Origin: Mesoaciditoga lauensis cd-1655R = DSM 25116
Lineage (GTDB): Bacteria > Thermotogota > Thermotogae > Mesoaciditogales > Mesoaciditogaceae
Reading direction: 5' to 3'
Length of the DNA stretch: 64,000 nucleotides
NCBI RefSeq assembly: GCF_000745455.1
Contig: NZ_JQJI01000008.1
Location: 1 to 64,000, forward strand
Each line of letters opens with the position of its first letter. The stretch's first letter is position 1. Positions 1-64,000 of this stretch are shown in pieces. The notes below the pieces were generated by a model that saw nothing but the letters and a program-made list of their open reading frames with translations, had not been told where the DNA came from and made no database searches. The position numbers were made by a program, and so were the translations under genes.

Positions 1-112
1 TAAAAACGAGGTTGGGAAACACACGGACGTGTTGAGAAAGCGAAGCACTCATGGATGAGTGTCTGAGCGTGCCTCGTTTTTTGAGTCGTAAGATGGATAC
101 AAGTGTTTCGGA
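1..112 (+). repeat. Structured interspersed repeat, copy A (cut by window start)
   Basis: The window opens inside a copy of the interspersed element described at 41043. It shows the subtype 2 core: an arm ending ACGAGG, a hairpin AACAC/GTGTT, a second hairpin CACTCA/TGAGTG, and the returning arm CCTCGTTTTTTGAGTCG. It ends near a CAAGTGTTTC end motif and lacks the GCGAATCC block seen on the right of other copies. Copy B follows only about 120 bases further on, in the same orientation. Confidence 0.75.
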
Positions 113-232
113 TTAATTATGCTTTTCTCTGCCTTTCTCTCCCCTTTTTTGAAGTTTCTGTCAAAACATATGAAGACGCCATATAAAATGTGAAATAACA
201 GAGTTTCTTCTTTTTTCTTCCCCTTCTCCTTT

Positions 233-408
233 ATCGAAACACTTTCCAACACTTATGAACTCTCCATCTGGAGGCTCATAAAAACGAGGTTGGGAAACAC
301 ACGGACGTGTTGAGAAAGCGAAGCACTCATGGATGAGTGTCTGAGCGTGCCTCCTTTTTTGAGTCGTAAGATGGATAAAAGAGTGAATCCGTGATGGCAA
401 GTGTTTCA
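233..408 (+). repeat. Structured interspersed repeat, copy B
   Basis: This is a full-length subtype 2 copy. Its ends are GAAACACTT on the left and AAGTGTTTC on the right, which are perfect reverse complements of each other. They differ from the CGAAGTACTT/AAGTACTTCG ends of other copies, so both ends changed together. Inside lie CTCCATCT/AAGATGGA, the CTCATAAAAACGAGG arm, the AACAC/GTGTT hairpin and the CACTCA/TGAGTG hairpin. The right arm here is CCTCCTTTTTTGAGTC, which carries one arm mismatch. No gene is supported in 1-461. Confidence 0.75.
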
Positions 409-461
409 ATAAACATTTTTCGTACTGATTAAAATTGTTACCTTCACCCATATTGGGAGTT

Positions 462-1544
462 CTACAGCTTAAATTCTCCCAAAGACATGGCAACCTTTTT
501 CAATTCGTACTTTCTACTTCCCAGGCCTATCTTTTCCGCATGTTCCAGTTGCTCTTTCCACGAGACATCAGGATGAGCTTTTTTAAAAGGATCCTCCCCA
601 ACGGCATCTATAACAAGATCCACACATGCCTGATCTAGAGCAACCGGATCGGTACTGGCGGCTATTCCTATATCTGGGGCAACTGGCGGTTTGTTTATAG
701 GCCAGCAATCACAATCGGGGGAAACTTGCGTTATGAAAGACAAAAAAATCGCCCTTTTATCTTTCAAAACGGCTTTTGAATATTCGGCAATCTTTCTGCT
801 TAAAAGTTCTGAAGATGCGTTCCACTCTGGAACCATAGCACCGTAGTTGCACATTGCCACGCACTGTCCGCAGCCTATGCATATGTCGTAATCTATTACA
901 GCATGATCGTGAACTTTTACCGCACCAGTCGGACAATATTTTTCACACATCCCGCATGCCACACAATTTTCAACCATAACAACGGGCTTGGATGTTGAAT
1001 GTTGTTCTAACTTTCCGGCTCTTGCCGCCGAACCCATTCCAATGTTCTTCAAAGTTCCTCCAAAGCCTGTTTGTTCGTGTCCTTTAAAATGCGTCATAAC
1101 TATCAAAGCATCGGCAAGTGCTATTGCGGATCCTATCTTTGCCTTTTTGACGTATTCTCCATCTATTTCCACTTCGACTTCATCACTGCCACGCAATCCA
1201 TCGGCAATTATCACAGGTGCCCCGATAACTTCCGGTGTAAAACCATTTAAGGTGGCTGTTTGCAAATGATCTACAGCGTTGGACCTGCTTCCCTTGTAAA
1301 GGGTGTTGGCATCTGTGACAAACGGCTTGGCTCCAAGTTCCTTAACCATATCCGTTATCACCCTAACGTAGTTTGGCCTTATGTAGGCGAGATTCCCATA
1401 TTCGCCGAAGTGTATCTTTATCGCAACAAGGTCATCTTTTTTCACAATCTTGCTCATGCCCGCCTCTTTTAAAAGTATTTCAACCTTTTTCATCAACCCT
1501 ATTCCGGGAGTTGTGGTTAAATCGGTAAAATAAACCGTGGACAA
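462..1544 (-). CDS. DUF362 domain protein with two 4Fe-4S ferredoxin motifs
   Basis: This 360-residue cytosolic iron-sulfur protein is of the DUF362 type. The N-terminal 180 residues match the DUF362 domain, for example the [10 protein letters not shown] stretch. Two classical 4Fe-4S motifs follow around residues 190-235: [12 protein letters not shown] and [13 protein letters not shown]-terminal segment follows. The reaction is not established for the family; electron transfer is inferred from the clusters. The start is set at TTG 1544, eight bases after GGAGG; an in-frame GTG at 1553 overlaps the ribosome-binding site. It sits 24 bases downstream of the iron-sulfur aldo/keto reductase gene and is probably cotranscribed, so the two may share electrons. 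Confidence 0.85.
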
Positions 1545-1568
1545 TTCGATCACCTCCGTACTTTTGTG

Positions 1569-2681
1569 TTAAAACAGTTCTCCACCGCCAAGTTTGAAAT
1601 GCACGAGTCGAAACTTATCGACGACTTGCAGATCGTAAGGGCATCTTTCCTCGCACAAGCCACAATTCGTACAATTGGTAAAATTCTTATTCAATTTTTT
1701 GTAGGCTTCTACAGCTTCATCTTGATTTCCAAACCAAAATGCCAATCTTTCCCTCAAAGCATAATCGGGCGCTTCGTGGGGCTTATAATCCCTCATTTGT
1801 CTATCGTACCAGCCTTCATATTCAAAGATCTTTGGAATATCTATTCCCTCTGGGCATGGTAAGCATTTGTTGCATTGCCTACACACATACGTGCCAAGCT
1901 CAGGAGCACGGCAATAAAGATTTTCCATGCTCTTTTCACTCATTGGCTTGAAGTTTTCAACTATGGAGATATCTTTGAGAAGCATTTCCTTGGAATTCGC
2001 TCCCGCAACCATAACATCTATATCTTGAGACAGCGCATATCTGAAAGCGTCTTCAACCGATTTGTAAAGATATCCGTCTGCTATCGCTTTCATTCCAACT
2101 ATACCCATTCCTTTTGAACGCGCGTAAGGTAAAAACTTCTCGAAAGTAGAAGGAAAGTTAAACCTATCGTAGTAATTAAATCCCGTCATCGCCACATCTA
2201 AATCTTGCACTTTCAACAATTTCAAAGCGTAATCCGCCAGGCCGTGGAAAGACACTCCCACTGCCCTAATCATTCCTTTTTCCTTCGCCTCTAAGATGTA
2301 ATCAAGAGCGGATGGCCTTTTTAAGAGCGCATCGACATCTTCTTGTTTTGTCACGTGGTGAAGAAAAAGAACATCCAGATGATCGGTTCGAAGATTCTTG
2401 AGGCTTCTTTCAACAAATTTTCTTGCCCCTCCTTTGTCTCTAGCGTGGCATTTGCTGGCTAAAATCACTTCATTTCTTCTGCCGTTAAGGGCGTATGAAA
2501 TTTTTCTTTCCGATTCTCCATCACCATATTCCGCGGCCGTTTCTATGTAGTTTCCTCCATGATCAAGGTAAATATCTACGAGTTGCTTTACCAGATCTTT
2601 TGGTATTTCAAGCATGTGAAAACCCCCAAGGCCTAAAAGGGAAACTTCTATTCCCGTTTTTCCCAATGTTCGCTTTTTCAT
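1569..2681 (-). CDS. Aldo/keto reductase with C-terminal 4Fe-4S domain
   Basis: This 370-residue oxidoreductase has an N-terminal aldo/keto reductase TIM barrel of about 270 residues. It starts KKRTLGKTGIEVSLLGLGG and carries the active-site region ETAAEYGDGESE and LFLHHV. The last 100 residues hold CRQCNKCLPCP and CTNCGLCEERCP, which are 4Fe-4S motifs typical of the ferredoxin-coupled AKR subgroup. The natural substrate cannot be read from the sequence. The start is ATG 2681, eight bases after AAGGAG; the longer frame upstream to 2699 lacks a ribosome-binding site. It is the first gene of a two-gene operon with the DUF362 protein. Confidence 0.88.
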   Translation of the reverse strand: MKKRTLGKTGIEVSLLGLGGFHMLEIPKDLVKQLVDIYLDHGGNYIETAAEYGDGESERKISYALNGRRNEVILASKCHARDKGGARKFVERSLKNLRTDHLDVLFLHHVTKQEDVDALLKRPSALDYILEAKEKGMIRAVGVSFHGLADYALKLLKVQDLDVAMTGFNYYDRFNFPSTFEKFLPYARSKGMGIVGMKAIADGYLYKSVEDAFRYALSQDIDVMVAGANSKEMLLKDISIVENFKPMSEKSMENLYCRAPELGTYVCRQCNKCLPCPEGIDIPKIFEYEGWYDRQMRDYKPHEAPDYALRERLAFWFGNQDEAVEAYKKLNKNFTNCTNCGLCEERCPYDLQVVDKFRLVHFKLGGGELF

Positions 2682-2818
2682 TTTTACCACTCCTTCCAAT
2701 TACGGGCAGTCTTGAGAATAAAAAGTAGTAAAGCTTTACTTATAAGAATTCGTGTCAATTAATTTTTGTGTGAAGATAATTTATGAAAGAACATTATTTC
2801 AGAAGTTAGAAGGTATGC

Positions 2819-2842
2819 AAAAAGCGGCTTGAGCCGCTTTTC
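2819..2842 (-). terminator. Intrinsic terminator of the first ABC importer operon
   Basis: AAAAGCGGCT and AGCCGCTTTT form a 10-bp stem with a two-base loop (a shorter stem with a larger loop is more likely in practice). On the minus strand it is followed by a run of T. It lies 30 bases past the stop of the ATPase gene. Confidence 0.8.
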
Positions 2843-2871
2843 CAACAAATTTAAAAATTAAGAAAACCAAG

Positions 2872-3936
2872 TTAAACGTCAACTCTTTTTTCGTTGAGGA
2901 AAAAAAGCATTTCTTCTTCCTTGATAGAAAGATTAACTTCATCTCCCTCGGCAATTTTAACGGTATTGGAAATGAAGAGCTTAACCTTTACTCTTTCTGA
3001 ATCCAATGGAATCTCCACTGAAACCAACAAATTTGCACCCATTGGCTCTATCAAGACCACCTTTCCCTTTATTTTCCCTTCCTGGGAAAGCAAGATATTT
3101 TCTGGTCTTATGCCTATTTCCACTTTTCCTTCATGGCTAAGTTCTTCGAGCTTATTCATCTTAGAAGGAGACAAGAGTTTGCTCATGGATCTAAGGTTTT
3201 CGACTTCCAGCATGTTTATTTGAGGATTTCCCACAAAAACCGCAACAAATTTGTTTACGGGCCTCTTGTATATTTCTTCTGGTGCGCCTATTTGCTGAAT
3301 AATGCCGTAATTCATAACGACTATTTTATCAGACATTGCCAAAGCCTCTTCTTGATCGTGAGTTACGTAAATGGTGGTGCCATGTACGCTATGAAATAGT
3401 GCCTTTAATTCTCCCCTCATTCTATGTCTTAATATAGCATCCAAATTTGCGAGAGGTTCGTCCAACAAAAACAGGTTTGGTTCTCTCACCAATGCACGCC
3501 CTATAGCCACACGTTGTCTTTGCCCACCACTCAACTCTCGTGGTTTTCTGTCCAAAAGATTGGCTATTCCTAACATTTGAGCGATACTCTCAACTTTCAT
3601 CTTTATATCCTTCTTCGACATTTTCCTTACTTGCAAGGGAATGGCTATATTTTGAAAGACGTTCATATGTGGATATAAAGCATAACTTTGGAAAACCATT
3701 GCCACGTCTCTCTCTGATGGTGAAAGCGCATTGACGATTTTGTCGTTTATCAGGATTTCCCCTTCACTTGTCCTTTCCAAGCCGGCTATTAAACGCAGTG
3801 TGGTGGTTTTCCCACATCCAGACGGCCCCAAAAGGGTTACGAATTCTCCTTCATCAACGAAGAAATTTGCGTTGTTTACCGCTATTACCTTTTCTCCAAA
3901 GCGTTTGTAAACATTTCTGAATTCTAATCTATGCAT
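2872..3936 (-). CDS. Sugar ABC transporter ATP-binding protein (MalK/UgpC/MsmX type)
   Basis: This 354-residue ATPase energises sugar import at the inner face of the membrane. Walker A GPSGCGKTT is at residues 37-45, the signature LSGGQ at about 135, Walker B LFLLDEP at about 155 and the switch histidine in THDQEE. The C-terminal 120 residues form the MalK-like regulatory domain, with IGIRPENILLS. It is the last gene of a four-gene importer operon. It is the only sugar-importer ATPase in the window, while two other importers (13.9-17.1 kb and 48.3-51.3 kb) have none, so it may serve all three; that sharing is inference from the known promiscuity of MsmX-type ATPases. Confidence 0.93.
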   Translation of the reverse strand: MHRLEFRNVYKRFGEKVIAVNNANFFVDEGEFVTLLGPSGCGKTTTLRLIAGLERTSEGEILINDKIVNALSPSERDVAMVFQSYALYPHMNVFQNIAIPLQVRKMSKKDIKMKVESIAQMLGIANLLDRKPRELSGGQRQRVAIGRALVREPNLFLLDEPLANLDAILRHRMRGELKALFHSVHGTTIYVTHDQEEALAMSDKIVVMNYGIIQQIGAPEEIYKRPVNKFVAVFVGNPQINMLEVENLRSMSKLLSPSKMNKLEELSHEGKVEIGIRPENILLSQEGKIKGKVVLIEPMGANLLVSVEIPLDSERVKVKLFISNTVKIAEGDEVNLSIKEEEMLFFLNEKRVDV

Positions 3937-3957
3937 TCACCAATCACTTCCTTCATT

Positions 3958-4785
3958 TTATCCTTTTATGGCGCCTGCCGTTAAACCACTTATGATCTTT
4001 TCTTGAGCTATGAATATTATGATGACAAGTGGAACGGTTACTAGCAGTGCCCCGGCTATTATCTCGCCCCATGGATACTGGTAGGCAAATCTTCCCGAAA
4101 TCATGGAGATCCCCACCGTAATGGTTCGCATATTTTCTTTCGTCATGAACGTCAAAGCAAGGATAAACTCATTCCAACACGCTATGAAGTCCAATATGGC
4201 TACCGTTGAGACTGCAGGAATGCCAAGAGGAAGTATTATCTTGTAAAACGCTTGAAATCTCGACATTCCATCCACTCTTGCAGCTTCGTAAAGGGCATTG
4301 GGTATCTGCTCAAAGTAGGTAGCCAAAATCCATGTTGTCAACGGTATACTGACAGATGTATATGGCAAGATAAGGCTAAGATAATTATTCAACAAGTGAA
4401 ATTTGGCGAACATTTCATAGAGAGGGAAGATCATCGTTGCCGCTGGAAAAAACCCAAGTATAAGTAAGAAGTTCATGAATGGACTTGAACCCCTGAATTT
4501 TATCTTAGCAACGGCAAAAGCCGCCATTGATCCAATCAATACAACAATGGCAGTTGCACTCAAAGAGACGATCGTACTGTTCTTTATGTAAGTCATCAGA
4601 TTTATGTCTTTAAAGACACCCACATAATTTGATATGGTAAAAGCTACAGGATAAAGTATAGGAGGAGAAGAATACGATACGTTCGTTGGCTCAAATGAAT
4701 CTAATACCAAAAAGTAAATGGGGAAGAGACAGTAAAAAGCCATAATGACAACCCCAACGTAAAGAAAAAAGCGCTTTAATCTCAT
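3958..4785 (-). CDS. Sugar ABC transporter permease, MalG type
   Basis: This 275-residue inner-membrane permease has six predicted membrane segments and the MalG-family EAA loop (EAARVDGMSRFQAFYKIILP) in its C-terminal half. It ends LTAGAIKG, as such permeases usually do. The start is ATG 4785, which overlaps the stop of the upstream permease in ATGA; the open frame to 4824 would overlap that gene further and is less likely. It partners the permease at 4782 and the ATPase at 2872. The transported sugar cannot be assigned from sequence. Confidence 0.9.
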   Translation of the reverse strand: MRLKRFFLYVGVVIMAFYCLFPIYFLVLDSFEPTNVSYSSPPILYPVAFTISNYVGVFKDINLMTYIKNSTIVSLSATAIVVLIGSMAAFAVAKIKFRGSSPFMNFLLILGFFPAATMIFPLYEMFAKFHLLNNYLSLILPYTSVSIPLTTWILATYFEQIPNALYEAARVDGMSRFQAFYKIILPLGIPAVSTVAILDFIACWNEFILALTFMTKENMRTITVGISMISGRFAYQYPWGEIIAGALLVTVPLVIIIFIAQEKIISGLTAGAIKG

Positions 4786-5675
4786 TGGGCATACCTTCTT
4801 CCAATATAACTTCGTGTTAACCAAACGACCACAACGAGTATCAAAATATATATCGCCATCATTACAGATGTAGCGGCACCTGCTCTGACGTCAAGCCAGT
4901 TAAAAGTTTGTTGGTATATGTAAGGGGATAAAGCCATAGTGGCGTTTCCTGGTCCTCCATTGGTAAGCACCCATATCAGGTCAAATACGCCAAAGGCCTG
5001 TAAAAATCTGAACATGAGAGTAACAACTATGGCAGGTATCATCAACGGTATGGTGAGTTTTCTCAACTGGAAAAACCATCCTGCTCCATCAACTTGCATG
5101 GCCTCATAAAGATCCTGTGGGATCGCCTGCAAGCCCGCCAACAGCAACAGAGCGCAAAACGGCACCGTTTTCCAAGCATCCGCCATTATTATAGAGATAA
5201 AAGCGAGTTTAGGTGTTGAGAGAAAATACGGAGGTGTGCTTGTGAGATGAAGCCAATATAACAACCACGGGATAGGTCCATATGAGTGTTGAAGTAAAAA
5301 CTTCCAACCCGTTGCCATAATGGCAGTTGGCAAAGCCCATGGGATTAAGAAGATAGTTCTAAGAGCTTTCCTTCCACGAAATTCTTGGTTAAGCAACAAG
5401 GCAAAAATAAATCCTACGAACATCTCTATGGAAACAGATATGAGAGAAAAAGAAACCGTGATCCATGTTGACTGCCAGAATGACTGACTGGTAAGCACTT
5501 GTGAATAACTGTTAAGAGTAAAACCACCACTTACAGACGTAAAGGAAAGCCATACGTTCTTAAGTAATGGATATATCTGAAAGATGGTAAAGAAAATAAC
5601 CACTGGACTCACAAAACCAATAATGGCACGCCAATATCCTTTTTCATGCTTTGGAATCAGAGTTTTTGTGGGCAA
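4782..5675 (-). CDS. Sugar ABC transporter permease, MalF type
   Basis: This 297-residue inner-membrane permease is the MalF/UgpA-like partner. Six membrane segments are evident, with the EAA loop EAMQVDGAGWFFQLRKLTIP near residue 195 and WVLTNGGPGNAT further on, a signature of this subfamily. The start is TTG 5675 behind AAAGGGGGTG. It follows the binding-protein gene after 66 bases that contain a hairpin. Confidence 0.9.
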   Translation of the reverse strand: MPTKTLIPKHEKGYWRAIIGFVSPVVIFFTIFQIYPLLKNVWLSFTSVSGGFTLNSYSQVLTSQSFWQSTWITVSFSLISVSIEMFVGFIFALLLNQEFRGRKALRTIFLIPWALPTAIMATGWKFLLQHSYGPIPWLLYWLHLTSTPPYFLSTPKLAFISIIMADAWKTVPFCALLLLAGLQAIPQDLYEAMQVDGAGWFFQLRKLTIPLMIPAIVVTLMFRFLQAFGVFDLIWVLTNGGPGNATMALSPYIYQQTFNWLDVRAGAATSVMMAIYILILVVVVWLTRSYIGRRYAQ

Positions 5676-5703
5676 AATCGCACCCCCTTTTACAATGAGA
5701 AAA

Positions 5704-5727
5704 CGGCAAGTGGAAATCCACTTGCCG
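5704..5727 (-). promoter_or_regulatory. Intercistronic hairpin between binding-protein and permease genes
   Basis: CGGCAAGTGG and CCACTTGCCG form a 10-bp perfect stem with an AAAT loop, followed on the minus strand by TTTTC. It sits between the stop of the binding-protein gene (5742) and the start of the first permease (5675). A partial terminator or an RNA-stabilising 3' end is likely, giving more binding protein than permease. The same arrangement occurs at 15278 and 50027. Confidence 0.75.
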
Positions 5728-5741
5728 CTAAGATCAAGATC

Positions 5742-7016
5742 TTAATGTGTTGCCCAGTATTCTTTAACGGCCTTTCTTGCCGCTTTTGCCATTGCCTCGT
5801 TAGCCTGTTTTGGAGTCATTTGTTGCGTCATGGCCATGGTCAAATACCTGGACATTATATCAGACAGTTTTGGCCACAAGGGGCTGGCTGGTCTCCATCT
5901 TGTGTGTTCAAGAATGGTCCTAAGATCCTTGAAGAATGGATTCCATTTGAGGACATCTGGATCGTAGTATATATCTCTTCTTGAAACATCGTTACCTTGC
6001 ATTTTAACCATCAACTTTTCTATTTCATAGCTGTTCATGAATTCTGCAAATTTGATCGCGGCTGGGATCTTTGATTTATCTATGAACGCAGAAATGGATA
6101 TTCCCCATCCGCCTTGTGTGGCAAATGGATGTTCTCCTTCAGCACAGACTTCCGTTGTAACTCCAACTTTTCCTTTAACCTTTGAATCTTTATCATTCTG
6201 AGAGAGCACCCAAACGTACGGCCAATTTCTCAAGAAGACGGCATGGCCGCTTTCGAACATATGTCTTGCTTCTTCTTCCATGAAAGTAAGCACATCAGGT
6301 GGTGTTATCTTGTATTTATGAATGGTGTCAACAAGATACTGCGTGGCTTGTATAGCTTGAGGAGAATCTATTCCCACTTTTCTTGTTACAGGATCGTAGT
6401 AGTAACCGCCATTACCCCACAGCCATTCAAGATAGAAACAATCCAATCCTTCATATTGAGCTCCTTCATAAATAAATCCCCAAAGCCCTTTGGAAGGATC
6501 TTGCAATTTTTGAGCTTCTTCAAAGAGCTCTTTGAAAGTCGTTGGAGGCTTCATACCTGCTTTTTCAAGTAAGTCTTTTCTGTAATAAATAAGGCCAGCA
6601 TCGCTCATAACTGGCATTCTATATATGTGTCCTTTCCAAATACTTCCATCAACTGTTGCTTTAAAATTCTGAGCGTAAAGCTTTTTAACATCCACATATT
6701 TATCAATTGGAAGTAACCATCCGTTAGCAGCAAGAGGTGGAATCCATATGATGTCGGCCCAAACTAGGTCATAAGGCGAAGTGTGAGCCATAGAAGCCGT
6801 CATAAACATCTGTTGGCGCGCGTTTGTGGAATGAGGTCCTTGAATGAGATTTACCGTAATGTCTGGATTGGCTTTTTCGAATAACTCAATCGCCTTCGCA
6901 AAAAAACCTTGGGTGTCTGGCCCCGTCAAAAACGTAAGAGAAACTTTTGACGCCATGGATATTCCACTGAAAATCAGCATGGCAACGATCAGGAAAAACA
7001 CCACTCTTTTCTTCAC
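5742..7016 (-). CDS. Extracellular sugar-binding protein of ABC importer
   Basis: This 424-residue secreted or membrane-anchored solute-binding protein is of the MalE-like family (SBP_bac_1). Residues 1-22 form a signal peptide (KKR, hydrophobic core, SMASK). The mature start SLTFLTGPDTQGFFAKAIELF and a pattern of aromatic residues (Trp, Tyr) fit carbohydrate binding. The start is GTG 7016, nine bases after AAGGAGG. It is the first gene of an operon with two permeases and an ATPase. A promoter candidate lies at 7091-7118. Confidence 0.9.
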   Translation of the reverse strand: MKKRVVFFLIVAMLIFSGISMASKVSLTFLTGPDTQGFFAKAIELFEKANPDITVNLIQGPHSTNARQQMFMTASMAHTSPYDLVWADIIWIPPLAANGWLLPIDKYVDVKKLYAQNFKATVDGSIWKGHIYRMPVMSDAGLIYYRKDLLEKAGMKPPTTFKELFEEAQKLQDPSKGLWGFIYEGAQYEGLDCFYLEWLWGNGGYYYDPVTRKVGIDSPQAIQATQYLVDTIHKYKITPPDVLTFMEEEARHMFESGHAVFLRNWPYVWVLSQNDKDSKVKGKVGVTTEVCAEGEHPFATQGGWGISISAFIDKSKIPAAIKFAEFMNSYEIEKLMVKMQGNDVSRRDIYYDPDVLKWNPFFKDLRTILEHTRWRPASPLWPKLSDIMSRYLTMAMTQQMTPKQANEAMAKAARKAVKEYWATH

Positions 7017-7090
7017 TTCAAACGCCTCCTTAAAGTATTTTGAACCCTCTGACTGAGGGAAATCTGCATATGTTTCAATAAATTAACTTT

Positions 7091-7118
7091 ATTTTAGCAT
7101 GCAAAGATAAAAAATCAA
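7091..7118 (-). promoter_or_regulatory. Promoter candidate for the first ABC importer operon
   Basis: Read on the minus strand, TTGATT (7118-7113) and TAAAAT (7096-7091) are separated by 16 bases, a reasonable sigma-A type promoter. A small CCCTC/GAGGG hairpin at 7045-7059 lies in the leader before the binding-protein gene. Confidence 0.5.
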
Positions 7119-7602
7119 AACATTAATTTTTCAGAAACATTATGTACGCCAAACTCACTTGTTTATCTTTTTGTAAGCGCCAAAATATAAAATGCACATG
7201 TGAGGAATGTTATATTTTCTCTTACCAAGGGAATTCACATGAAGCAATACAAACAGATGGAGGACATATTATTTTTGATCAAGGAAGAATAGATAGGCTG
7301 TAAAAAATAAAATGCATGGTTAAAGGAAAATCAACGGTCATTAACGACCAAATAACCTCTTGTAATTATTCAAATAGTCGCTACAATTAAAAGAACGTTT
7401 CTATATCTTTATCCTCGCTAACATAAAGTTACTCCACAAACAGAGAAAAGACGGTCCACAAAATCAATCACTTTGGGATGAAACCGTCACAAAGAAGAGT
7501 TTGAAACCATTAATTCATAATTTTGTGACCTTATCCAATATCTCTAATGGACCTTGCTAAAAAGTTAGTGGTCGCTTTTTGAACTTTGAATTTTCGAACA
7601 AA
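7119..7602. other. AT-rich intergenic region, possible coding remnant
   Basis: No intact gene is supported here. On the plus strand, around 7205-7303, one frame reads as plausible protein (SYQGNSHEAIQTDGGHII and on to a TAA stop) without a credible start, so it may be the tail of a decayed gene. I do not recognise its family. No strong terminator for the FGGY kinase gene at 7603 was found. Confidence 0.3.
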
Positions 7603-8925
7603 CTATTCAATATTTATATAATCACTCCACAGTAAATTCACATCAATATTTAATCCTTTTGCTGCTAACAAAGCTGTCCCTAAAGCGGTTAATTCAGGGG
7701 TTTTTAGAATTCCTATTTTACCTTCTTCCGAAGATGATGCTTTGATGCTTTTAACAACAGGATTCAATGTTAATCCCCCACTCATAAAAAGGAACTTTCC
7801 TTTTTTTGTAACTTTTCTTAAATCTTGAACAATCTCGTCGGAGCGCTTTGTAATGAATTTGATAGCCGAAGCCATAAAATCCTCAGATGAGGCCCCATAA
7901 GGAATGTTGTGAAAGTTAACGTAAATGCCCTTTGATGAATAACATACTTGTATATCAAATACGCCTTCTTCAATACGTTTGCTAACGCTTAACCAATTTC
8001 CGGAAAAGTTTGTTAGAGATGATAACCAACTTATAAGCCCTCCAGAAATTATGATAGAACGTTGAAAATATAAACGCTTTCCGTCCACATATACACCACA
8101 ATTTAATTTCTTTTCCATATATGAACGATCAAACCTGATATTTTTATCCATGAGAGCTGTAAAACTCTCAGCGGTCCCCATAGAATCGTAAATAAAATCA
8201 TCTGTGCCGCTTATTTTTTCAATTGCGAACATCCCCGCAATATGATCATGAGCACCAAGGAACAAAGGTATTTTTTCACCTTCGTTTTTCCAAAAACCAA
8301 TACATGTTCCACCGGAAGCAAGATTGGATAATTTTTTCTGGCTGATGCCACTTATTTTCAGTAAATATTTATCCCATTCCAAAGTATGAATGTTGAAAAG
8401 CATTGTTCTAGATGCTTGCGAATAATCCCAGTAAGGCTCCGCTCCCAATTTGTATAAAATAAAAGAGCTAATAGGTAGCCAGCTACGTATTTTCCCAAGG
8501 TATTTTTGCATCATCATAATCTTAAAGATGGAAAAAATATGAGTTGGAATTAATCCAGTAACCATATAAATTTTTTCTTTTTCGTTGCTGTGTTTTTCCC
8601 AAAAATCATCAGAAATTTTTACGGTGGCATTAGAATGCCAAACGATTGGATCATTATAGGAACCGTTTTCTGAAATAGGAACAATGGATTCTCCAACACT
8701 AGATGCACTAATTCCAAGAATTTTATAAGTTTTTGACCATTGTTTGAGAATTTCCTCTATAAATTGGTAAATATGTTTAATATCAAAAAAATCTATATCC
8801 TTCTTGTTATATTTAAGCGTCCTCGATTTCTGAATATCCAATATTTTTCCTTTAAGATCGAGGGATACAAGTTTAACATTCGTTGTTCCAATGTCAATTC
8901 CTACTATCACTTGGTTTCTTTTCAC
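7603..8925 (-). CDS. FGGY-family carbohydrate kinase
   Basis: This 440-residue cytosolic kinase phosphorylates a sugar or polyol with ATP; the substrate is not determined. The N-terminal phosphate-1 motif VGIDIGTTNVKL is clear. The middle contains LGAHDHIAGMFA, a phosphate-2-type loop, and the C-terminal domain has FLFMSGGLTLNPVVKS (adenosine-binding region) and TALGTALLAA. The length is slightly short for the family (about 480-520). Its ATG overlaps the stop of the upstream PfkB kinase in ATGA, so the two are translationally coupled. Together they suggest two successive phosphorylations or two sugars, in a unit divergent from the arabinose-type operon. Codon use is very A+T rich. Confidence 0.85.
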   Translation of the reverse strand: MKRNQVIVGIDIGTTNVKLVSLDLKGKILDIQKSRTLKYNKKDIDFFDIKHIYQFIEEILKQWSKTYKILGISASSVGESIVPISENGSYNDPIVWHSNATVKISDDFWEKHSNEKEKIYMVTGLIPTHIFSIFKIMMMQKYLGKIRSWLPISSFILYKLGAEPYWDYSQASRTMLFNIHTLEWDKYLLKISGISQKKLSNLASGGTCIGFWKNEGEKIPLFLGAHDHIAGMFAIEKISGTDDFIYDSMGTAESFTALMDKNIRFDRSYMEKKLNCGVYVDGKRLYFQRSIIISGGLISWLSSLTNFSGNWLSVSKRIEEGVFDIQVCYSSKGIYVNFHNIPYGASSEDFMASAIKFITKRSDEIVQDLRKVTKKGKFLFMSGGLTLNPVVKSIKASSSEEGKIGILKTPELTALGTALLAAKGLNIDVNLLWSDYINIE

Positions 8926-9860
8926 CTTATATCAACCTCCCTAACTGTTATCAAATTTAACCACTTCTCAACATGTTCTTTCTCAAAAACGCAAGGTCCT
9001 ATTTCTTCTGTGTTAGCAGCTCCACAAGCTGCAGCTATTTTTATAATGCTTGATGGTTTAAAGTGGTTCGCTATGCCGTACATGATTCCCCCTAAATAAG
9101 CATCTCCTGAGCCAACAGCATATCTTTTCTCAGATTTGCTAATAATGGTTTTAAAGTTCATTCCTAAGAACCTTCCGAAGCTTCCGGATCTTCCAGCAGT
9201 TATAATAATGTTTTCTACCCTATAATTTTCATGCACAAATGAGATGATTTCTTCATTTTTAGCTGGTATCAGGTCGCTTATCTCATGAAGATTAACTTTT
9301 ATCATCCAAACATGTTGCTCTAAAGCTACTTTCAGGAACTCTTTAGAAATGTCTATTACCACTTTAAAAGAGTTTTTGTGGACAAAAGAGAGAATATCTT
9401 CAAAATCCTGGCGAGTAAATCCTCTTGGGAAACTCCCTCCAACAATGAAATAATTATCTTCGTCCGATAATTTGAATTTTTCTATTTGAGATTGTATCCA
9501 TATTTTAAACCTTTCTATTTCCTTTCTTTCAACAAAAGGTCCTGGCTCATTTATGACAAGAGTATTGTTCTTTTTGTCTACCACAATGGTGTTTATTCTC
9601 GATTCGTTTTTTATCTTAAAAACCCTCATATTTAGGTTTTCAGCCGTTGCCAAATCATAGATCATGGAGCCAGTTTTCCCACCTAAAATGTTAAGACACA
9701 TATAGTCTACCTTGAAAAGGTTAAGAACTCTTGCAGCTCCCATTCCTTTTCCATCTGGATGTTTGAAAACTTTCTTACCTCTTATTACGCCAGTAGATTT
9801 TATTTCATCTACAATAAGTGTCCTATCAAAAGAAGGATTAGCGTTAAGAATTACAATCAT
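8922..9860 (-). CDS. PfkB-family kinase, 1-phosphofructokinase / tagatose-6-phosphate kinase type
   Basis: This 312-residue ribokinase-fold enzyme resembles FruK/LacC, which phosphorylate ketohexose phosphates. It begins MIVILNANPSFDRTLIVDE, characteristic of the 1-phosphofructokinase subgroup, has HPDGKGMGAARVL for the substrate-binding GKG segment, FIVGGSFPRG, and the catalytic AVGSGDAYLGG (GxGD) near residue 250. The start is ATG 9860 after AAAGGAGATTGAGAA. It is the first gene of a two-gene operon with the FGGY kinase. Whether the substrate is fructose-1-P, tagatose-6-P or another ketose phosphate cannot be decided. Confidence 0.85.
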   Translation of the reverse strand: MIVILNANPSFDRTLIVDEIKSTGVIRGKKVFKHPDGKGMGAARVLNLFKVDYMCLNILGGKTGSMIYDLATAENLNMRVFKIKNESRINTIVVDKKNNTLVINEPGPFVERKEIERFKIWIQSQIEKFKLSDEDNYFIVGGSFPRGFTRQDFEDILSFVHKNSFKVVIDISKEFLKVALEQHVWMIKVNLHEISDLIPAKNEEIISFVHENYRVENIIITAGRSGSFGRFLGMNFKTIISKSEKRYAVGSGDAYLGGIMYGIANHFKPSSIIKIAAACGAANTEEIGPCVFEKEHVEKWLNLITVREVDIR

Positions 9861-10142
9861 TTCTCAATCTCCTTTGTTTCCAATAATGTAGCCTCTTTGA
9901 TTTTGGATTCAACTTTATACTTGTAAGATGTCTTCATATTTCACTTGGTTTCGATGCATCTTATATCATTTCCTTTCATTTATTTTACTACCTTTTTTGC
10001 TTGTTTAATTTTTGTAAGGGAAATAATATGGGCATCTAAGGTAAAAACAAAAGATATCATGAGATATTGTAAGAATATATAGACTAATGCTTAATAAACA
10101 AGTGAGAACGTTCAGAATCATTTGAAAACGCCTTAAAACACA

Positions 10143-10170
10143 TTTGCAATTCTTTGTATAAAATGATAAA
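10143..10170 (+). promoter_or_regulatory. Weak promoter candidate for the arabinose-type operon
   Basis: TTGCAA (10143-10148) and GATAAA (10165-10170) are 16 bases apart. The inferred start of transcription falls about 8-10 bases before the palindrome at 10184. The match to the consensus is modest. Confidence 0.4.
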
Positions 10171-10183
10171 AATAATTGTCGGT

Positions 10184-10201
10184 AACGATACCGGTATCGT
10201 T
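10184..10201. promoter_or_regulatory. Perfect 18-bp palindromic operator, LacI-family type
   Basis: AACGATACCGGTATCGTT is its own reverse complement, with CCGG at the centre. Size and symmetry match operators of LacI/PurR-family repressors. It lies 61 bases before the AraD-like gene, just after a possible promoter, and between two divergent operons, so one repressor could control both. The LacI-family gene at 17189 in the same plus-strand run is the obvious candidate. No second copy was seen in the window. Confidence 0.8.
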
Positions 10202-10261
10202 TAGAGAACTAAAGAGAATCATTTATTTTAAATATTAAACAAAGAAAAGAGGAAATAGAAG

Positions 10262-10909
10262 GTGTACGAAGAGCATAGAGAGGAGCTTTACCAAGCTCAT
10301 ATGTCATTAGAAAAATATAATTTAGTTGAATATACAAGCGGAAATATAAGTGTGAAAATCGATGATTATATTCTTATAAAACCATCGGGAGTTCCCTATG
10401 ATAAATTAACTCCTAAGGATTTTGTTGTTGTCGATACAAAAGGAAACGTCATTGAAGGAAATAAAAAACCTTCTGTGGATACCGCAACTCATTTATATAT
10501 TTATCGACACAGAACAGATGTAGGATGTGTTATTCATACACATTCACCTTATGCTTCAGCTTTTGCCATTTTGGGCGAAACTTTACCTGTTTATAGTACT
10601 GCTCAAGCAGATGTTTTTGGAGGAGAGATACCAATTACAGCTTATGCCGCCGTTGGTACAGAAGCTATTGGAGAAGCTGCGTTAAAAGTAATGAATAAAG
10701 CTGGCGCTGTCCTTTTAAATCATCATGGAGTTCTAGTTGTTGGAAAAAACATAGAGGAGACTCTTAGAAAAGCAATATTTCTTGAAGAAGTGGCTAAAAC
10801 GGCTTATCTCGCAAGAACGATGGGAAATCCCAAATATTTAGATGAAAGTGAGACTACTAAACTTTACGAATTTCATAATAAACATTATGGACAAACAAAA
10901 TTACAATAA
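10262..10909 (+). CDS. araD: L-ribulose-5-phosphate 4-epimerase (class II aldolase/epimerase family)
   Basis: This 215-residue cytosolic enzyme would convert L-ribulose 5-phosphate to D-xylulose 5-phosphate, the last step of bacterial L-arabinose breakdown. The class II aldolase fold is shown by YTSGNISVK, IKPSGVPYDKL, the metal-binding HTHSPYA and the later NHHGVLVVGK histidines. It is slightly shorter than the E. coli enzyme (231). The start is GTG 10262 with AGAGGAAAT upstream. The neighbouring FGGY kinase and AraA-like isomerase support this role over the related L-fuculose-phosphate aldolase, which remains the main alternative. Confidence 0.8.
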   Translation: MYEEHREELYQAHMSLEKYNLVEYTSGNISVKIDDYILIKPSGVPYDKLTPKDFVVVDTKGNVIEGNKKPSVDTATHLYIYRHRTDVGCVIHTHSPYASAFAILGETLPVYSTAQADVFGGEIPITAYAAVGTEAIGEAALKVMNKAGAVLLNHHGVLVVGKNIEETLRKAIFLEEVAKTAYLARTMGNPKYLDESETTKLYEFHNKHYGQTKLQ

Positions 10910-10920
10910 GGAGCGGTTGA

Positions 10921-12453
10921 ATGTATTTAATAGGGACAGATATAGGAACACAAGGGACCAAAACTGTAATCGTTGATGAAAAAGGCACATTTGTGGCCGA
11001 TAGCTTTCAAGAGTATGATGTTATAACATCTAAAAATTCATGGGCTGAACAGTGGCCTGAAGTATGGCTTGAGGCGGTTATTAAAACTCTAAAAAGAAGC
11101 TTAGAAAAGTCTAAAATAAAAGCTACAGAGATAGCCGGAATCGCTTTAAGTGGTTTATATGGTGGCTCCGGAATTCCTGTAGATAAAGAAAAAAAACCTT
11201 TATATCCATGTTTAATTTGGATGGATCGAAGGGCAAAGGAAGAAACGAAGTGGATAAAAAATTATGTGCCCAAAGACAAGATATTTGGTATAACTGGAAA
11301 TTACGTCGATTCTTATTATGGTTTTACCAAAATGATGTGGATAAAAAAGCATGAACCTGAAGTGTGGAAAAATACTTATGAATTCGTAACTCCCAAAGAT
11401 TACATTATATATAAGTTAACTGGAAGACTGGCAACAGATTACAGTTCGGCTGGAAATATAGGAGGAGTTTTTGACATACATAAACGCACTTGGTCAGATG
11501 AAATGTGCAAAATCTTGGGCATCCCAAAGGAGAAACTACCCAAAAAGATTTTGAAATCCACAGATGTAGTGGGAAGATTGTGTAAAAAATATGCTGATAT
11601 AACAGGATTGCTAGAAGGAACGCCAATTATAGCGGGAGGAATTGACGCCGCTGTGGCTCAATTAAGTGCTGGTGTTTTAAAAGAGGGAGAACATGTTGCA
11701 ATGGCAGGAACATCAATGTGTTGGGGAACTGTCCACGATGGTAAATACTTAACTCCATCATTAGTTAGTTTTCCATACGTTGTTTATGAAGATAAGATGA
11801 TTTATACATTTGGGGGAAGTGCCACTTCTGGAGCACTAGCTCGATGGTTTAGAGATGAATTTGGAGATTACGAAAAGGAGATTGAAAAGAAAAGAGGAAT
11901 ATCTGCTTATACCATTCTTGAAATGGAAGCGAGATCAATTCCACCAGGAAGCGATGGAATAATAGTTCTTCCGTATTTTATGGGTGAAAGATCTCCAATC
12001 TGGGATCCAGAGGCTAAAGGTACTGTTCTAGGATTAACTCTTTATCATAAGCGTGCTCATATATATAAGGCATTGTTGGAATCCGCAGCATATTCTCTCA
12101 AACACAACATGGAAACGGCAATAAGTACAGGCATGAAATTGAATTCTGATTGCTTAATTGTAGGGGGAGTTGCAAGATCGGAATTTTGGGTGAAAATATT
12201 TGCAGACGTAACGGGCTTTAATATGAAACGCTTGTTAAAAGATGTAGAAGCACCTTTAGGAGATGCATTTTTAGTCGCTCTGGGAACAAAAATCGTTGAT
12301 AAACCCGAAAAAATAAAGGAATGGATCAAATTTCGGCCATTAATTAAAGCAGATAAGAAGAACACCAAAATTTATGAAAAGTACTACAAAATTTATTTGG
12401 AAACTTATAGGAAACTAAAAAACATTTTTCCCAAATTATCTGCATTTTCTTAA
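10921..12453 (+). CDS. FGGY-family sugar kinase, probable L-ribulokinase
   Basis: This 510-residue cytosolic kinase has the FGGY signatures: TDIGTQGTKTVIVDEKG at the start, WMDRRAKEE in the first domain, AGGIDAAVAQLSAG for phosphate 2, and VGGVARSEFWVKIFADVTG in the C-terminal domain. The length and sequence resemble xylulokinase (XylB) more than classical AraB (about 560). Because the gene lies between AraD-like and AraA-like genes, phosphorylation of L-ribulose is the most likely role, as inferred for similar clusters in Thermotoga. It starts 12 bases after the araD stop, behind AAGGAGCGG. Confidence 0.8.
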   Translation: MYLIGTDIGTQGTKTVIVDEKGTFVADSFQEYDVITSKNSWAEQWPEVWLEAVIKTLKRSLEKSKIKATEIAGIALSGLYGGSGIPVDKEKKPLYPCLIWMDRRAKEETKWIKNYVPKDKIFGITGNYVDSYYGFTKMMWIKKHEPEVWKNTYEFVTPKDYIIYKLTGRLATDYSSAGNIGGVFDIHKRTWSDEMCKILGIPKEKLPKKILKSTDVVGRLCKKYADITGLLEGTPIIAGGIDAAVAQLSAGVLKEGEHVAMAGTSMCWGTVHDGKYLTPSLVSFPYVVYEDKMIYTFGGSATSGALARWFRDEFGDYEKEIEKKRGISAYTILEMEARSIPPGSDGIIVLPYFMGERSPIWDPEAKGTVLGLTLYHKRAHIYKALLESAAYSLKHNMETAISTGMKLNSDCLIVGGVARSEFWVKIFADVTGFNMKRLLKDVEAPLGDAFLVALGTKIVDKPEKIKEWIKFRPLIKADKKNTKIYEKYYKIYLETYRKLKNIFPKLSAFS

Positions 12454-12470
12454 AAGAGGTGTTAATTGTG

Positions 12471-13865
12471 ATGAAAACGAGAAAGCCAAAAATAGGGTTA
12501 GTGGGTATTATGCAAGAACTTTACGATGATATGTTACCAGGCATTACAAAAAGACAAGCAAATTATGCAGAAGATATTGTAAAAGAATTAAGTGATGTGG
12601 CAGAAGTTGTTTTTAATGTTCCAGCGCGGGTGCGTGAGGATATAGAAAAGCAAGTTAAAGAGTTTAACAATTCAAATGTTGATGGCATTATGATCGTTAT
12701 GCTCACATATAGTCCTGGCATGAGAATTGTAAGAGCATTACAGGAAAACAATCTTCCGATTTTACTAGCAAATATTCAACCGGTTCCGGAAGTAACTAAG
12801 GACTGGGATATGGGAGATTTAACGTACAATCAAGGAATTCACGGAGCACAAGATAATGCAAATGCAATGCTAAGAGGGGGAATCAATTTTGAAGTTATTA
12901 CCGGAAATTGGAAGTCTGAAACTTTCAAATCACATTTTCTTAGCTGGGCAAAAGCCGCTCAAACTATTACAAAACTAAAGAATATGAAAGTAGCTGTTTT
13001 TGGTCAAATGCCTGGAATGGGCGACATAACCGTAGATTCGACATCTTTTTTAAGAAAAATTGGACCACAAATAAATCATGAAAGTTTAGGATCCATATAC
13101 TCTATCTTTGAAAAAGTAAGCAACAGTGAAATCCAAGAATTACTCGAGAGGCAGAAAAAAATTTTTTATATAGACCCAAGTCTTAAGAAGGAAAACTACG
13201 AATATGCGGCACGATTTGAAATAGCTATAAGAAAATTCCTTGAATCTAAAGGCTATGAAGCATTTAGCATATACTTTCAAGCCGTTGCAGATGATGGTAG
13301 ATTTAAGCAACTCCCAATGATGGCCGCATCTGATTTGCTAGCCGAGGGATATGGGTATGGAGCAGAAGGAGATGTATGCGCTGCAAGTCTCGTAGCAGCT
13401 GGCCATTCTTTAATTGGAGACGCACATTTTGCTGAAATGTATGCAATGGATTTTAAACGTGACTCAGTTCTTATAAGCCATATGGGAGAAGGTAACTGGA
13501 AAGTTGCAAGAAAAGACAGACCCATTAAGCTCATAGATAGACCGCTAGGGATAGGAGGACTTGATAATCCACCTACAATTGTTTTTAGCGCTCAACCTGG
13601 TCCTGCAACCATTGCTTCTTTAGCTCCAATTGAGGGAGAAAAAATCAGACTGATTGTCTCTCATGGAAATGTACTTGATACTGAGGAGATGCCACATGTT
13701 GAAATGCCTTATTTTCATTTTAAACCATCCAACGGGATTGAAAACACCTTAAATGGCTGGCTAAAAAATGGAGGAACGCATCATCAATGCTTAAATCTTG
13801 GGGATCAGCGTGAAAGATGGAGAATTCTTTGCAAAATGTTGGATATCGAGTACATTGAAGTTTGA
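12471..13865 (+). CDS. araA: L-arabinose isomerase family protein
   Basis: This 464-residue enzyme likely isomerises L-arabinose to L-ribulose using Mn2+. It is divergent from standard AraA (about 500 residues), but the four metal ligands can be placed: Glu in GYGAEGD, Glu in FAEMYAMDF, His in ISHMGE and His in GGTHHQC. The flanking glycine-rich sequence of the first and the GG(A/T)HH motif are as in AraA. The start is ATG 12471 (or GTG 12468), about nine bases after GAGGTG; the frame opens at GTG 12459, inside that site. Substrate breadth in this divergent branch (arabinose, fucose or others) is uncertain. Confidence 0.78.
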   Translation: MKTRKPKIGLVGIMQELYDDMLPGITKRQANYAEDIVKELSDVAEVVFNVPARVREDIEKQVKEFNNSNVDGIMIVMLTYSPGMRIVRALQENNLPILLANIQPVPEVTKDWDMGDLTYNQGIHGAQDNANAMLRGGINFEVITGNWKSETFKSHFLSWAKAAQTITKLKNMKVAVFGQMPGMGDITVDSTSFLRKIGPQINHESLGSIYSIFEKVSNSEIQELLERQKKIFYIDPSLKKENYEYAARFEIAIRKFLESKGYEAFSIYFQAVADDGRFKQLPMMAASDLLAEGYGYGAEGDVCAASLVAAGHSLIGDAHFAEMYAMDFKRDSVLISHMGEGNWKVARKDRPIKLIDRPLGIGGLDNPPTIVFSAQPGPATIASLAPIEGEKIRLIVSHGNVLDTEEMPHVEMPYFHFKPSNGIENTLNGWLKNGGTHHQCLNLGDQRERWRILCKMLDIEYIEV

Positions 13866-13910
13866 TTTTGATGATCAAAATTCCTATTCAAAAGCTCGCA
13901 TAGTTGCGAG
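13866..13910 (+). promoter_or_regulatory. Two short hairpins before the second binding-protein gene
   Basis: TTTTGA/TCAAAA (13866-13880) and CTCGCA/TGCGAG with a TAGT loop (13895-13910) lie between the isomerase stop and the binding-protein ribosome-binding site GGGGAGG. Neither has a T run. They may mark an mRNA processing point that separates catabolic from transport genes. Confidence 0.4.
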
Positions 13911-13934
13911 TATATTTAGGGGAGGTGTTTAGAA

Positions 13935-15272
13935 ATGAAGAAGTACAAGATCTGGACTATGTTGGTGATTTTGGGAAGCTTGCTTGTCATTACAGCACTG
14001 GCAAGCGTGAGTTTGAAAGTGGTTACGTCTCCTGATAATGGACCTTCATTGCAGTGGTTAGCTCAAGAATTCGAGAAGCAGAACCCGGACATAAAAATAA
14101 ATGTTTCTATAGTTTCTTGGGAGACGTTATATCCAAGACTGCTTGCAGATTTAAAGGCAAAAACTGGTGTCTATGACATTTTTACTTGGGATGTCATGAC
14201 GGCTGGAGCCATTCATAGCGGTGCTCTTGATTTGACGAACTTTTTCAAGGAACATTCAAATCTTGTTCCTAAAAATTACGACTGGAATGATCTCTTGTCT
14301 TTAGCGAAAAAATTGGGAGAATGGAATGGAGAACTGATAGGATTACCGTATTACAACAACACAATGCTATTTTATTATCGCAAGGATCTCTTCAACAACC
14401 CCAAATACCAGAAAGAATTCTATGATATGTTTGGAAGGCCTTTAAGAGTTCCCAAAACTTGGGCAGAAGCTGTGGATGTCGCTAGATTCTTTACAAAAAA
14501 ATACAATCCCAAATCGCCTACAAGGTTTGGAATAGCATTGATGTTTCCAACTACTCATACAATGTTCTATATGTTCCCGTTGTTTTTTGGCCCGTATAGA
14601 AGAAGTCCCGATGGCATAAAAGAGTTTGGGCCAGTCGACATGGCATATGGGGACTACTTTACAGCAGATGGGAAACCAGCTTTTGCCAATGAATATGGAT
14701 TAATGGCTCTGGAAGATATGAAAGCGTTAATGGCATATGCTCCAGATCCTCTTGGTTCAGATTATGGTCAAACGATCGAATACTTCTCCCAAGGAATGAC
14801 AGCTATGTGCCCACAATGGACGAATCCTTATATGCAATTTAAATCTTCACCTGCTCTTCAACCATCTTCAGAAAAGATAGGCATAGCTCCAATGCCTGGT
14901 AGATCGGTAGCTGGAAATTGGGCTTTAGGAATCAGCAAGTATATTTCTCCAGAAAAGCAAATAGCAGCTGCTAAATTCTTGCTCTTTGCCACTTCAAAAT
15001 GGGCAACTCTTCATATACTTGAAAAATTTGCAATAGCCCCTATAAGAGAATCCGTTCTTGATAATCTAGAAGCGCAAAAAGCTATACCATGGGTTAAAGC
15101 TCTTCCTACTATTTATCAAACGGAAACATTCAGGCCAAGAATTCCTCAGGAACCTCAATTGGAGAGCATCACGGATGTGTATTTCTCTGAAATGCTTTCG
15201 GGAAAGATACCAATGACTGTTGAATCTTTGAAAGAACTTGCTAAAAAATGGGAAAAAGTTCTTAACAAATAA
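13935..15272 (+). CDS. Extracellular sugar-binding protein of ABC importer (arabinose cluster)
   Basis: This 445-residue secreted solute-binding protein has a signal peptide in residues 1-24 (KKYKIW, hydrophobic core, ALASVSLK). The mature N-terminus LKVVTSPDNGPSLQWLAQEFEKQNPDIKIN carries the SBP_bac_1 pattern, and motifs such as VSWETLYPRL and DIFTWDVMT fit the MalE-like family. The start is ATG 13935 behind GGGGAGGTG. It stands directly between the arabinose catabolic genes and two permeases, so an arabinose-containing sugar or oligosaccharide is the probable ligand. Confidence 0.88.
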   Translation: MKKYKIWTMLVILGSLLVITALASVSLKVVTSPDNGPSLQWLAQEFEKQNPDIKINVSIVSWETLYPRLLADLKAKTGVYDIFTWDVMTAGAIHSGALDLTNFFKEHSNLVPKNYDWNDLLSLAKKLGEWNGELIGLPYYNNTMLFYYRKDLFNNPKYQKEFYDMFGRPLRVPKTWAEAVDVARFFTKKYNPKSPTRFGIALMFPTTHTMFYMFPLFFGPYRRSPDGIKEFGPVDMAYGDYFTADGKPAFANEYGLMALEDMKALMAYAPDPLGSDYGQTIEYFSQGMTAMCPQWTNPYMQFKSSPALQPSSEKIGIAPMPGRSVAGNWALGISKYISPEKQIAAAKFLLFATSKWATLHILEKFAIAPIRESVLDNLEAQKAIPWVKALPTIYQTETFRPRIPQEPQLESITDVYFSEMLSGKIPMTVESLKELAKKWEKVLNK

Positions 15273-15277
15273 AAATG

Positions 15278-15319
15278 TTAAAGAGGGAGTGAGAATTCAT
15301 GTTCTCACTCCCTCTTTAA
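15278..15319 (+). promoter_or_regulatory. Perfect 18-bp intercistronic hairpin after binding-protein gene
   Basis: TTAAAGAGGGAGTGAGAA (15278-15295) and its exact complement (15302-15319) flank a six-base loop TTCATG. No T run follows, only GATAAAGAGAGG, so it is not a standard terminator. It lies between the binding-protein and first permease genes of one operon, as does the malE-malF intercistronic repeat of enteric bacteria. Protection of the upstream message or attenuation is the likely role. Confidence 0.85.
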
Positions 15320-15342
15320 GATAAAGAGAGGAGAGAAAATTT

Positions 15343-16281
15343 GTGAAAGATGCCATTGTTGTTCATGATAGAAAGCGGGAAGAAAATAAAAGAAAATTGT
15401 ACGAAAGAAGAGTAGCCTTGTTTTTCATTCTTCCGGCCGTCATACTTTTTTTAGTTATGGCTATATATCCGTTTATTTATATGATATATACGTCTTTTAC
15501 AAACTTGAACTTATCAATGAGTGGGACAGGTCGCTTTATTGGTTTAGCGAATTACGTTGAGATCTTTCACGATTCATTAGCTATGGGTTCCATAACGTTT
15601 TCTGCTATGGTTTTACTCATAGCAGTTCCTATAGAAATGGTAATGGGAATTTTATTTGGTCTCCTTATACGTGGATTGAGGGGGGAAAGAATATTTAGAT
15701 TGTTATTTTTGATTCCTATGATGATACCAGGAATCGTTTTTGGAATTTCTGCTCAAATGATTTTTAATTACTTATTTGGAGCCGCAAATTATTTTTTATC
15801 TTTCTTCTCTGTTCCGGAGATTGCATGGCTGGGTCAAGCTTCAACTGCGCAATTTGTCATACTTCTTTTAGATATCATTCAATGGACTCCATTCGTATTC
15901 TTAATTACATATGCCGGGCTTCTTTCTGTACCTCAAGATCTAATAGATGCAGCAAGAGTAGATGGAGCAAGCAGGTGGCAATTATTTAGAAACGTTGAAT
16001 TACCCACTCTAAAAAGCTTTATTTATATTGCTCTTATAATACGTCTAATAGATGCATTGAAAATCTTTGGAAAAATATATATGACAACCTGGGGAGGACC
16101 TGGAATGGCAACTTCATCATGGAGTTTCTATATATACAAGGTTGGTGTTTCGTACGGTTGGGACATAGGATATGCATCTGCCTTAGCAATTATATTACTT
16201 ATAGTGAGTTCTATTTTAGTTAATCTATTGATAAAAGTTCTGAACCTAGGGGAAACATTGGAATTGAAAAAGGAGGGATAA
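15343..16281 (+). CDS. Sugar ABC transporter permease, MalF type
   Basis: This 312-residue inner-membrane permease has a cytoplasmic N-terminal tail of about 25 charged residues, then six membrane segments. The EAA-type loop DAARVDGASRWQLFRNVELP is near residue 205, followed by TTWGGPGMATSS. The start is GTG 15343 after GAGGAGAGAAA. The stop TAA overlaps the ATG of the next permease. It pairs with the gene at 16281; no ATPase gene is present in this operon. Confidence 0.9.
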   Translation: MKDAIVVHDRKREENKRKLYERRVALFFILPAVILFLVMAIYPFIYMIYTSFTNLNLSMSGTGRFIGLANYVEIFHDSLAMGSITFSAMVLLIAVPIEMVMGILFGLLIRGLRGERIFRLLFLIPMMIPGIVFGISAQMIFNYLFGAANYFLSFFSVPEIAWLGQASTAQFVILLLDIIQWTPFVFLITYAGLLSVPQDLIDAARVDGASRWQLFRNVELPTLKSFIYIALIIRLIDALKIFGKIYMTTWGGPGMATSSWSFYIYKVGVSYGWDIGYASALAIILLIVSSILVNLLIKVLNLGETLELKKEG

Positions 16282-17111
16282 TGATAATGAATAAAAGAAC
16301 AACCAAAAAATTGCTAAGATCTATAAGATATGCTGCCGTTGGCTTAATCCTTTCCGTCTTTCTGTTTCCCGCTTATTGGATAACAATAACCGCGTTTAAG
16401 CCTATGAGTGAATGGAATACATGGCCGCCTCATTTTTGGCCTTATCATCCAACCGTGATTAATTTTGCTGTAAAAGGAGTTCTTCCTTTTTTGAGAAATA
16501 GTTTAGTAGTTTCTACTTCTGTAGCTCTCATATCAGCTGCTATATCATTAATGGCAGCATATGCGATATCAAGATACAAAATAGGTGGTACCGCACTAGC
16601 TGGATGGTTTATTTCTATGAGAATGCTCCCTCCTATAACTATTGCTATACCTTTGTATGTTATATACGCAAAAGTTCATTTGCTTAATACATGGCTTGGA
16701 CTCATATTAGTCTATCTCATTCCTGCGGTAGCTTTCGGAATATGGGTGATGATTTCATTTCTTAATGAAATTCCAAAATCACTTGATGAAGCTGCTTATG
16801 TTGATGGAGCAACACGTTTGCAAACGTTTAGGCATGTTATTTTCCCTTTAAGTATAAGTGGACTAGCAGCTGTCATTGTTCTAAGCTTTATCCAAACTTG
16901 GAGTGAGTTTTTACTTGCTACAGTTTTAACCAATGATTCAGCGGCTCAAACATTGCCTGTTTACCTTGGAAGATTCGTTACTGGTTATAACATAGAATGG
17001 GGTCCTTTGTCAGCAGCGGGTTTGATAACAATGCTTCCTCCAATTATCATAGGGTTAATTTTCCAGAAGTATTTGATAAGAGGGCTTACATTTGGAGCAG
17101 TAAAAGGCTGA
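16281..17111 (+). CDS. Sugar ABC transporter permease, MalG type
   Basis: This 276-residue inner-membrane permease has six membrane segments and the EAA loop EAAYVDGATRLQTFRHVIFP, ending LTFGAVKG. The ATG at 16281 is only three bases after AGGAGGG; the second in-frame ATG at 16287 has nine-base spacing and may be the true start (274 residues). It partners the permease at 15343 and is followed 77 bases later by the LacI-family regulator. Confidence 0.9.
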   Translation: MIMNKRTTKKLLRSIRYAAVGLILSVFLFPAYWITITAFKPMSEWNTWPPHFWPYHPTVINFAVKGVLPFLRNSLVVSTSVALISAAISLMAAYAISRYKIGGTALAGWFISMRMLPPITIAIPLYVIYAKVHLLNTWLGLILVYLIPAVAFGIWVMISFLNEIPKSLDEAAYVDGATRLQTFRHVIFPLSISGLAAVIVLSFIQTWSEFLLATVLTNDSAAQTLPVYLGRFVTGYNIEWGPLSAAGLITMLPPIIIGLIFQKYLIRGLTFGAVKG

Positions 17112-17188
17112 TATAATAAACAATCTAATGTAAAAATTATATTCATTCTCCTATGAAAAAAAATAAGAAAGTAGAAATGGAGGACAAA

Positions 17189-18178
17189 GTGGGCTTCGTA
17201 ACTTTAAAGCAAATAGCGGAAATCGCAGGGGTTTCCGTGAATACGGTTTCAAGGGCGTTAAATGGCAAACCAGACATAAATGAGAATACACGTCAAAGAG
17301 TACTTAAAGTTGCAAAGCAGTTGGGATATGTTCCCAATCGTTCTGCTTTGTCTCTAAAAAAACAAAAAACTCATATTGTTGGCGTGATTATAGAAGACAA
17401 CGCTAATCCGTTTTGGGCAGAGGTTTTAAAAGGAGTAGAATCTGCAGCGAAATCACACGGATACCATGTAATATTGGTTAACACCAGTAGAAGCTATGAA
17501 AATGAAGTGGAAGGTATTCAGATGTTGTTAGAAAGACGTGTGGATGGTATTTTAATAGCTCCAAATCAGGAAAAGTATGGAGATCTTCTTGAGTTAAAAA
17601 GATTAGGAGTTCCTTTTGTTATTATGGGCAGGCATATAAAAGAATTTGAAGATTTAAACATACCCATGGTTTACAGCGATGAAGTGAGAGGAGGATACAT
17701 AGCAACTAAGCATTTAATTGAAAGAGGATGCAAAAGGATAGCATTTGCAGGAGCACAACCTTACAACACAGCGTCCATTGAAAGATGTGAAGGGTACAAA
17801 AAAGCTCTTAAGGAAGCCGGGATGGAGGTAAATAAAGAGCTAATCAAAACTGGCGGGATTGAAATTGAAGGTGGATATAAGTCGGTTATGGAGCTTTTAG
17901 AAAGTAAAATGCCATTTGATGGGGTATTTGCATACAACGATTTAATGGCATTTGGAGTGTTGAAAGCGCTAAAGGAGTCAAAATTAAGAGTTCCTGAAGA
18001 TGTTAAGGTTGTTGGTTACGACGATATCTCTTATTCTTCTCTAATTACTCCAGCTTTGACAACGATGAGGATGAGGAAAAAGACTATTGGGAGGCTCTCT
18101 TTTGAATCTCTTTTAATGCCGACAAAGAAAATCGTTTTGAAAACAGATCTGATAGTACGTGAAAGTACAGGAGGATAA
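17189..18178 (+). CDS. LacI-family transcriptional regulator
   Basis: This 329-residue DNA-binding repressor has the N-terminal HTH VTLKQIAEIAGVSVNTVSRA with the hinge region ALSLKKQKTHIVGVII. The periplasmic-binding-like effector domain spans residues 60-320, with VDGILIAPNQ, DGVFAYNDLMAFG and VPEDVKVVGYDDI as usual. The start chosen is GTG 17189, five bases after GGAGG, which puts the HTH at the usual distance from the N-terminus; the frame is open from ATG 17153 without a good ribosome-binding site. It probably binds the palindrome at 10184 and senses a sugar of this cluster. Confidence 0.9.
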   Translation: MGFVTLKQIAEIAGVSVNTVSRALNGKPDINENTRQRVLKVAKQLGYVPNRSALSLKKQKTHIVGVIIEDNANPFWAEVLKGVESAAKSHGYHVILVNTSRSYENEVEGIQMLLERRVDGILIAPNQEKYGDLLELKRLGVPFVIMGRHIKEFEDLNIPMVYSDEVRGGYIATKHLIERGCKRIAFAGAQPYNTASIERCEGYKKALKEAGMEVNKELIKTGGIEIEGGYKSVMELLESKMPFDGVFAYNDLMAFGVLKALKESKLRVPEDVKVVGYDDISYSSLITPALTTMRMRKKTIGRLSFESLLMPTKKIVLKTDLIVRESTGG

Positions 18179-18208
18179 TTTTAATAAAATAAGCAAAGGT
18201 GAAAAAGC

Positions 18209-20011
18209 TTGAGAATTCTTGATCATAATATCAAAATAGGAAAATTTTCAAAAGAATTTGAAGATTTCAAACTGAGCGCTTCTATCACACAAGCCAACGA
18301 TTTCAAAGTTGAATTTTCATTAAAAAATATTTCTAATGCTTCAAAATTCGTTGGTGATGTCACTCTCAGCGAATTCGACTCTTCCGAAACACTTTTTATG
18401 AACAACTTTCAATCGTGGGGCCCCTGCACGTTTGCAAAGCCTCAAGAGGTTTTAAATCTTGTCCAAAAGATGCAATTCCAGCGTGAATTCATGATGTCTC
18501 CAATACCTTGGGAATTCAAAAATGGGGTGGTTTCCGACTACTTTATCGCAACGGATAAAGAGTTTGCCGGATTCTTATCGTCTAAAGTCGCTCATCCTTA
18601 TTTTTTGTGGCAAAATGGGATTATCAAGATAAAAGTTTACGTTGGGAAGGAATTAAAGCCAGGTGAAAAAATCGATTTGGAGACTTTATGGTTCACCAGA
18701 TATGAATCCCTTGAAGAAACGTTGGATGAATATGCAAAAAAGGTAACCAACTTCAACAAGCCGAAAATCGAAAAAGCCATTTTTGGTTGGTCTTCGTGGT
18801 ATCATTACTATCTTGACATTTCTCAAGAAAACTTCATCAAAGAAATAGAACTTTCGAAGACGCTTGGCTTGAATTACGAGCTATTCCAATTAGACGATGG
18901 CTATGAGGCGGATATAGGCGATTGGCTTGAAACAAACGAAAAATTCCCAGATGGTCTTGAATACCTGGCAAAAAAAGTCAAAGAAAGTGGAGTGATCGCT
19001 GGCATATGGACGGCACCTTTCAGCATCTCAGAGAGTTCAAAACTTTTCAGAGATCACCCCGATTGGGTCGTGAAAAATGAAAGTGGGAAGCCTTTACTCG
19101 CATACGAAAATTGGAATCGAAAGATATATGCGCTTGATACGACAAATCCAGATGCGCAAAGATGGTTAGAGGATACCTTTTCCACTCTTAAAAATTACGG
19201 CTTTGATTTCTTCAAAATAGATTTCCTTTTTGCTGCCATTATCCCTGGCAGGCGTCATTTGAATATCACTCCCATTGAGGCTTACAGGATAGGAATGAAA
19301 ACGATAAGGAAAGCCGTGGGGAATTCTCACATTCTTGGCTGTGGTGCTCCGTTGCTTCCTTCAATTGGTTACGTGAATTCCATGAGAATAGGGTCTGACA
19401 GGGCTCCTTACTGGACAAGTGAATCTGATTTGGGACAACCAAGTGCGAAACATTCGATAAGAAACGCATTGACAAGGAACTTCATGAGCGGCGTATGGTG
19501 GACAAACGACCCGGATTGCGTCATGGCAAGATCGAACGACACAAAACTAAATGATGATGAAAGAATGGTAAACGTCTACATTCCCGCCTTGCTTAACGGC
19601 CATTTCCTGCAAAGTGATAAGCTTTCTTCGCTTTCGAAAGAAGACGTTTGCCTTATGAAAAGCGCTTTGAATTTCAGGGATGGAAAATCATACGTGAAAT
19701 TCATAGACGGTGAAAGATATGTTATCATTTCTGAAAGAAGTGTGAATGGAGATGTTTTATCGTTTGTAAATCTTTCAAATTCCATCTGGAATGTCAAAAT
19801 GGAAGATTTTTCAAATCTTTTATCGGTGAAGGAAGATGAATTTTTCATTTCTTATCCGTCTATGAAAGAGACGAAGCCAGAACAAAAAAGCGTTAAACCG
19901 CATTCGATTCTAATGATTTTGCATCGTGGTAAGAGACAAATGATTCGCGAAGATGAAAAAAAGAAAGATGGTAGGGATTTCCACTATTACACGAGCCCTG
20001 GTGATAAATGA
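18209..20011 (+). CDS. galA: Alpha-galactosidase, glycoside hydrolase family 36
   Basis: This 600-residue cytosolic hydrolase (no signal peptide) releases galactose from alpha-galactosides. The catalytic barrel begins near residue 190 (GWSSWYHYY). The expected nucleophile is D338 in FFKIDFLF and the acid/base D397 in MRIGSDRAPYW; the 59-residue spacing matches Thermotoga GalA. The N-terminal beta-sandwich is present. The start is TTG 18209 after AAAGGTG. The C-terminus runs about 40 residues past the usual end as a charged, low-complexity tail and overlaps galT in ATGA. It is the first of galA-galT-galK, so freed galactose enters the Leloir pathway. Confidence 0.92.
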   Translation: MRILDHNIKIGKFSKEFEDFKLSASITQANDFKVEFSLKNISNASKFVGDVTLSEFDSSETLFMNNFQSWGPCTFAKPQEVLNLVQKMQFQREFMMSPIPWEFKNGVVSDYFIATDKEFAGFLSSKVAHPYFLWQNGIIKIKVYVGKELKPGEKIDLETLWFTRYESLEETLDEYAKKVTNFNKPKIEKAIFGWSSWYHYYLDISQENFIKEIELSKTLGLNYELFQLDDGYEADIGDWLETNEKFPDGLEYLAKKVKESGVIAGIWTAPFSISESSKLFRDHPDWVVKNESGKPLLAYENWNRKIYALDTTNPDAQRWLEDTFSTLKNYGFDFFKIDFLFAAIIPGRRHLNITPIEAYRIGMKTIRKAVGNSHILGCGAPLLPSIGYVNSMRIGSDRAPYWTSESDLGQPSAKHSIRNALTRNFMSGVWWTNDPDCVMARSNDTKLNDDERMVNVYIPALLNGHFLQSDKLSSLSKEDVCLMKSALNFRDGKSYVKFIDGERYVIISERSVNGDVLSFVNLSNSIWNVKMEDFSNLLSVKEDEFFISYPSMKETKPEQKSVKPHSILMILHRGKRQMIREDEKKKDGRDFHYYTSPGDK

Positions 20012-20967
20012 TGTTGGAATTACGACACAATCCAATAACAGATGAATGGATTTTGGTATCTTCAGATAGGCAAAAACGCCCTGTTCAACCTGCCACAAGC
20101 ACATGTCCTTTATGCCCTGGCGGGGTGGAATTCGATCGAGATTACGATTTGGCGGTTTTCGATAACCGTTTTCCATCTTTAAAACTCGACGCGCCACCTG
20201 TCGAACATCCTGCCGATGAAATATTCAAAAATGCTCCATCTTTTGGAAAATGCGAAGTCGTTATGTACACTTCCAATCACAATTCATCGATGTCAAGAAT
20301 GCCAATAGGTCAGATAGAGAAGCTTATATACGTATGGGAAGATAGAACACGTGAACTTGCAAAAGAAGAAAAGATAAAATACATCTTTCCATTTGAAAAT
20401 AGGGGAAAAGAAGTTGGTGCTACGCTTTCACACCCACATGGTCAACTCTACGCTTTTCCGTTTATACCCAAAAGAATTCAAGCGATGATAGATGCGGAGA
20501 AGAAATATCGCAAGGAGCATGGAAAATGTGTGATATGCGATGTCGTTGACTCGGAATTAAAAGCGCACGAAAGGATCGTCTACGAAGGAAACCATTTTGT
20601 GGCCGTTACGCCGTATTTTGCGCGTTTTCCATACGAAGTGCACGTTTATCCAAAAAGGCATATTTCCTTTTTCATGGATATGACACCACAAGAGAAATTC
20701 GATCTCGCGGTGATTTTGAAGATCGTAACGTCAAAATACGACTCTCTCTTTGATGAAGAGTTTCCTTACATGATGGCGATATTCCAATCACCTGTTAATT
20801 CCGCAATGGAAGATTTTCATTTCCATATAGAATTTTATCCTCCAAAAAGAGACAAAAATAAGATAAAATGGATGGCAAGCGTTGAAACCGGAACGTGGAC
20901 GTTTATAAACCCCACGACTCCATCCGATATAGCCAAACAACTGAAAGACACGCCTTACATAATTTAA
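20008..20967 (+). CDS. galT: Galactose-1-phosphate uridylyltransferase
   Basis: This 319-residue enzyme exchanges UMP between UDP-glucose and galactose 1-phosphate. The active-site motif SHPHGQ is in the segment ENRGKEVGATLSHPHGQ, zinc ligands are suggested by CPLCPGG and CVICD, and the C-terminal HIT-like half has EDFHFHIEFYPP. The length is as in Thermotogota. Two adjacent ATG codons (20008, 20011) open the gene, the first overlapping the galA stop. Confidence 0.95.
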   Translation: MMLELRHNPITDEWILVSSDRQKRPVQPATSTCPLCPGGVEFDRDYDLAVFDNRFPSLKLDAPPVEHPADEIFKNAPSFGKCEVVMYTSNHNSSMSRMPIGQIEKLIYVWEDRTRELAKEEKIKYIFPFENRGKEVGATLSHPHGQLYAFPFIPKRIQAMIDAEKKYRKEHGKCVICDVVDSELKAHERIVYEGNHFVAVTPYFARFPYEVHVYPKRHISFFMDMTPQEKFDLAVILKIVTSKYDSLFDEEFPYMMAIFQSPVNSAMEDFHFHIEFYPPKRDKNKIKWMASVETGTWTFINPTTPSDIAKQLKDTPYII

Positions 20968-20976
20968 GTTGAAAGG

Positions 20977-22068
20977 ATGAAAAAATTGAAGAAATACAAG
21001 TTCAAATCGCCTGGCAGAATAAATCTTATAGGCGAGCATACGGATTATAACGATGGATACGTCATGCCGGGAGCGATAGACAAATACACGTACATAACTT
21101 TTGAAGAATCCGATCGTTTCGAAGCTTACTCTACTCACTTCGATCAAAGGCTTAATTTTTCGCTTAACGAAGAAAAAGAAGAAGCAGAATGGCTTAATTA
21201 CGTTAAAGGTGCTCTTCTGTACACAACAAAATATGTGCAAAAGGAAATAAACCCTTGGAAGATAGAAATTTCAGGTGATCTTCCACTTGGTGCAGGATTA
21301 TCCAGTTCGGCATCTTTAATGGTTGGTGTCGTTTACGGCTTGTGTAAAGTTGAAGGTTTTGAAATATCTCGGCGTCAAATTGCGAACATTGCCCACAAAG
21401 CCGAAAATGAATTCATGGGCGTCAATTGTGGAATAATGGATCAATACATCGTAGCCATGGGCAAAGAAAACACCTTTATGTTCATAGATACTCTAACCAA
21501 GGAAATCAAATACGTCCCCGCGGAGAATTTTCCCCAAATGTTTGTCATAGATTCTGGCGTGAAGCACGAACTCGCATCGAGCGAATACAACAAAAGACGA
21601 ATGGAATGTAGTCAAGCAGAAGATATCATGGGAATAAAGCTTCGTCAAATGGATTTGAACACTCTTGAGAAAAATAAAGAAAAGCTTGGAGAAACGCTTT
21701 ACAAAAGAGCTTTTCATGTGGTAAGCGAAAACGATAGGGTTTTAAAAGCGATAGACGCGATCGAGAAAAGCGATTGGGAAAACCTTGGTCGACTTCTTTA
21801 CTCTTCGCATGAGAGTTTAAGGGATTTCTACGAAATTTCCACTCAAGAAATTGATTTTATAATCGAAGAGTTAAAAAAGAACGATGATATTTTCGGAGCC
21901 CGAATGATCGGCGGGGGATTTGGAGGCAGTATTCTTGCTCTTTCAAATGGCGATTCAAGCGAAGAAATATCAAGGATCAGGGGAAAATACGAAGATAAAT
22001 TTGGTGTTAAAATGAAAGTGTATACTGTTAGATTATCCGGTGGCGTTCAAGAACTTCAAAGGATGTGA
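20977..22068 (+). CDS. galK: Galactokinase
   Basis: This 363-residue GHMP kinase phosphorylates galactose with ATP. All three GHMP motifs are visible: SPGRINLIGEHTDYNDGY near the N-terminus, LPLGAGLSSSASL near residue 105, and MIGGGFGGS near residue 310. It starts nine bases after galT with GAAAGG before the ATG. Confidence 0.95.
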   Translation: MKKLKKYKFKSPGRINLIGEHTDYNDGYVMPGAIDKYTYITFEESDRFEAYSTHFDQRLNFSLNEEKEEAEWLNYVKGALLYTTKYVQKEINPWKIEISGDLPLGAGLSSSASLMVGVVYGLCKVEGFEISRRQIANIAHKAENEFMGVNCGIMDQYIVAMGKENTFMFIDTLTKEIKYVPAENFPQMFVIDSGVKHELASSEYNKRRMECSQAEDIMGIKLRQMDLNTLEKNKEKLGETLYKRAFHVVSENDRVLKAIDAIEKSDWENLGRLLYSSHESLRDFYEISTQEIDFIIEELKKNDDIFGARMIGGGFGGSILALSNGDSSEEISRIRGKYEDKFGVKMKVYTVRLSGGVQELQRM

Positions 22069-22072
22069 TGGT

Positions 22073-23104
22073 TTGACAAGTACAAAAGAGGAACCTAAAA
22101 CAGAACTTCCCAAAAAGAATGAAAAAGAAGGGATAAGCATAGAGCTAATAGACTATTCTGAAAAAGAATTTCATGAAAAGCATGTGGATAAAATCGAAGA
22201 TTGTCTTCCTTTTAAAGACAAAAAGAGCGTTACATGGATAAATATCAACGGCGTTCATGATAAAGAATTGAACGAAAAGGTTGGGAAACTCTTTAACCTT
22301 CATTTTTTAACGGTGAGAGACATTTCAAACACTTCTCGGCGTCCAAAGGTGGAACAATTTGATGATTACCTTTATTTGGTGTTGAAGATGTTTTACTTGA
22401 AGAAAGGAAAGCTTGTTACCGAACAAGTAAGCTTGATGCTGGGACAGAATTTCGTCATCTCTTTTCAAGAGAGAAAAGGTGATGTCTTCAACCAGATAAG
22501 AGAAGATATAAAAGCGTCGAAGGGGAAAATAAGAACATCTGGCGCGGATTACCTTATATATTCCCTTGTAAGCGCGTTGGTGGATAATTACTTCATCATC
22601 CTGGAAAATTTCGGAGACAGGATAGAAAACCTTCAAGAAAGGCTCGTTAAAAATCCTTCCTCCAATATTTTGCAAACTATACACGAGATCAAAAGGGAAG
22701 TGATGTTTTTAAGAAGATCCATTTGGCCGCTCAGAGAAGTTGTAAACGAAGTGGGAAGAGATGGGATGCCTCTTATAACAAAAGCACTTGTCCCTTACTT
22801 AAGGGATTTGTACGATCACACGATTCAGGCCATAGATATAGCGGAATCTTTTAGAGACTCTCTTTCGGATATGCTCGATATCTATCTTTCCAGCGTGAGC
22901 AACAAGACAAACGAAATCATGAAAGTTCTGACGATGTTTTCAACGATATTCATACCTTTAACTTTCATAGCCGGCATCTACGGAATGAATTTCAAAAACA
23001 TGCCAGAACTTAGCTGGAAGTGGGGATATCCCGTTTCATTGATGGTTATGGGAGGCATAATGGTTTTCATGCTTATATATTTCAAAAGGAAAAAATGGTT
23101 GTGA
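22073..23104 (+). CDS. corA: CorA-type magnesium/cobalt transporter
   Basis: This 343-residue pentameric inner-membrane channel takes up divalent metal ions. A long acidic and helical cytoplasmic domain of about 270 residues is followed by two membrane helices. The pore signature GMN is in GIYGMNFKNMPELSW, followed by a second helix and a KRKKWL tail. The start is taken as TTG 22073, nine bases after AAAGGA; the open frame reaches GTG 22040 inside galK. It closes the galactose run and probably reads through from it; no terminator is seen between. Confidence 0.92.
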   Translation: MTSTKEEPKTELPKKNEKEGISIELIDYSEKEFHEKHVDKIEDCLPFKDKKSVTWININGVHDKELNEKVGKLFNLHFLTVRDISNTSRRPKVEQFDDYLYLVLKMFYLKKGKLVTEQVSLMLGQNFVISFQERKGDVFNQIREDIKASKGKIRTSGADYLIYSLVSALVDNYFIILENFGDRIENLQERLVKNPSSNILQTIHEIKREVMFLRRSIWPLREVVNEVGRDGMPLITKALVPYLRDLYDHTIQAIDIAESFRDSLSDMLDIYLSSVSNKTNEIMKVLTMFSTIFIPLTFIAGIYGMNFKNMPELSWKWGYPVSLMVMGGIMVFMLIYFKRKKWL

Positions 23105-23163
23105 CTCAATATGCAACTCAAATTGAGTGAGGTTGTGCGTGAACATTACAAAAGACAATTTTT

Positions 23164-23340
23164 TTCGAAGTCCTGTCAGAACGAATTCGCTCCTTTTTTC
23201 CATCTTACAATTCAAAATATGAGGCACGCTCAGACACTCATCCGTGAGTGCTTCGCTTTCTCGGCACGTCCTGTGCCTCTCAACCTCATATTTTGAATTT
23301 CCAGATGGGGAGCTCATATGTTCTGACAAGTACTTCGAGG
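23164..23340 (-). repeat. Structured interspersed repeat, copy C (inverted)
   Basis: This is a full subtype 1 copy in minus orientation. Its ends are TCGAAGTCCTGTCAGAAC and GTTCTGACAAGTACTTCGAG, almost perfect inverted repeats. Inside are ATTCAAAATATGAGG/CCTCATATTTTGAAT arms and the GGCAC/GTGCC hairpin. Similarity to other copies continues beyond the right end to about 23395 (GGTGAGATT, then TTTTTGAAATACTTTGTA). Confidence 0.85.
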
Positions 23341-23453
23341 GTGAGATTCAATTCCTTTTTGAAATACTTTGTAGCATTGACGCACAATGTGCGTTGATGA
23401 GTCTCGATTATTGGGGGGCGGAGGAAGTGTTGACGAGGCCGTTTTTTATAATA

Positions 23454-23502
23454 AGTCTGCCCCCGCTTGCGGGGGAAGTGGCAGCAAAGCTGCCGTAGGG
23501 GG
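23454..23502 (-). repeat. GC-rich palindromic repeat, partial copy
   Basis: AGTCTGCCCCCGCTTGCGGG and the following GGCAGC...GCTGCC hairpin match, in reverse, the first half of the two repeats at 31409 and 31707. It ends about 50 bases before the Rpn-type nuclease gene. Confidence 0.7.
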
Positions 23503-23553
23503 TTTCTCTCTGTATGATAAAATAACATTGAAAACGAATTGAGGGAGCTGTTT

Positions 23554-24402
23554 ATGGCAGAAAAAGATGTCATCATGAAATATCTTTCACACATTTCTCT
23601 AAACCAAATAACAGATTTTCTTGGAATACGTCCAAACGGTGTTCAATACCTATCAGAAGAGATAAAAGACATTCGCATGGCAGACCTTCACGCAGACTTT
23701 GTATTGGAGACAGACACGCCTGAAATTATTCACGTTGAATTCCAACAGAGCATAACAAACGATACACTTTACAGATTTTTGACTTACAACGTGCTTTTAA
23801 TGAGACAATTCCATATGCCAGTAACCACATACATTATCTACCTCGGAAAGGCTAAAATAGGTGAACAGAAAATTGAAAGTGAGTGTGTTCTATTCAAGCC
23901 AAAAACAATAAAAGTTTATGAAATGGATGCCGAAAAAGTTATTGAAAAGATAAAGAACGGTAAGGGCAATTACATAGAAATGGCACTGATGCCATTGATG
24001 AAGAACACAAACGAAGAAAAAATAGTCGAATTGGTAGATGAAGAAGCCAAAATGAAAATCGATAGGGATTTGAAAGACGACGTAATAACGGCCACGTTGG
24101 TAATGGCGCGAATCGTTTATGATGAAGAAATGATAAATCTTCTGAAAAGGAGGATGAAAAAAATGTTCGATGTGGATATCTTTGAAAAAGAAAGAAAAGA
24201 AGCGATTGAGCAGGGGCTTCAACAAGGAAAATTAGAAGCTTTAAGGAATGACGTTTCAAAACTGCTGCTAGCGAAATTTAAGGAAAAATACACAAAAGAT
24301 ATGAAAGAAAAAGTCAAAAAAGCCGAGACGGAAACTCTCGAATACATCGTAGATCACATTTTCGACATAACTTTAGACGAAGTGAAGAGGCTCTTACAGT
24401 GA
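23554..24402 (+). CDS. Rpn-family / PD-(D/E)XK recombination-promoting nuclease-like protein
   Basis: This 282-residue protein of the Rpn (YhgA-like) / DUF4351 group is often annotated as a transposase but has a restriction-endonuclease fold. The candidate catalytic core is HADFVLETDTPEIIHVEFQQ near residues 45-65 (an Asp, then Glu-x-Gln). A helical C-terminal region rich in Lys and Glu follows, with EQGLQQGKLEALRNDVSKLL typical of the family. The start is ATG 23554, six bases after GAGGGAG. It is a single gene converging on the SNF2 helicase, between repeat copies C and D. The family promotes horizontal-transfer-type recombination in E. coli; the role here is unknown. Confidence 0.82.
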   Translation: MAEKDVIMKYLSHISLNQITDFLGIRPNGVQYLSEEIKDIRMADLHADFVLETDTPEIIHVEFQQSITNDTLYRFLTYNVLLMRQFHMPVTTYIIYLGKAKIGEQKIESECVLFKPKTIKVYEMDAEKVIEKIKNGKGNYIEMALMPLMKNTNEEKIVELVDEEAKMKIDRDLKDDVITATLVMARIVYDEEMINLLKRRMKKMFDVDIFEKERKEAIEQGLQQGKLEALRNDVSKLLLAKFKEKYTKDMKEKVKKAETETLEYIVDHIFDITLDEVKRLLQ

Positions 24403-24413
24403 TCATTTTTATG

Positions 24414-24440
24414 GAGTCTTTACCAAGTTGAGGAAGACTC
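24414..24440. terminator. Bidirectional terminator between nuclease and helicase genes
   Basis: GAGTCTT (24414-24420) pairs with AAGACTC (24434-24440). It separates two convergent genes and overlaps the helicase stop codon. The T-rich ends (CTTTTCC and ATTTTTATGG context) support termination in both directions. Confidence 0.55.
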
Positions 24441-27400
24441 TACTTTTCCAATTGAAAAAGGTCTTGAAGTTCTTCATCTGAAAGCTCGGTGATCCACTTT
24501 TCACCGGCTGTAATGATAGAATTGGCAAGCTTTTGTTTCTTCTGTATCATTTTATCTATTTTTTCCTCAAGTGTTCCAATGGTTATCATTCTGTGTACGA
24601 TGACGTTTTTAGTTTGTCCTATTCTGAACGTTCTGTCTGTACCTTGATTTTCCACAGCTGGATTCCACCACAAATCGTAGTGAATAACATGGTTTGCTGC
24701 CGTGAGATTTAAGCCTGTTCCACCAGCCTTTATGGTTATTATCATGAACGGATAACGATGCTTTTCCTGAAAATCTTTCACCATTTCCATTCTTTTTCTT
24801 CGGGATAAACCACCGTGGAAAAACAACGGCTCCACTTTTAAAAAATTTTTCACCATTTCAAATAGAATCTTTCCCATTTCCCGGTATTGAGTAAATACTA
24901 CGGCTTTCTCGTTGTTTTCAAGGATGTCTTTCAATATTTCAATCGTTCTTTCGGCCTTTCCGGATGCTGATGGAACGGGAACGCCGTTTTTTGTGTAATG
25001 GATTGGGTGATTACATACCTGCTTTAGAGATACCAAAAGTCTGAATATGGCTCCCTTTCTTTCCATATCTCCAATTTCACCAAATATTTTTTTCGATTCG
25101 TTTTTAACGATCTCTCTGTACAAAGAGGCTTGCTCCTCTTTTAGCTGAACGTATTCATTTGACACGATTTTTTCCGGTAAATCTTTTATTATGGTTTTGT
25201 CAGTTTTAAGCCTTCTCATGAGAAAAGGAGCGGTTATTCTTTGCAAACGTTGCGCTACTTCCAAATTTCCGTATTTTTCTATAGGAATGGAGAATTCTTT
25301 TATGAACTTTTCCCTGTTTCCAAGATAACCCGGCATTAGGAAATCAAAGATACTCCAAAGTTCTAAAAGACGATTTTCTATTGGTGTCCCCGTTAAGGCT
25401 ATTCTTCCGTGAGATTTTAATTTTTTTACCGCTTTGGTCTGAAAGGTGTTTGGATTTTTCACATTCTGAGCTTCATCTATTATTATGAGTGACCACTCAA
25501 CGTCTTTTAACTTCTTTGCATCACTTCTCACAACACCATAGGTTGTCAGAACGATGTCCACACCGCTAACTTGAAGCTTTCTAAAAGGCCCGTAATAAAT
25601 GCTTACGTTGAGTTTGGGGGCAAATTTTTCAATTTCGTTTTTCCAATTTTCAACAAGCGTTAGAGGAGCAACAACAAGGGCAGGGCTTTTCAGTTTTTTG
25701 TTCTCTTTTTCCTTTAAAACCGCGGAAATAGCTTGAACAGTTTTGCCAAGCCCCATGTCATCGGCTAAACAAACTCCAAATCCTTTTTCTAAGTAAGTGT
25801 AGAGCCATTTAAAACCTCTTTCTTGGTATTTCCTCAGTTGGGTGTTCAAGGTTTTAGGTGGCCTTATATTTTTGACTTTTCGGAAACCTTTCAAAAATTC
25901 TTTGAGATCCTTGGAAAAATCTATCTTTACTCCTCCGAGCTCTCCCCCCAGAATGGCTTGCAAGGCTTCGTGATTTGAAATGGAGGGAACACCTTCTTCT
26001 ATTCTTTTCACGATCCTGCGCAATTCGTCTGTGTCCACCAAAAGATATTTGTTTCTCAGTTTTATTATTCCACTTGATTTTTTTGACAGTTTCAACAGTT
26101 TGTGAAATGAAATGGTTTCTCCATCAATGGATATTTCCCAATTAAAATCCAAGAGTTCAGCCAAATTCATATAAGTTTTCTTCCAATTACCATTTTTCAA
26201 AGATGCGTTTAAGGTTAGCGACGGCTTCAAAATATTCTTGAATTCTTTGGGAAGGAGCACTTTCACCCCAAGCATTTCCAAGATAAAACGTCCCTTTGTT
26301 ACGAATTTCCCAAGTTCTTTCAATGTCAGGCTGATCGGTTTTTCATACTTTGCCGCTTTAGCCGTAAAAGGACTGTACTTTGCTATTATGCCGAGTTGCT
26401 TCATGATGTTCTTTTTGTCGGCGAAGCTGGCGTTTGAATTTCTGAATTTAGAAAAAGCCATAGGAGACTCTAATGGATCTCGATTGTTTTGTACTTCCAG
26501 CTGAAGAGTGAATTCGTCATTTTTGCCCTGCGCTTCTATTAAAACAACTATTGAGTAGTTTCCTCTTCCAACGTAAAATGGCTCAAGCCAGTTCGATACG
26601 CTCGTAAAAGTGTGCTTATCCTCAAATTTTTTGGCTTCAAATACGTCCCCGTTGAAAAAGGTTTTGGTTATCTTGTCTTCTTTAGGGATGTTCAGTTTTT
26701 TTATGTATTCACTAAGAATCAGAGATACTATGTAATCGGCAACTAAATTTCTTTTCAAAACCATTCCATCTTTATTTACGACCAAATATTTGGGAGCTAT
26801 CGAATTCAAATAATCTAAATAAGCTTTTACAGCGTCATCGTACAAAGCAGGATGATATTCTATTTTAAAATCCCCATTTTCGTTGATTTTCACGGCTTTT
26901 GGGATTATTGCTCCCATTTTTAGGAGTGTGTACGAAAAAGCAAAAGCTTTTTTGAAAAATCGAACGGATTTGCTGTCGTTTTCATTATCAAAGACAGAGA
27001 TCTCACTCATGAAATTGTAAAAAGTGGAAAAAGGAATTTTCCTCTTCGAGAATGGAAGCTCAGTGACATCCCCGTCTATTTTAATAAAGGGACCTTCAGG
27101 TAAATACAGCACTTGAAATTCTATCTCTTTCAAGTAAGGAGACTTGGCCTCTCCAAAAAGCTCTTCTTGTGTTTGAACAATGAGAAACGTTTTATAATTT
27201 TTTTTAAGAATTTCTTTGAAGTTTCCTTTCCGGTAAAAGGGAGGATTGTCTTCCAGAATACTCAGGCTTTTTTCCACGTCATATTCTTCTTCAGGTGGTG
27301 CCGGGGCTTGCATCTCCTTGGCATCACGAACTTGAGTTTTTTCAACGAACATACTATCGTTCTTTTTTCCAACGATTTTAGCCATATCCATAAGTCGAGC

Positions 27401-27898
27401 TTTAGATACACCGTGCATTTCGAAAATCAAAAATGGATCCTTGTCCAATTCTTGAGCAATTATGTAATAAACTGCGGCAAGATGCTTACATGGATTTGCC
27501 CAATCAGGACATGTGCACTCCGCGTCAATCTCTTCCCACGATCTTGGAAAAAGATGAACGCCCTTCTCTTCTAAAAGCTCGTTCAGTTTTTCTGGAAGAT
27601 TGCCGACAAGGAGCTGTGACGCCAGGTCCGGCCTTAAATTTATAACTTCTTGTATCTTTTCTATTTCTTTTACTCCGAGCAAATTCATCCTGATCTTTTC
27701 CCTGTAAGGTCGCGGGCGTGTTCCCTGGACTCTGGCACTTACAACGGCATCACTCGAAATGTTGATGCTTATCACATGTCCATTTTTCGCATAGCTTCTA
27801 CCCCGTGGTAATCTGTTGGTATCTTCATCTATGCTTTCAAGCGCCTTTATCCATTCTTTTCCCCACCAAGTTTTTCCAAATTCATATTTTTTCCCCAT
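24440..27898 (-). CDS. SNF2-family DNA translocase/helicase with SWIM zinc finger
   Basis: This 1152-residue ATPase is related to HepA/RapA-type SNF2 proteins. An N-terminal SWIM zinc finger is at residues 128-140 (CTCPDWANPCKH). The SNF2 regulator region fills the middle. The two RecA-like lobes start near residue 690: motif I LADDMGLGKTVQ, motif II IIDEAQNVKN, then LTGTPIENRL, and the C-terminal helicase lobe with IITIKAGGTGLNLTAA and DRTFRIGQT. It acts on DNA or protein-DNA complexes; the precise role of bacterial SWIM/SNF2 proteins is uncertain. The gene is monocistronic, with repeat D about 100 bases upstream of its start. Confidence 0.92.
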   Translation of the reverse strand: MGKKYEFGKTWWGKEWIKALESIDEDTNRLPRGRSYAKNGHVISINISSDAVVSARVQGTRPRPYREKIRMNLLGVKEIEKIQEVINLRPDLASQLLVGNLPEKLNELLEEKGVHLFPRSWEEIDAECTCPDWANPCKHLAAVYYIIAQELDKDPFLIFEMHGVSKARLMDMAKIVGKKNDSMFVEKTQVRDAKEMQAPAPPEEEYDVEKSLSILEDNPPFYRKGNFKEILKKNYKTFLIVQTQEELFGEAKSPYLKEIEFQVLYLPEGPFIKIDGDVTELPFSKRKIPFSTFYNFMSEISVFDNENDSKSVRFFKKAFAFSYTLLKMGAIIPKAVKINENGDFKIEYHPALYDDAVKAYLDYLNSIAPKYLVVNKDGMVLKRNLVADYIVSLILSEYIKKLNIPKEDKITKTFFNGDVFEAKKFEDKHTFTSVSNWLEPFYVGRGNYSIVVLIEAQGKNDEFTLQLEVQNNRDPLESPMAFSKFRNSNASFADKKNIMKQLGIIAKYSPFTAKAAKYEKPISLTLKELGKFVTKGRFILEMLGVKVLLPKEFKNILKPSLTLNASLKNGNWKKTYMNLAELLDFNWEISIDGETISFHKLLKLSKKSSGIIKLRNKYLLVDTDELRRIVKRIEEGVPSISNHEALQAILGGELGGVKIDFSKDLKEFLKGFRKVKNIRPPKTLNTQLRKYQERGFKWLYTYLEKGFGVCLADDMGLGKTVQAISAVLKEKENKKLKSPALVVAPLTLVENWKNEIEKFAPKLNVSIYYGPFRKLQVSGVDIVLTTYGVVRSDAKKLKDVEWSLIIIDEAQNVKNPNTFQTKAVKKLKSHGRIALTGTPIENRLLELWSIFDFLMPGYLGNREKFIKEFSIPIEKYGNLEVAQRLQRITAPFLMRRLKTDKTIIKDLPEKIVSNEYVQLKEEQASLYREIVKNESKKIFGEIGDMERKGAIFRLLVSLKQVCNHPIHYTKNGVPVPSASGKAERTIEILKDILENNEKAVVFTQYREMGKILFEMVKNFLKVEPLFFHGGLSRRKRMEMVKDFQEKHRYPFMIITIKAGGTGLNLTAANHVIHYDLWWNPAVENQGTDRTFRIGQTKNVIVHRMITIGTLEEKIDKMIQKKQKLANSIITAGEKWITELSDEELQDLFQLEK

Positions 27899-27998
27899 TT
27901 TTCAGCACCTTTTGAATAGTATGACGATCAAAATAATTATACAGCTCATCCTCTGTGGCAATGTTACAAAGCATTTCAAAAAGAAATTAAATCTCACC

Positions 27999-28176
27999 CT
28001 CGAAGCACTTGTCAGAACATATGAGCTCTCCATCTGAAGACTCATAAAACGAGGTTGGGAAACACACGGATGTGTTGAGAAAACGAAGCACTCATGGATG
28101 AGTGTCTGAGCGTGCCTCGTTTTTTGAGTCGTAAGATGGATAAAAGAGCGAATCCGTTCTGATAAATGCTTCGAAA
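27999..28176 (+). repeat. Structured interspersed repeat, copy D
   Basis: This is a full subtype 2 copy in plus orientation, with ends CGAAGCACTTGTCAGAAC and GTTCTGATAAATGCTTCG. The core has ACTCATAAAACGAGG/CCTCGTTTTTTGAGT arms and the AACAC/GTGTT hairpin. Homology with other copies extends left to about 27955 (TGTTACAAAGCATTTC). Together with inverted copy C it brackets the nuclease and helicase genes. Confidence 0.85.
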
Positions 28177-28240
28177 AAAATTCCTTTCGTAATCTTCACG
28201 CACAGGTTGAGAATATTTCAAAAAATGGCTTTGAGGCGTG

Positions 28241-28771
28241 TCAACTTAACGCCCAATCTTCTTTTAAAATTCCCATTATCACCTCATCGTAATACTTGCC
28301 ATCCCTGTATATCTGTTCCCTCAGCGTGCCTTCGATTCTGAAACCTACCTTTTCGTACGAACGAATGGCCCTTTTGTTGAACGAAAAAACATGAAGTATG
28401 ACTTTGTGGATGTTCATCTGATCGAAGATGAACTTTACCAACACCTTCATGGCATCCGTGCCGTATCCCTGCGACAAAAAATCTTTTCCCACGAATATTC
28501 CCACCGTCACAACGCTGTTTTTCCAATCGACGTTGTTTATTCCACAACCACCAATGTAAGTTCCGTCCACTTTCTTTTCAATCGCGAAGTTGTAGGTGTC
28601 GCCCTTCGCGTTTTGCTCCTCGTACCATTTTTCCTCTTCTTCCAACTTCCAGGGAAATGGAATTCCGGGAACCAAAGTTCTTTTGATTTCCGGATCGTTT
28701 ACGTATTTCCATACGGTTTGAATGTCTTCTTTGTGGTATTCTCGAAGTCTTACCATTTCTCCTTCAAGCAT
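28241..28771 (-). CDS. GNAT-family N-acetyltransferase, RimJ/RimL type
   Basis: This 176-residue cytosolic acetyltransferase transfers acetyl from acetyl-CoA to an amine, possibly a protein N-terminus or small molecule. The RimJ/RimL-like pattern is clear: VRLREYHKEDIQTVWKYVND at the start, the CoA-binding segment FLSQGYGTDAMKVLVKFIF, and SFNKRAIRSYEKVGFRIEG near the end. The substrate is unknown. An alternative start at the internal ATG (residue 6) has a better GAAGGAG site. Confidence 0.88.
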   Translation of the reverse strand: MLEGEMVRLREYHKEDIQTVWKYVNDPEIKRTLVPGIPFPWKLEEEEKWYEEQNAKGDTYNFAIEKKVDGTYIGGCGINNVDWKNSVVTVGIFVGKDFLSQGYGTDAMKVLVKFIFDQMNIHKVILHVFSFNKRAIRSYEKVGFRIEGTLREQIYRDGKYYDEVIMGILKEDWALS

Positions 28772-28791
28772 TTTTTCACCAGCCTTTTATA

Positions 28792-28974
28792 CTATCCCCT
28801 TCTTCTCGCTCCATATGAAATAAGGGCTGAGCCTATCCCCATGAATATCATGAACTGAATAATGAGGATGCTGTTATGCTCTGGATGATTGTAATCGATG
28901 TTGTTCACCAAGATAACGATTTCCACAATTACGATGATAACTCCGATTATCACACTCGCTATTCTGCCTTTCAC
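28792..28974 (-). CDS. Small two-helix membrane protein of unknown function
   Basis: This 60-residue protein consists of two hydrophobic helices (IASVIIGVIIVIVEIVILV and IQFMIFMGIGSALISYGA) joined by a short polar loop, ending in ARRRG. The start is GTG 28974, behind AGGAGG at about ten bases; the frame remains open to 29034, but that would run through the Kelch gene terminator. It lies between the secreted Kelch gene and the acetyltransferase gene, all on the minus strand. I do not recognise a family. Confidence 0.6.
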   Translation of the reverse strand: MKGRIASVIIGVIIVIVEIVILVNNIDYNHPEHNSILIIQFMIFMGIGSALISYGARRRG

Positions 28975-29003
28975 GGTAAACCATCCTCCTCTTTGTGAAA
29001 TAA

Positions 29004-29031
29004 AACAAGATGCCCATTTGGGCATCTTGTT
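29004..29031 (-). terminator. Intrinsic terminator of the first Kelch gene
   Basis: AACAAGATGCCC and GGGCATCTTGTT form a perfect 12-bp stem with loop ATTT. On the minus strand TTTTATTTC follows. The stem begins at the last base of the Kelch stop codon. Confidence 0.9.
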
Positions 29032-31271
29032 CATCTCATCATGAAACGCAGCTGCGCTTGGTTTTCAAAATTCACCGTCCAACTTGCGGTGTGTTTACCC
29101 CACGTTGCAACCACGTTGTACGTTCCCGAAGGAATGCCTGCAATTTTAAAAGCAACCATTTTCGCGCACGGCACATCTTTTTGCGTGAACGTTTTCTTTA
29201 TCGATCCGTTCGATATCACAACCGTGAGATCGTTCTTTTCGTTCATGTAAAACCCAACGGTTACCGGCGTTATTATCGTGAGGTTGGTATTTACCGATTT
29301 ATTTGTAGACGATGCGGAATTCGTCGTTGCGTTTGAAGAATTTTCCATTTTTTCCGGAGTGCCTTTTATTCCCGGGATGTACACTTCGACTGTGTTAAAT
29401 GATTTTCCATTATTTTCTCCACCCAGAATATATATTCTGTCATTATAAGTTACAGCAGATAAGTTCCATTTTGCTGTTGACATATTCGCACCTTCTACCC
29501 ATTTGCGTGTTTTAGGGTCATATATTTCTACGTTGCTAAGAGCTCCTCCATAACCATTTCCACCTATAGCATATATTTCCCCTCCATAACTAACAGCTGC
29601 TAGATTATTTCTCGCTGTTGGCATAGAAACTTCTTTTGTCCATCTATTGGTTTTTGAATCATATGCTTCCACAATATTAAAGAAACTGCCATTATATCCA
29701 CCCATGATATATATTTTTCCTTTATATACTATAGCAGCCATTCCTCTTCTCGGAGTGGAAATGGAAGTTCCTTTTGACCAACTATTGGACTTTGAATTGT
29801 ATATTTCTACATCCTTAAGATCACTATTATTATATCCACCTATCACGTATATTTCCCCATCATATACCACAGCACATAATTCTCTTCGAGCAATGGGTAG
29901 AGAAGCTCCTTTTGTCCACTTGTTAGTTTTTGGATCATATACTTCAACAGTACTCAAATAACTTTCTCTATTTTCTCCTCCAATAGCGTATATTTTCCCT
30001 TGGTATACAACTGCTGCAAACCAATCTCTCGCTGTTGGCATAGGCGCCGCTTTTGTCCACTTGTTAGTTTTTGGATCATATACTTCCATTGCACTCAAGC
30101 AAGTACCATCATTATATCCCCCGATTGCATATATCTTTCCCTCATATTCAACAGCTGCAAAGCGACTCCTTGCCGTTGGCATCGGTGCTGCTTTTTCCCA
30201 AATATCACCGTATTTGAGATCGTAGTTAAGAACCGTGGACATGTAAGGCGTGGCATAAATCTTTTCATCAAGGATTTGGTAGCCTGGTTTGAAGATTATC
30301 AATTCATGCATTCCGGAAAGCGTCATGGGCAGTTTCAAAGGAGTTTTTCCGACGTCAACGCCATCGAGCTGAACATCCGCACCAGAGGGTGTGGTGACGA
30401 CGTGAATGCCAGCAGTTTTTTCCATTTGAATTTCCGCGACATCGTCTTCCGAAAATTCAAGATTTCCCCATGGTGTGGCGTATTTTATCTTTCCGGAATT
30501 CCAGGATGAAACGGTTCCGGTTATAACCTGTCCATTTCTCAGTTTCAAGAAAGCGCTAAAATCAACCCCGCCAACTGGATTTGGATTTACCGCTGCCAAA
30601 ATGGTTCCATCTATCATTTTGAACTGTCCATAAGATGTGTTTAGCGTGTAATACGTGCCATCAAACGATGCGATTTCCCCGTTGGTGCTTATTTCGCCAG
30701 GAAGAAGGATATTTCCAGTTGGCGTGAAACTTTTATCTTTTTCCATATCTTTTATCTGCGACCACGGCATTGAAAGATCACCGTATTTCGTTTTGAATTT
30801 GTACACTCCATTTTCAACTGATACGAGTTTTGCCGTGAATTCGCCACCGGTTACCGGGTGAATGATGAAGTCAGATGGATTTGGAACGCTCAGATCAACC
30901 ACATTTTTGAAGTTCACGAAGGCCAAACTTGAAAGATCGTTGACCTCAAGCGCCCCAAAAGGAAGGCTGAAGAAGGCTTTACCGTTTCTTATCGCCGCGA
31001 GTTGCGCGTAGGGCAGATTCACACCATTTTTCAAGATGAGCCCCGTTCCGCTATCGGTTTTGTTGTCGAAAGATATCTTCACGATTTTCTGCGTTTCTAT
31101 ACTCACGCTGACGTCTGCCCCGGGAAGAATGAAAGTAAGCTTGCTGCCGTCAAAAGATGTTATCTTTCCCGGAATAACTTTCCCCGTGTTGATGTAGATG
31201 TTCGCCGCAAAAGTGATAGCGGAGAGCACGCTTACAACAGCCACCAACACCACAAGAATTTTGTTTTTCAC
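29031..31271 (-). CDS. Secreted PEGA/Kelch-repeat protein 1
   Basis: This 746-residue exported protein has a signal peptide in the first 23 residues (KNKILVVLVAVVSVLSAITFAA). Residues 25-290 hold several short beta repeats of the type G.I.SFDG..Y.LNT.YG. A PEGA domain follows (VVTTPSGADVQLDGVDVGKT). Then come six Kelch repeats with the YAIGGYN...VEVYDPKTNKWTK pattern, predicted to form a beta-propeller. A C-terminal beta domain of about 100 residues follows a Ser/Thr/Asn linker. The start is GTG 31271 behind AGGAGGGG. It probably acts at the cell surface; the ligand is unknown. A shorter paralogue is at 56006. Confidence 0.85.
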   Translation of the reverse strand: MKNKILVVLVAVVSVLSAITFAANIYINTGKVIPGKITSFDGSKLTFILPGADVSVSIETQKIVKISFDNKTDSGTGLILKNGVNLPYAQLAAIRNGKAFFSLPFGALEVNDLSSLAFVNFKNVVDLSVPNPSDFIIHPVTGGEFTAKLVSVENGVYKFKTKYGDLSMPWSQIKDMEKDKSFTPTGNILLPGEISTNGEIASFDGTYYTLNTSYGQFKMIDGTILAAVNPNPVGGVDFSAFLKLRNGQVITGTVSSWNSGKIKYATPWGNLEFSEDDVAEIQMEKTAGIHVVTTPSGADVQLDGVDVGKTPLKLPMTLSGMHELIIFKPGYQILDEKIYATPYMSTVLNYDLKYGDIWEKAAPMPTARSRFAAVEYEGKIYAIGGYNDGTCLSAMEVYDPKTNKWTKAAPMPTARDWFAAVVYQGKIYAIGGENRESYLSTVEVYDPKTNKWTKGASLPIARRELCAVVYDGEIYVIGGYNNSDLKDVEIYNSKSNSWSKGTSISTPRRGMAAIVYKGKIYIMGGYNGSFFNIVEAYDSKTNRWTKEVSMPTARNNLAAVSYGGEIYAIGGNGYGGALSNVEIYDPKTRKWVEGANMSTAKWNLSAVTYNDRIYILGGENNGKSFNTVEVYIPGIKGTPEKMENSSNATTNSASSTNKSVNTNLTIITPVTVGFYMNEKNDLTVVISNGSIKKTFTQKDVPCAKMVAFKIAGIPSGTYNVVATWGKHTASWTVNFENQAQLRFMMR

Positions 31272-31408
31272 CCGTAAACCCCTCCTTTTAAATTTTCTCA
31301 ATTTCTTTCAAGAAACCCCGACGCCTTCACGACGGAGTGACTCACTGCTCTAAAAACTCATCTGTCTGCGATTCGAAAGATAATTCGTAGCGTGAAGAAT
31401 TAATCTCC

Positions 31409-31510
31409 GCCCCCTTCGGCAGCTCCACCGCCACTTCCCCCGCAAGCGGGGGCAGACTCATTGAATGAAATGGCTTCACCGCCAATTCTATTGTAAACGA
31501 GGGCGGACTT
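31409..31510 (+). repeat. GC-rich palindromic repeat, copy 1
   Basis: This 102-bp unit is repeated 298 bases downstream at 31707 with about two mismatches. It contains CCCCCGCAAGCGGGGG as a strong hairpin and ends GGGCGGACTT. A partial inverted match lies at 23454. It is non-coding and resembles REP-like or small non-autonomous elements. Confidence 0.85.
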
Positions 31511-31578
31511 TTTATAAAATAGCTCCGTCGACATTTTCTCATGTAAGTATGAGTATATTAAAACTCATGATATCTTCA

Positions 31579-31633
31579 AGTCCCCTCTCACAGAGTGGGA
31601 GGGGTGGCAACGTCAGTTGACGGGGAGGGTTGA
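31579..31633 (+). repeat. Palindromic repeat-like segment between the two GC-rich units
   Basis: CCCCTCTCACAGAGTGGGAG and the following GTTGACGGGGAGGGTTGAT contain CCCCTC/GAGGGG and other inverted pairs. Only one copy is seen in this window, but its composition differs from the AT-rich surroundings and resembles known dispersed palindromic elements. Confidence 0.35.
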
Positions 31634-31706
31634 TCAAAATGTCTTCAAACCTTAGAATTTAAGTATCATATGAAGTGCTTTCTTGTCTCATCATCACTTC
31701 ATTTTT

Positions 31707-31808
31707 GCCCCCTTCGGCGGCTCCGCCGCCACTTCCCCCGCAAGCGGGGGCAGACTCATTGAATGAAATGGCTTCACCGCCAATTCTATTGTAAACGAGG
31801 GCGGACTT
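31707..31808 (+). repeat. GC-rich palindromic repeat, copy 2
   Basis: Second copy of the 102-bp unit at 31409, in the same orientation. The differences lie in GGCGGCTCCGCCG versus GGCAGCTCCACCG, where both stem positions change together and preserve pairing (GCGG/CCGC versus GCAG with C-A). Confidence 0.85.
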
Positions 31809-31884
31809 CTTAAAAAATAGCTTCACCGGTACCTCCTCGATTTTAGCATGTTTTTCCGTTACCTTTTTTGTACGCTATCCAAAT

Positions 31885-31913
31885 TTGTCAATTTTTCTTA
31901 AAATGGGTATAAT
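31885..31913 (+). promoter_or_regulatory. Promoter of the diguanylate cyclase gene
   Basis: TTGTCA (31885-31890) and TATAAT (31908-31913) are separated by exactly 17 bases, a near-consensus sigma-A promoter. Transcription would start near 31920, leaving a leader of about 45 bases with no evident riboswitch. Confidence 0.8.
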
Positions 31914-31964
31914 ATATGTGAGTTCTAATTCCATTGGTGTAATTGTGTTGTGAGGAGAATTGCG

Positions 31965-33524
31965 TTGAAGATCTTATGGCGTGTGTTAGTATCGCTAATT
32001 GTATTTGTAATGATATACTTCATTTCCATCTACATCTTCTCTCCAGGCGGGCAACCTCTCGAAAGATGGCAATTGTCTTTTGAAGGAAAGAAAGAATTTG
32101 TTCGCATGCCCTTTAAGGTAAAGACAAAACATCCAAAACTGCTGACGTTTACAACCACTTTTGAAGGAAAAGCGGGAGATACGCTCGTTTTTCCGCAAGT
32201 TGATGGTGGAGGGTTTGTTGTTTATTTAAACGGTAAAGAGATCTACCAAACCGGAAATCTCAAAAACGGCACCGCAAACATATGGAATTCCCTCTTTTCG
32301 ATTCCACTTTCGGGTTATTTAAAAAACGGGGAAAATGTGCTAAAAGTAAAAGTCTTCGCTCTTTACAACGGCGGCCTCGCCGCAGCGCCTTACATAGGAT
32401 GGCGTTCGCAAATAGAAAGAAAAATTTTAGCGACGAAGTTTTTGAAATCTCAAATCACTTTGGTTGTTATGGGAATGGCAATAGCCTTAGGTGTGATACT
32501 GACTTCGCTGGCATTTATGGACGATAGAAACAGAAGAAGGTATTTCGTCATAGGAATGGCAGCGTTTTTTATGTCTCTCTACTTAATCGATCTGCAGTAT
32601 TGGAACGTCAGCAACGTTTCAACCTACTTGCTTTTTAGAAAACTCTTCTTGATTTCTTTGTACATGTCCGTTTTTCTTTTCTTTGATGGAATGGAAAGAA
32701 ATTTATTTACGGAATTGAAGCTCTCAAAGCCATTCCTTGCCGTGATGATAGGCGTATCCGTTTGTGTTTTCATTCAGCCAACACCATTTTTGTTTAAAGA
32801 AGTACTGGGAGTGGGAACTTTATTTACCGTTGTATTGATCACCATTTCAGCGATAGAAGTTTACTGGCGGAAAAGGTATGAAATGATTTATCCATTGAGT
32901 TTGAGCATGGAAATCGCGATTTATGCCATTATCCTTGCTCTTAAGGGAAAACCAAACGCCTTTTTGATTCCATATGTGACAATGGCTCTAACTGCTGGTT
33001 TGGGAATAACGCTTGTTAAAGACTACGGCAGAACCTATTCCAACATGCTGATATCTCACAAGGCATCCTTGACAGATCCTCTGACAGGGGCGTTCAACAG
33101 GAATGTTTTAAAAGATTTAAGGCTTTCATCCCAAGATGTGATCGCCATGATAGACATGGATGCATTTAAAAAGCTTAACGACACCTTTGGCCATGAAAAG
33201 GGAGACGAAATGCTTAAGCTCTTTTGTAAGAAGAGTGAAGAGAATCTGAGAACTGGGGATTTCGTGATAAGATACGGGGGAGACGAATTCTTAATGATTT
33301 TGAGAGATTGCACGAGAAAGGATGCTGTTTCCATAGTTGAAAGGGTGAAAAAATCCTTCGAAAAAGAGGCCCTAAAATATAGGGTAACTTTTTCATACGG
33401 TGTCGAAAGGGTGGAAAAAAGCCTCGAGTGGGCTTTGTTAAGAGCTGATTCAAAAATGTACTCTATGAAAGAAAATCTTAAAAAATTCTCTAAGAAAAAG
33501 AGGTCACTCAAGGAATTTAGATAG
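31965..33524 (+). CDS. Membrane diguanylate cyclase with extracellular beta-sandwich and 7TM region
   Basis: This 519-residue protein makes cyclic di-GMP at the membrane. One N-terminal helix is followed by an exported domain of about 130 residues that looks like a carbohydrate-binding-type beta-sandwich (VYLNGKEIYQTGN, LKNGENVLKVKV). Seven hydrophobic segments follow (residues 155-350). The C-terminal GGDEF domain contains intact RYGGDEFL preceded by the RTGD inhibitory-site motif (RxxD five residues upstream), so product feedback inhibition is expected. The start is TTG 31965, seven bases after GAGGAG; GTG 31950 is also in frame. It converges on the DUF6062 gene with a 21-bp overlap. Confidence 0.88.
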   Translation: MKILWRVLVSLIVFVMIYFISIYIFSPGGQPLERWQLSFEGKKEFVRMPFKVKTKHPKLLTFTTTFEGKAGDTLVFPQVDGGGFVVYLNGKEIYQTGNLKNGTANIWNSLFSIPLSGYLKNGENVLKVKVFALYNGGLAAAPYIGWRSQIERKILATKFLKSQITLVVMGMAIALGVILTSLAFMDDRNRRRYFVIGMAAFFMSLYLIDLQYWNVSNVSTYLLFRKLFLISLYMSVFLFFDGMERNLFTELKLSKPFLAVMIGVSVCVFIQPTPFLFKEVLGVGTLFTVVLITISAIEVYWRKRYEMIYPLSLSMEIAIYAIILALKGKPNAFLIPYVTMALTAGLGITLVKDYGRTYSNMLISHKASLTDPLTGAFNRNVLKDLRLSSQDVIAMIDMDAFKKLNDTFGHEKGDEMLKLFCKKSEENLRTGDFVIRYGGDEFLMILRDCTRKDAVSIVERVKKSFEKEALKYRVTFSYGVERVEKSLEWALLRADSKMYSMKENLKKFSKKKRSLKEFR

Positions 33525-34154
33525 CATTTTCCACGCTTGTCCTTCTCTTGAGGTAAGTGGTTCGTGCGAAAATCTGTAATCGCTCTTTCTTATAAATTCT
33601 TCCATATCTTTTTTCAAGCGTGTCAATTTCTCTTTTTGAATTTTCATAAAGATGTTGAATTCAAATCCTTTTATCTCTCTAAGCATGTAAGTGTGCCGTA
33701 GGCATACCATAGATACAGATTGAGCGTATTTTTCCCTTCTATCGGGAAATGAGAAGAACTCGGAAAAAAGTTCAAGGTACCTCCGCTCTGCCTTTTTTTC
33801 AACTTCGCAAAGCTCACATCCATCGCCAAATTTGCCATCTATTTCGTCTAAAGCTTTCTCTATGTAATCAAAAAGATCGTGATAAAGAATGTTCACTCCG
33901 AGTATTCCAAGTTCCGGGTGCGCATTAAGGTGGTTTTCTACCATTTTCAAATGTTTGGGGCAAAAACCATGGCCTTTCACGAAGTTCGTGCGTTCAACCG
34001 GATCGTTCACATTCTCATAAAAGAGGGCATCTATGTAATCGTGAACGGCTTTATCCGTCAACGAGCAGATCGGGCATCCGATCACGTTCATCTTTTCGTC
34101 TATTTGACCTATCAAATACTCGCTTTTGTAATTTTGAGTTTTCTTACTGAACAT
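33504..34154 (-). CDS. DUF6062 family protein with duplicated CxxC-CxxH motif
   Basis: This 216-residue soluble protein is of the DUF6062 type (function unknown). It has two similar halves, each with CxxC then CxxH: CPIC near residue 27 with CPKH near 64, and CELC near 113 with CLRH near 152. Such a pattern could bind zinc or an iron-sulfur cluster. The gene starts only 27 bases after the last gene of the fluoride-riboswitch Ehr operon, on the same strand, and may be its seventh gene. That is notable because the complex itself lacks its usual metal ligands. Confidence 0.75.
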   Translation of the reverse strand: MFSKKTQNYKSEYLIGQIDEKMNVIGCPICSLTDKAVHDYIDALFYENVNDPVERTNFVKGHGFCPKHLKMVENHLNAHPELGILGVNILYHDLFDYIEKALDEIDGKFGDGCELCEVEKKAERRYLELFSEFFSFPDRREKYAQSVSMVCLRHTYMLREIKGFEFNIFMKIQKEKLTRLKKDMEEFIRKSDYRFSHEPLTSREGQAWKMLSKFLE

Positions 34155-34181
34155 TTCATCGCCCCCACTTTTCCGCTTTTT

Positions 34182-36053
34182 CTATCTTACCATAAAGAAA
34201 ATAAGAACAAACACCGCGAGTATGTACAAAATGTAAGAGTAAACGTGACCGTTCATCAAGGTTCTTGAAAGCGCTAAAGATGTTGCCCTGGCACCCACCA
34301 AAATTCCAGTGTACATATCTTGAACGACATCCTTGACACGTACGTACCTTTTATTCTTCTCTTTGACCTCTTTTGTGGCGTAAACTTTTCTCAAGATGTA
34401 TTCAAGCGTGAAAGAATAAGCCGGTGCACTGAAATATTCCACTTCTCTTAGCACCTCTCCACCATTCCAGGCATCCACTCTTTTTACCTTTTTGCCCTTT
34501 GCAAGGTAAAATATCAGCGGGAATACTCCAAGCACTCCAAGCACCACCGCTAAGAACGTTGGCGACACAACACCAAATATGGGATGAGAAGAAAGTATGA
34601 GATAAGGCTTTGGAACTCCCAAAAGTCCAGAAAGAAATTCTTTGTATCCGAAGAATCTAACAACCAGTGGAGATAAAAATCCTGCCACTGCGATCACAAA
34701 AACCAAAATGATTTCCGCCAAATTCATGTTGAAATGCGGTATTTTTTTTGCACGTTTTCCGTGATCGTATCCTAAAGCGGTGTAACCAGCTAGCTTAACC
34801 ATTGAAAATGCCGCCATTCCCATGGCAAGAGCTAACAGAATACCAATGAAAGCCGCTGTAATTCTCGCCGTCATGGACGGTATCTTATACGATTGAAATA
34901 ACGTTTCAAGTGTCATCCATTCGGCAACGTATCCGATAAGTGGAGGAAAAACGGAAAAGGAGAGTGCGGATATCACTATGGAAAAGGCAGGAATTTTTCC
35001 CACAGCTTTCCAAACACCGCGCACGTTATCAATGCTTTCTTCATTTAAAGCTTCCTTCGCATGCCCAACAGCTAAAAATAGAAGCGTTTTGGTAATTACA
35101 TGGGAAAAAGTCAAGATTAAAGTGGTTAACATTGCAAATTCTCCCAACACGTTAATGTGAAAGGCAAAAGCTGTGATGGATAATCCTAACGTTGCTAAGA
35201 TTGTTCCGTCGTTTTCAACCGTAGAATAAGCAGGTAATATTTTCAAACCTTTTGCCGCCACGGCTTGCAAAGCACCCCAAAATGCAGAGGTGCCTCCAAA
35301 GACCATTGCCATTATCCCCCACCATTCAGGTCTACCGGATATGGATAGAGCTCTCGTCAATCCATAGACTCCCATTAATGTCAAAGGAGCACTTAAAAAT
35401 GCAGAAACATTTGACGGCGCTTTTGAATGGGCACCTATTAGCCAAGTGTGTAAAGGAAAAATGCCCATTTTAGTCATAAACGCTATTGTAGCCATAAGCA
35501 AAAAAATCCATGTTCCGTGCACTCCAACAAGTGAAAATGAGTGGTTCTTAAAGTAAAGTGATGCAAAAGCAATAAGCAGTGTGATCGTAGAGACTTCGCC
35601 AAATGCGAGAAATTCGAACGCTTCTTTGAAAGAATGTTTATGCTCCATTATCAGTAAATATGAAAAAATTGTGGCTATTTCCCACCCAATTATGAAAGTT
35701 ATCGCGTCTTTTGCTATTAAAACCATAAACATTCCTAAAAAAGCAGTGTTTAAAAAAATAGGCATTTTTTTGGAATAGTTTACGCCGTAATCTATCGAGT
35801 ACAAAGTGATAGCAAACCAGGATATAGATGCTATTAGCAGAAAAATGGCACTCGTGTGATCTATTCCTATACTCAATTCAAATCCATCAAAAATCTTGTA
35901 TATTCCAGACGAGAAAGGTGCGTTCAACCCTACAATTGACGTGATGAACGCCAAAACAGACGCACACGTTGCCATAAGATAGCTTGTCTTCTTCCAAAAT
36001 GTGATGAGTGCCCCAAACGCAAAAAACAAGAATGTAAAGTACATAAAGTTCAT
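34182..36053 (-). CDS. Antiporter-like subunit of Ehr complex (HyfB/NuoL family)
   Basis: This 623-residue polytopic membrane protein of the Mrp-antiporter/NuoL/HyfB family has about 14-16 hydrophobic segments. The proton-translocation core has IGWEIATIFSYLLIMEHKHS and MTKMGIFPLHTWLIGAHSKA, keeping the conserved Lys and His. A C-terminal soluble stretch (KRVDAWNGGEV, as in HyfB) is followed by a last helix. In the family it moves H+ or Na+ across the membrane, driven by the redox subunits. It is the last of six operon genes behind the fluoride riboswitch at 40766; its ATG is next to the stop of the NuoB-like gene. Confidence 0.88.
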   Translation of the reverse strand: MNFMYFTFLFFAFGALITFWKKTSYLMATCASVLAFITSIVGLNAPFSSGIYKIFDGFELSIGIDHTSAIFLLIASISWFAITLYSIDYGVNYSKKMPIFLNTAFLGMFMVLIAKDAITFIIGWEIATIFSYLLIMEHKHSFKEAFEFLAFGEVSTITLLIAFASLYFKNHSFSLVGVHGTWIFLLMATIAFMTKMGIFPLHTWLIGAHSKAPSNVSAFLSAPLTLMGVYGLTRALSISGRPEWWGIMAMVFGGTSAFWGALQAVAAKGLKILPAYSTVENDGTILATLGLSITAFAFHINVLGEFAMLTTLILTFSHVITKTLLFLAVGHAKEALNEESIDNVRGVWKAVGKIPAFSIVISALSFSVFPPLIGYVAEWMTLETLFQSYKIPSMTARITAAFIGILLALAMGMAAFSMVKLAGYTALGYDHGKRAKKIPHFNMNLAEIILVFVIAVAGFLSPLVVRFFGYKEFLSGLLGVPKPYLILSSHPIFGVVSPTFLAVVLGVLGVFPLIFYLAKGKKVKRVDAWNGGEVLREVEYFSAPAYSFTLEYILRKVYATKEVKEKNKRYVRVKDVVQDMYTGILVGARATSLALSRTLMNGHVYSYILYILAVFVLIFFMVR

Positions 36054-36054
36054 T

Positions 36055-36513
36055 TCAATCAGTCCTTCCAGCTATTTTCAAGAGTGTTCCTAGCATTTCG
36101 GATGCCGTTGGACAGCCATCCATAACTGCAACCACGTTTGGAAGATTCAATTTTTCCGGATCTGTTCCAGTTTCTTCGCATCCTTTTATCAGCATGATTC
36201 CAAACGGAGTCGGAAGCTGCCTGATGGTTTCTTTCAACGGCGCTATCATCTTTTTCGTGGGCCTTCCAAGGACGATCAAAAGGTCTGCGTGCCTTGGAGA
36301 AGCGGCAAAATAGATGCCAAATCGATGAATGTTGTAACGCGGCGTGTGTAACGCGTGAATTTCAAAGTTGAGTTGATTTGAATTTCCCACGTCTATCATG
36401 TAGAGATGTAGCGATCTTTTGAAAAGACCAAGTTTTTGGGCTTCGTGCTTCGATTCGTACTTTTCTTTTTCAGTCAGCATTTTTGACATGCCAACAACTG
36501 GCCACCATTTCAT
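36055..36513 (-). CDS. NuoB/HycG-like subunit lacking two N2-cluster cysteines (EhrS-type)
   Basis: This 152-residue homologue of the small subunit of group 4 hydrogenases and of NuoB normally holds the N2 [4Fe-4S] cluster. The fold is clear from LHALHTPRYN-type and FAASPRHADLLIVLGRPTKK segments. The usual CxGC pair, expected at residues 46-49, reads NQLN. Two later cysteines remain (KGCEETG and MDGCPT). A normal cluster is therefore unlikely. The start is ATG 36513, eight bases after AGGAGG; an upstream open frame reaches 36555 inside the neighbouring gene. It is translated right after the NuoD-like partner. Confidence 0.82.
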   Translation of the reverse strand: MKWWPVVGMSKMLTEKEKYESKHEAQKLGLFKRSLHLYMIDVGNSNQLNFEIHALHTPRYNIHRFGIYFAASPRHADLLIVLGRPTKKMIAPLKETIRQLPTPFGIMLIKGCEETGTDPEKLNLPNVVAVMDGCPTASEMLGTLLKIAGRTD

Positions 36514-36535
36514 TTTCATATCCTCCTCATCTTCC

Positions 36536-37774
36536 TCATCTCGCCGCGTCCGCAAAATTCACGCCGTACGATTCAACCGCAAATGGAAAGTCGGTGAAGA
36601 TGTTAGAACGCATCGAATGAGCAGTGGCAGCGAATCCAAAAACGGACGGCGTGCTAACGTACAGATTTTTTATCTTGCCGTTAGTTATGTCAAGGCGATA
36701 AACCACACTCCCGCTAGGTGACTCACAAGCTCCAAGTCCTTCACCATCACGGATTTCAAAAACCGTCTTGTTTTCCTGATCCTCAAATCCACTGAGCATT
36801 TTGGTTATGAGCTTTGCGCTTTGCATGATTTCGTGGGCCCTCACTTCCATTCTTGAAAGCGAATCGCCTTCTTCATCTGTAACGGGAATGAAATTGGAAT
36901 AAACTTCTTCATTCACCCTCAAATCTTCTTCAACGTTGCAAGCTCTCAAAGCGGGACCGGTAAGCCCAATCTTTTGGGCACTCTCGGCATCGAGAATTGC
37001 CGTTGAATGTAACCTGTCTATGTAATTTCTACTCGTTAGAGAATGCTCAAATAATTTTTCGAATTCGAATGAAACCTTTTTGATCCTTTGAGATACTTCT
37101 TTCAGCGCTTGTTTGTCTGGAACAATACTCACTCCACCTATTTTTACAAAGTCCCGCAAGAAGCGTGAATTCGAGAAAAGCCCGTTTATCCGCAAAAGAT
37201 CTTCAAAGAGGCCCTGAAGATGAGAAGCTAAAACAAGCTGAGCGGCTGCCGAAGCCAACCTGGAAATCACATACATGTGGTTGTACATTCTTTCCAATTC
37301 CAAAGCGACAGTCCGCAAAACTTCTATATCGAACGGAAGTTTTATTTTGCACGCGTTTTCTACAGCACGTGCATATGCCAAAGCATGGGAAACACCAAAG
37401 TTCCCACAGATAGATTGTGCCATTTTCAAGCCTTCTTCAACGCTTTTTCCGTTCATGCCAACATCTATTTCTCGTCGTTTGTAAGACGTGTCGATTTTGA
37501 CCTGCAATATCCTTTCACCATACGTGAAGAGATGATAAACGCCGGCTTCACCAACGCCAGATGTGACAGGACCATACCTGAAATCGAAAACACCTTCGCC
37601 CGTGACATCTTCTTCACTTTCAAGAGGGTCTTTTACGATCGTATCTCTGTTTCGTATGAGTTTGGCATTTTCAAAATCGTCCGCGTTTCCATCTTCAACA
37701 AACACCTTTCCGTTTTCTTGAACGATCAAAAATTCTCTTCCATCTTTTTCATATATGCCAAGCAATTTTTTCAT
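36536..37774 (-). CDS. HycE/NuoCD-like large subunit lacking [NiFe] cysteines (EhrL-type)
   Basis: This 412-residue homologue of the group 4 hydrogenase large subunit has a short NuoC-like N-terminus and a NuoD-like body with ALELERMYNHMYVISRL. In true hydrogenases, nickel is bound by RxCGxC near the N-terminus and DPCxxC near the C-terminus. Here these read SICGNFGVSH (one cysteine left) and DFPFAVES (none). It cannot hold a normal [NiFe] site. It matches energy-converting hydrogenase-related (Ehr) proteins. Its ATG overlaps the stop of the upstream antiporter-like gene in ATGA. Confidence 0.85.
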   Translation of the reverse strand: MKKLLGIYEKDGREFLIVQENGKVFVEDGNADDFENAKLIRNRDTIVKDPLESEEDVTGEGVFDFRYGPVTSGVGEAGVYHLFTYGERILQVKIDTSYKRREIDVGMNGKSVEEGLKMAQSICGNFGVSHALAYARAVENACKIKLPFDIEVLRTVALELERMYNHMYVISRLASAAAQLVLASHLQGLFEDLLRINGLFSNSRFLRDFVKIGGVSIVPDKQALKEVSQRIKKVSFEFEKLFEHSLTSRNYIDRLHSTAILDAESAQKIGLTGPALRACNVEEDLRVNEEVYSNFIPVTDEEGDSLSRMEVRAHEIMQSAKLITKMLSGFEDQENKTVFEIRDGEGLGACESPSGSVVYRLDITNGKIKNLYVSTPSVFGFAATAHSMRSNIFTDFPFAVESYGVNFADAAR

Positions 37775-39156
37775 TTTATCATCCCCACAGAAAGCAGCTG
37801 GTTAATTTGAGGTACGAAGAAGATCACGAGAAAAGCCAATGAGGTGTTCACGATTGGAACGATGGTACCGACCCTCTTTCTCTCTGTTACAACAGTGTCT
37901 GTTGGTTTGGAAAAGACCATGGAACCAACTTTGTAGTTGATGCTGATAAAAGCCACCAACAAGAAAGAAATAACCAATAACGCGTAAAAGAGTGGGAAGT
38001 ACTTGAGAATTCCGTATATTATAAGCAATTCACCGATAAACGTTCCAAATGGAGGTGTACCTGTAACGGCTAACGCCGAAAAGAAAAGCGTGTAACCGGT
38101 AAATGGCATGCGTTGAGATACGCCTTTGACGTCTTCTATTTTCTTGCTTTTGTATCTCGCCAATATGTTTCCACTAAGGTAAAAGACGGATGATTTTGCA
38201 AACGCGTGTGAGAGAGCCAAAACAACTGCTCCTATAAAAGCGTACTTCCCTAACGATAAGCCTATAAGCATCATTCCCATGTTTTCCATCGTTGAATACG
38301 CGAAGAGCCTTTTGTAATTTCTTTGAACGATCATCAAAGTGGCCGCAGTTGCAACGGTAAGCAGGCCAAGCCAGAAGGCAAACTCCTTAACCATGCCCAC
38401 ATTCACTATTTGCATGATCCTCGCAACAGCGTATAAGGCTACGGCAAGTAGTATTCCAGAAAACGCCGCGCTAACCGGTGCCGGCGCTTTTCCATGCACG
38501 TCTGGCAGCCACGTGTGCATCGGGAAAATTCCCCCTTTGGTGCCATATCCTATTACGGCCATCATGGTGCCGAGAATCAATATCTTGTTCGTTTGGACGC
38601 CTTGCATCATTTGCTGAACGTTCAAAGTGTCTGTTACGCTGTAGATGAATATGTTCGCAAGCAAAGATATGATCAATCCAACGGAAACGATTATTATGTA
38701 CCTCCACGTCGCTTCAATGGAAGTCTCCGTGTTTTCAGTTGCAACCAACAGAGCACTCGTAACCGTTGTCGCTTCTATGCCAACCCAAATAAGGCCTAAA
38801 TCGTTTACAGAAACGGTAAAGAGCATGCTAAACGCGAATAAATTCATCAAGAAGTAATAAAAGTGCTTTTCGAATGACGGATTGTCTATGTATTTCATGT
38901 AAGTCGTGGAAAACGTTACCGTGCTTGCATATATCATGCTTACCATGATAAGCATTATCTTGGAAAGACCATCTATGTAAAGATAATGGTTTGTGTAAGA
39001 CGGTAAAAACACCATGATAAACGCCACCGCAACCGTGGAAAAGGCGGCTATGATTGAGACAACTTCCTCAAAATAAGTTTTCTTTACAAGACATAACAAC
39101 GAAGCAGCCAAAGTAAAGAACATCGGCAAAATGTAAATATAATTCATCGCTCTCAT
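37771..39156 (-). CDS. Antiporter-like subunit of Ehr complex (HyfF/HyfD family)
   Basis: This 461-residue membrane protein of the NuoM/HyfF type has about 14 hydrophobic segments. The core keeps GYGTKGGIFPMHTWLPDVHG and LVATENTETSIEATWRYIII, with conserved Lys, His and Glu. The start is ATG 39156, overlapping the stop of the HyfE-like gene, or ATG 39147, which is better spaced from AGAGG. It is a predicted H+ or Na+ translocating subunit and the third gene of the operon. Confidence 0.88.
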   Translation of the reverse strand: MRAMNYIYILPMFFTLAASLLCLVKKTYFEEVVSIIAAFSTVAVAFIMVFLPSYTNHYLYIDGLSKIMLIMVSMIYASTVTFSTTYMKYIDNPSFEKHFYYFLMNLFAFSMLFTVSVNDLGLIWVGIEATTVTSALLVATENTETSIEATWRYIIIVSVGLIISLLANIFIYSVTDTLNVQQMMQGVQTNKILILGTMMAVIGYGTKGGIFPMHTWLPDVHGKAPAPVSAAFSGILLAVALYAVARIMQIVNVGMVKEFAFWLGLLTVATAATLMIVQRNYKRLFAYSTMENMGMMLIGLSLGKYAFIGAVVLALSHAFAKSSVFYLSGNILARYKSKKIEDVKGVSQRMPFTGYTLFFSALAVTGTPPFGTFIGELLIIYGILKYFPLFYALLVISFLLVAFISINYKVGSMVFSKPTDTVVTERKRVGTIVPIVNTSLAFLVIFFVPQINQLLSVGMIK

Positions 39157-39788
39157 CCTCTCAGCTCATCGAACTCACCTACATCAGCAGATGAATCCTT
39201 CATCATTCTCACAACGACACCCGCTATGGCTATTATTCCTATAAGATCAAGCACGATACCTGCTTCAACTATAAAAGGCAAGCCCGGGAAAAGGTAACCC
39301 TCGAAAAGGAACAAGGCATTCTCCATCGTCATGTAGCCTATCAATTGAATGAAGGCGTTCCTTCGTGAAATTATGAGAAACGCACCTTGAAGAAGTAAAG
39401 CCATTGGAATCGAACCTTCAACCAAATGAATCGAATTGTAGAAGGTGACCCTGTAAAGAACGTAAGCAAAAACCACGATAAGCAGCGATATCACTATTGA
39501 CATGGCGGTGCTGACAACAGGTTTTATCTCCCTTTCTCTCCAATGATCTCTTACGATCCTTCGTTTCATGTACCAAGGAATGAAAAAGCCTCTCACAAAC
39601 GCGCTGATCAGGGATAAGGCTATAACGTAAGGGGAGTTTTGAACAATTCCCAGATAAAACAGGAAAAGTGCGATTATGTAGGAAGAAATGGAAAAAGTTG
39701 TGATTATCTTTTTTGTGTATATCTCCCATTGCATGAAAAGTACCATGAGAATCTCGAAAAAACCGACAAGTGCAAATGTTTCTCTCAT
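39153..39788 (-). CDS. HyfE-like membrane subunit of Ehr complex
   Basis: This 211-residue protein has about six hydrophobic segments and resembles HyfE (a NuoK-like core with extra helices). The C-terminal half, IQLIGYMTMENALFLFEGYL and VEAGIVLDLIGIIAIAGVVV, matches the NuoK-like region with its conserved Glu residues. It lies one base after the NuoH-like gene and overlaps the next by four bases. Confidence 0.82.
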   Translation of the reverse strand: MRETFALVGFFEILMVLFMQWEIYTKKIITTFSISSYIIALFLFYLGIVQNSPYVIALSLISAFVRGFFIPWYMKRRIVRDHWREREIKPVVSTAMSIVISLLIVVFAYVLYRVTFYNSIHLVEGSIPMALLLQGAFLIISRRNAFIQLIGYMTMENALFLFEGYLFPGLPFIVEAGIVLDLIGIIAIAGVVVRMMKDSSADVGEFDELRG

Positions 39789-39789
39789 C

Positions 39790-40740
39790 TCAAACCCTCC
39801 CCACGGTCGTGTAAAATGCCAGGAAACTCAAGAAAGCCAGAGAAAAGGCAAAGGCGAGATAATCGAAATTCTTGAACAGCCTGAACTTCGATATGCTCTC
39901 TTCGAAGAGTGCGATGCCTATCACAAGGCCCAACAATTTCAAGAAATGAACACCTGAATAAATGAAGACGGACAACAAGTTCAATTTCATTGGCACGAAG
40001 AAAGGCATGGTGTAAACGTTCAAAAAGACGCTCATGAGCAAGAATTTTTTCACGTATCCGCCCCATTTTTCGAAAGCCAGATCCATTCCGGAATACTCCA
40101 TGCTCATCCCTTGATCGATCATTCCAAGTTCCGCTGTTGAGTGTCTTTCTATTGGAAGGCGTCCAAGCTCCACTATGAGCACCATGAAGAAAGCGGCAGC
40201 CACAAACCAATGAGTCAACGAAAGGTACCACTTAGACGACGATTGCAGCACGTTGTTTATGACGTAAGGATTGTTCGTGCCAGAGATAACTCCAAGCATT
40301 ATGAATATCAAAACGGTTATGGGTTCTGCTAAAGCTCCCATGCTGGCCGCCCTTGACAAGCCCAAATGAGAATAATTGCTTCTGCTATCCAACGCTGCCA
40401 GTTTTTTAACAAGCGCCGCCGCGCCGAATATCAACCCACCGCCTATGAAGTCCACCGTAGGTCCAAATTGAAGTGGAAAAGCGGTTATGATTGGCAGTAC
40501 AAGCGTAAGCAAACTGTACATTGCAAAGCTCACGTAAGGCGCTCTGTGAAAGATAGGAGAAGAATGATTTGGGACTATTATCTCTTTTCTGAAAAGCTTG
40601 TAAAGATCGTAGTAAGGCTGAAAGATACTGGGGCCCTTTTTCGATTCGATTCTTTCTTCAATTTTGGATAAAATGCCAAATACAAGTGGAGATAAAAGTA
40701 GAACATATAGAAGCTGTACAACGCTTAAAAATACAAGCAT
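39790..40740 (-). CDS. NuoH/HyfC-like membrane subunit of Ehr complex
   Basis: This 316-residue membrane protein belongs to the NuoH/HyfC family, which joins the peripheral and membrane arms. It has eight hydrophobic segments and the conserved loops SKKGPSIFQPYYDLYKLFRK and ELGRLPIERHSTAELGMIDQ; the second differs from the usual PVDNPATHLELT form but keeps the Glu. Its ATG follows a T run and the GGAGG that also forms the terminator stem of the fluoride riboswitch. It is the first gene of the operon. Confidence 0.88.
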   Translation of the reverse strand: MLVFLSVVQLLYVLLLSPLVFGILSKIEERIESKKGPSIFQPYYDLYKLFRKEIIVPNHSSPIFHRAPYVSFAMYSLLTLVLPIITAFPLQFGPTVDFIGGGLIFGAAALVKKLAALDSRSNYSHLGLSRAASMGALAEPITVLIFIMLGVISGTNNPYVINNVLQSSSKWYLSLTHWFVAAAFFMVLIVELGRLPIERHSTAELGMIDQGMSMEYSGMDLAFEKWGGYVKKFLLMSVFLNVYTMPFFVPMKLNLLSVFIYSGVHFLKLLGLVIGIALFEESISKFRLFKNFDYLAFAFSLAFLSFLAFYTTVGRV

Positions 40741-40774
40741 AAAAAAACCTCCTATCCAGATTTTGGGTAGGAGT
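40741..40774 (-). terminator. Riboswitch expression platform: terminator overlapping ribosome-binding site
   Basis: CTCCTA (40773-40768) pairs with TAGGAG near 40752-40747, with extra CC/GG pairing, and is followed by seven T before the ATG. The 5' side shares bases with the aptamer pseudoknot strand ACTCC, so fluoride binding should block the hairpin. The 3' side is the ribosome-binding site GGAGG, so translation as well as transcription may be controlled. Confidence 0.75.
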
Positions 40775-40816
40775 CATCGGCCTTCGAAGGCTTTACGGCG
40801 AACTCCACCGCCGGTG
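40766..40816 (-). ncRNA. Fluoride riboswitch (crcB motif) of the Ehr operon
   Basis: On the minus strand the aptamer reads GGCGGTGGAGTTCGCC, then GTAAA, GCCTTCGAAGGC and CGATGACTCCTACC. These match the crcB motif: P1 (GGCG/CGCC), the loop-to-3' pseudoknot GGAGT (40806-40802) with ACTCC (40774-40770), and a hairpin GCC/GGC. The conserved GATGACTCCTAC end is present. This RNA family binds fluoride. It lies immediately before the NuoH-like gene. A TATAAT box at 40833-40828 fits a start near 40821. Confidence 0.88.
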
Positions 40817-41042
40817 TTTGTAAAGGATTATACGGAAAGCAAGTTAATTAAAGATTATTAGATATTAAACATTTGTTGTATGCGAATGAATTTTAGCTTC
40901 CCAAGAAAGCACTGCCAACAAAAATATATGGTTCTCATCAGTTTAGTGCGGGTAAAACATGCCGATTCTCTATTCTGTCTGTTGCTGTAGTTCTGAATAA
41001 AATCATTCCAAAATACCCTGTTGTCAAGTGAAAGAACAAGCA

Positions 41043-41223
41043 TCCTCGAAGTACTTGTCAGAACATATGAGCTCTCCATCTGGAAATTCACAAATATGAG
41101 GTTGAGAGGCACAGGACGTGCCGAGAAAGCGAAGCACTCACGGACGAGTGTCTGAGCGTGCCTCATATTTTGAATTGTAAGAGGGAAAAAAGAGCGAATC
41201 CGTTCTGACAAGTACTTCGAGAG
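41043..41223 (+). repeat. Structured interspersed repeat, copy E (best preserved)
   Basis: This copy shows the element most clearly. Ends CTCGAAGTACTTGTCAGAAC and GTTCTGACAAGTACTTCGAG are perfect 20-base inverted repeats. Nested inside are CTCCATCT/AAGAGGGA-like arms, ATATGAGG/CCTCATAT arms, the GGCAC-AGGAC-GTGCC hairpin and the CACTC/GAGTG hairpin, then GCGAATCC before the right end. No open frame is conserved across copies. It lies between the Ehr operon leader and the next gene, and 41224-41292 holds nothing else recognisable. Confidence 0.88.
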
Positions 41224-41292
41224 TGAGGATTTAATTCTTGAAATTTCTGTCAGAACTTCAAAACACACATTTTCCAGATGACGAAAATGCAT

Positions 41293-42264
41293 TCATAATT
41301 CTTCTATGACGAATTTCAAATTATCGCTCATTTCCTTTGCCAGCTTTGCAACATCTTCCCACGTGTAAATTTTTGCTGGAAAAAAGAAATTCCATATCAT
41401 CTTGAAAAACTCAATCACGCCTCCGAAAAAATTTTCATGAAGAATTTTAACTTGATTGACTTGTAAAACTGAGGTATTGGGTAATCCGGAAATTTGTGAT
41501 ATGGATTTAATGCTTTTGACGATTTCAGAAATATCTGACCACGAACGCTCTATTTCGCCGCTAAGGATATCAAGATGAGATAAAGTTTTCACGTCTTCAA
41601 GAAAGTTCCTTATGTCTTCTATTTCACTAAGTGCCATGTAAGCTTGATAATATACGGGTACACTAAGGTGAATTATTTTGAAAAAGTACATGATGTTTTC
41701 TTCCAATTTCTTGCTTTTGAGGGGAAGCTGGGAGACGGTGTTTTTAAAATCAATCCATACCTTTATTCTTTCTTGGAGTATTTCAATTTGAGATCTGAGA
41801 GACTTTTGAACATCTGGATCACTGGAGTTTTTTAGTTTTTCTTTCAACTCCGCAAGTTGCCTCTCCAGTAAACGAACTTGATTTTCCGCTTGCGTGCTCT
41901 CTTTTGACGCTTGCTGAATGAGCTTTTCAAAGCCTTCCCTTATCGATGTGCTGTTTTCGTCTATTTCTTTGTACTGCTGGTAAAGGGTTTGGAAGACATC
42001 TTTTGCCTCTTCAATTATCGTAGAAGTTGAAATGGGGTTTTCCCCGTTTCTTTTCTCATTTATGGCTTTTTTTAACCTTTTGATCCCTTCAAGGCCTTTT
42101 TCAAGTCTTGCGTAAACGAAGCCGGCTCTGTAAGTTACTATGGAACTTGCCGTTTTTGTGGTTTGGAGTGCCAACATTTTCATGCTTATCTGTTGAGAAA
42201 AGGCTATACCTATAGTTAGAAAAAGCATTAAAAGCGTTGCAAACAACAAAGATCTTTTTTGCAC
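41293..42264 (-). CDS. Exported coiled-coil protein of unknown function
   Basis: This 323-residue protein has a signal peptide (residues 1-23, KRSLLFATLLMLFLTIGIAFS) followed by an almost wholly helical sequence. A strong coiled coil covers about residues 110-170 (QAENQVRLLERQLAELKEKL). A hydrophobic patch FFKMIWNFFFPAKIY near residue 285 could contact the membrane. The start is GTG 42264 behind AAGGAGGG. It stands alone between the two fluoride-riboswitch units. I do not recognise a family. Confidence 0.75.
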   Translation of the reverse strand: MQKRSLLFATLLMLFLTIGIAFSQQISMKMLALQTTKTASSIVTYRAGFVYARLEKGLEGIKRLKKAINEKRNGENPISTSTIIEEAKDVFQTLYQQYKEIDENSTSIREGFEKLIQQASKESTQAENQVRLLERQLAELKEKLKNSSDPDVQKSLRSQIEILQERIKVWIDFKNTVSQLPLKSKKLEENIMYFFKIIHLSVPVYYQAYMALSEIEDIRNFLEDVKTLSHLDILSGEIERSWSDISEIVKSIKSISQISGLPNTSVLQVNQVKILHENFFGGVIEFFKMIWNFFFPAKIYTWEDVAKLAKEMSDNLKFVIEEL

Positions 42265-42689
42265 TTAAAACCCTCCTTCCTTTTTCCATGGAAGAACGGA
42301 ATTCATTTCGAGTTTTTCTTGGTAAGAGACGCACATGAATTCTGGAGAGTTAAACGGGCAATTGAAGCACAAATTTAAAAGATGAAATGGTGGTTTTCGA
42401 GGAGTACTTCTATTTACAATTATAGATCAGCATGTAAAGGTTGTACAGTCCTCTCGCTATTAGTAGGTAACAAAGATAGAACCAACTTTCAATTTTCTTG
42501 GTAGTGGCATAGGTAAGTGTTTTTTGAATAATGCCATTCTTTCGTTATGAATGCCGCTTTAAGGGCGATCAATGCAATTAAAATGAAGCCTAACCAGGGC
42601 TGATTCACTCTTTTATTCGGAGCCAAAAACTCCAATTCAATGAGCTCATGTGCAAAAGCTAGCAGGGAAATGACATAAGAGTTCTCGTG
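42265..42689. other. Intergenic region without recognisable genes
   Basis: This stretch lies between the exported coiled-coil gene (minus strand) and the promoter of the MutS-like pair. It must hold the promoter of the former. I saw no repeat, RNA or credible reading frame. Confidence 0.5.
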
Positions 42690-42718
42690 TTGAATCCGCA
42701 TTTCAAAAGTGGTAAAAT
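42690..42718 (+). promoter_or_regulatory. Promoter of the MutS-like operon
   Basis: TTGAAT (42690-42695) and TAAAAT (42713-42718) are 17 bases apart. Transcription would start at about 42725, exactly where the fluoride aptamer begins. Confidence 0.75.
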
Positions 42719-42723
42719 GAGAG

Positions 42724-42771
42724 AAGGAGATGAAGCTCTCCTTTAATGCTGATAGCAGCTGATGGCTTCTG
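42724..42771 (+). ncRNA. Fluoride riboswitch (crcB motif) of the MutS-like operon
   Basis: The aptamer reads GGAGATGAAGCTCTCC, TTTAA, TGCTGATAGCA, GCTGATGGCTTCT. P1 is GGAGA/TCTCC (42726-42730 with 42737-42741). The pseudoknot GAAGC (42732-42736) pairs with GCTTC (42765-42769). The inner hairpin is TGCT/AGCA with a three-base loop. The GCTGATGGC...CT end is as in the Thermotoga fluoride riboswitch. Every element of the crcB fold is present. Confidence 0.9.
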
Positions 42772-42792
42772 AAAAGAATGCCATCATTTTTT
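42760..42792 (+). terminator. Riboswitch-controlled intrinsic terminator
   Basis: TGATGGCTTCT (42760-42770) pairs with AGAATGCCATCA (one bulged T), loop GAAA, followed by TTTTTT. The 5' half contains the pseudoknot strand GCTTC of the aptamer, so ligand binding and terminator formation exclude each other. This is the standard fluoride ON switch. Confidence 0.9.
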
Positions 42793-42821
42793 ATGCGGTG
42801 GAAGAAAAAGGAGGCTTGACT

Positions 42822-44378
42822 TTGGCCTTTGAGAGCATTTTGTTTAAAACATTTAAAACCTCCCAGACAAACGGCAAATTGGAAATGCCAGACTTCTTTC
42901 ATGATTTAAATATAGATCAGATCGTAAACTCGCTTGTGGGATTTAAGGGAGAATACAACTTGAGGGATTTTTTTTACATCATTCCAACAGATGTTGAAGA
43001 GATAAAATATCGCCAAGAGATCATGAAAGATCTGGAAAACAAGAACGTTTTCTCCGTAATAGATGAATTTGCCATGAAGATGCGCAAAAGCCGCCTTTAC
43101 AAATCTTACAGTGATAAACTGACTTTGAATTATCAAAAGGAAAGATGGTTTGTCGATGCGGTAGATGTTTACGTGAAAGCCGTAAAGGAATTGCTTGAAA
43201 GACTGGAAAATGTTGATTTGAAATCTCAAGGGCTTATCCAATTCAGAGAATATTTAGAATCTTATGTGAACTCAAACAAATTCATGGAACTCTTTTCACA
43301 AACGCAAGAAGTCCTTTCAAAGCTTTCCCGCATCAAATACACGCTTTTGATAAAAGAAAACAAAGTTAAAGTTCAGAAATACAATGGTGAAAAAGACTAC
43401 GCGTCTGAAGTCCTGAAAACGTTTGAAAGATTTAAGCAAGGAGCCGTTAAAGATTACACAGTTGAATTCGATGAATCTATGGATATGAACGGTGTTGAAG
43501 AGAAAGTGCTGGACTTGGTGGCAAAGCTGTATGAGGAAGAATTTTCGGATTTGGAAAGATTTTACGGCGTAAATGCCTCTTACATCGATAAAACAATTTC
43601 AAGGTTTGATAGAGAAATTCAGTTCTACGTCACCTATTTAGAATACATAGAGCCATTGAAAAAAGGTGGACTAGATTTTTGTTATCCAGAGTTTACCACT
43701 TCAAAAGAGATATACGCAAAGGATGCTTTTGATTTGGCGCTGGCTTTCAAATTACACAGAGAGAGTTTAAGAGTGGTGAGCAACGATTTTTACTTGAATG
43801 ATCCTGAAAGGATCATAGTCGTTACTGGTCCAAATCAAGGCGGAAAAACGACATTCGCACGCATGTTTGGGCAAGTGCATTATCTTGCAAAGATGGGTTA
43901 CCCCATACCTGCAAGTAAAGCGCGACTCTTTTTGTTCGACAACATATTTACCCATTTTGAAAAAGAGGAAAAGATAGGGAATCTCCGCGGAAAATTGGAA
44001 GACGATTTGATAAGAATAAGAAATATCTTGGATAAGGTCTCTAAAGATAGCATCGTAATAATGAACGAGATCTTTTCTTCCACAACTCTTGAAGACGCGA
44101 AATTTTTAGCCAAAAAAGTCATGGAAGAGATAATGAAAAAGGATTCCATCGCCCTATTGGTCACCTTTATGTACGAGTTATCTGAATTGAATGAAAAAAC
44201 GGTTAGTATGGTGAGCACCGTTTCTGAAACAAATCCAGAGATGAGAACGTACAAGATTTTAAGAAGACCATCGGACGGACTTTCATATGCCGTTTCATTG
44301 GCAAAAAAATACGGCCTCACTTACGAGCAGTTGAAAAAGAGGGTGAAAGATGAAAGTTTTTCTGATGCACGAAGATAA
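42822..44378 (+). CDS. MutS-related ATPase protein 1 (no mismatch-recognition domain)
   Basis: This 518-residue protein has MutS core/lever helices and a C-terminal MutS ATPase domain. Walker A is VTGPNQGGKTT near residue 350, the Walker B region IVIMNEIFSSTT. There is no N-terminal mismatch-recognition domain with its FxE motif, so it is not classical MutS; such MutS-like proteins are known downstream of fluoride riboswitches, with unknown roles. The start is TTG 42822, seven bases after AAGGAGG; the open frame starting at 42762 would begin inside the riboswitch. It overlaps the next gene by 29 bases. Confidence 0.85.
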   Translation: MAFESILFKTFKTSQTNGKLEMPDFFHDLNIDQIVNSLVGFKGEYNLRDFFYIIPTDVEEIKYRQEIMKDLENKNVFSVIDEFAMKMRKSRLYKSYSDKLTLNYQKERWFVDAVDVYVKAVKELLERLENVDLKSQGLIQFREYLESYVNSNKFMELFSQTQEVLSKLSRIKYTLLIKENKVKVQKYNGEKDYASEVLKTFERFKQGAVKDYTVEFDESMDMNGVEEKVLDLVAKLYEEEFSDLERFYGVNASYIDKTISRFDREIQFYVTYLEYIEPLKKGGLDFCYPEFTTSKEIYAKDAFDLALAFKLHRESLRVVSNDFYLNDPERIIVVTGPNQGGKTTFARMFGQVHYLAKMGYPIPASKARLFLFDNIFTHFEKEEKIGNLRGKLEDDLIRIRNILDKVSKDSIVIMNEIFSSTTLEDAKFLAKKVMEEIMKKDSIALLVTFMYELSELNEKTVSMVSTVSETNPEMRTYKILRRPSDGLSYAVSLAKKYGLTYEQLKKRVKDESFSDARR

Positions 44379-45840
44379 GGATTTTGATTTACAAAGGAAA
44401 ATGCCTCAATGGAAAGAAGTCGTTCAAGATCTAGAGTTAAACGTTCTTTTTGATGCAATGGCAAAAGAAGATGATTTCTTTAGGGAAGTTTCAGAAGCAG
44501 CCATCCTTTCTCCGTTATCAGATGTTAAAAGCATCTTGTACCGACAGGAAATTTTAAAAGATTGTTTGGCCAATCCTTCTTTAATAAAGGAAATGTACGA
44601 TATATCTTTGGAGTCTTTTGATGTTGAGAAAAACACCTTCTTCGGTTTTTTCAGCAGGTATCCTATTGGCATGCTTGACAGTTCTGTAAAAGCCATGACA
44701 ATGCTCGTTAAGACGCTTAAAAAACTCCGAAATATCGCAGATGAAAAATCTGGAAAATTCCATTCTAAAGGCTTCAAAAGATTCTTTAACATGGTAAAGA
44801 ATGAACTGAGTGATGAGTATTTTGAAGAAGTTGAGAAGCATCTGGAAACTTTGGAATTCAAAAATGGCATGTTGATAAGCGCTGACCTTGGAATGGGAAA
44901 CAAAGGAGTAAATTACACCTTACGTAAGCCAAACGAAGAGAAAAAACGATGGATTTCTAAGATCTTTTCAAAGAGAGAGGAAGAATTCACCTTCCGCATA
45001 GCTGAAAGAGATCAAAATGGTGCAAAAGCTTTATCTAATCTAAAAGAAAGAGGAATAAATTCCGTTGCAAATGCGCTTACTCAATCCGTCGATCACATTC
45101 TTAGTTTTTTCACCGTCTTGAAAACTGAACTTGCTTTTTATTTGGCCGCGATGAACCTTTATGACTCTTTAGAAAGGTTGGGGGAGCCTTTATCTTTTCC
45201 GGTACCACATGATATTGGAACCTCGATACATGAATTCAAATGTTTGTACGATCCTTCTCTGGCGCTAACCCTAAACAAGAAAGTTATTGGAAATGACCTA
45301 AAGGCAAATGGTAAAAATCTCTTTGTGATAACAGGCGCCAACAGGGGAGGAAAATCCACGTTTTTAAGAAGCATCGGAATTGCACAGTTGATGATGCAGA
45401 GCGGTATTTTTGCTCCCGCAGAACATTTCTCTTCAAGCATATCGAAAAAGATCTTCACCCATTACAAAAGGAAAGAAGATGAAAAGATGGAGAGCGGAAA
45501 ATTCGATGAGGAGTTGAGGAGAATGAATAAAATAGCCACCGATCTCGTGCCGCATTCAATGGTTCTATTCAACGAATCGTTTTCCGCAACGAATGAAATA
45601 GAAGGCTCTGAAATAGCAAAGGAAGTTGTTTTGGCCCTTAAAGAGAAAGACGTTGAAGTGTTTTTCGTCACTCACATGTACGAATTCGCTCATTCCATGT
45701 ATGAAAAGCATTTTGATGATGCTATCTTCTTGGTAGCCGAACGTTTAGAAGACGGCAACCGCACTTTCAAAATAAAAGAAGGAAAGCCTTTGCAAACAAG
45801 CTTTGGTATCGATCTGTACGAGCGTTTATTCGAAAAATGA
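44350..45840 (+). CDS. MutS-related ATPase protein 2
   Basis: This 496-residue paralogue of the preceding protein has the same plan: helical core, then a MutS-type ATPase with VITGANRGGKSTFLRS near residue 330 and MVLFNESFSATNEIEGSE. It also lacks the mismatch-recognition domain. The start is ATG 44350, seven bases after GAGGG, inside the end of gene 1, so the two are coupled and may form a heterodimer, as MutS-family ATPases work as dimers (inference). It is controlled by the same fluoride riboswitch. Confidence 0.85.
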   Translation: MKVFLMHEDKDFDLQRKMPQWKEVVQDLELNVLFDAMAKEDDFFREVSEAAILSPLSDVKSILYRQEILKDCLANPSLIKEMYDISLESFDVEKNTFFGFFSRYPIGMLDSSVKAMTMLVKTLKKLRNIADEKSGKFHSKGFKRFFNMVKNELSDEYFEEVEKHLETLEFKNGMLISADLGMGNKGVNYTLRKPNEEKKRWISKIFSKREEEFTFRIAERDQNGAKALSNLKERGINSVANALTQSVDHILSFFTVLKTELAFYLAAMNLYDSLERLGEPLSFPVPHDIGTSIHEFKCLYDPSLALTLNKKVIGNDLKANGKNLFVITGANRGGKSTFLRSIGIAQLMMQSGIFAPAEHFSSSISKKIFTHYKRKEDEKMESGKFDEELRRMNKIATDLVPHSMVLFNESFSATNEIEGSEIAKEVVLALKEKDVEVFFVTHMYEFAHSMYEKHFDDAIFLVAERLEDGNRTFKIKEGKPLQTSFGIDLYERLFEK

Positions 45841-45957
45841 ACATCAATTCTACTTGTGTTCGAACATTGCAGAAGGCGTTACAAAGAGAACCTGTGAGCA
45901 GAATTTGAACGCAGCGCTTTTTGATTTAAAACCCGCTTTCCAAGCGGCCAAGGCAAT

Positions 45958-46012
45958 TTCTTCGAAGTCCTGTCAGAACGAATTCGCTCTGACAAGTACT
46001 TTGAGGGGAGAT
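45958..46012 (-). repeat. Interspersed repeat, copy F (core deleted, inverted)
   Basis: TCGAAGTCCTGTCAGAAC and GAATTCGCT run directly into CTGACAAGTACTTTGAGG. These are both ends of the element in minus orientation with the internal 130 or so bases missing. Similarity extends left (CCGCTTTCCAAGCGG hairpin, also near copy G) and right (GGGAGATTTAATTTC). The rest of 45841-46138 holds no gene. Confidence 0.75.
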
Positions 46013-46138
46013 TTAATTTCTTTTTGTTTGGCTTTGCGCTTTGTAGTTGCTTTTCACACATGTTTAGTCTCATTTTAGTTTATTCGATTATTTGCAATGC
46101 TTAAGGCATTAACAACACTGACACACAGGATAAAAATT

Positions 46139-46990
46139 CTACCGTGATATGTCGCGGTGTGACACGTTAACAGGAAGCTTGTCTTTAAGTATTTCGCCCA
46201 ATTTCTGAGCGATGTAAACAGATCTGTGTTTTCCACCCGTGCACCCCACTGAGACGTAAAGGATGTCTTTTGCCTCTTTTGAATAGTTGTCTATGACGAA
46301 TTCCAACACCTTTGCAAGCCTTGATACGTACTCTTTTACAACTTCAAATTGCTCGAAGTATTTGATCACTTCTTTTTCCACGCCGGTTTTATCCTTCAAT
46401 TCTTCCACGTAATAGGGATTCGGCAAAAATCTTGCATCGAATATGAAGTCAGAACTTACCGGTATTCCGTACTTGAAACCAAAAGATTCTATGAACAGTT
46501 TCATCGAGCGGTTTAAATTTCCCTCGATGAATTCCACAATGCGGCGTCGCAACTCGTGTGAATTCATAAGAGAAGTGTCCAAAACGTAATTCGACATCTC
46601 TTTCACTTTTGAAAGCATTTCTCTTTCTTTTCGTATGAGATCTTTCAGAGGAGTTTTACCATCTGAAAGTGGGTGCTTGCGGCGGGTGAGGCTGTACCTG
46701 TTGATAAGCACATCGTCTTTCGCATCCAAAAAGATGATCTTGACTTTCAAGCCCATATTTTTCAGCTTTTCTACGACTTTTTCTATGTCACCAAAATATT
46801 CACCACTTCTCACATCTATAACGGCGGCTATTCTTTTATCCTCAACGGAGGGATGTTTCATTATGGACACCATGTTTAAGAGTAGATCTGGAGGAATGTT
46901 GTCCATGCAAAAATAGCCCATATCTTCCAAAACACCTAATGCGGTTGATTTTCCAGCACCTGACAGGCCAGAAACTATGACCATTTCCAT
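46139..46990 (-). CDS. rapZ: RNase adapter / P-loop protein RapZ (YvcJ family)
   Basis: This 283-residue nucleotide-binding protein has Walker A SGLSGAGKST at residues 7-16 and the C-terminal family signature VSVGCTGGKHRSVYIAQKL. In E. coli RapZ binds GlcN6P and guides small-RNA decay; in Gram-positive bacteria YvcJ binds nucleotides and UDP-GlcNAc-related signals. The role in Thermotogota is not established. The start is ATG 46990, eight bases after AGGAGG. It appears monocistronic. Confidence 0.95.
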   Translation of the reverse strand: MEMVIVSGLSGAGKSTALGVLEDMGYFCMDNIPPDLLLNMVSIMKHPSVEDKRIAAVIDVRSGEYFGDIEKVVEKLKNMGLKVKIIFLDAKDDVLINRYSLTRRKHPLSDGKTPLKDLIRKEREMLSKVKEMSNYVLDTSLMNSHELRRRIVEFIEGNLNRSMKLFIESFGFKYGIPVSSDFIFDARFLPNPYYVEELKDKTGVEKEVIKYFEQFEVVKEYVSRLAKVLEFVIDNYSKEAKDILYVSVGCTGGKHRSVYIAQKLGEILKDKLPVNVSHRDISR

Positions 46991-47031
46991 TCGAAATCCT
47001 CCTGTTTTAAAACGTCGCTTGTTTCATTCTA

Positions 47032-48183
47032 TCATTTTTCGAATATGGCTCTCACACGTATATAATAGTCTGTCGAGCGGAAAGTGTTTTTCGCCTTTTT
47101 GTTTGTAAACATGGAAAGTGCCGCTTTAAAAAGAGTTTCAACATTCGTATGTGGGAATTCTAAGTTGGCTTTTACCCAGACGAGGGACTTTTCGTTATCA
47201 ATAGGGGTGATCTTCCATATCTTGCATGGAATATCCCCTTTTACTTTGTACGAAGGTGCTTTTGGCATTACGAATTTCAATCCGTCTATTTCCAACCCGT
47301 TGTAAACTGACGCAAGACGATTTTCTATTATAGCGGTTGCCACGTTGGAAGAATACTCGTATTTCACCTTAAAATAATCTGGGAGAAGAACGTTCACTTT
47401 TACGTTGGTACCATCAACGTTAACGAGCAAAAAGTGGTAGTATCCACCGCTTGCCGGATCGCCATCTAACGGAGCACCGCTTCCGCCTGTTATAACGTAA
47501 TCTATGCCATTTTCACGCTTTTGCCAAAAGAAATGTTCGTGACCTTGAAAAATGACGCGAACGTTATGGTATTTCGAATTGAATTTTTCTATAAAACTTT
47601 TCACATCTTTCGCCATTTTTTTGTCGCGCCACGCCGTTTTGTTTCCTTTTTCCACCAGCGGTTTGTGCATGAAGAAGAAGACGTTTTGTGCGGATGTGGC
47701 GTGAGCAAGATCCGATTTCAACCACTCAAATTGTTGTTGGGTAAAACTTCCATTTGGAAAATTGACGTTGGTGTCCAGGATCACAAAATGATTGTTGGAA
47801 TAATCGAATGAATAATACAACGGCTTTTTAAGAAGTTCTATGTAATCACGTTGACCACCCACGCCGGCAACTTCGTGGTTTCCAACAACCGGATAAAAAG
47901 GAATGGTAAAGGCTTTTATGACGTTTAAAAATTCTTCGTATTCTTCTTTTGTCCTCTGAGCATTCGCCCCATATCCATACACGAAATCTCCCACTCCAAC
48001 GACAAACGCTGGGTGTATCCACTCGATTTCTTGAACTATCTCTTTGAATACCCTCGGCTGGGCGTCCTGATTGTTAAAAGGCCTGTTATCTCCAAAAACG
48101 GCAAAACGAAATGATTGAGAAAATCCAACACTTAAAAAGAGCGTTAGGGCGATCACAACCCAAATTATCTTGGATATCTTCAT
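47032..48183 (-). CDS. Exported calcineurin-like metallophosphoesterase
   Basis: This 383-residue protein has a signal peptide (KISKIIWVVIALTLFLSVGFS). All metal-binding motifs of the calcineurin-like family are present: VFGDNRP, VGVGDFVYG, VVGNHEVAG, FFMHKPL and FQGHEHFFW. It probably hydrolyses phosphoesters outside the cytoplasm, like purple-acid-phosphatase-related enzymes; the substrate is unknown. The start is ATG 48183, behind GAGGGGACAAG. It lies alone downstream of the GH3/ABC operon and its terminator. Confidence 0.88.
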   Translation of the reverse strand: MKISKIIWVVIALTLFLSVGFSQSFRFAVFGDNRPFNNQDAQPRVFKEIVQEIEWIHPAFVVGVGDFVYGYGANAQRTKEEYEEFLNVIKAFTIPFYPVVGNHEVAGVGGQRDYIELLKKPLYYSFDYSNNHFVILDTNVNFPNGSFTQQQFEWLKSDLAHATSAQNVFFFMHKPLVEKGNKTAWRDKKMAKDVKSFIEKFNSKYHNVRVIFQGHEHFFWQKRENGIDYVITGGSGAPLDGDPASGGYYHFLLVNVDGTNVKVNVLLPDYFKVKYEYSSNVATAIIENRLASVYNGLEIDGLKFVMPKAPSYKVKGDIPCKIWKITPIDNEKSLVWVKANLEFPHTNVETLFKAALSMFTNKKAKNTFRSTDYYIRVRAIFEK

Positions 48184-48210
48184 TCTTGTCCCCCTCTTCA
48201 ATAAGGATGA

Positions 48211-48246
48211 AAAAAGACCACACTTTCAATTTAAGTGTAGTCTTTT
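48211..48246 (-). terminator. Intrinsic terminator of the third ABC importer operon
   Basis: AAAAAGACCACACTT and AAGTGTAGTCTTTT form a stem with a single mismatch and a loop of about seven bases. The minus-strand 3' side ends in a T run. It lies 20 bases after the permease stop at 48267. Confidence 0.85.
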
Positions 48247-48266
48247 AAAGTGAAGTTGTCAAATCT

Positions 48267-49097
48267 TTAGTACTTTACTCCCCCAGCTGTAAGTCCCCTA
48301 ACAAAGAATCTTTGCATGAAGATGAAAGCTATTATCAAAGGTAGGCTTGCCAGTATCATACCGGCGGCGGTGTACTTGAAATTCGTTTGGAAGGTGCTGT
48401 TCAAGTACATCAAGGCGACTGTAAGAGGATACTTGTTCGAATCGCTCAAAACTATCAACGGCCACAAGAATATGTCCCACCAGGTTATCGCCTGGAGTAT
48501 GGCAAATGCGGATATCGTTGGCGTTATAAGTGGCGTCATTATCCTGAACCATATGTAGAATTCTCCGGCACCATCTATTCTGGCAGCGTCTTCAAAATCT
48601 TTTGGTATTCCCAAATAGGCCTGTCTGAAAAGAAACACCCCAAAAGCACTTACGGCCAAAGGTAAGATTACGCCAGTATAGGTGTTGAGGAGATGCATGT
48701 TCTTAAGCGTCAAGTAATTGACTATAAGACCACCTTGAAATGGTAGCATCAACGGCAAAAGCATTACGTAAAACACTATCTTCTTTCCGTAAAAATCGAA
48801 GCGTGCCAAAGGGTAAGCGGCCAAGGCGGCCAGGAATACGTTTACAAGAACTCCCACGACGGTTAGAAGAATGGAATTAAGATAGAATTTGACAAGCCCA
48901 AGTTGGCTCCACACCACCGCGTAATTTTTAAACGTTACGGGATGAGGGATCAAATCTGGCGGAAATTTATACACGTTCGACGACACTTCTACAGAAGTTT
49001 TGAACGTCCAATAATATGGAAAGGTGGTTATCACGGCGAAGAACGTCATCAAGATTAAAACGTATATCAAATTTCTTCTTTTTTTGGAATTAACCAT
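48267..49097 (-). CDS. Sugar ABC transporter permease, MalG type
   Basis: This 276-residue inner-membrane permease has six membrane segments, the EAA loop EDAARIDGAGEFYIWFRIMT and the ending LTAGGVKY. Its ATG overlaps the stop of the upstream permease by eight bases. It is the last gene of the ROK-GH3-ABC operon, which has no ATPase gene. Confidence 0.9.
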   Translation of the reverse strand: MVNSKKRRNLIYVLILMTFFAVITTFPYYWTFKTSVEVSSNVYKFPPDLIPHPVTFKNYAVVWSQLGLVKFYLNSILLTVVGVLVNVFLAALAAYPLARFDFYGKKIVFYVMLLPLMLPFQGGLIVNYLTLKNMHLLNTYTGVILPLAVSAFGVFLFRQAYLGIPKDFEDAARIDGAGEFYIWFRIMTPLITPTISAFAILQAITWWDIFLWPLIVLSDSNKYPLTVALMYLNSTFQTNFKYTAAGMILASLPLIIAFIFMQRFFVRGLTAGGVKY

Positions 49098-49992
49098 AAT
49101 AACTCTGTACGCCCCCTTCTTTGAAGAACTTCAAATTCACCATGGTGGCGATTATGAGAACAACGCTTAATATAACCGCCAAAGCGGATGAGTAACCAAA
49201 GCTCAGATTTTCAAAGGCTTTTTTGTATATTAGAACTCCCATCGTTTCCGTGGCATGGTAAGGTCCTCCGCCCGTCATGACGTATATTTCAGTGAAGACG
49301 TTCAAAGCGGCTATCGTGGATATTATCGAGCAGAACATCACGTAAGGCTTTAAAAGCGGCAATGTTATCTTCCAAAAGATCGTTGAATTGGATGCACCGT
49401 CTATTTTTGCCGCTTCTACCAAAGTGGATGGAACTCCCTGAAGCCCTGCCAAATAAAGCATCATGTAGTATCCCATTCCTTTCCACATCGTGACGAACAT
49501 GATTGAAAAAAGTGCGATGTGTGGATTGGTCAACCATCCTATCGGTTGTGGTATAAGATGAAGAGCCATTAAAACGTAATTCAAAACGCCTCGTCGGGTA
49601 AAGATCCAATCCCAAGAAAGAGCCACGACTGTCATAGACGTTATAACGGGTATAAAGTAGAATGTTCTAAAGACATTTACACCCTTCATCTGCCTGTTCA
49701 CCAACAATGCCATTACTATGGCGAGAAGCTGAAGAGGAGGTACAACCAGCAAATAGAGAAAACTGTTCTTCATAGCGTTCCAGAATTGCCAACTGTGAAA
49801 CGCTTTTGTGTAATTGGCCACCCCTACCCATTTCATAGGGCTTATAAAATCGTATTTGAAAAAGGATAACACCACACCGTAAATCATTGGATAATAAGTG
49901 AATATTCCCAAAATAATAGCCGGAACCACTATGAAGAGGTATGCTATCCATGTTTGTTTTACTTTTATCCTGTGATGAAAGTTATTCGCCAC
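49090..49992 (-). CDS. Sugar ABC transporter permease, MalF type
   Basis: This 300-residue inner-membrane permease has six membrane segments and the EAA loop EAAKIDGASNSTIFWKITLP, followed by MTGGGPYHATE. It partners the gene at 48267. It follows the binding-protein gene after 77 bases containing a hairpin. Confidence 0.9.
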   Translation of the reverse strand: MANNFHHRIKVKQTWIAYLFIVVPAIILGIFTYYPMIYGVVLSFFKYDFISPMKWVGVANYTKAFHSWQFWNAMKNSFLYLLVVPPLQLLAIVMALLVNRQMKGVNVFRTFYFIPVITSMTVVALSWDWIFTRRGVLNYVLMALHLIPQPIGWLTNPHIALFSIMFVTMWKGMGYYMMLYLAGLQGVPSTLVEAAKIDGASNSTIFWKITLPLLKPYVMFCSIISTIAALNVFTEIYVMTGGGPYHATETMGVLIYKKAFENLSFGYSSALAVILSVVLIIATMVNLKFFKEGGVQSYYG

Positions 49993-50026
49993 GTTTTCAA
50001 CTCCTCGATTTTGAATTTAAAAATAA

Positions 50027-50056
50027 ACTTCGTGGAGCCGAACGACTCCACGAAGT
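50027..50056 (-). promoter_or_regulatory. Intercistronic hairpin between binding-protein and permease genes
   Basis: ACTTCGTGGAG and CTCCACGAAGT form a perfect 11-bp stem with an eight-base loop, followed on the minus strand by TTATTTTTAAA. It lies between the binding-protein stop and the first permease, as in the other two importers of this window. A leaky terminator or an mRNA stabiliser is likely. Confidence 0.8.
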
Positions 50057-50069
50057 AAAAACGTTCCGT

Positions 50070-51338
50070 TCAATCGTTTCCAGCTAAAGCTTCATCCCAC
50101 GCTTTTGCCGCATCGTTCAAAGCCTGTTGAGGCGTTTTCACCCCCAAGAAAGCTGCAGATATGGCATCGTTCAGAGTTTGAAAGAGTTCATGTGGATTTG
50201 GAATGTTGTAGATGACGTACGAAACATGATTCAATTCTTTTGCAGCCGTTATTCTTACTTTAGTCGGCAACGTGCCGTCATACTTGCTGAAGAACGGATC
50301 CTTAAGGGCAGATTTTCTCGTTGGGAATATGGTTACAAGCTTATCAAATGCGATTTCATTTTCCGCATTCGTGACGTAAGCCGCAAAATCGGCCGCCACT
50401 TTTGGATGTTTCGTTCCCTTAACTATCACCAAATCTTGAATTGCCGCACCAAAGATCTTTGATTCGCCAAGTGGAACCGGTGCGACATCGGACTCTTCGT
50501 AGATATCCGGGCTGTTGACCTTTACTCTATCGGCAAATTGCGGGCCTGTGATCAACATGGCAAGCTGTCCTGAGCCGTAGAGCTCTGTGGATTTAGTCCA
50601 AGCTCCACCTTCGATTATGTTCTTCGGAAGGTAGCCTAATTTGTAAAGTGTTGCCCACTTTGTGAGAATGTGTACGTATTCCGGCTCGTTAAAGATGGCC
50701 TTCTTTCCGTCTGGAGAAAGCAATGGCAATCCATAAAAGAAAAGAGGGGGAGTGGAAGATTGCAATATGGTTGGCATCATGCCGTAAGTGCCCGTCCTGT
50801 CTTTTATTATTATTGAGTCTATGATGGCTTCATCCCACGTCTTTGGTGGTTGATTCGGATCCAAACCTGCTTTTTCGAAGAGCTTTCTGTTGTAGAACGT
50901 CACATCTGGCGCAACGTACCAAGGAAGTGAATACATTTTTCCGTTTATAGATGTTGCCTTCAACATGCTCGCGAAGTAGTCGTTTATGACGTTGGAGGGC
51001 AGGAGATCGTTAAAAGGCAAGAGCGCTCCACGTCGCGCAAAATCCAAAGTCCAATCCGCGTTGAGGTTTACAACGTCTGGCACTTGACCAGAAGCAATCG
51101 CGCCCAGCAATTTCTGTTGCTCAACGTTCCACGGAATGTCTTCCCAGATTACTTTTACGTCTGGATGAGTTTTCTCGTAACCGTTAACTATGCTGGTGAT
51201 GAAATTGGTGAACTTTGGCTTCAGCGACATAGTCCAGAACGTGATCGTCGTTGTTGCCATCAGTGCGCTGGAAAGCAATACGACGATCAATATGATGGTT
51301 CCAGCAATCGCAATTTTTCTGAAGCTGTTTTTCCTCAT
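50070..51338 (-). CDS. Extracellular sugar-binding protein of ABC importer (GH3 operon)
   Basis: This 422-residue secreted binding protein of the SBP_bac_1 family has a signal anchor in residues 10-28 (IAIAGTIILIVVLLSSALMA). The mature start TTITFWTMSLKPKFTNFITS has the typical ITFW pattern, and DVKVIWEDIPWNVEQQ fits the ligand-cleft region. It lies 20 bases after the GH3 gene. An N-acetylglucosamine- or glucoside-containing sugar would suit that neighbour, but this is inference. Confidence 0.9.
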   Translation of the reverse strand: MRKNSFRKIAIAGTIILIVVLLSSALMATTTITFWTMSLKPKFTNFITSIVNGYEKTHPDVKVIWEDIPWNVEQQKLLGAIASGQVPDVVNLNADWTLDFARRGALLPFNDLLPSNVINDYFASMLKATSINGKMYSLPWYVAPDVTFYNRKLFEKAGLDPNQPPKTWDEAIIDSIIIKDRTGTYGMMPTILQSSTPPLFFYGLPLLSPDGKKAIFNEPEYVHILTKWATLYKLGYLPKNIIEGGAWTKSTELYGSGQLAMLITGPQFADRVKVNSPDIYEESDVAPVPLGESKIFGAAIQDLVIVKGTKHPKVAADFAAYVTNAENEIAFDKLVTIFPTRKSALKDPFFSKYDGTLPTKVRITAAKELNHVSYVIYNIPNPHELFQTLNDAISAAFLGVKTPQQALNDAAKAWDEALAGND

Positions 51339-51358
51339 AAAGATACACCTCCTATTTT

Positions 51359-52762
51359 TTAACCCCTTGTGGGGATCTCCTGAATCAATTTGAAACCCAT
51401 TCCCATCGATACGGGAGTTGTTGAATACGTAACCACATAATTCTTTTCTTTGAAGATCTCCTTATCGTACGGATCATGAGATATAACATAGAGCGTATTT
51501 TGAGGAAGTGATTTGTGAAATTCAATAAGCTTTTCATTTCTAAAAGCGTCTACAACCATGTCCACGATCAAAGCATCATCTTCAAGAGAGATTGGTTTCG
51601 GATCCTCCAAATTGTATTTGACCACTTTTGCATTTAGCATTCTCTTTGCTTCTTTTTCTATGATTTCGAAATGTTCGGTAAGCACATCCGCTTGACTCAA
51701 CTGGCGAGGAAAGGGCATGAGAAACACTACCTTGTCTCTTTTTGAAAGCGAATTGATTCCAATTTCCATTGCCCCGTCCGCCACTTCTTTTATAAAGCCT
51801 ATGTTTTCTGGAGAGAAGTACTTGTTTATCAAGTGTTCCACCTTTTCTATAGACTTTCGAAGTTTACTTTCATTAATGCGTCCTTCTTTTACCAATTTTT
51901 CAAGCGCTTCGTAAAATACGTTGAAATTCTTTGTTCCTTCTGAGAGTAATATCATGTCTCCGCCAGCGTTGAAGAATTTTTCTACGATCTCTTCAACGGA
52001 AAAATTTGAAGATATCGCCTTCATCTCCATCGCGTCGCTCAAGATCACGCCTTCGTATCCAAACCTATCACGCAATATCGAAGTCAAGATCTTTTTTGAA
52101 AGTGTTGCTGGAAGTTCGTCTACTGCCGAATAGATCACGTGAGAAGTCATGACGAGTTCTATCCCGTTTTCCACGGCAGCTTCAAAAGGTAAAAAGTCTT
52201 CCCTTTCGAGTACATCTATAGGAGTGTCAACTTTCACTGCCGTTTCGTGTGAATCGGAAAAAGCTTTTCCATGACCCGGAAAATGTTTGGCGCAGGCAAG
52301 CATATTTTCGCTCTTGTATCCCTTCAAAAAGTTGGAAGAGTACCTTACAATTTCGTGGGGGTCCGAGCTAAGGGTTCTAAAACCCATGACGGCACTACTT
52401 TTTGGCGTGTACAAATCCATAACCGGTGCGAAGATCGTGTTGTACCCCAATGTTCTCATTATTCTTGCGGACATTTTTGCATATTCTCTCGCGTAAATTT
52501 CCTTTGTTCTTCCCAACGCCATGTTTCCTGGAAAAGGCGGAACAAATGGGATCGTTTCAAGTTGACCGCCTTCGTGATCGGAAGAGATGAGAAGCTTCTT
52601 GGATTGTTTGTTCACAAAATCGAAAAAGTCTATCAGTTCAGGGTAATTCTTGCTTATCGATGGGTAAAGGATAACACCACCTACGTTTCTCCGCGCCAAA
52701 AAGGACTTTGTCTCATCATCTATCTTACTTATTCCACAGAAAAAAAGCCTGTCGTAATCCAT
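51359..52762 (-). CDS. Glycoside hydrolase family 3, beta-N-acetylhexosaminidase (NagZ-like)
   Basis: This 467-residue enzyme without signal peptide probably removes beta-linked N-acetylglucosamine from imported sugars or muropeptides. The NagZ/GH3 features are SSDHEGGQLETIPF, KHFPGHGKAFSDSH (the His-Asp pair used as acid/base in NagZ) and VILSDAMEMKAIS with the nucleophile Asp. A C-terminal Rossmann-like domain of about 120 residues follows. The start is ATG 52762, just past the stop of the ROK regulator; the longer frame to 52792 overlaps that gene. Confidence 0.9.
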   Translation of the reverse strand: MDYDRLFFCGISKIDDETKSFLARRNVGGVILYPSISKNYPELIDFFDFVNKQSKKLLISSDHEGGQLETIPFVPPFPGNMALGRTKEIYAREYAKMSARIMRTLGYNTIFAPVMDLYTPKSSAVMGFRTLSSDPHEIVRYSSNFLKGYKSENMLACAKHFPGHGKAFSDSHETAVKVDTPIDVLEREDFLPFEAAVENGIELVMTSHVIYSAVDELPATLSKKILTSILRDRFGYEGVILSDAMEMKAISSNFSVEEIVEKFFNAGGDMILLSEGTKNFNVFYEALEKLVKEGRINESKLRKSIEKVEHLINKYFSPENIGFIKEVADGAMEIGINSLSKRDKVVFLMPFPRQLSQADVLTEHFEIIEKEAKRMLNAKVVKYNLEDPKPISLEDDALIVDMVVDAFRNEKLIEFHKSLPQNTLYVISHDPYDKEIFKEKNYVVTYSTTPVSMGMGFKLIQEIPTRG

Positions 52763-52766
52763 ACTC

Positions 52767-53849
52767 TCACTCCGCTTCCACAACATTTTCAAATATTTGC
52801 TTTGTGAAGTTGAAGTTCTTTATCATCTTGCTCGAAAATCCAAGCGCAGCTCCCTTCGCAATGGAAAAAGTGCCGTTACTGTCCACAACACCTTTTATCT
52901 TTCTTTCAATTTGAAATGGTATCTTTTCATACGTAGTTTCGATCAGATCTTTGCCAACCCACCTTGGAAGCATGGTTATATCTCCACCTACGATGTACAA
53001 CTCCGGATCAACTATGTCTACGGCTATTTCCAGAAGATCGGAAAAATAGTTTACGAATTCCTTTAATTTGAGCTTTTTAGGCACGTCTTTCTTCCTCAGG
53101 TCGTTTACTGTTAAACCTCTTTCTTGTGTGAGCGAAAAACTTCTCCAAAATTCACCCGCGCGAGAGTTGAATCCCTCGTGAATTTCACCATTTATCATTA
53201 TTCCAGCTCCAATACCCACGGGCCTTTCAAGACAGTAAGGTATTGAAAAGATGAAATATATGAGATTGTTTGAACTCATAAAATGCGAAGCAGCGGCTGC
53301 ATTCGCGTTGTTCATGACAATCGTTTTCACTTTAAGCTCATTTTCGATCATCTTCACAATTGGCATTTTCTTTATGTTCAGCGCCGTTGAAAGTACTATA
53401 GTTCCTTCTTTTGTTGAAACAATACCGGGAGTGGCTATTGATATGCCGATAAGATCTTCCGATTTGTATTTGAAGTAAACATCTTTTATTATCTCAAGGA
53501 TGTTTTCCCCATTCACGTCCATAGTCGCGTATTCTTTTTTCAAAACTTTTCCCCTTAAAGTTGCAATAGTGGACGTTACTTCTCCCTGTTCTATAGATAT
53601 TCCCAATATTTTTTTCCATTCATCGTTAAAGGAAAGTATTCTTGTCTTTCTTCCCCCTTTCGAACTGGCGGGAGATTCTCCAATGGTCTTCACAATGCCG
53701 GTTCGTGTAAGAAGGCTAATATTTCTCGAGATCGTTGACGGATCGACATGAAGATGTTTTCCCAATTCGTTCCTTGAGCTTTGCCCGTTTTTCCACATGA
53801 AGCTCATTATCTTATGGTGAACCGTTGTGAATTCTATGGAATTAGTCAT
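52767..53849 (-). CDS. ROK-family transcriptional regulator (NagC/XylR type)
   Basis: This 360-residue DNA-binding protein has a winged HTH in residues 8-65 (SRNELGKHLHVDPSTISRNI) and a ROK sugar-binding domain. The cysteine-rich zinc motif common in ROK proteins is absent (GEFWRSFSLTQERGLTVNDL stands there). It is the first gene of the operon with GH3 and the ABC importer, whose promoter carries the inverted repeat at 53876, so autoregulation in response to an imported sugar is expected. Confidence 0.9.
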   Translation of the reverse strand: MTNSIEFTTVHHKIMSFMWKNGQSSRNELGKHLHVDPSTISRNISLLTRTGIVKTIGESPASSKGGRKTRILSFNDEWKKILGISIEQGEVTSTIATLRGKVLKKEYATMDVNGENILEIIKDVYFKYKSEDLIGISIATPGIVSTKEGTIVLSTALNIKKMPIVKMIENELKVKTIVMNNANAAAASHFMSSNNLIYFIFSIPYCLERPVGIGAGIMINGEIHEGFNSRAGEFWRSFSLTQERGLTVNDLRKKDVPKKLKLKEFVNYFSDLLEIAVDIVDPELYIVGGDITMLPRWVGKDLIETTYEKIPFQIERKIKGVVDSNGTFSIAKGAALGFSSKMIKNFNFTKQIFENVVEAE

Positions 53850-53875
53850 GTAAAAGCCTCCATACGTTTACTTAT

Positions 53876-53900
53876 TTAGTTGCATGCATCACGCAACTAA
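53876..53900. promoter_or_regulatory. Inverted-repeat operator of the ROK-GH3-ABC operon
   Basis: TTAGTTGC and GCAACTAA are perfect inverted 8-mers separated by nine bases. The site begins five bases after the -10 box of the promoter at 53905, so it covers the transcription start. ROK repressors use sites of this size. Confidence 0.8.
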
Positions 53901-53904
53901 CTTA

Positions 53905-53933
53905 ATTATAGTAGTCTTAACATTCATATGCAA
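53905..53933 (-). promoter_or_regulatory. Promoter of the ROK-GH3-ABC operon
   Basis: On the minus strand, TTGCAT (53933-53928) and TATAAT (53910-53905) are separated by 17 bases, a strong sigma-A promoter. Confidence 0.85.
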
Positions 53934-54099
53934 CTTTGCTTACCAAGCTTTTTGGATGACAATAGGCATCCTCACAGAATTAAACGTGATTATCTTCTTA
54001 TATTTAAAAATATCGTCTATTTTCTCTGATTTTTGAGTTTTTAAGTTCTACTTGCGGTACCGAGCTTATTTATTGTCGAATTCACTTAACTCGTGCGTC

Positions 54100-54175
54100 A
54101 ATGCTATAAAGTAATTCAAAAAGGGATTAAATCTCATTCTCGAAGTACTTATCAGAACATATGAGCGAATCTGCC
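54100..54175 (+). repeat. Interspersed repeat, copy I (core deleted)
   Basis: The left part of the element (TATAAAGTAATTC, ATTAAATCTCATTCTCG, AAGTACTTATCAGAACATAT) runs directly into GAGCGAATCTG from the right part. The inner arms and hairpins are missing. The shared GAGC at the joint (in GAGCTC and in AGAGCG of complete copies) suggests deletion through microhomology. It abuts the stop of the threonine synthase gene. Confidence 0.7.
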
Positions 54176-54176
54176 G

Positions 54177-55277
54177 TTACTTGTTTTTTAACCCATGACC
54201 TGTTATCGTGGAAACTATAACTTCATTTTTCCTTGATTCAGATTCTTCGATGTACTTTTGAACTCCTGCGAATGTGGCGGCAGCGGTGGGTTCCATATGA
54301 TAACCATTTCTCGCCATTTCTTCAAAACTGGCCATTATCTCTTCTTCGTTTACCGTTACGAAGTGTCCTTTTGTTCTTTTCACAGCATCGATAATCTGAT
54401 TTGCACGCATGGGAACTGCAATGGCGATTCCTTCAGCAATGGTACTCTTCACATGAAAATTCGCTTTGTCGTTCTTTTTGGAAAATGCCGCCGCAAGTGG
54501 AGCACAATTTGCAGCCTGAACGCTAATTATCTTTGGTACCTTTTTGGTAATACCCGCCTTAAAAAGATCCGTAAAGCCAATGTAAGCGCCTAAAAGAAGC
54601 GTGCCATTTCCAACGGGCAATATAACCACATCTGGGGCTTTCCATCCCAATTGCTCTGTTACTTCATATGCGAACGTTTTAGTTCCTTGAAGAAAGTACG
54701 GATTGTACACGTGACTTGCGTAATACTTATTTTCCACTTCGCGCAGTACAGCCTTTGCCGTTTCTTCCCTTGTTTGTCCTATTTTATGAATTCTCGCACC
54801 GTAGGCCATTATCTGAGAGATTTTAGATGAAGAAGTTTTTTCCGGAACGAATATGTCGCACTTTATCTTCGCTTTTGTGGAATATGCCGCTATGGCCGCA
54901 CCGGCATTCCCCGAAGAATCTTCTACAACGCTTTTCACCCCTATTTCCTTTACATGGCTTATCAGGACTGATGCGCCCCTGTCTTTATAAGAACCACTTT
55001 GAAAGAGGTGATCCTGTTTTACCCAGATCTTGTGATTGTTTATAGGAATTAGAAGAAGAGGTGTAAATCCTTCATCAAAGGAAACGATGCTTTCATCTTT
55101 TTCTATTGGAATAGCCTCACGGTATCTCCACATGGTCGGCTTTCGTCTCTTTATCTCATTTAACGGAAATTTCGCCTCAAATTGAAGATTCAAAAGTCCA
55201 CCGCATGAAGAGCACTTGTATTCCTTGTAAGTAGGAAGATATTCTCTTCCACACGAAGAACAAATCAGCTTGACCAT
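54177..55277 (-). CDS. thrC: Threonine synthase
   Basis: This 366-residue PLP enzyme converts O-phosphohomoserine to threonine. An N-terminal zinc ribbon (CSSCGREYLPTYKEYKCSSC) is typical of this ThrC branch. The PLP lysine is in GSYKDRGAS near residue 95, and the glycine-rich phosphate-binding loop is LPVGNGTLL. Other fold-type II PLP enzymes (for example diaminopropionate or cysteate-type homologues) cannot be fully excluded. It is monocistronic, with a CxxC-type domain unlike its neighbours. Confidence 0.88.
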   Translation of the reverse strand: MVKLICSSCGREYLPTYKEYKCSSCGGLLNLQFEAKFPLNEIKRRKPTMWRYREAIPIEKDESIVSFDEGFTPLLLIPINNHKIWVKQDHLFQSGSYKDRGASVLISHVKEIGVKSVVEDSSGNAGAAIAAYSTKAKIKCDIFVPEKTSSSKISQIMAYGARIHKIGQTREETAKAVLREVENKYYASHVYNPYFLQGTKTFAYEVTEQLGWKAPDVVILPVGNGTLLLGAYIGFTDLFKAGITKKVPKIISVQAANCAPLAAAFSKKNDKANFHVKSTIAEGIAIAVPMRANQIIDAVKRTKGHFVTVNEEEIMASFEEMARNGYHMEPTAAATFAGVQKYIEESESRKNEVIVSTITGHGLKNK

Positions 55278-55507
55278 TTCTATCCCTTCTCTTTAGAATG
55301 TGTATACGCAAAGAATATCACGCTTACACGTCTAAAGTAAATTCAAAACGATTATCAACCGAGCTCACACAGACGCATAAAAGCATTGACATGCTTTCAA
55401 TTAAATGTTAATATTTTATGAAAGCTCGATGTGTTTTCCACATTTCGCTCATTCCTCAACCTGTGCGTCGATGTTACAAAGTATTTCAAAAAAGGATTAA
55501 ATTTCAC

Positions 55508-55686
55508 CCTCGAAGTACTTGTCAGAACATATGAACTCTCCATCTGAAGATTCAAAATATGAGGTTGAGAGGCACAGGACGTGCCGAGAAAGCGAAGCAC
55601 TCATGGACGAGTGTCTGAGCGTGCCTCATATTTTGAATTAGGAAGACGGAAAGAAGAGCGAATCCGTTCTGACAGGACTTCGAAAA
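55508..55686 (+). repeat. Structured interspersed repeat, copy G
   Basis: This is a full subtype 1 copy in plus orientation. Ends are CGAAGTACTTGTCAGAAC and GTTCTGACAGGACTTCG; arms ATTCAAAATATGAGG/CCTCATATTTTGAAT are perfect; the hairpin is GGCAC-AGGAC-GTGCC. Similarity continues left to about 55455 (GCGTCGATGTTACAAAG). It precedes the second Kelch gene. Confidence 0.88.
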
Positions 55687-56005
55687 AATTGCCTTTACCG
55701 CTTGGAAAGCGGGTTCAAAATCAAAAAGTGTTGTCGAACGTTGCTCACATGTTTTCATAAAGAATTTTTGTAATGTCTTTTGTAATGTTCGCGCACAACA
55801 TAAGTAATTCGTTTTTGCCTTCAAAAAGAAATAGCCGATCTTCATGTATATCTTTGCTGGGTACTTTTGCAAATCCATACCTCGTTTAAGAATATGAGCA
55901 AAATTGGAAAGCGCAAGGTGTTTGAATTTACCGTACTGCATCATCGCAAAATGTATCTGAAGGTCTAGCAATATATTGTCACGAAACAAGAAGGGGGGAA
56001 TTTTT
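55687..56005 (-). other. Non-coding stretch with possible decayed reading frame
   Basis: A minus-strand frame at about 55780-55975 reads plausibly as protein (FAMMQYGKFKHLALSNFAHI and onward), rich in aromatic and basic residues like the C-terminus of a transposase. It has no start of its own and runs into the repeat, so I treat it as a possible remnant only. The stretch also holds the leader of the Kelch gene with AAGGGGGGA. Confidence 0.3.
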
Positions 56006-57967
56006 ATGAGTTTCAAAATCTTAGCGCTTTTGGCGTTGGTTGTAACGATCACGTCTGTTTTTGTTATAGGTGCAAACGTATCATTCAACACAGGAAAGTT
56101 GATTTCTTTCGATGGGAAGAACTTCATATTCACACTTGCTGGAACGAATGCAACTGTGGTCATTCCACTTGGAAAGATCTCAAAGGTATCTTTTGATAAC
56201 AAAACGGAAAACGGTACCGGTTTGATCATGAAAAATGGCGTGAACCTCCCATATGCCAAAATTTCGGTGATAAGAGATGGTAAGGCCTTTTTTACACTTC
56301 CGTTCGGTGAATTGGAAGCCAATCTCTCGGATATAGCGTTCATAAACTTCAAAAACATCACGGTGCTTTCTTCTCCATCTTCATTTAATTTCATCGTCCA
56401 TCCATCCGTAGGTGGAAATTTTACAGCTAAACTCATATCGGTAAAAAAGAATGCCTACAAATTTCAAACTTCATACGGAGCTCTCTCAATTCCATGGTCA
56501 CAAATAAAAGATATCGAAAAGGTTGGTGCATTGCCGATTAAATCCGGCATTTTGCTCTATGGAAATGTTCTTACGGAAGGCAACGTATCATCTTTCGATG
56601 GCAGATACTACACTATCACAACATCGTATGGCAAATACAAAATTGTAAGCGGCTCTATCATTGCGCTTGCGAACGAGCGGCCAACAAAAAAAGTGAACTT
56701 CGGTTCTTTCTTGCTCTTAAAAGACGGGCAAGTTTTGGAGGGTAACATCGTTGATTCTAAAAGTGGAAGCATGATTTACCAAACGCCATGGGGAAAGGTG
56801 AAGGTACCAATGGATAGCATCGTATCGGTACAGATGAGAAAATTCGCGGGCGTTCGTATTATAACAAAGCCTTCTGGCGTTGACGTTCAACTAGATGGTG
56901 TGAAGCTTGGAAAAACGCCTTTAAAACTTCCACTTACTTTAAAAGAAGAGCACGTACTCACTTTGACAAAGCCTAGGTATCAAATTCTGATGAAAAAGGT
57001 ATGCGCATTACCTTATGCTCACTTAACTTTAAGCTACAAACTTTCATATGGGAACGTTTGGCAAAAGGATGGGGAAATGCCCAGTGCAAGGGGATATTTG
57101 TCTGCGGTGGAATATGAAGGAAAGATATATGTAATGGGAGGCTATGATAACAACACACAGCTAGATCTCGTAGAAGTCTACAACCCCAAAACGAATAAAT
57201 GGAGTACTGCTTCCCCCATGTTAACGCCAAGAGATGAATTTGCGGCGGTGAAATGTAATGGAATGATATACGCGATAGGAGGATGGAATGGATCACGATT
57301 GAATTCCGTTGAAGTTTACGATCCTCAAACAGATACATGGTCGGCCATAAATTCTATGCCAACGGCAAGAAATCGCCTGGCAGCTGTGGAATATAACGGA
57401 AAAATATACGCAATTGGCGGCTATGCTGACGATGAGGAATTGGACACTGTAGAGCTTTACGATCCTGAGAAAGGTGTGTGGAATGAGGTATCTCCAATGC
57501 CTACGCCAAGAGATGGATTTGCTGCCGTAAGATTAGGAGAGAAGATCTACACGATAGGTGGAGCAAATGAAAACGATGAGGCTTTGAATACGGTGGAAAT
57601 TTACGATCCAGAAATGGATACGTGGACCGAAGGAGCCCCAATGCCAACGGCTAGGCTTGGATTGACGGCGGTAGAATACGCAGGGAAGATCTATGCAATA
57701 GGTGGAGAGGATACGAATAGAGAGAGTTTGAACATCGTCGAGATTTACGATCCAAAAAACAACAGATGGAGTGAAGCGAATTCCCCCATGCCCACCGCAA
57801 GAAGATGGATGGGAGGAGCCGAATATGATGGAAAGATATACATATTCGGTGGGGAAAATGACGAATACGAAGTTTTAAACATGGTTGAAGATTACGTGCC
57901 TGGTGAAGCTTCCAAAAATGAAAATAACGAAGAAGAAGGAAGTGATTTTTCCGCGGTACTTTTTTAA
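56006..57967 (+). CDS. Secreted PEGA/Kelch-repeat protein 2
   Basis: This 653-residue exported protein is a paralogue of the one at 29031. A signal peptide (residues 1-22) is followed by the same short beta repeats (ISFDGKNFIFTLAG), a PEGA domain (IITKPSGVDVQLDGVKLGKT) and six Kelch repeats (YAIGGW...VEVYDPQTDTWS). It ends soon after the propeller in an acidic tail (ENNEEEGSDFSAVLF), lacking the C-terminal domain of paralogue 1. The start is ATG 56006 behind AAGGGGGGA. It is bracketed by inverted copies G and H of the repeat. Confidence 0.85.
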   Translation: MSFKILALLALVVTITSVFVIGANVSFNTGKLISFDGKNFIFTLAGTNATVVIPLGKISKVSFDNKTENGTGLIMKNGVNLPYAKISVIRDGKAFFTLPFGELEANLSDIAFINFKNITVLSSPSSFNFIVHPSVGGNFTAKLISVKKNAYKFQTSYGALSIPWSQIKDIEKVGALPIKSGILLYGNVLTEGNVSSFDGRYYTITTSYGKYKIVSGSIIALANERPTKKVNFGSFLLLKDGQVLEGNIVDSKSGSMIYQTPWGKVKVPMDSIVSVQMRKFAGVRIITKPSGVDVQLDGVKLGKTPLKLPLTLKEEHVLTLTKPRYQILMKKVCALPYAHLTLSYKLSYGNVWQKDGEMPSARGYLSAVEYEGKIYVMGGYDNNTQLDLVEVYNPKTNKWSTASPMLTPRDEFAAVKCNGMIYAIGGWNGSRLNSVEVYDPQTDTWSAINSMPTARNRLAAVEYNGKIYAIGGYADDEELDTVELYDPEKGVWNEVSPMPTPRDGFAAVRLGEKIYTIGGANENDEALNTVEIYDPEMDTWTEGAPMPTARLGLTAVEYAGKIYAIGGEDTNRESLNIVEIYDPKNNRWSEANSPMPTARRWMGGAEYDGKIYIFGGENDEYEVLNMVEDYVPGEASKNENNEEEGSDFSAVLF

Positions 57968-58165
57968 AAAAGAAGGCACTTTCAGACACTCGTCTGTGAG
58001 TGCTTCGCTTTTTGGCACATCTTGTGTCTCTTCACCTCATATTTAGGTTCTGAATCAATTTCAGGGTGGCAGAAAGGTCAAAGACTCTAGTCCAATGAGA
58101 ACTCATATATTCTAACAAATACTTTGAGAGTGAGATTTAACCTCTTGTTGAAATTTTTTGTAACA
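57968..58165 (-). repeat. Interspersed repeat, copy H (degenerate, inverted)
   Basis: AGGCAC, CAGACACTCGTCTGTGAGTG, CTTCGCTTTTTGGCACATCT and CCTCATATT match the core in minus orientation. A divergent middle and the end TTCTAACAAATACTTTGAGA followed by GTGAGATTTAA match the outer end. The outer similarity continues as TTTTTTGTAACATCGATG. It starts one base after the Kelch 2 stop. Confidence 0.65.
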
Positions 58166-58299
58166 TCGATGCACACAATGAATGTTTTAAAAACAGTTAA
58201 AAAATAGAGAAATACTGAGAACGGCTAATAAATACTTCAGAAACAGGCCGTATTAGCTGATAATCACTATTAATAACTTTATATGGACATAAATCGGTG

Positions 58300-58328
58300 T
58301 TGACAACATTGCATTTATATTTTAATAT
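58300..58328 (+). promoter_or_regulatory. Promoter of the ROK/GmhA sugar operon
   Basis: TTGACA (58300-58305) and TAATAT (58323-58328) lie 17 bases apart, about 55 bases before the ROK regulator. The spacer and flanks hold imperfect symmetry (ACAACAT and ATATTGT), a possible self-operator. Confidence 0.85.
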
Positions 58329-58383
58329 GATATTGTAAAGGATCATTACTTACTAAATAAAAAATTAATTAAAGGGGTTTTGA

Positions 58384-59526
58384 ATGGTGAACGTTGATTC
58401 CATAAGATTAAATAACTCTCTTAAAGTTTTGAATTTTATCATGAAAAATGAAATTTCAAGAGCCGACCTGGCTCGCAAAACGAGCCTTACAAAAACCACA
58501 GTGGGTGGCATCGTAAGAGATTTCATAGATTTAGGCTTTTTAAGAGAAAAAAGATTTGCTTCTTCAGGCATTGGAAGGCCTTCTGTCTTACTCGAAATAA
58601 TTCCTAATTCGGTACATGCAATAGGCTTGGAAATTGAAAGACATAGAGTTTCTGGATGTCTAACGGATGTTCCTGGACACTTGTTAGCGCAAAAATCTAT
58701 TTCATTCAGCAAAAGTGATTTTAGTTCTATAATGAACAGCATTTTTGAAGTTTTGGATGATCTTTTTGCAAAAGCTTCAAAAAGGTCTGTAAACGTAAAT
58801 GCGATTGTCGTCGGAGCACCAAGTCCTTTAGATAGAGAGAGTGGGATCATAAAGGATCCTCCAAAATTTTCTGACTTTGAAAATGTTCCAATTGTTGATT
58901 TGATGTATAAAAAATATGGGGTAGATGTTTGGATAGAAAATGATGTTGATATGGTAGCCTTGGGAGAAAAATGGTTCGGTGAAGCAAGAACACTCGATGA
59001 CTTTATGTATGTTCAAGTAAACGAAGGAATAGGAGCGGGAATTATAACTAATGGAGAGCTTTATCGTGGCAAAGAAGGATACAGCGGGGAGATTGGTCAT
59101 TTTTTGATTTTCAAAAATGGGGAATACAGATATTTAGAAGATCTTTACGGTGTAGATGTAATAGTTTCTAGAGCAAAAAAGGAAATATCTCCTCACATTT
59201 CAAGCATTCAAGATATAGAGAAGCTTTTAGCATCAAAAAACAAGAAAGCTGAGAAATTGGTAATAGAGACGGGGCAAGCAATAGGAGCTGCAATATTGTC
59301 TATGATCCATACGTTGGGAATCTCAGATGTTTTTGTAGGAGGAAAAATCGTAGTCTTGGGCAAGATCTTTCTAGCGAGTGTTCAAGAGATGATAAGCAAA
59401 CATATTTTTTCGAAATCTGAGATAAACATCAGATTTTCAAACGTTAAAGAAACAGCAGTAGCAATAGGTGCGGCGGGGCAAGGAATTAGACTGTATTTGC
59501 AAAAACTAATAGCGGAGAAAGGATAA
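58384..59526 (+). CDS. ROK-family transcriptional regulator
   Basis: This 380-residue protein has an N-terminal HTH (MKNEISRADLARKTSLTKTT) and a ROK domain from about residue 75. EHDVDM-type and IGAGIITNGELYRG segments and SGEIGHFLIF are present, but the Cys-rich zinc motif is missing. The start is ATG 58384 behind AAAGGGG. It is the first gene of the operon that ends in the PfkB-HAD fusion and probably senses its sugar. Confidence 0.9.
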   Translation: MVNVDSIRLNNSLKVLNFIMKNEISRADLARKTSLTKTTVGGIVRDFIDLGFLREKRFASSGIGRPSVLLEIIPNSVHAIGLEIERHRVSGCLTDVPGHLLAQKSISFSKSDFSSIMNSIFEVLDDLFAKASKRSVNVNAIVVGAPSPLDRESGIIKDPPKFSDFENVPIVDLMYKKYGVDVWIENDVDMVALGEKWFGEARTLDDFMYVQVNEGIGAGIITNGELYRGKEGYSGEIGHFLIFKNGEYRYLEDLYGVDVIVSRAKKEISPHISSIQDIEKLLASKNKKAEKLVIETGQAIGAAILSMIHTLGISDVFVGGKIVVLGKIFLASVQEMISKHIFSKSEINIRFSNVKETAVAIGAAGQGIRLYLQKLIAEKG

Positions 59527-59529
59527 GAA

Positions 59530-60072
59530 GCGTTTTTATTCATCCCAACTTGAATTCAGGCCTAATGATGGCCAATAACTGAAAATATACCTATAATACC
59601 CTTAGTGACGAAGTGCGCCTAACTCTTCTTAGAAATCCCCCTATGCCTGGCACACACCTCACAAAATAAAAAAGCGTGATTTTTTTGCTCTTTACAAGAA
59701 TTCAATCTTTGGTTAGGGAGTTACCCATGTGAAGAAAAATGGAAAGGTTTAAGGCTTGCTCAGTGTCTAAATAATCCTCTCGAAGTTTTTAGTATTCCAA
59801 AACATTCAGGAAAGTTGCCAATGGTAAATTCCTTTTTTGAAGTGAAAGGGGGCAACGTTTTGCTGGAAACACTGAAAATGTCAGAAAATAAAGAAAAAAA
59901 TTTGACTGTAAGATTATGAGAAACTATGGGAAAGGAAGGACACCTTTCACTGAGAATCCTCAAAAAAGCAAAGAATTTTGGGATAAAGAAATATGAAATA
60001 AAAACTTTTAAGTTAGAGAACAGATCAGTTGAAAAAGTAAATCTCATGGAAAGAAATGATGAGAGTTTATGA
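59530..60072 (+). pseudogene. Remnant of GH38 alpha-mannosidase, C-terminal part
   Basis: Conceptual translation gives blocks of the GH38 C-terminal domain in the right order: GLMMANN-stop-KYTYNTLSD, then EVRLTLLRNPPMP, then LRLAQCLNNPLEVF, then NSFFEVKGGNVLLETLKMSE, then LTVRL-stop-ETMGKEGHLSLRI. Stops lie at 59580, 59667 and 59917, with at least one frameshift between the second and third blocks. The normal stop (TGA 60070) overlaps the ROK kinase ATG, as expected of a former operon member. About 180 codons of a roughly 1000-codon gene remain; the 5' part is gone. Confidence 0.8.
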
Positions 60073-60998
60073 GCAAGTTTTTACTCGGCATAGATATTGG
60101 TGGAACAAAAACAGCTGTACTCATTGGAAATGAAAAATTTCATATTACGAATCGTCTTGAATTTCCAACAAAGAGAAATTTTAAGGTTTTTTTGAATGAT
60201 CTAACATGCAGCATTTCAAAGATAAAAAATGAACATAACATTGCTGCCGTTGGTGTTGTGGTAGGAGGGCCTTTGGATGCTGAAAAAGGTATTCTGTATA
60301 ATCCACCACACCTTGGATGGGGAACCATTAATCTTCTTGAAGAATTGAGAAAAATGTTCGATGTTACCGTGAAAATCGAACATGATGCAAAGGCGGAGGC
60401 ATTAGCTGAATGGAAACTTGGGGCAGGAAAAGGTTTTAAGAATATCATCTTTCTTACACTCGGAACCGGCTTAGGCGCTGGAATAGTTATAAATGGACAT
60501 TTATACAGAGGAAGTTCGAATGTCGCAGGTGAAGTTGGGCATATAAGAATAGATGAAGAAGGACCATTCTTATATGGCAAAGAAGGAACGTGGGAATCCT
60601 ATTGCAGTGGCGAGGGAATAGCGAAACTTGCCCATTTCATGTTTCCATCCTACTTTGAGCAAAATATCTCTACCCCTCAAGTTTCTTCAATGGCCAACGC
60701 AGGTGATTTAAAGGCAATCGAAGTTTTAAAGGTGAGTGGCGAACATTTTGGAAAAGGGCTTGCACTACTTTTTGACATTTTAGATCCTGAAAGAATAATT
60801 CTTGGTCCCTTAAGTTGGAGACTTCCAAATTTATGGTTGAAGAGCGCTCTTAAAGTTTTAGAAAAAGAAGCCTTGTTAAGGAAAGAAGTGGTTTCACGAG
60901 TGGTTAAGTCAGCGTTAAAAGAAAAAGTGGGAGATTTTGCTGCGATTGTCATAGCTCATCAATCATTGAGCAAAGGAGGGAATTCACTTGAAACTTGA
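60069..60998 (+). CDS. ROK-family sugar kinase
   Basis: This 309-residue kinase phosphorylates a hexose or N-acyl-hexosamine. The ATP motif GIDIGGTKTAVLIG opens the protein, VKIEHDAKAEALAEW holds the catalytic Asp, and FLTLGTGLGAGIVINGHLYR and GEVGHI follow. The zinc motif (CxCGxxGCxE) reads LYGKEGTWESYCSG, so the usual cysteines are lost. The start is ATG 60069, overlapping the stop of the mannosidase remnant. It overlaps the next gene by 11 bases. Mannose or a related sugar is suggested by the remnant. Confidence 0.88.
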   Translation: MSKFLLGIDIGGTKTAVLIGNEKFHITNRLEFPTKRNFKVFLNDLTCSISKIKNEHNIAAVGVVVGGPLDAEKGILYNPPHLGWGTINLLEELRKMFDVTVKIEHDAKAEALAEWKLGAGKGFKNIIFLTLGTGLGAGIVINGHLYRGSSNVAGEVGHIRIDEEGPFLYGKEGTWESYCSGEGIAKLAHFMFPSYFEQNISTPQVSSMANAGDLKAIEVLKVSGEHFGKGLALLFDILDPERIILGPLSWRLPNLWLKSALKVLEKEALLRKEVVSRVVKSALKEKVGDFAAIVIAHQSLSKGGNSLET

Positions 60999-61575
60999 AG
61001 ATACGGTCTTGAATTCGTTTGAAGAAAGTGTTGATGTCAAGAAGAAGTTCGTTAACGAATATTCAAAACAAATCGTGTCTCTTTCTAAGGAAATGGCAAA
61101 AAGGATACGTAACGGTGGAGGAATATTTTTCATGGGAAATGGAGGAAGTGCTGCCGATGCGGCACATCTTGCGGCAGAGCTTATAGGCATGTTTTACATA
61201 AGAAGAAAACCAATTAAAGCACTCTCTCTTTCTGCGACCCCATCCATTCTTACAGAAATTCCAAATGATTTTGGCTTTGAGTACCTCTTTGAGCGCCAAA
61301 TAGAAGCGCACGTAACATCCAAGGATGTTGTCATTGGAATAAGTACAAGTGGCAAATCGCCCAACGTCCTTATGGGTTTAAAAAAAGCCAAGAGCCTGAA
61401 TGCTTTGACCGTTGGATTTACCGGTAAAGATGGTGGAGATATGGATGAGTTATGTGATGTGATATTCAAAGTGGATTCCGACAAAACTCCTCGCATTCAA
61501 GAGGTACATATATTCCTTGGCCACATGCTGTGCCAGTTGGTAGAATATCAACTTTTTGGAGATGAAAAAGCATGA
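60988..61575 (+). CDS. SIS-domain phosphosugar isomerase, GmhA-like
   Basis: This 195-residue SIS protein resembles phosphoheptose isomerase (sedoheptulose-7-phosphate isomerase). Motifs are FMGNGGSAADAAHLAAEL, the SIS loop ISTSGKSPNVL and QEVHIFLGHMLC near the end, the same positions as GmhA. The start is TTG 60988, eight bases after AAAGGAGGG. The gene's place next to a kinase/phosphatase fusion supports a heptose or related sugar-phosphate pathway. Other SIS isomerase substrates remain possible. Confidence 0.85.
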   Translation: MKLEDTVLNSFEESVDVKKKFVNEYSKQIVSLSKEMAKRIRNGGGIFFMGNGGSAADAAHLAAELIGMFYIRRKPIKALSLSATPSILTEIPNDFGFEYLFERQIEAHVTSKDVVIGISTSGKSPNVLMGLKKAKSLNALTVGFTGKDGGDMDELCDVIFKVDSDKTPRIQEVHIFLGHMLCQLVEYQLFGDEKA

Positions 61576-62576
61576 TGGAATATAAAGGAAAATATGAAAT
61601 ATGCGATCTTAGCAAGACGAAAACTTACCCCCTTGCCACGCGGCCAAGTGAGGTATATCTCAAAGATCTTATCAATTTAAATGATATTGTGAACGAACCT
61701 TTGAAATACGATTCTGAAGAATTGGAATCATTGGTAACATCTATTGTGGAAGCAAGAAAAAATGGTAAGCCGGTGATCGTTTTTTCTGGGGCTCACGCTG
61801 TTAAAAATGGGCTATCTCCTATATACAACGATCTAATAAAAAGGGGAATTATCACAGCTTTTGGAAGCAATGGAGCTTTTACAATACACGATTTTGAACT
61901 TGCCCTCGCAGGAAAAACTTCTGAGAGTATACCGAATGCCTTGTCAAAGGGACTTTTTGGCTTTGCTGAAGAAACGGGAAAGTACATAAACAACGCTCTG
62001 ATTCATGGCAATAAACTGAAAATCGGCTATGGGGAATCCATTGGGAGACTGATGAGTGGTGAACCATTTCCCGAAAAGGTGGACTTCCCAAACAGAGAAA
62101 TTTCTGTGCCTTACACCGCTTTCAAACATGATGTTCCATTTTGTGTACATTGTGCCATAGGAACGGATATATATCACATGTCTAAATATTTTGATGGAGA
62201 AGCGGTCGGAGGATGCTCGGGAAGGGATTTTTTAATATTTGCCCATGAAATCACAAAACTTTCAAAAGGAGGCGTATGCCTTTTAATAGGTTCTGCTGTG
62301 GTTGGTGTGGAGGCTTACCTTAAAGCATTTTCAATAGCTGCAAATATAGGAAAACCACCCAAAAATTTGATCACTGCGGACTTCGATATGAGAGGGGCAA
62401 ACATCTCTGATGCACAGAATAATCGCAAAGATAAACCTACTTACTACTTCAGGGATATAAAATCAATTGTTGTAAGAGTACCGCGCGCTTTTGAAGGAAA
62501 AGGATATTACATAAAGGGCGATCAAAGAGTTACTCTTCCTTCACTCTACAAGTTAATAATGCAAAAGATTGGATGA
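61572..62576 (+). CDS. Conserved protein of unassigned function in heptose-type operon
   Basis: This 334-residue soluble protein has segments VIVFSGAHAVKNGLSPIYND, GIITAFGSNGAFTIHDFELA, IGYGESIGRLMSG, HCAIGTDIYHMS and LLIGSAVVGVEAYLKA. The glycine-rich turns and a NAD-type layout recall deoxyhypusine synthase-like folds, but I cannot confirm this. The start ATG overlaps the GmhA-like stop (ATGATG), and the next gene follows within seven bases, so it is an integral operon member and probably acts on the same sugar intermediate. Confidence 0.7.
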   Translation: MMEYKGKYEICDLSKTKTYPLATRPSEVYLKDLINLNDIVNEPLKYDSEELESLVTSIVEARKNGKPVIVFSGAHAVKNGLSPIYNDLIKRGIITAFGSNGAFTIHDFELALAGKTSESIPNALSKGLFGFAEETGKYINNALIHGNKLKIGYGESIGRLMSGEPFPEKVDFPNREISVPYTAFKHDVPFCVHCAIGTDIYHMSKYFDGEAVGGCSGRDFLIFAHEITKLSKGGVCLLIGSAVVGVEAYLKAFSIAANIGKPPKNLITADFDMRGANISDAQNNRKDKPTYYFRDIKSIVVRVPRAFEGKGYYIKGDQRVTLPSLYKLIMQKIG

Positions 62577-62582
62577 TGAAAA

Positions 62583-64000
62583 TTGAAAAGAAAGAAGATT
62601 TTAGTCGTTGGAGATTTGTTTTTGGATCGTTACGTTTATTACGATCCTAATTTAGGCCAGCCAAGCCTTGAAACTGGCATAAAGCCCATTGTAGCAGTTA
62701 AAGAAAAATTTGCTCCGGGAGCTGCTGGAAATGTCGCGAAAGCACTTTCGCTCTTTGGTGCAGAAGTAAAGATTGTGAGTGTCATAGGTGAAGATGGAAA
62801 CGCATTGGAGCTTATAAAAGCTCTTAGAAAGCAAAAAATAGATGATGCTTTTTTAGTAAAAAGCGATAAGAGGCCAACACCCGTCTATACAAAGTTTATA
62901 AACGTTGAAACTGGTAAAGAAGATCTTCCACGTTTAGATCTTTTACCAACAAAGCCGTTAACCAAGAAAATGTGTGATGAGCTTGTACAGAAATTAAATC
63001 AAGCTTTGAAATGGGCAGATGCGGTTGTTATCATTGATCAAATGGAAAATCCTAAAATGGGAATTTTAACACCAGAAATCAAAGAATTGTTAGACAAGGC
63101 AAAAGATGCTTTACCTAAACGTTTTTTCGTTGATTCTAGAAGTAGAGCTTATGCTTTTGCGGGTTATACCCTTAAACCTAACTTAAGAGAATTTAGAGAA
63201 ATCGTTTCTCATTTCCACCTTTTAAAAAAGGAATATGAGAACGAATTGCCAAACCAGATAATCGCCCAACGCTATGCTATGAAAGCATCCAATATGCTTA
63301 AATCAGATTTGATTATAACTGCGAGTGAAGATGGAGCCTATGTTGTAAAAAATAGTGAGATTTTAAGAATATTTCCCATACCTGTTAATGTTGTGGATGT
63401 GACAGGTGGGGGAGATGCTTTCATGGCAGGAATGGTAATAGCAACTCTTTCTGATGAGAATGAAAAAGCAGATGTTCTGATTAAAGCAGCATCCATTGGA
63501 TTGAAAGCAAGTGCCCTTTGTGTAAGCCAACAGGGAACGGGTGAGTTTGATTTAGATGATGTACTAAGGCTCCCAGAACCGAGAATTGAGAAAGTCTTAT
63601 CGAAAGAGATATTTGTAAATCACTTTAAAAAAGCCAGGAATTTAAAATTCGCTCTCTTTGATTTTGATGGGACACTTTCTCTTCTAAGAGAAGGTTGGCA
63701 GTCTATTATGAAAGAAGTCATGATAGAAGCGATCACTGGAAATAAAACTTTACCAGAAGAGGAACTTTTAAAATTAGAGAATGAAGTTGAAGATTTTATA
63801 GATAGAACAACAGGTCAGCAAACAATCCTACAAATGATCGAATTAGAACAAATGGTAAGAAATTATGGACTTGTTCCCCCGAATGAGATAAAAAGCCCCT
63901 TAGAGTACAAGAAAATCTATAATAAAAGGTTAAAAAAAGTTGTAAGAGAAAGAGTTAAAGAAGACCAGCCGCACAAATATCTGTTAAAAGGTGCTTATGA
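62583..64000 (+). CDS. PfkB kinase fused to HAD phosphatase (partial, runs off window)
   Basis: Translation from TTG 62583 stays open to the window end (more than 470 codons). Residues 1-335 are a PfkB/HldE-like kinase: VVGDLFLDRYV, GAAGNVAKALSLFGA and the catalytic VVDVTGGGDAFMAG near residue 275. From about residue 355 a HAD phosphatase begins with FALFDFDGTLSLL, the nucleophile Asp motif DxDGT. HldE in other bacteria joins this kinase to a nucleotidyltransferase; here a phosphatase takes that place, which would join two consecutive steps (kinase, then GmhB-type dephosphorylation). The start lies seven bases past the previous stop behind GGATG. Confidence 0.82.
   Translation, partial: MKRKKILVVGDLFLDRYVYYDPNLGQPSLETGIKPIVAVKEKFAPGAAGNVAKALSLFGAEVKIVSVIGEDGNALELIKALRKQKIDDAFLVKSDKRPTPVYTKFINVETGKEDLPRLDLLPTKPLTKKMCDELVQKLNQALKWADAVVIIDQMENPKMGILTPEIKELLDKAKDALPKRFFVDSRSRAYAFAGYTLKPNLREFREIVSHFHLLKKEYENELPNQIIAQRYAMKASNMLKSDLIITASEDGAYVVKNSEILRIFPIPVNVVDVTGGGDAFMAGMVIATLSDENEKADVLIKAASIGLKASALCVSQQGTGEFDLDDVLRLPEPRIEKVLSKEIFVNHFKKARNLKFALFDFDGTLSLLREGWQSIMKEVMIEAITGNKTLPEEELLKLENEVEDFIDRTTGQQTILQMIELEQMVRNYGLVPPNEIKSPLEYKKIYNKRLKKVVRERVKEDQPHKYLLKGAY

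Follow-up and report, generated by a model that had tools for sequence, protein, structure and literature searches.

The Ehr operon and its leader

The window, i.e., the whole 64,000-nucleotide stretch analysed, comes from a member of the Mesoaciditogaceae (Thermotogota) and carries on its minus strand a six-gene Ehr operon in the order B-C-D-L-S-A. The features of the locus are as follows.

40827..40832, minus strand: TATAAT, probable -10 box of the leader promoter, read directly (a consensus match only)
40761..40821, minus strand: fluoride riboswitch aptamer (RF01734) of the Ehr leader; Rfam 44.4 bits against a gathering score of 34, E 1e-8
40741..40773, minus strand: terminator-like expression platform consisting of a CUCCUA x UAGGAG stem (-11.5 kcal/mol), U7 and AUG
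39790..40740, minus strand: ehrB (HyfC/HycD/NuoH-like); PF00146 1.6e-28, 7z0s_D 8e-29
39153..39788, minus strand: ehrC (HyfE-like); NF008556 3.9e-12, position conserved in all loci
37771..39156, minus strand: ehrD (HyfF/antiporter-like) with TM5 Glu, TM7 Lys, TM8 Lys and TM12 Glu; PF00361 2.4e-53, NF005042 9e-124
36536..37774, minus strand: ehrL, large subunit of 412 aa with one of four NiFe cysteines left and NIFTDFPF at the former DPCxxC site; alignments, model pLDDT 90
36055..36555, minus strand: ehrS, NuoB-like, 166 aa as the longest ORF, with two of four N2 cysteines and no N-terminal ferredoxin motif; alignments, MbhJ/NuoB fold
34182..36053, minus strand: ehrA (HyfB/HycC-like antiporter subunit), channel Glu/Lys kept; PF00361 4e-28, 7z0s_C 6e-29
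33504..34154, minus strand: gene of a DUF6062 protein, 27 nt past ehrA; PF19538 3.6e-15
42717..42778, plus strand: second fluoride riboswitch, before two MutS-like genes; 40.7 bits, terminator-like arm GATGGC/GCCATC-U6
42762..45840, plus strand: two overlapping MutS_V genes (42762-44378 and 44350-45840); PF00488 1.8e-22 and 9.3e-22

All six subunits (A, B, C, D, L and S) are thus encoded in one operon, and L is homologous to the group 4 large subunits while lacking the NiFe ligands; the assignment to the Ehr group made in the sequence-only reading is thereby upheld. Comparison with relatives places the true start of ehrS probably at MKWWP, at about 36513. The DUF6062 gene, also situated directly 3' of ehrA in three loci of genus g2 (L048-L050), is probably co-transcribed with the operon. 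Gene content and profile searches revealed no ferredoxin-like gene (HyfA/HyfH/NuoI) within or beside the operon, which holds only the six Ehr genes, as had been claimed. No formate dehydrogenase gene was found among the operon genes, their content does not correspond to the MrpA-G set, and no redox partner gene occurs in the operon or among its conserved neighbours. The neighbours vary by clade, with the exception of fluoride genes and DUF6062.

The operon was present in 9 of the 10 Mesoaciditogaceae genomes examined, and the six genes lie together at every locus with sufficient flanking DNA. One genome of the family (G008, 91% complete, 3 contigs) has neither Ehr nor CrcB. Close matches come from Mesoaciditogaceae, followed by the 'Bacteroidetes' bins WY2/SKS5, Archaeoglobaceae, Thermococcus and Metallosphaera.

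In the Ehr leader, which reads ...GACUCCUACCCAAAAUCUGGAUAGGAGGUUUUUUU-AUG, all positions of the riboswitch model are covered and each modelled pair is a standard pair. UAGGAG, the pairing partner of the aptamer's 3' arm CUCCUA, doubles as the Shine-Dalgarno sequence and is followed by U7. Like arm pairing was found in most Mesoaciditogaceae leaders. Since the 3' arm is shared with the terminator stem, the aptamer fold and the terminator fold compete, as in the known fluoride-ON switch; the anatomy of the leader is as expected of an ON-type switch. A chance match to the riboswitch model was ruled out: only two matches above threshold, the Ehr leader and the MutS-pair leader, were found in the 2.17 Mb genome, one of them is separated from the ehrB start codon by 20 nt, and the arrangement recurs in independent lineages. 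At the second riboswitch the aptamer contains the first ATG of the MutS ORF, and translation probably begins downstream of this ATG.

Metal ligands, channel residues and selection

EhrL aligns to the solved MbhL (6cfw_L, E 8e-21) and HycE (7z0s_E) and is a group 4/NuoD-type large subunit, and EhrS aligns to MbhJ (6cfw_J, E 3e-13) and HycG as a NuoB-type subunit. The ORFs and the alignment with MbhL/HycE bear out the sequence-only reading, which had placed L and S in these positions, with SICGNFGVSH and DFPFAVES at the nickel sites. The loss of nickel ligands in L, claimed there, is true of three of the four: against RMCGICSFSH of MbhL, the first cysteine (C123) is retained, the second is replaced by Phe, and DFPFAVES occupies the C-terminal DPCxxC site. 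The last NiFe cysteine of the window is Ser in locus L006, where none of the four is left, and is missing in most archaea. NiFe ligands are lost in every examined member of the BCDLSA-type Ehr. In S, VGNSNQLNFE is present where the reference has SGSCNGCDIE. NQLN had been read as replacing the CxGC pair; both ligands are indeed lost, to Ser and Leu, but NQLN spans only the second, the first corresponding to the preceding Ser. The other two N2 cysteines are retained as KGC126 and DGC148 (DGC(P)). The proposed check by alignment with HycE/HycG and MbhL/MbhJ thus confirmed the ligand loss, and alignments of L and S with relatives contained no displaced but conserved cysteines. The L position aligned to the quinone-site Tyr of the NuoD loop, which we take to be Tyr87 of T. 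thermophilus, is Gly (ICGNFGVSH vs MDYLHSFAH).

The number of N2 cysteines in S varies among relatives. Three are found in L006 (genus g4), two in the window and in genus g3, and none in genus g2 (L048-L050), L007-L009 or the WY2/SKS5 bins. Archaeal S proteins have all four together with an N-terminal CPxxA...CxxCxxC ferredoxin-like motif, and both are retained in the Caballeronia and Burkholderia members of the BCDLSA type; electrons may accordingly have a part in the ancestral function. The N-terminal motif is gone in Mesoaciditogaceae. In M. branderi and Allomeiothermus, S lacks the N2 cysteines and keeps the motif; these losses are apparently separate from the others. In genus g2 and in WY2/SKS5, all four N2 cysteines and the motif have disappeared from a whole operon, while the riboswitch, the gene order and the channels are kept. 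As the earlier reading had proposed, a redox centre within the complex itself is very probably lacking, to judge from these alignments, and this redox-free state is probably derived. HypD (PF01924) was absent from the host genome, which is 99.96% complete, with a positive E. coli control; the NiFe cofactor could therefore not be made by the usual route.

The ion-channel residues, also claimed to be kept, are in place. In the alignments, D and A retain the TM5 Glu, TM7 Lys, TM8 Lys and TM12 Glu, a feature shared with the antiporter-like subunits of Mrp, and the NuoH-like B retains its acidic loop cluster. These residues persist even at loci with no N2 cysteine. Between the window and a sister genome, dN/dS was 0.03-0.16, indicating purifying selection. 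Wherever a contig end does not interrupt the locus, all six ORFs are intact in Mesoaciditogaceae, and 44 columns of L, among them NIFTDF where DPCxxC formerly stood, do not vary in sequences down to 31% identity. L is the fastest-evolving of the six subunits (67% vs 87% for B). Purifying selection and the invariant columns of L point to a maintained machine, not a ruin. The AlphaFold models have the fold of MbhJ/HycG/NuoB for S (pLDDT 80) and of HycE/NuoD/MbhL for L (pLDDT 90); being single-chain, they were used for fold only, and cofactor geometry is unreadable from them.

The same host has a separate, Mrp-linked Mbx-like complex (L021, G000:C3:38000-57900) whose NuoB homologue has all four N2 cysteines. 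Its NuoD and NuoB homologues served as a control, and its genes are followed by genes of NfnA/B-like flavoproteins.

Fluoride riboswitches and exporters across Ehr loci

Among BCDLSA-type (or rotated) Ehr loci with upstream DNA, 18 of 21 had a riboswitch above the gathering score upstream: seven in Mesoaciditogaceae, four in Thermococcus/Archaeoglobaceae, two in Metallosphaera (where the order is a rotated B-C-D-L-S-A), one in an SKS5 bin, and one each in Mycobacterium (M. branderi) and Caballeronia, along with two on Burkholderia plasmids. In M. branderi, one small gene lies between the riboswitch and the operon. The riboswitch of L006 is sub-threshold yet in place (27.4 bits), and in L007 and L008 the riboswitch reaches Ehr through a crcB-DUF190-Ehr unit. 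Upstream of ABCDLS- or SABCDL-type Ehr no riboswitch was found (0/7 loci). The association of riboswitch and gene order gave a Fisher p of 8e-7, or 4e-5 with near-duplicates thinned, these p-values ignoring shared ancestry. In the tree of L, the two Ehr types fall on either side of one branch (83/99).

The neighbours of the riboswitch-type Ehr include crcB, DUF190, pyrophosphatase, enolase and universal stress protein (Usp) genes. On two Burkholderia plasmids, one typed as conjugative, there are fluoride islands (L089, L090) with several fluoride riboswitches around Ehr, DUF190, pyrophosphatase, CrcB and dynamin-like genes. An acid-mine plasmid of Alicyclobacillus (L056) carries a lone riboswitch-led ehrL with no other Ehr subunits nearby and with CrcB genes close.

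Further riboswitch-led genes in Mesoaciditogaceae are the MutS pairs and, with weak matches, a MoxR-DUF58 operon and DUF6062. The leaders of the MoxR AAA ATPase operon (L078 at G000:C22:31374-31435; L065-L068, L071, L072, L077) score about 27-33 bits, sub-threshold, and occupy the same place in most Mesoaciditogaceae; each is probably a diverged true riboswitch. DUF6062, a CPxC-rich protein, has its own weak fluoride leader in two genomes of genus g3 (L070 = G014:C63, L076 = G015:C24) and is a candidate new protein of the fluoride regulon.

CrcB was found in none of the 10 Mesoaciditogaceae genomes, as against 43 of 93 other Thermotogota (p 0.005, ignoring relatedness), and is absent from both Metallosphaera genomes examined. 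The CLC proteins of Mesoaciditogaceae and Metallosphaera have the Cl-type motif GREGP and, in all but one, GSGxSGG. Fluc/CrcB and CLC-F therefore both appear absent from Mesoaciditogaceae and Metallosphaera, as judged by profiles and motifs only. In Metallosphaera and in an Archaeoglobaceae genome, no fluoride riboswitch other than the Ehr leader was found, and the Mesoaciditogaceae fluoride regulon showed no membrane transporter besides Ehr.

Possible function and known systems

Because the complex has lost its metal-holding parts and its genes follow a fluoride-sensing RNA switch, its role is probably ion transport against fluoride and acid stress, not that of a hydrogenase. The sequence-only reading was right about Ehr, the channels and the loss of redox sites; it saw only a ligand-less hydrogenase and missed the upstream riboswitch. 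This riboswitch, the ON-switch anatomy and the fluoride-resistance neighbourhoods of relatives make a role in fluoride/HF stress more likely than one in redox enzymology. Established by sequence are the gene content, the lost ligands, the retained channels, the anatomy of the leader and the distribution. From these we favour, with some confidence, a fluoride-induced Ehr complex in which a complex I/group 4 hydrogenase scaffold would no longer carry electrons and would act as a redox-independent ion translocator against HF/acid stress. Fluoride would enter the cell as HF and then release H+ and F-. Rising cytoplasmic F- would let the leader escape termination and free the Shine-Dalgarno sequence. 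The complex, as a gradient-driven, Mrp-like cation/H+ translocator, would restore pH and ion balance, L and S serving as a gate or coupling cap instead of a redox arm, and might possibly carry F- itself as well. Against such a redox-free translocator, members of the complex I family are thought to require redox energy for uphill pumping, the window retains two N2 cysteines and one NiFe cysteine, and Ehr complexes of the same type in archaea, Caballeronia and Burkholderia have four N2 cysteines with the ferredoxin-like motif.

The same evidence bears on the possibility, improbable in our view, that the complex still carries electrons, a cluster being held by the two remaining S cysteines with Ser/Asn or a partner protein and fed by an unlinked ferredoxin, a supply that archaeal Ehr may also use. 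Members with N2 and the motif, the three N2 cysteines of L006 and the redox coupling suspected for Ehr (PMC6349859) agree with this, but genus g2 and WY2/SKS5 keep riboswitch, gene order and channels with neither N2 cysteines nor motif, and the operon has no redox gene. It is hardly credible that Ehr is a formate hydrogenlyase by which fluoride is linked to formate fermentation with H2, although 'formate hydrogen lyase' is among the commonest fluoride-riboswitch genes and has been so interpreted (PMC2864571, PMC11139923); this identity was rejected, because the NiFe ligands are gone in all examined BCDLSA-type members, HypD is missing from a nearly complete genome and the operon genes include no formate dehydrogenase. 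Nor do the rapid evolution of L and the stepwise loss of cysteines make it more than very unlikely that a hydrogenase remnant is decaying by simple degeneration; the intact ORFs and the low dN/dS led to the rejection of this explanation, and the invariant L columns and the riboswitch retained throughout also oppose it.

A different role within fluoride defence, less likely than redox-independent ion translocation, would be export of fluoride by the Ehr complex itself (F-/H+ antiport or cation-coupled F- extrusion), in place of Fluc and CLC-F, in acidophiles. Ehr is the sole riboswitch target in Metallosphaera, which lacks CrcB; in Mesoaciditogaceae, CrcB is missing from 10/10 genomes, the CLC motifs are of the Cl type only, and Ehr is the sole membrane transporter observed in the regulon. 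However, Ehr adjoins crcB in other genomes, the absence of other exporters is based on profiles and motifs only, and to our knowledge no complex I-type subunit carries halide. Because CrcB accompanies Ehr in some carriers, Ehr need not be the only fluoride system of a cell. A passive Fluc, we infer, would be ineffective at a low or inverted membrane potential, and this would account for acidophiles without CrcB. It is conceivable, if doubtful, that a complex I-family machine moving ions without electron transfer is the principal fluoride-extrusion system of acidophiles lacking Fluc and CLC-F. If so, fluoride exporters would include a third class, and the complex I scaffold could be driven by something besides redox chemistry.

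The BCDLSA-type Ehr complex is probably what has been annotated as the 'formate hydrogenlyase' of the fluoride regulon. This identification would make inducer and phenotype (fluoride) directly testable and would amend an annotation repeated in reviews. It further points to a way in which acidophiles lacking known exporters may defend themselves against fluoride. A relative of complex I without redox centre yet under selection also offers a natural test of how far complex I ion transport can be separated from electron transfer.

Ehr complexes on record are those of M. tuberculosis (Rv0082-Rv0087), Sulfobacillus, comammox Nitrospira and Methylacidiphilum, and we take Geobacter EhrABCDLS to belong with them. 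Many Ehr have the N2 [4Fe-4S] cluster in S. The six-gene set, the lack of NiFe ligands and the antiporter-like subunits are shared by the complex described here. It differs in the further loss of N2 ligands and of the ferredoxin-like motif from S, and in having its operon under a fluoride riboswitch. Ehr without NiFe ligands was already known (PMC10284858, PMC10432482, PMC4378227), and a role in pH homeostasis has been suggested for Methylacidiphilum Ehr (PMC6688271). 'Formate hydrogen lyase' under fluoride riboswitches was likewise known (PMC2864571, PMC11139923), Na+/H+ antiporters are the next commonest fluoride-riboswitch class behind exporters, and HF entry acidifies the cytoplasm (PMC11139923). 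No link between Ehr and fluoride was found in the literature searched, which took in no subscription papers (Marreiros 2013 and Baker 2012 among these), and priority is not certain.

With the 'formate hydrogen lyase' of the fluoride regulon (crcB RNA), the operon shares the leader RNA and the annotation type; unlike a true formate hydrogenlyase, it has no NiFe site, HypD or operon-borne formate dehydrogenase. Group 4 [NiFe] hydrogenases (MBH, 6cfw; E. coli FHL, 7z0s) resemble it in the main subunits and in the fold of L and S, but here the NiFe site, N2 and the ferredoxin-like subunit are lost. The Mrp Na+/H+ antiporter has antiporter-like subunits without redox centres and the proposed ion exchange in common with Ehr, which differs in having NuoH-, NuoD- and NuoB-like subunits without MrpE/F/G, in a host where the Mrp-linked complex is separate (L021). 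Fluc/CrcB and CLC-F exporters share riboswitch control with Ehr, the proteins being unrelated.

Follow-up and report, generated by a model that had tools for sequence, protein, structure and literature searches.

A putative fluoride-induced island in Mesoaciditoga lauensis combining a complex I relative lacking redox ligands with a pair of MutS-like ATPases

Two divergent fluoride riboswitches in the 64,000-nt stretch of the Mesoaciditoga lauensis genome analysed here (the window) head, respectively, an operon for an Ehr complex and a pair of MutS-like genes, MutS-A and MutS-B. From the sequences compared, we consider it rather probable that this locus is a fluoride-induced stress island, in which a Mrp-like Ehr acts beside an enzyme-protecting MutS-A/B ATPase pair, and that it serves neither fermentation nor mismatch repair. 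The presence of crcB RNAs ahead of mutS and 'formate hydrogen lyase' genes has been known since 2010, when mutS in this position was interpreted as DNA repair (Weinberg 2010, PMC2864571). A 2024 review still assigns the riboswitch-controlled 'formate hydrogen lyase' to fermentation (PMC11139923). The sequences examined contradict both readings, and these fluoride genes look misnamed, since several bacterial phyla share the module. Three aspects appear to be new: the loss of cluster cysteines in NuoB and of NiFe ligands in NuoD with invariant ion-channel residues, the replacement of the Walker-B Asp by Asn in both MutS-like subunits, and the sharing of operons between MutS-A/B and enolase in at least three lineages. 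Literature searches joining the fluoride riboswitch with MutS found no paper, and those joining it with hydrogenase nothing useful. If our reading is true, a complex I relative would serve fluoride defence without electrons and a MutS-fold ATPase would shield a metabolic enzyme; the roles of non-exporter fluoride genes, and the survival of fluoride-switch bacteria without a known exporter, are thereby made testable.

The regulatory features are as follows.

40761..40821, minus strand: aptamer heading the Ehr operon (RF01734, 44.4 bits, E 5e-9)
40741..40773, minus strand: Ehr-side expression platform, hairpin CUCCUACCC-AAAAUCU-GGAUAGGAG, then U7, then AUG (40740)
42690..42718, plus strand: promoter-like TTGAAT-17-TAAAAT (extended -10), directly upstream of the MutS-side aptamer (consensus match 9/12)
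42717..42778, plus strand: aptamer heading the MutS-like pair (RF01734, 40.7 bits, E 7.8e-8)
42761..42792, plus strand: MutS-side terminator hairpin, GAUGGCUUCU-GAAA-AGAA-U-GCCAUC, then a U-run

Judged by sequence and pairing, both aptamers are genuine fluoride riboswitches. Each exceeds the Rfam gathering threshold (34 bits), and the Rfam covariance search gave no third RF01734 match above it in the window. The two are divergently oriented and separated by 1.9 kb, one ahead of the Ehr operon (from 40740 downwards) and the other ahead of the MutS-like pair, much as the original prediction had described. In an alignment of 32 fluoride aptamers, all five pseudoknot pairs were standard in 32/32 rows, and the long-range pair of the A6-U38/G6-C38 type (columns 14 and 47) was G-C in 17 and A-T in 15, with zero mismatches. 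The pseudoknot of the MutS-side aptamer, GAAGC:GCUUC versus GGAGU:ACUCC, preserves pairing through compensatory change.

The Ehr-side platform hairpin absorbs the 3' pseudoknot strand of its aptamer together with the Shine-Dalgarno AGGAGG. Its fold (-12.7 kcal/mol) has a z of only -1.3 and is thus weak on energy alone; the architecture is common to five relatives (L034, L044, L049, L055, L042). The MutS-side terminator likewise absorbs the 3' strand of the aptamer (-15.1 kcal/mol, z -2.1) and is kept in L034, as is the promoter-like element, which is not by itself evidence of function. Because each aptamer overlaps a competing hairpin, fluoride binding should turn the genes ON, MutS-A/B by terminator control and Ehr via either a terminator or a mask over the Shine-Dalgarno. 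The known fluoride riboswitch (crcB motif, RF01734) has the same aptamer, long-range pairs, overlapping terminator and ON logic; nothing essential differs here, apart from the changed pseudoknot of MutS-class aptamers.

The minus-strand operon comprises seven genes.

39790..40740, minus strand: Ehr NuoH/HycD-like membrane subunit (PF00146; best PDB match FHL HycD 7z0s_D, E 8e-29)
39153..39788, minus strand: Ehr HyfE-like membrane subunit (NCBIfam hydrogenase 4 membrane subunit, E 4e-12)
37771..39156, minus strand: Ehr HyfF/antiporter-like subunit (PF00361; PDB MbhH E 2e-30, MrpD E 9e-24)
36536..37774, minus strand: Ehr NuoD-like subunit without NiFe ligands (CGxC replaced by CGNF, C-terminal motif by NFADAA)
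36055..36555, minus strand: Ehr NuoB-like subunit without [4Fe-4S] ligands (HycG/MbhJ CGxCNGC replaced by VGNSNxLNF); the start is probably near 36510
34182..36053, minus strand: Ehr HyfB/HycC-like antiporter subunit (PF00361; PDB HycC 7z0s_C, E 6e-29)
33504..34154, minus strand: DUF6062 protein, last gene of the operon (PF19538, E 4e-15)

The sequences show that Ehr has every membrane-arm component of a complex I/formate-hydrogenlyase relative and that its channel charges are invariant; E128, K207, H317, K321 and E376 of the HyfF-like subunit are identical in 31/31 sequences. A hydrogenase-4/complex-I-like set with antiporter-like subunits and without the NiFe cysteines marks the operon as Ehr, while the loss of both NiFe and [4Fe-4S] ligands sets it apart from formate hydrogenlyase and the group-4 NiFe hydrogenases. 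Among 31 NuoB sequences no column reached 20% Cys, the alignment to MbhJ/HycG agrees, and the cluster motif was kept by 0/5 NuoB sequences from a search starting with the RNA. With the NuoB cluster cysteines, the NuoD NiFe ligands and any ferredoxin-like subunit all missing from the operon, no known electron path is left. For this reason we read Ehr as a Mrp-like ion-translocating complex serving cytoplasmic pH and cation balance rather than as a fermentation enzyme, a reading to which we give about an even chance. HF would enter the cell and dissociate, and Ehr would restore the cytoplasmic pH and cation balance.

Other group-4 hydrogenase-like complexes without NiFe ligands also combine this loss with antiporter-like subunits; Ehr here additionally lacks the NuoB cluster ligands and a ferredoxin-like subunit, and is under riboswitch control. 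With the Mrp Na+/H+ antiporter it shares antiporter-like membrane subunits, invariant charges and the absence of redox chemistry but, unlike Mrp, retains NuoH-, NuoB- and NuoD-like subunits. Two observations count against our explanation: the soluble NuoB and NuoD are conserved though dead, so they serve some purpose for which a plain antiporter has no use, and a single NuoD cysteine, C123, is nearly universal (32/33 sequences).

The original prediction had remarked on the absence of CrcB and EriC from the window. This extends to the whole M. lauensis genome, in which no CrcB was found and the single CLC carries GREGP and GHGVP in place of the CLC-F signatures GREGT/V and GNNLI/GMGLI. CrcB is also absent from 10/10 genomes of the family and from 13/23 other Ehr genomes. 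Across Thermotogota, riboswitch and CrcB are anti-correlated (10/48 against 33/55, Fisher p 6e-5, not corrected for kinship). Ehr is not a general, simple substitute for CrcB, since Bacteroidetes with Ehr possess CrcB too.

These absences, the GREGP rather than GREGT/V of the CLCs examined in these lineages, and the exporter being the usual target of fluoride riboswitches (PMC11139923) would fit an Ehr that itself exports fluoride, or couples its extrusion to an ion gradient, in place of CrcB/CLC-F. We regard this as unlikely: CrcB-DUF190 adjoins Ehr in Bacteroidetes islands, homologues of the membrane subunits transport H+ or Na+ and not anions, and the conserved channel residues are of the cation/proton path type. 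Also improbable is a redox-free, complex I-like fluoride-defence transporter, possibly an extruder, working with an enolase-reactivating MutS-like pair in lineages without CrcB/CLC-F. It is very unlikely that Ehr remains a formate hydrogenlyase-like redox enzyme, shifting fermentation under fluoride stress through an unrecognised cofactor or partner. The literature does name these genes formate hydrogen lyase (PMC2864571, PMC11139923), and the soluble NuoB/NuoD folds are retained; however, both sets of metal ligands are missing in every sequence read, across several phyla, and the operon has no ferredoxin-like gene.

The plus-strand pair consists of two paralogues.

42822..44378, plus strand: MutS-A (PF00488; MutS core and ATPase domain; Walker B ..MNE..)
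44350..45840, plus strand: MutS-B, partner of MutS-A and 25% identical to it (PF00488; Walker B ..FNE..)

The most likely start codon of MutS-A is TTG 42822, which follows a perfect AAAAAGGAGG, because residue conservation among relatives begins only there; the ATG at 42762, inside the aptamer, was rejected. Pfam gave only MutS_V for these proteins of about 500 residues, with no mismatch-recognition (I) or connector (II) domain and no Smr or KOW domain. Wherever the Walker B motif of a MutS-A/B protein could be read, it has Asn-Glu, against Asp in KamC, MutS1 and MutS2. KamC (lysine 5,6-aminomutase reactivase) and MutS2 resemble MutS-A/B in having a MutS ATPase without a mismatch domain; MutS-A/B differ in forming an apparently heterodimeric pair, in the Walker-B Asn, in the lack of Smr/KOW and in scoring 62.5 and 77.1 bits against NF052383, far below the KamC cut-off of 300 bits. 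The genome holds a separate KamC-level gene (C64, 301.8 bits); no useful KamC paper was found. A protein tree of MutS-A/B and MutS2, from which a motif filter omitted KamC and in which long branches meet, was not used for placement. The MutS-A model (mean pLDDT 59) is too poor for the ATPase half, and VIA-align matched no more than its N-terminal part to MutS core residues, and weakly (Z at most 9.8, against 9.3 for unrelated helical proteins).

Tentatively, and at less than even probability, these motifs suggest a heterodimeric ATPase that protects or reactivates fluoride-poisoned enzymes and is hardened to Mg-fluoride by the Walker-B Asn, with enolase as its prime candidate client. No enolase neighbours the pair within the window; operons joining the two occur in Bacteroidetes (L073, L170, L171), in G127, where the order is riboswitch-dynamin-MutS-A-MutS-B-enolase (L224), and in one thermotogote (G040, with a broken MutS-A). 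The same islands contain CrcB-DUF190 and pyrophosphatase as well, which favours this reading; proximity to enolase may nevertheless reflect mere clustering of fluoride genes. The 2010 proposal, repair of DNA damaged under fluoride stress (PMC2864571), has the MutS ATPase domain in its favour, yet we assign it little probability, given the missing mismatch-binding and connector domains, the Walker-B Asp lost in both subunits, and an operon partner that is enolase rather than a repair gene. Action on ribosomes in the manner of Bacillus MutS2, rescuing fluoride-stalled translation, would agree with a size near the MutS2 core and with best Foldseek matches that include MutS2 on collided ribosomes; with PF00488 alone, no Smr/KOW and no ribosome genes nearby, it too seems highly improbable.

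The genomes compared are mostly draft assemblies, many of them MAGs. Riboswitch and Ehr occur together in Thermotogota, Spirochaetales, Bacteroidetes, Desulfurellales and Campylobacterota. MutS-A was present in 17/103 Thermotogota genomes, with a riboswitch ahead in 15/16 loci with visible upstream DNA (one via enolase); cysteine-less Ehr was found in nine, with a riboswitch ahead in 8/8 such loci. Outside Thermotogota, 17/21 evaluable loci had a covariance-model match directly upstream, 11 of these above the Rfam gathering score and one marginal (L082, E 0.03); the other four had a variant or degenerate aptamer sequence. Since the protein scan used the cysteine-less motif and was to that extent circular, the RNA-side search served as an independent test; there, 20/30 fetched riboswitch loci headed Ehr (one further group, 25 genomes).

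Whether the genes stay together in relatives has a divided answer. Three further genomes in the family share the divergent riboswitch-Ehr/riboswitch-MutS pair, which also occurs in Bacteroidetes (a MAG, L098), and this linkage, with the riboswitches and the lack of CrcB or a fluoride-type CLC, argues for the dedicated fluoride-responsive locus that had been predicted. The coiled-coil gene at 41293-42264, put forward as a new member, is really present between the riboswitches but was found between those of no relative. Together with a dispersed repeat it occupies about 1.8 kb, where a same-genus relative has about 0.2 kb; this absence, and a 47% paralogue at another genomic location, rule it out as a fluoride gene.

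Riboswitch-controlled or adjacent mutS, 'formate hydrogen lyase', enolase, pyrophosphatase and CrcB belong to the known crcB-RNA gene sets (PMC2864571, PMC5533749), among them the Enterobacter cloacae FRM operon, ppaC-uspA-eno-gpmA-crcB-orf5249 (PMC5533749). Our case differs in a genome without a known exporter, a redox-dead FHL-like operon, operons joining MutS-A/B to enolase, and additional DUF6062, MoxR-DUF58 and dynamin-like units. The island extends beyond its first description, taking in DUF6062 and, at genome level, a MoxR/DUF58 operon under a third, weaker riboswitch (C22, 27.8 bits); the original prediction had missed both, as well as the published precedent for mutS and formate-hydrogen-lyase genes downstream of crcB RNAs. 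DUF6062 has a duplicated CxxC...CxxH and an all-helical model (pLDDT 88.6), with which Foldseek/VIA searches gave no match of note; a literature search found no paper naming it. It stands under a separate fluoride riboswitch of its own in many relatives, and DUF6062-MoxR are the riboswitch-downstream genes at L006 and L015. DUF6062, MoxR-DUF58 and the dynamin-like GTPase count as further members of the fluoride regulon. In other Thermotogota, the fluoride switch governs a Na+/H+ exchanger instead of Ehr.

Both aptamers lie where the original prediction placed them, and both exceed the Rfam gathering score for the fluoride riboswitch RF01734 (34):

40761-40821, minus strand, fluoride riboswitch aptamer, Ehr side (RF01734, 44.4 bits)
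42717-42778, plus strand, fluoride riboswitch aptamer, MutS side (RF01734, 40.7 bits)

Across 32 aligned Thermotogota aptamers, the long-range pair known as A6-U38 is G-C in 17 and A-T in 15 with zero mismatches, and the five pseudoknot pairs are standard in 32/32 rows, with compensatory changes. In the window, the Ehr aptamer has the G-C form of the long-range pair; the MutS aptamer has the A-U form and a GAAGC:GCUUC pseudoknot. The 3' strand of either aptamer is also part of a hairpin, CUCCUACCC...GGAUAGGAGG in the Ehr leader, followed by U7 and AUG and covering the Shine-Dalgarno sequence too, and GAUGGCUUCU...AGAAUGCCAUC plus a U-run in the MutS-A leader. Although the folding energy of the short Ehr hairpin alone is unremarkable (z -1.3), its arrangement was found again in relatives. 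Given this architecture, both riboswitches should be ON switches. MutS-A is conserved only from TTG 42822 onwards, downstream of AAAAAGGAGG, and a start at 42762, inside the aptamer, is thus most likely an ORF-calling artefact.

The two divergent RNAs had been proposed to define a fluoride island, and this pairing with Ehr and MutS-A/B recurs outside the Thermotogota. A NuoB-alignment scan of named genomes picked up 33 loci, spread over Mesoaciditogaceae, Spirochaetales, Bacteroidetes, Desulfurellales/Hippea and Campylobacterota. A covariance-model match adjoins NuoH in 17 of the 21 non-Thermotogota loci with upstream DNA; 11 exceed the gathering score and the others are weaker, L082 being marginal (E 0.03). 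Judged by eye, the aptamer is a variant at loci L073 and L097 and degenerate at L080 and L090. The Bacteroidetes locus L098 has the layout of the window, with one riboswitch (2431-2500, minus) leading to MutS-A/B and another (3373-3443, plus) to Ehr. Other genes in Bacteroidetes islands encode CrcB-DUF190, pyrophosphatase, DUF6062 and a dynamin-like GTPase. When 25 genomes of another class were searched RNA-first, 20 of 30 fetched riboswitch loci headed Ehr, and several others a protein of ~490-580 aa (dynamin-like GTPases in 3/3 scanned). Dynamin-like GTPases were also noted behind or beside fluoride riboswitches at L217, L219, L220, L224 (13837-15564) and L073 (2-1519), several of them close to DUF6062 or MutS-A/B.

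The minus-strand genes encode, in order, NuoH-, HyfE-, HyfF-, NuoD-, NuoB- and HyfB-like subunits, then DUF6062. In alignment, the NuoB-like subunit has VGNSNxLNF where HycG and MbhJ have CGxCNGC, and no column reaches 20% cysteine among 31 sequences; the NuoD-like subunit keeps one cysteine of CGxC and has lost the C-terminal pair. No ferredoxin-like gene was seen in the operons listed. Because the scan motif could favour cysteine-less forms, the RNA-first NuoB sequences matter as a counter-check: none of the five read kept the motif, one having a lone cysteine. HyfF E128, K207, H317, K321 and E376, identical in 31/31 sequences, are, by homology with MbhH, NuoM and MrpD, ion-path residues; the charges of NuoH and HyfB are conserved as well. 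The DUF6062 protein (33504-34154) has two CxxC...CxxH modules, and its predicted model, confident and all-helical, gave no notable match to the PDB (Foldseek, VIA-align).

On the plus strand lie two proteins with MutS domain V, 25% identical to each other, in neither of which mismatch and connector domains were found. Walker B is Asn-Glu in every MutS-A/B sequence with a readable motif, whereas Asp-Glu is found in KamC, MutS1 and MutS2 from this phylum. In E. coli MutS, the same substitution (D693N, PDB 3k0s) reportedly lowers Mg2+ affinity. Fluoride is able to trap ATPases of this kind as ADP-Mg-fluoride, and the Walker-B Asn may therefore harden the ATPase against trapping. Enolase, a classic fluoride target, shares one gene run with MutS-A/B in Thermotogota (G040, MutS-A broken), Bacteroidetes (MutS-A-MutS-B-enolase consecutively; three loci, two genomes) and genome G127, which points to enolase as a candidate client. 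In G127 one riboswitch precedes a probable dynamin-type protein (assigned by the common GQFKRGKSTL P-loop region), MutS-A, MutS-B and enolase.

RF01734 matches occur in 48 of 103 Thermotogota genomes. Where downstream DNA was read, they head Ehr, MutS-A/B, Na+/H+ exchangers, enolase or a MoxR unit, the last either by itself or preceded by DUF6062. The MoxR unit comprises MoxR, DUF58 and a membrane protein that matches DUF4129 weakly. The window's own genome has three such units, Ehr, MutS-A/B and MoxR; the third riboswitch is weak, as is the DUF58 match of its unit (L033, 5607-9436). MutS-A is present in 17 genomes, with a riboswitch ahead in 15 of the 16 where the upstream DNA can be seen (G013, with a contig edge ahead of MutS-A, is left out); in G040 enolase intervenes, and G086 has no riboswitch in its visible upstream DNA. 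The MutS-A frame is broken in G014 (L048 8273-9835, one TAG) and G040 (L064 11124-12532, several stops), MutS-B being open in both. Within the window's family (Mesoaciditogaceae, matched through named records), cysteine-less Ehr occurs in 9/10 genomes, with a riboswitch in all 8 visible cases, outside which falls the Ehr of G015, cut by a contig end; CrcB was found in 0/10. The CLC-F (fluoride-type) signature, quoted in PMC11139923, was not found in the CLC genes read, which have GREGP instead.

Genes for mutS and formate hydrogen lyase behind crcB RNAs were already listed by Weinberg 2010 (PMC2864571), and a 2024 review (PMC11139923) reads the latter as fermentation. Ehr complexes are defined in the literature as NiFe-less relatives and thought to do redox. 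In Enterobacter, operons with enolase, pyrophosphatase and UspA have already been tested (PMC5533749). As far as the literature searched shows, and for the phyla sampled here (Thermotogota, those of the NuoB scan and one further class), the following appear new: NuoB cluster-ligand loss as a rule in fluoride-controlled Ehr, the Walker-B Asn MutS pair, the divergent Ehr/MutS pair recurring in another phylum, MutS-enolase operons, and the units with DUF6062, with MoxR-DUF58 and with dynamin-like proteins.

The coiled-coil gene between the aptamers, proposed as an island member by position, did not hold up: it is absent from this spot in G012, a genome of the same genus whose flanking DNA is 92-95% identical, lies between none of the other riboswitch pairs read and has a paralogue on contig C28 of the same genome. 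The riboswitches are ~0.2 kb apart in G012 vs 1.8 kb in the window, where the stretch contains this gene and a ~180 bp dispersed repeat. The paralogue of the exported protein (3318-4292 of C28, L169) is 47% identical. The intergenic repeat (41041-41220), MITE-like in appearance, has inverted ends AAGTACTTGTCAGAAC / TTCTGACAAGTACTT, with copies or parts at 23165-23340, 27995-28174, 55505-55683, 251-402, 57974-58044 and 45975-46022.

Follow-up and report, generated by a model that had tools for sequence, protein, structure and literature searches.

A fluoride riboswitch upstream of an overlapping pair of minimal MutS-type ATPase genes in Mesoaciditoga lauensis and other bacteria

Fluoride-switched genes described so far

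Among mineral toxins fluoride is a common one; the resistance of cells to it is usually attributed to exporters and to spare copies of the inhibited enzymes, Mg-dependent phosphoryl chemistry being generally fluoride-inhibited. Among MutS homologues, certain members function outside mismatch repair, and the eukaryotic MSH2-MSH3 and MSH2-MSH6 proteins are heterodimers. Fluoride (crcB-motif) RNAs have been found upstream of mutS genes and also of those for formate hydrogen lyase (Weinberg et al., 2010; PMC2864571), and the link between riboswitch and mutS is therefore already published. The label in the crcB-motif list of that paper is just “DNA repair (mutS)”, with no mention there of a gene pair, an overlap, missing domains or altered active sites. 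The pair considered here was itself not found in print and, in open-licence full texts, no paper linking the fluoride riboswitch with MutS, mismatch repair or dynamin was retrieved apart from the same one, which connects crcB and MutS. A second described system is the riboswitch-controlled fluoride-resistance operon of Enterobacter cloacae FRM, comprising ppaC, uspA, eno, gpmA, crcB and orf5249 (PMC5533749); its listed genes include neither a MutS-like pair nor a dynamin-like gene.

We analyzed a window of 64,000 nucleotides from M. lauensis cd-1655R = DSM 25116 (contig NZ_JQJI01000008.1), in which a fluoride aptamer stands before two overlapping genes, here called A and B. With a probability of roughly 0.7, which leaves aside the reactivation step discussed below, we read the locus as a fluoride-ON riboswitch controlling a bicistronic, two-subunit MutS-type ATPase that belongs to a fluoride-resistance set and does not serve mismatch repair.

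The switch and the genes behind it

The aptamer, with P1, P3 and pseudoknot, occupies positions 42717-42778 of the forward strand and matches the Rfam covariance model RF01734 with 40.7 bits (cut-off 34, E 7.8e-8). P1 (GGAGA/TCTCC, 42726-42730/42737-42741) and the pseudoknot (GAAGC/GCTTC, 42732-42736/42765-42769) can be read directly from the sequence, with the strands given in the preliminary description. Over 14 aptamers, 88.3% of the cells in P1, P3 and the pseudoknot were paired; P3 reached 64%, in a region where the alignment is rough. For the pseudoknot taken separately the value was 100%, with three of its five pairs changed on both sides, a covariation that makes a chance resemblance unlikely. 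The terminator, also on the forward strand (42760-42792), consists of an 11-bp hairpin with a loop GAAA (arms 42760-42770/42775-42786) followed by six T residues (42787-42792). It agrees with the earlier account except that its stem carries a one-base bulge, which is probably why a simple terminator scan of the window missed it. Folding of the region was better than that of shuffled sequences (z -3.3; 2/200 shuffles equally good). Hairpins resembling the terminator were present in 46/67 relatives vs. 474/1340 shuffled sequences (35%), in a crude test that counts one locus twice (L050 and L035 are the same contig) and in which several of the 46 anchors, e.g., at position 12, are wrong. Sigma-70-like sites showed no excess over chance (10 found vs. 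8.7 expected).

Since the 5′ arm of the terminator contains the 3′ strand of the pseudoknot, the expression platform overlaps the aptamer and the two structures are mutually exclusive, as had been claimed. The anatomy, together with the known behavior of the class, points to a fluoride-ON switch: binding of fluoride and Mg would let the pseudoknot capture the strand that the terminator requires, so that RNA polymerase could read on into A and B.

Gene A (42822-44378, forward strand) encodes a minimal MutS-type ATPase of 518 amino acids, and gene B (44350-45840, same strand) one of 496. The longest open reading frame of A begins with an ATG at 42762, within the aptamer and terminator; the likely start is instead the TTG at 42822, which lies 7 nt past a ribosome-binding site GGAGG (42810-42814, read from the sequence and scored) and aligns with the starts of its relatives. 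A and B overlap by 29 nt (44350-44378), and both match the Pfam MutS_V domain above its cut-off (E 1.8e-22 and 9.3e-22, respectively), which bears out the coupled pair of MutS-like ATPases first proposed. An overlap of 4 nt was observed in 66/84 A/B pairs. Such an arrangement would yield matched amounts of two sister subunits and, with them, a heterodimeric ATPase clamp. That A and B form a heterodimer is supported indirectly by the conserved gene overlap, by the position of A and B as sister clades in the tree, and by the asymmetry of their active sites.

Domains, active sites and possible tasks of the pair

Each protein is composed of a lever, a small clamp and the ATPase and starts at the equivalent of MutS domain III. 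Mismatch-recognition and connector domains gave no match in the Pfam search at E values up to 1, and the missing mismatch recognition of the earlier account thus held; Smr and KOW domains were likewise not matched, little sequence being left past the ATPase. A and B resemble MutS1, MSH2-MSH3 and MSH2-MSH6 in the MutS_V ATPase fold but lack domains I and II, and their scores with the MutS1 equivalog TIGR01070 (79.2 and 68.6 bits) fall far below its cut-off of 641.7. With MutS2 they share the lever and ATPase of the core (7vuf, 7vuk) and the lack of a mismatch-recognition domain, whereas they differ from it in having no Smr or KOW, in being encoded by two separate genes, in the Asn of their Walker B and in their clade; the MutS2 equivalog TIGR01069 scored 78.1 (A) and 67.0 (B) bits against a cut-off of 400. 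MSH and MutS ranked highest by fold for both structural models, which also match the MutS2 core over most of their length (7vuf, 7vuk, 9kce and 9a5o; Z about 25-31), and when experimental structures were searched for close relatives, just MutS, MSH and MutS2 chains appeared (37 sequences).

The Walker motifs set the pair further apart. Gene A carries Walker A GPNQGGKT, gene B GANRGGKS, and in both the Walker-B Asp is replaced by Asn (NE; 43/43 A and 43/43 B sequences). The A genes of relatives were partly picked by this NE motif in a scan of contigs from other phyla; a check free of motif selection covered 15/15 Bacillota and 15/17 Thermotogota loci (L005 and L010 left out). The extraction of A and B dropped L117, L120, L123 and L128, whose Walker A deviates from the exact motif. 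In A, moreover, Phe replaces a conserved His (VTF, invariant in 43 rows), which B retains (VTH in 43 rows). The sequences show in this way a Mg site altered in both subunits and a catalytic site that is asymmetric, with Phe for His in A alone.

A function in DNA repair or remodeling under fluoride stress, for instance on recombination intermediates, as the 2010 label would have it, could draw on the homology of the ATPase, on the high fold rank of MSH and MutS and on the precedent of homologues acting outside mismatch repair. Proteins that begin at domain III with neither a mismatch-recognition nor a connector match are poorly suited to it, however, and we regard it as improbable. In E. coli MutS, moreover, substitutions in the region of the Walker-B Asp are described as accompanying loss of ATPase activity and of repair (PMC3848065). 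The natural Asn of A and B resembles the engineered one in the E. coli MutS D693N structure (3k0s, among the fold matches), which makes the function of a MutS clamp that does not read DNA directly testable.

It is unlikely, though somewhat less so, that the pair acts like MutS2, as an ATPase clamp opening or splitting ribosomes or RNA stalled under fluoride. The modeled likeness of lever and ATPase to the MutS2 core is consistent with it, as is the general inhibition of Mg-dependent phosphoryl chemistry by fluoride; the absence of Smr and KOW and the separate clade of MutS2 argue against it, and so does the acidity of the proteins (median pI 5.8 in 61 A and 6.1 in 72 B sequences), whose N-terminal parts are net negative.

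In the two-subunit ATPase of the fluoride-resistance set that we favor, the clamp has no part that reads mismatches, no connector and neither Smr nor KOW, and it would work beside other fluoride-resistance genes instead of in mismatch repair. As the next step we tentatively prefer that the clamp takes hold of a protein or complex put out of action in fluoride, remodels it and restores its activity. An activity of this kind is implied for KamC, which NCBIfam (NF052383) names “lysine 5,6-aminomutase reactivase ATPase” and which is likewise a MutS-like ATPase of about 500 amino acids that stands alone. A more specific and rather doubtful version is that of a fluoride-stress reactivase, in which the heterodimeric MutS-fold clamp would use ATP hydrolysis to reset enzymes or complexes that Mg-fluoride has locked, with enolase, pyrophosphatase or a phosphoryl-transfer machine as candidate clients; the Asp-to-Asn change would loosen its own Mg site, and A/B might thereby escape trapping by Mg-fluoride-ADP. 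The altered Walker B offers in this respect a more specific lead than the possible inhibition of Mg-dependent nucleic-acid enzymes by fluoride put forward in the preliminary description, which the results neither favor nor oppose.

Identity with KamC itself was considered because NF052383 was among the few NCBIfam matches, and was rejected: the scores of 62.5 (A) and 77.1 (B) bits lie well under the cut-off of 300 and are no better than those with MutS, KamC keeps DE and ATH, and it forms a long separate branch in the tree. A literature search on KamB/KamC gave nothing usable.

Distribution and gene neighborhood

The overlapping pair is present across many phyla. Within Thermotogota it was found in 17/103 genomes, with an aptamer directly upstream of 14/17 pairs (12 at the Rfam cut-off and 2 more by model R1); at the pair of G086 (L020) none was found. 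Thermotogota genomes with an aptamer made up 16/17 of those bearing the pair vs. 32/86 of the others (p 1.7e-5, uncorrected for kinship). The association was sharpest in one family (f10), where 6/7 pair-bearing genomes and 0/7 others had an aptamer and the sole detected aptamer of each genome stands before the pair. In the Bacillota sample, aptamers occurred in 13/14 genomes with the pair vs. 106/285 without it (p 3.8e-5), and directly at 10/15 A genes. Among 80 loci from other phyla, 53 had a direct upstream aptamer and 68 one nearby; 27 had no direct aptamer and 12, by a hand count, none in the examined stretch, which was short in some cases. The pair is a widespread member of the fluoride-switched gene set and, in family f10, its sole detected unit.

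Genes around the pair include enolase, CrcB, CLC, Usp, Na+/H+ exchangers and dynamin-like GTPases. These neighbors were clustered and the representatives alone named, and the counts over 97 loci again take the L050/L035 contig twice. The islands of the pair have enolase, Usp, phosphoglycerate mutase, CrcB and a cation-ATPase annotation in common with the operon of E. cloacae FRM (PMC5533749). The recurrent named neighbors encode ion transporters, enzymes of glycolysis and GTPases instead of repair proteins, which weighs further against a repair function, and the 20 named representatives included no ribosome gene, to the detriment of the MutS2-like one.

The commonest neighbor was a dynamin-like GTPase (20/80 loci, and a further 5 from a second cluster if the two do not overlap), whose genes, like the pair, follow fluoride aptamers. 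Both observations would suit a membrane role, in which the pair, with the GTPase and ion pumps, limits HF entry or mends membrane damage. Most loci, however, have no dynamin gene in the examined stretch, and the models of A and B align almost end to end with soluble MutS proteins, so that we consider such a role very unlikely.

It seems least probable of all that the pair travels with fluoride islands as a mobile passenger and has no direct part in the response to fluoride. Its patchy distribution across phyla fits a passenger, as do a few interrupted copies: the A genes of the Thermotogota loci L006, L017 and L019 are broken, either because the pair is dispensable in those genomes or through assembly errors. 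The pair is nonetheless often alone behind its own aptamer (for 43/76 B genes, the next 200 nt downstream contain no gene on the same strand), no fluoride-switched unit other than the pair was detected in family f10, and relatives from other phyla are 45-62% identical to the window proteins.

The window also holds a second fluoride aptamer, absent from the preliminary description, on the reverse strand (40761-40821). With 44.4 bits for RF01734 it is stronger than the one before the pair, from which it points away, and it heads a hydrogenase-4/complex-I-like operon. The genes behind it (34182-40740, reverse strand) resemble those of a hydrogenase-4/formate-hydrogenlyase-like membrane complex, with NuoH-, HyfE-, HyfF-, NuoD- and HyfB-like NCBIfam matches that are all below cut-offs. 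The RNA class and both types of gene in the window are those of the 2010 crcB-motif list (PMC2864571).

A fluoride riboswitch ahead of two overlapping genes

Fluoride riboswitches reportedly received their name in a 2012 paper. An aptamer of this class (Rfam RF01734; 40.7 bits, cut-off 34) lies at 42717-42778 on the forward strand, where P1, P3 and the pseudoknot are evident from the sequence itself. Sequence reading and folding place an 11-bp terminator hairpin with one bulge, followed by six T, at 42760-42792 (+), and the pseudoknot contributes its 3' strand (42765-42769) to the hairpin 5' arm; the two folds are mutually exclusive because these positions are common to both. Across 14 aptamers located before the gene pair, or beside it and facing away, the pseudoknot is paired in every case, with double-sided changes in three of its five pairs, i.e., covariation. 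Both the aptamer and the strand-sharing terminator had been claimed in a preliminary description, and both are borne out here. Taken with the riboswitch class, this anatomy leads us to infer fluoride-ON control of the downstream genes, A (42822-44378, +) and B (44350-45840, +).

The longest open reading frame of A would begin at 42762, a position inside both aptamer and terminator and an improbable true start. The TTG at 42822, 7 nt 3' of a GGAGG, matches by alignment the starts of relatives, and gives proteins of 518 (A) and 496 (B) amino acids whose genes overlap by 29 nt, more than the usual 4 nt found in 66 of 84 pairs when starts were picked by a ribosome-site rule.

A second fluoride aptamer (40761-40821, -) heads a hydrogenase-4/complex-I-like operon running from 40740 to 34182. 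Its switch region, CTCCTA...TAGGAGGTTTTTTT ahead of the ATG, could combine a terminator with concealment of the ribosome-binding site, both at once. Downstream of the hydrogenase-like genes lies a DUF6062 protein (33504-34151, -), a domain fused to a dynamin-like GTPase within a fluoride island elsewhere (L082, 10779-12878). A third aptamer, at 27.8 bits below the cut-off, was found on another contig of the same genome (C22, 31374-31435, -; L003 1501-1562), with its own terminator-like hairpin and a MoxR-type AAA ATPase gene downstream; a MoxR-type gene follows a similar aptamer in five of nine tested loci of family f1. CrcB had no match in the M. lauensis genome, which encodes one channel assigned, at family level, to CLC.

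A 2010 report described fluoride RNAs ahead of mutS and of formate hydrogen lyase genes (PMC2864571), and both gene types stand near each other in the window. A 2024 review on fluoride resistance treats exporters, antiporters, pyrophosphatase, enolase and formate hydrogen lyase; neither "DNA repair" nor "mismatch" appears in it (PMC11139923). Searches of the open-licence literature yielded no account of the pair, of the gene overlap or of the altered active sites; subscription papers may add to this. The riboswitch class and its mutS association are therefore known, while the pair is an uncharacterised variant of the MutS fold.

MutS-like proteins with altered active sites

MutS_V was the sole Pfam match above cut-off for either protein, and MutS domains I and II were found in neither by Pfam or structure comparison, in agreement with the earlier proposal of a MutS ATPase devoid of mismatch recognition. 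NCBIfam scores for MutS1, MutS2 and KamC (NF052383) were far under the cut-offs. AlphaFold2 models of A and B, built on 43-row alignments, reached pLDDT of 84.3 and 84.8 and pTM of 0.81 and 0.83, respectively. Structural alignment to MutS, MSH2 and the core of MutS2 covered almost all of each model, with Z of 23-28 (A) and 24-31 (B) and rmsd of 3-10 across 300-470 residues. We read three parts in the models: lever, small clamp and ATPase. Neither protein showed the Smr or KOW part of MutS2.

The Walker-B Asp is replaced by Asn, with the next Glu retained (NE), in 43/43 A and 43/43 B sequences. As the public-genome scan had selected A genes partly on the NE motif, two motif-free sets were checked: NE occurred in 15/15 Bacillota and all 14 readable Thermotogota A genes, and in 14/14 Bacillota and 14/14 readable Thermotogota B genes. 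At the conserved His that follows Walker B, A has Phe (VTF) and B retains the His, each without exception across the 43 rows; within the motif-free sets one B had ITY and another no pattern match. The MutS1, MutS2 and KamC comparison proteins have His in nine of nine cases and DE in eight, the ninth giving no pattern match. In Escherichia coli MutS, residues 693-696 are reported to stabilise Mg-bound waters, and substitutions at these positions to be accompanied by loss of both ATPase and repair activity (PMC3848065). The D693N E. coli structure (3k0s) was present among the structure matches. That both sites are altered, in different ways, is consistent with A and B being an obligate heterodimer.

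In a tree of 45 ATPase domains, A and B form two clades joined at 100/99 support and separate from MutS1 and MutS2, with KamC and L049_A as long branches. Identity to the window proteins was 48-57% for 42 A relatives and 45-62% for 42 B relatives. One genome already carrying a pair holds a second, diverged one (L141, G109:C53), whose genes nest within the A and B clades.

Association with fluoride aptamers across genomes

A was present in 17 of 103 Thermotogota genomes, with an aptamer directly upstream at the Rfam cut-off in 12 of the 17 loci; model R1 adds two (L036, L038), and in the remaining three the contig begins within the gene (L010), the gene is degenerate (L019) or no aptamer was found (L020). 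Ignoring kinship, aptamers occurred in 16/17 Thermotogota genomes with the pair vs. 32/86 without. Family f10 carries the pair in seven of its 14 genomes, with aptamers in six of these and in none of the other seven; the six carry a single aptamer apiece, immediately before the pair. An even draw of 299 genomes from the phylum of Thermoanaerobacter wiegelii gave the pair in 14, of which 13 had an aptamer against 106 of the 285 others (kinship again ignored), and a direct upstream aptamer for 10 of 15 A genes.

A pattern scan of public genomes gave at least 593 matches, of which 573 encode a relative; the best 80 were analysed, and they span many bacterial phyla plus a few archaeal bins. A direct aptamer (same strand, ≤700 nt upstream, E ≤ 0.01) preceded 53 of these best 80, and another 15 had one elsewhere in the examined stretch (68/80, counted by hand).

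Gene neighbourhood and possible function

For the neighbourhood, 1331 ORFs of 97 loci were clustered and 20 representatives matched to Pfam. Among the same best 80 of at least 573 relatives, the commonest neighbour was a dynamin-like GTPase (20 loci; second dynamin cluster, 5), followed by enolase (17), MFS transporter (15), universal stress protein (10), Na+/H+ exchanger (10), CrcB (9), ABC ATPase (8), DUF190 (7), CLC channel (6), phosphoglycerate mutase-like protein (5), P-type ATPase (5) and pyrophosphatase (4); 49/80 loci had at least one gene from a selected group of fluoride-set families, dynamin included. In Enterobacter cloacae FRM, several of these families make up a resistance operon under riboswitch control, and knockouts and complementation are reported to back a role for it (PMC5533749). 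As 43 of 76 B genes lack a same-strand gene within 200 nt downstream, A-B is often its own unit.

Fluoride would probably relieve termination, and A and B would form one complex serving fluoride tolerance. Our guess is that this complex might remodel a client disabled by fluoride, since the parts that read nucleic acids are absent, both proteins are acidic, KamC offers a precedent (in name, as lysine 5,6-aminomutase reactivase), and the neighbours are enzymes and pumps, not repair genes. The strongest rival to this guess is a MutS2-like action of the pair on ribosomes.

The dynamin-like GTPase is also the first gene 3' of a fluoride aptamer in six cases (L050-L129; e.g., L052 11346, L082 5960, L093 4247), and full-text search of the open-licence literature found no paper joining the two. 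In one genus a transketolase-like gene immediately follows B (L041 12950, L042 12943).
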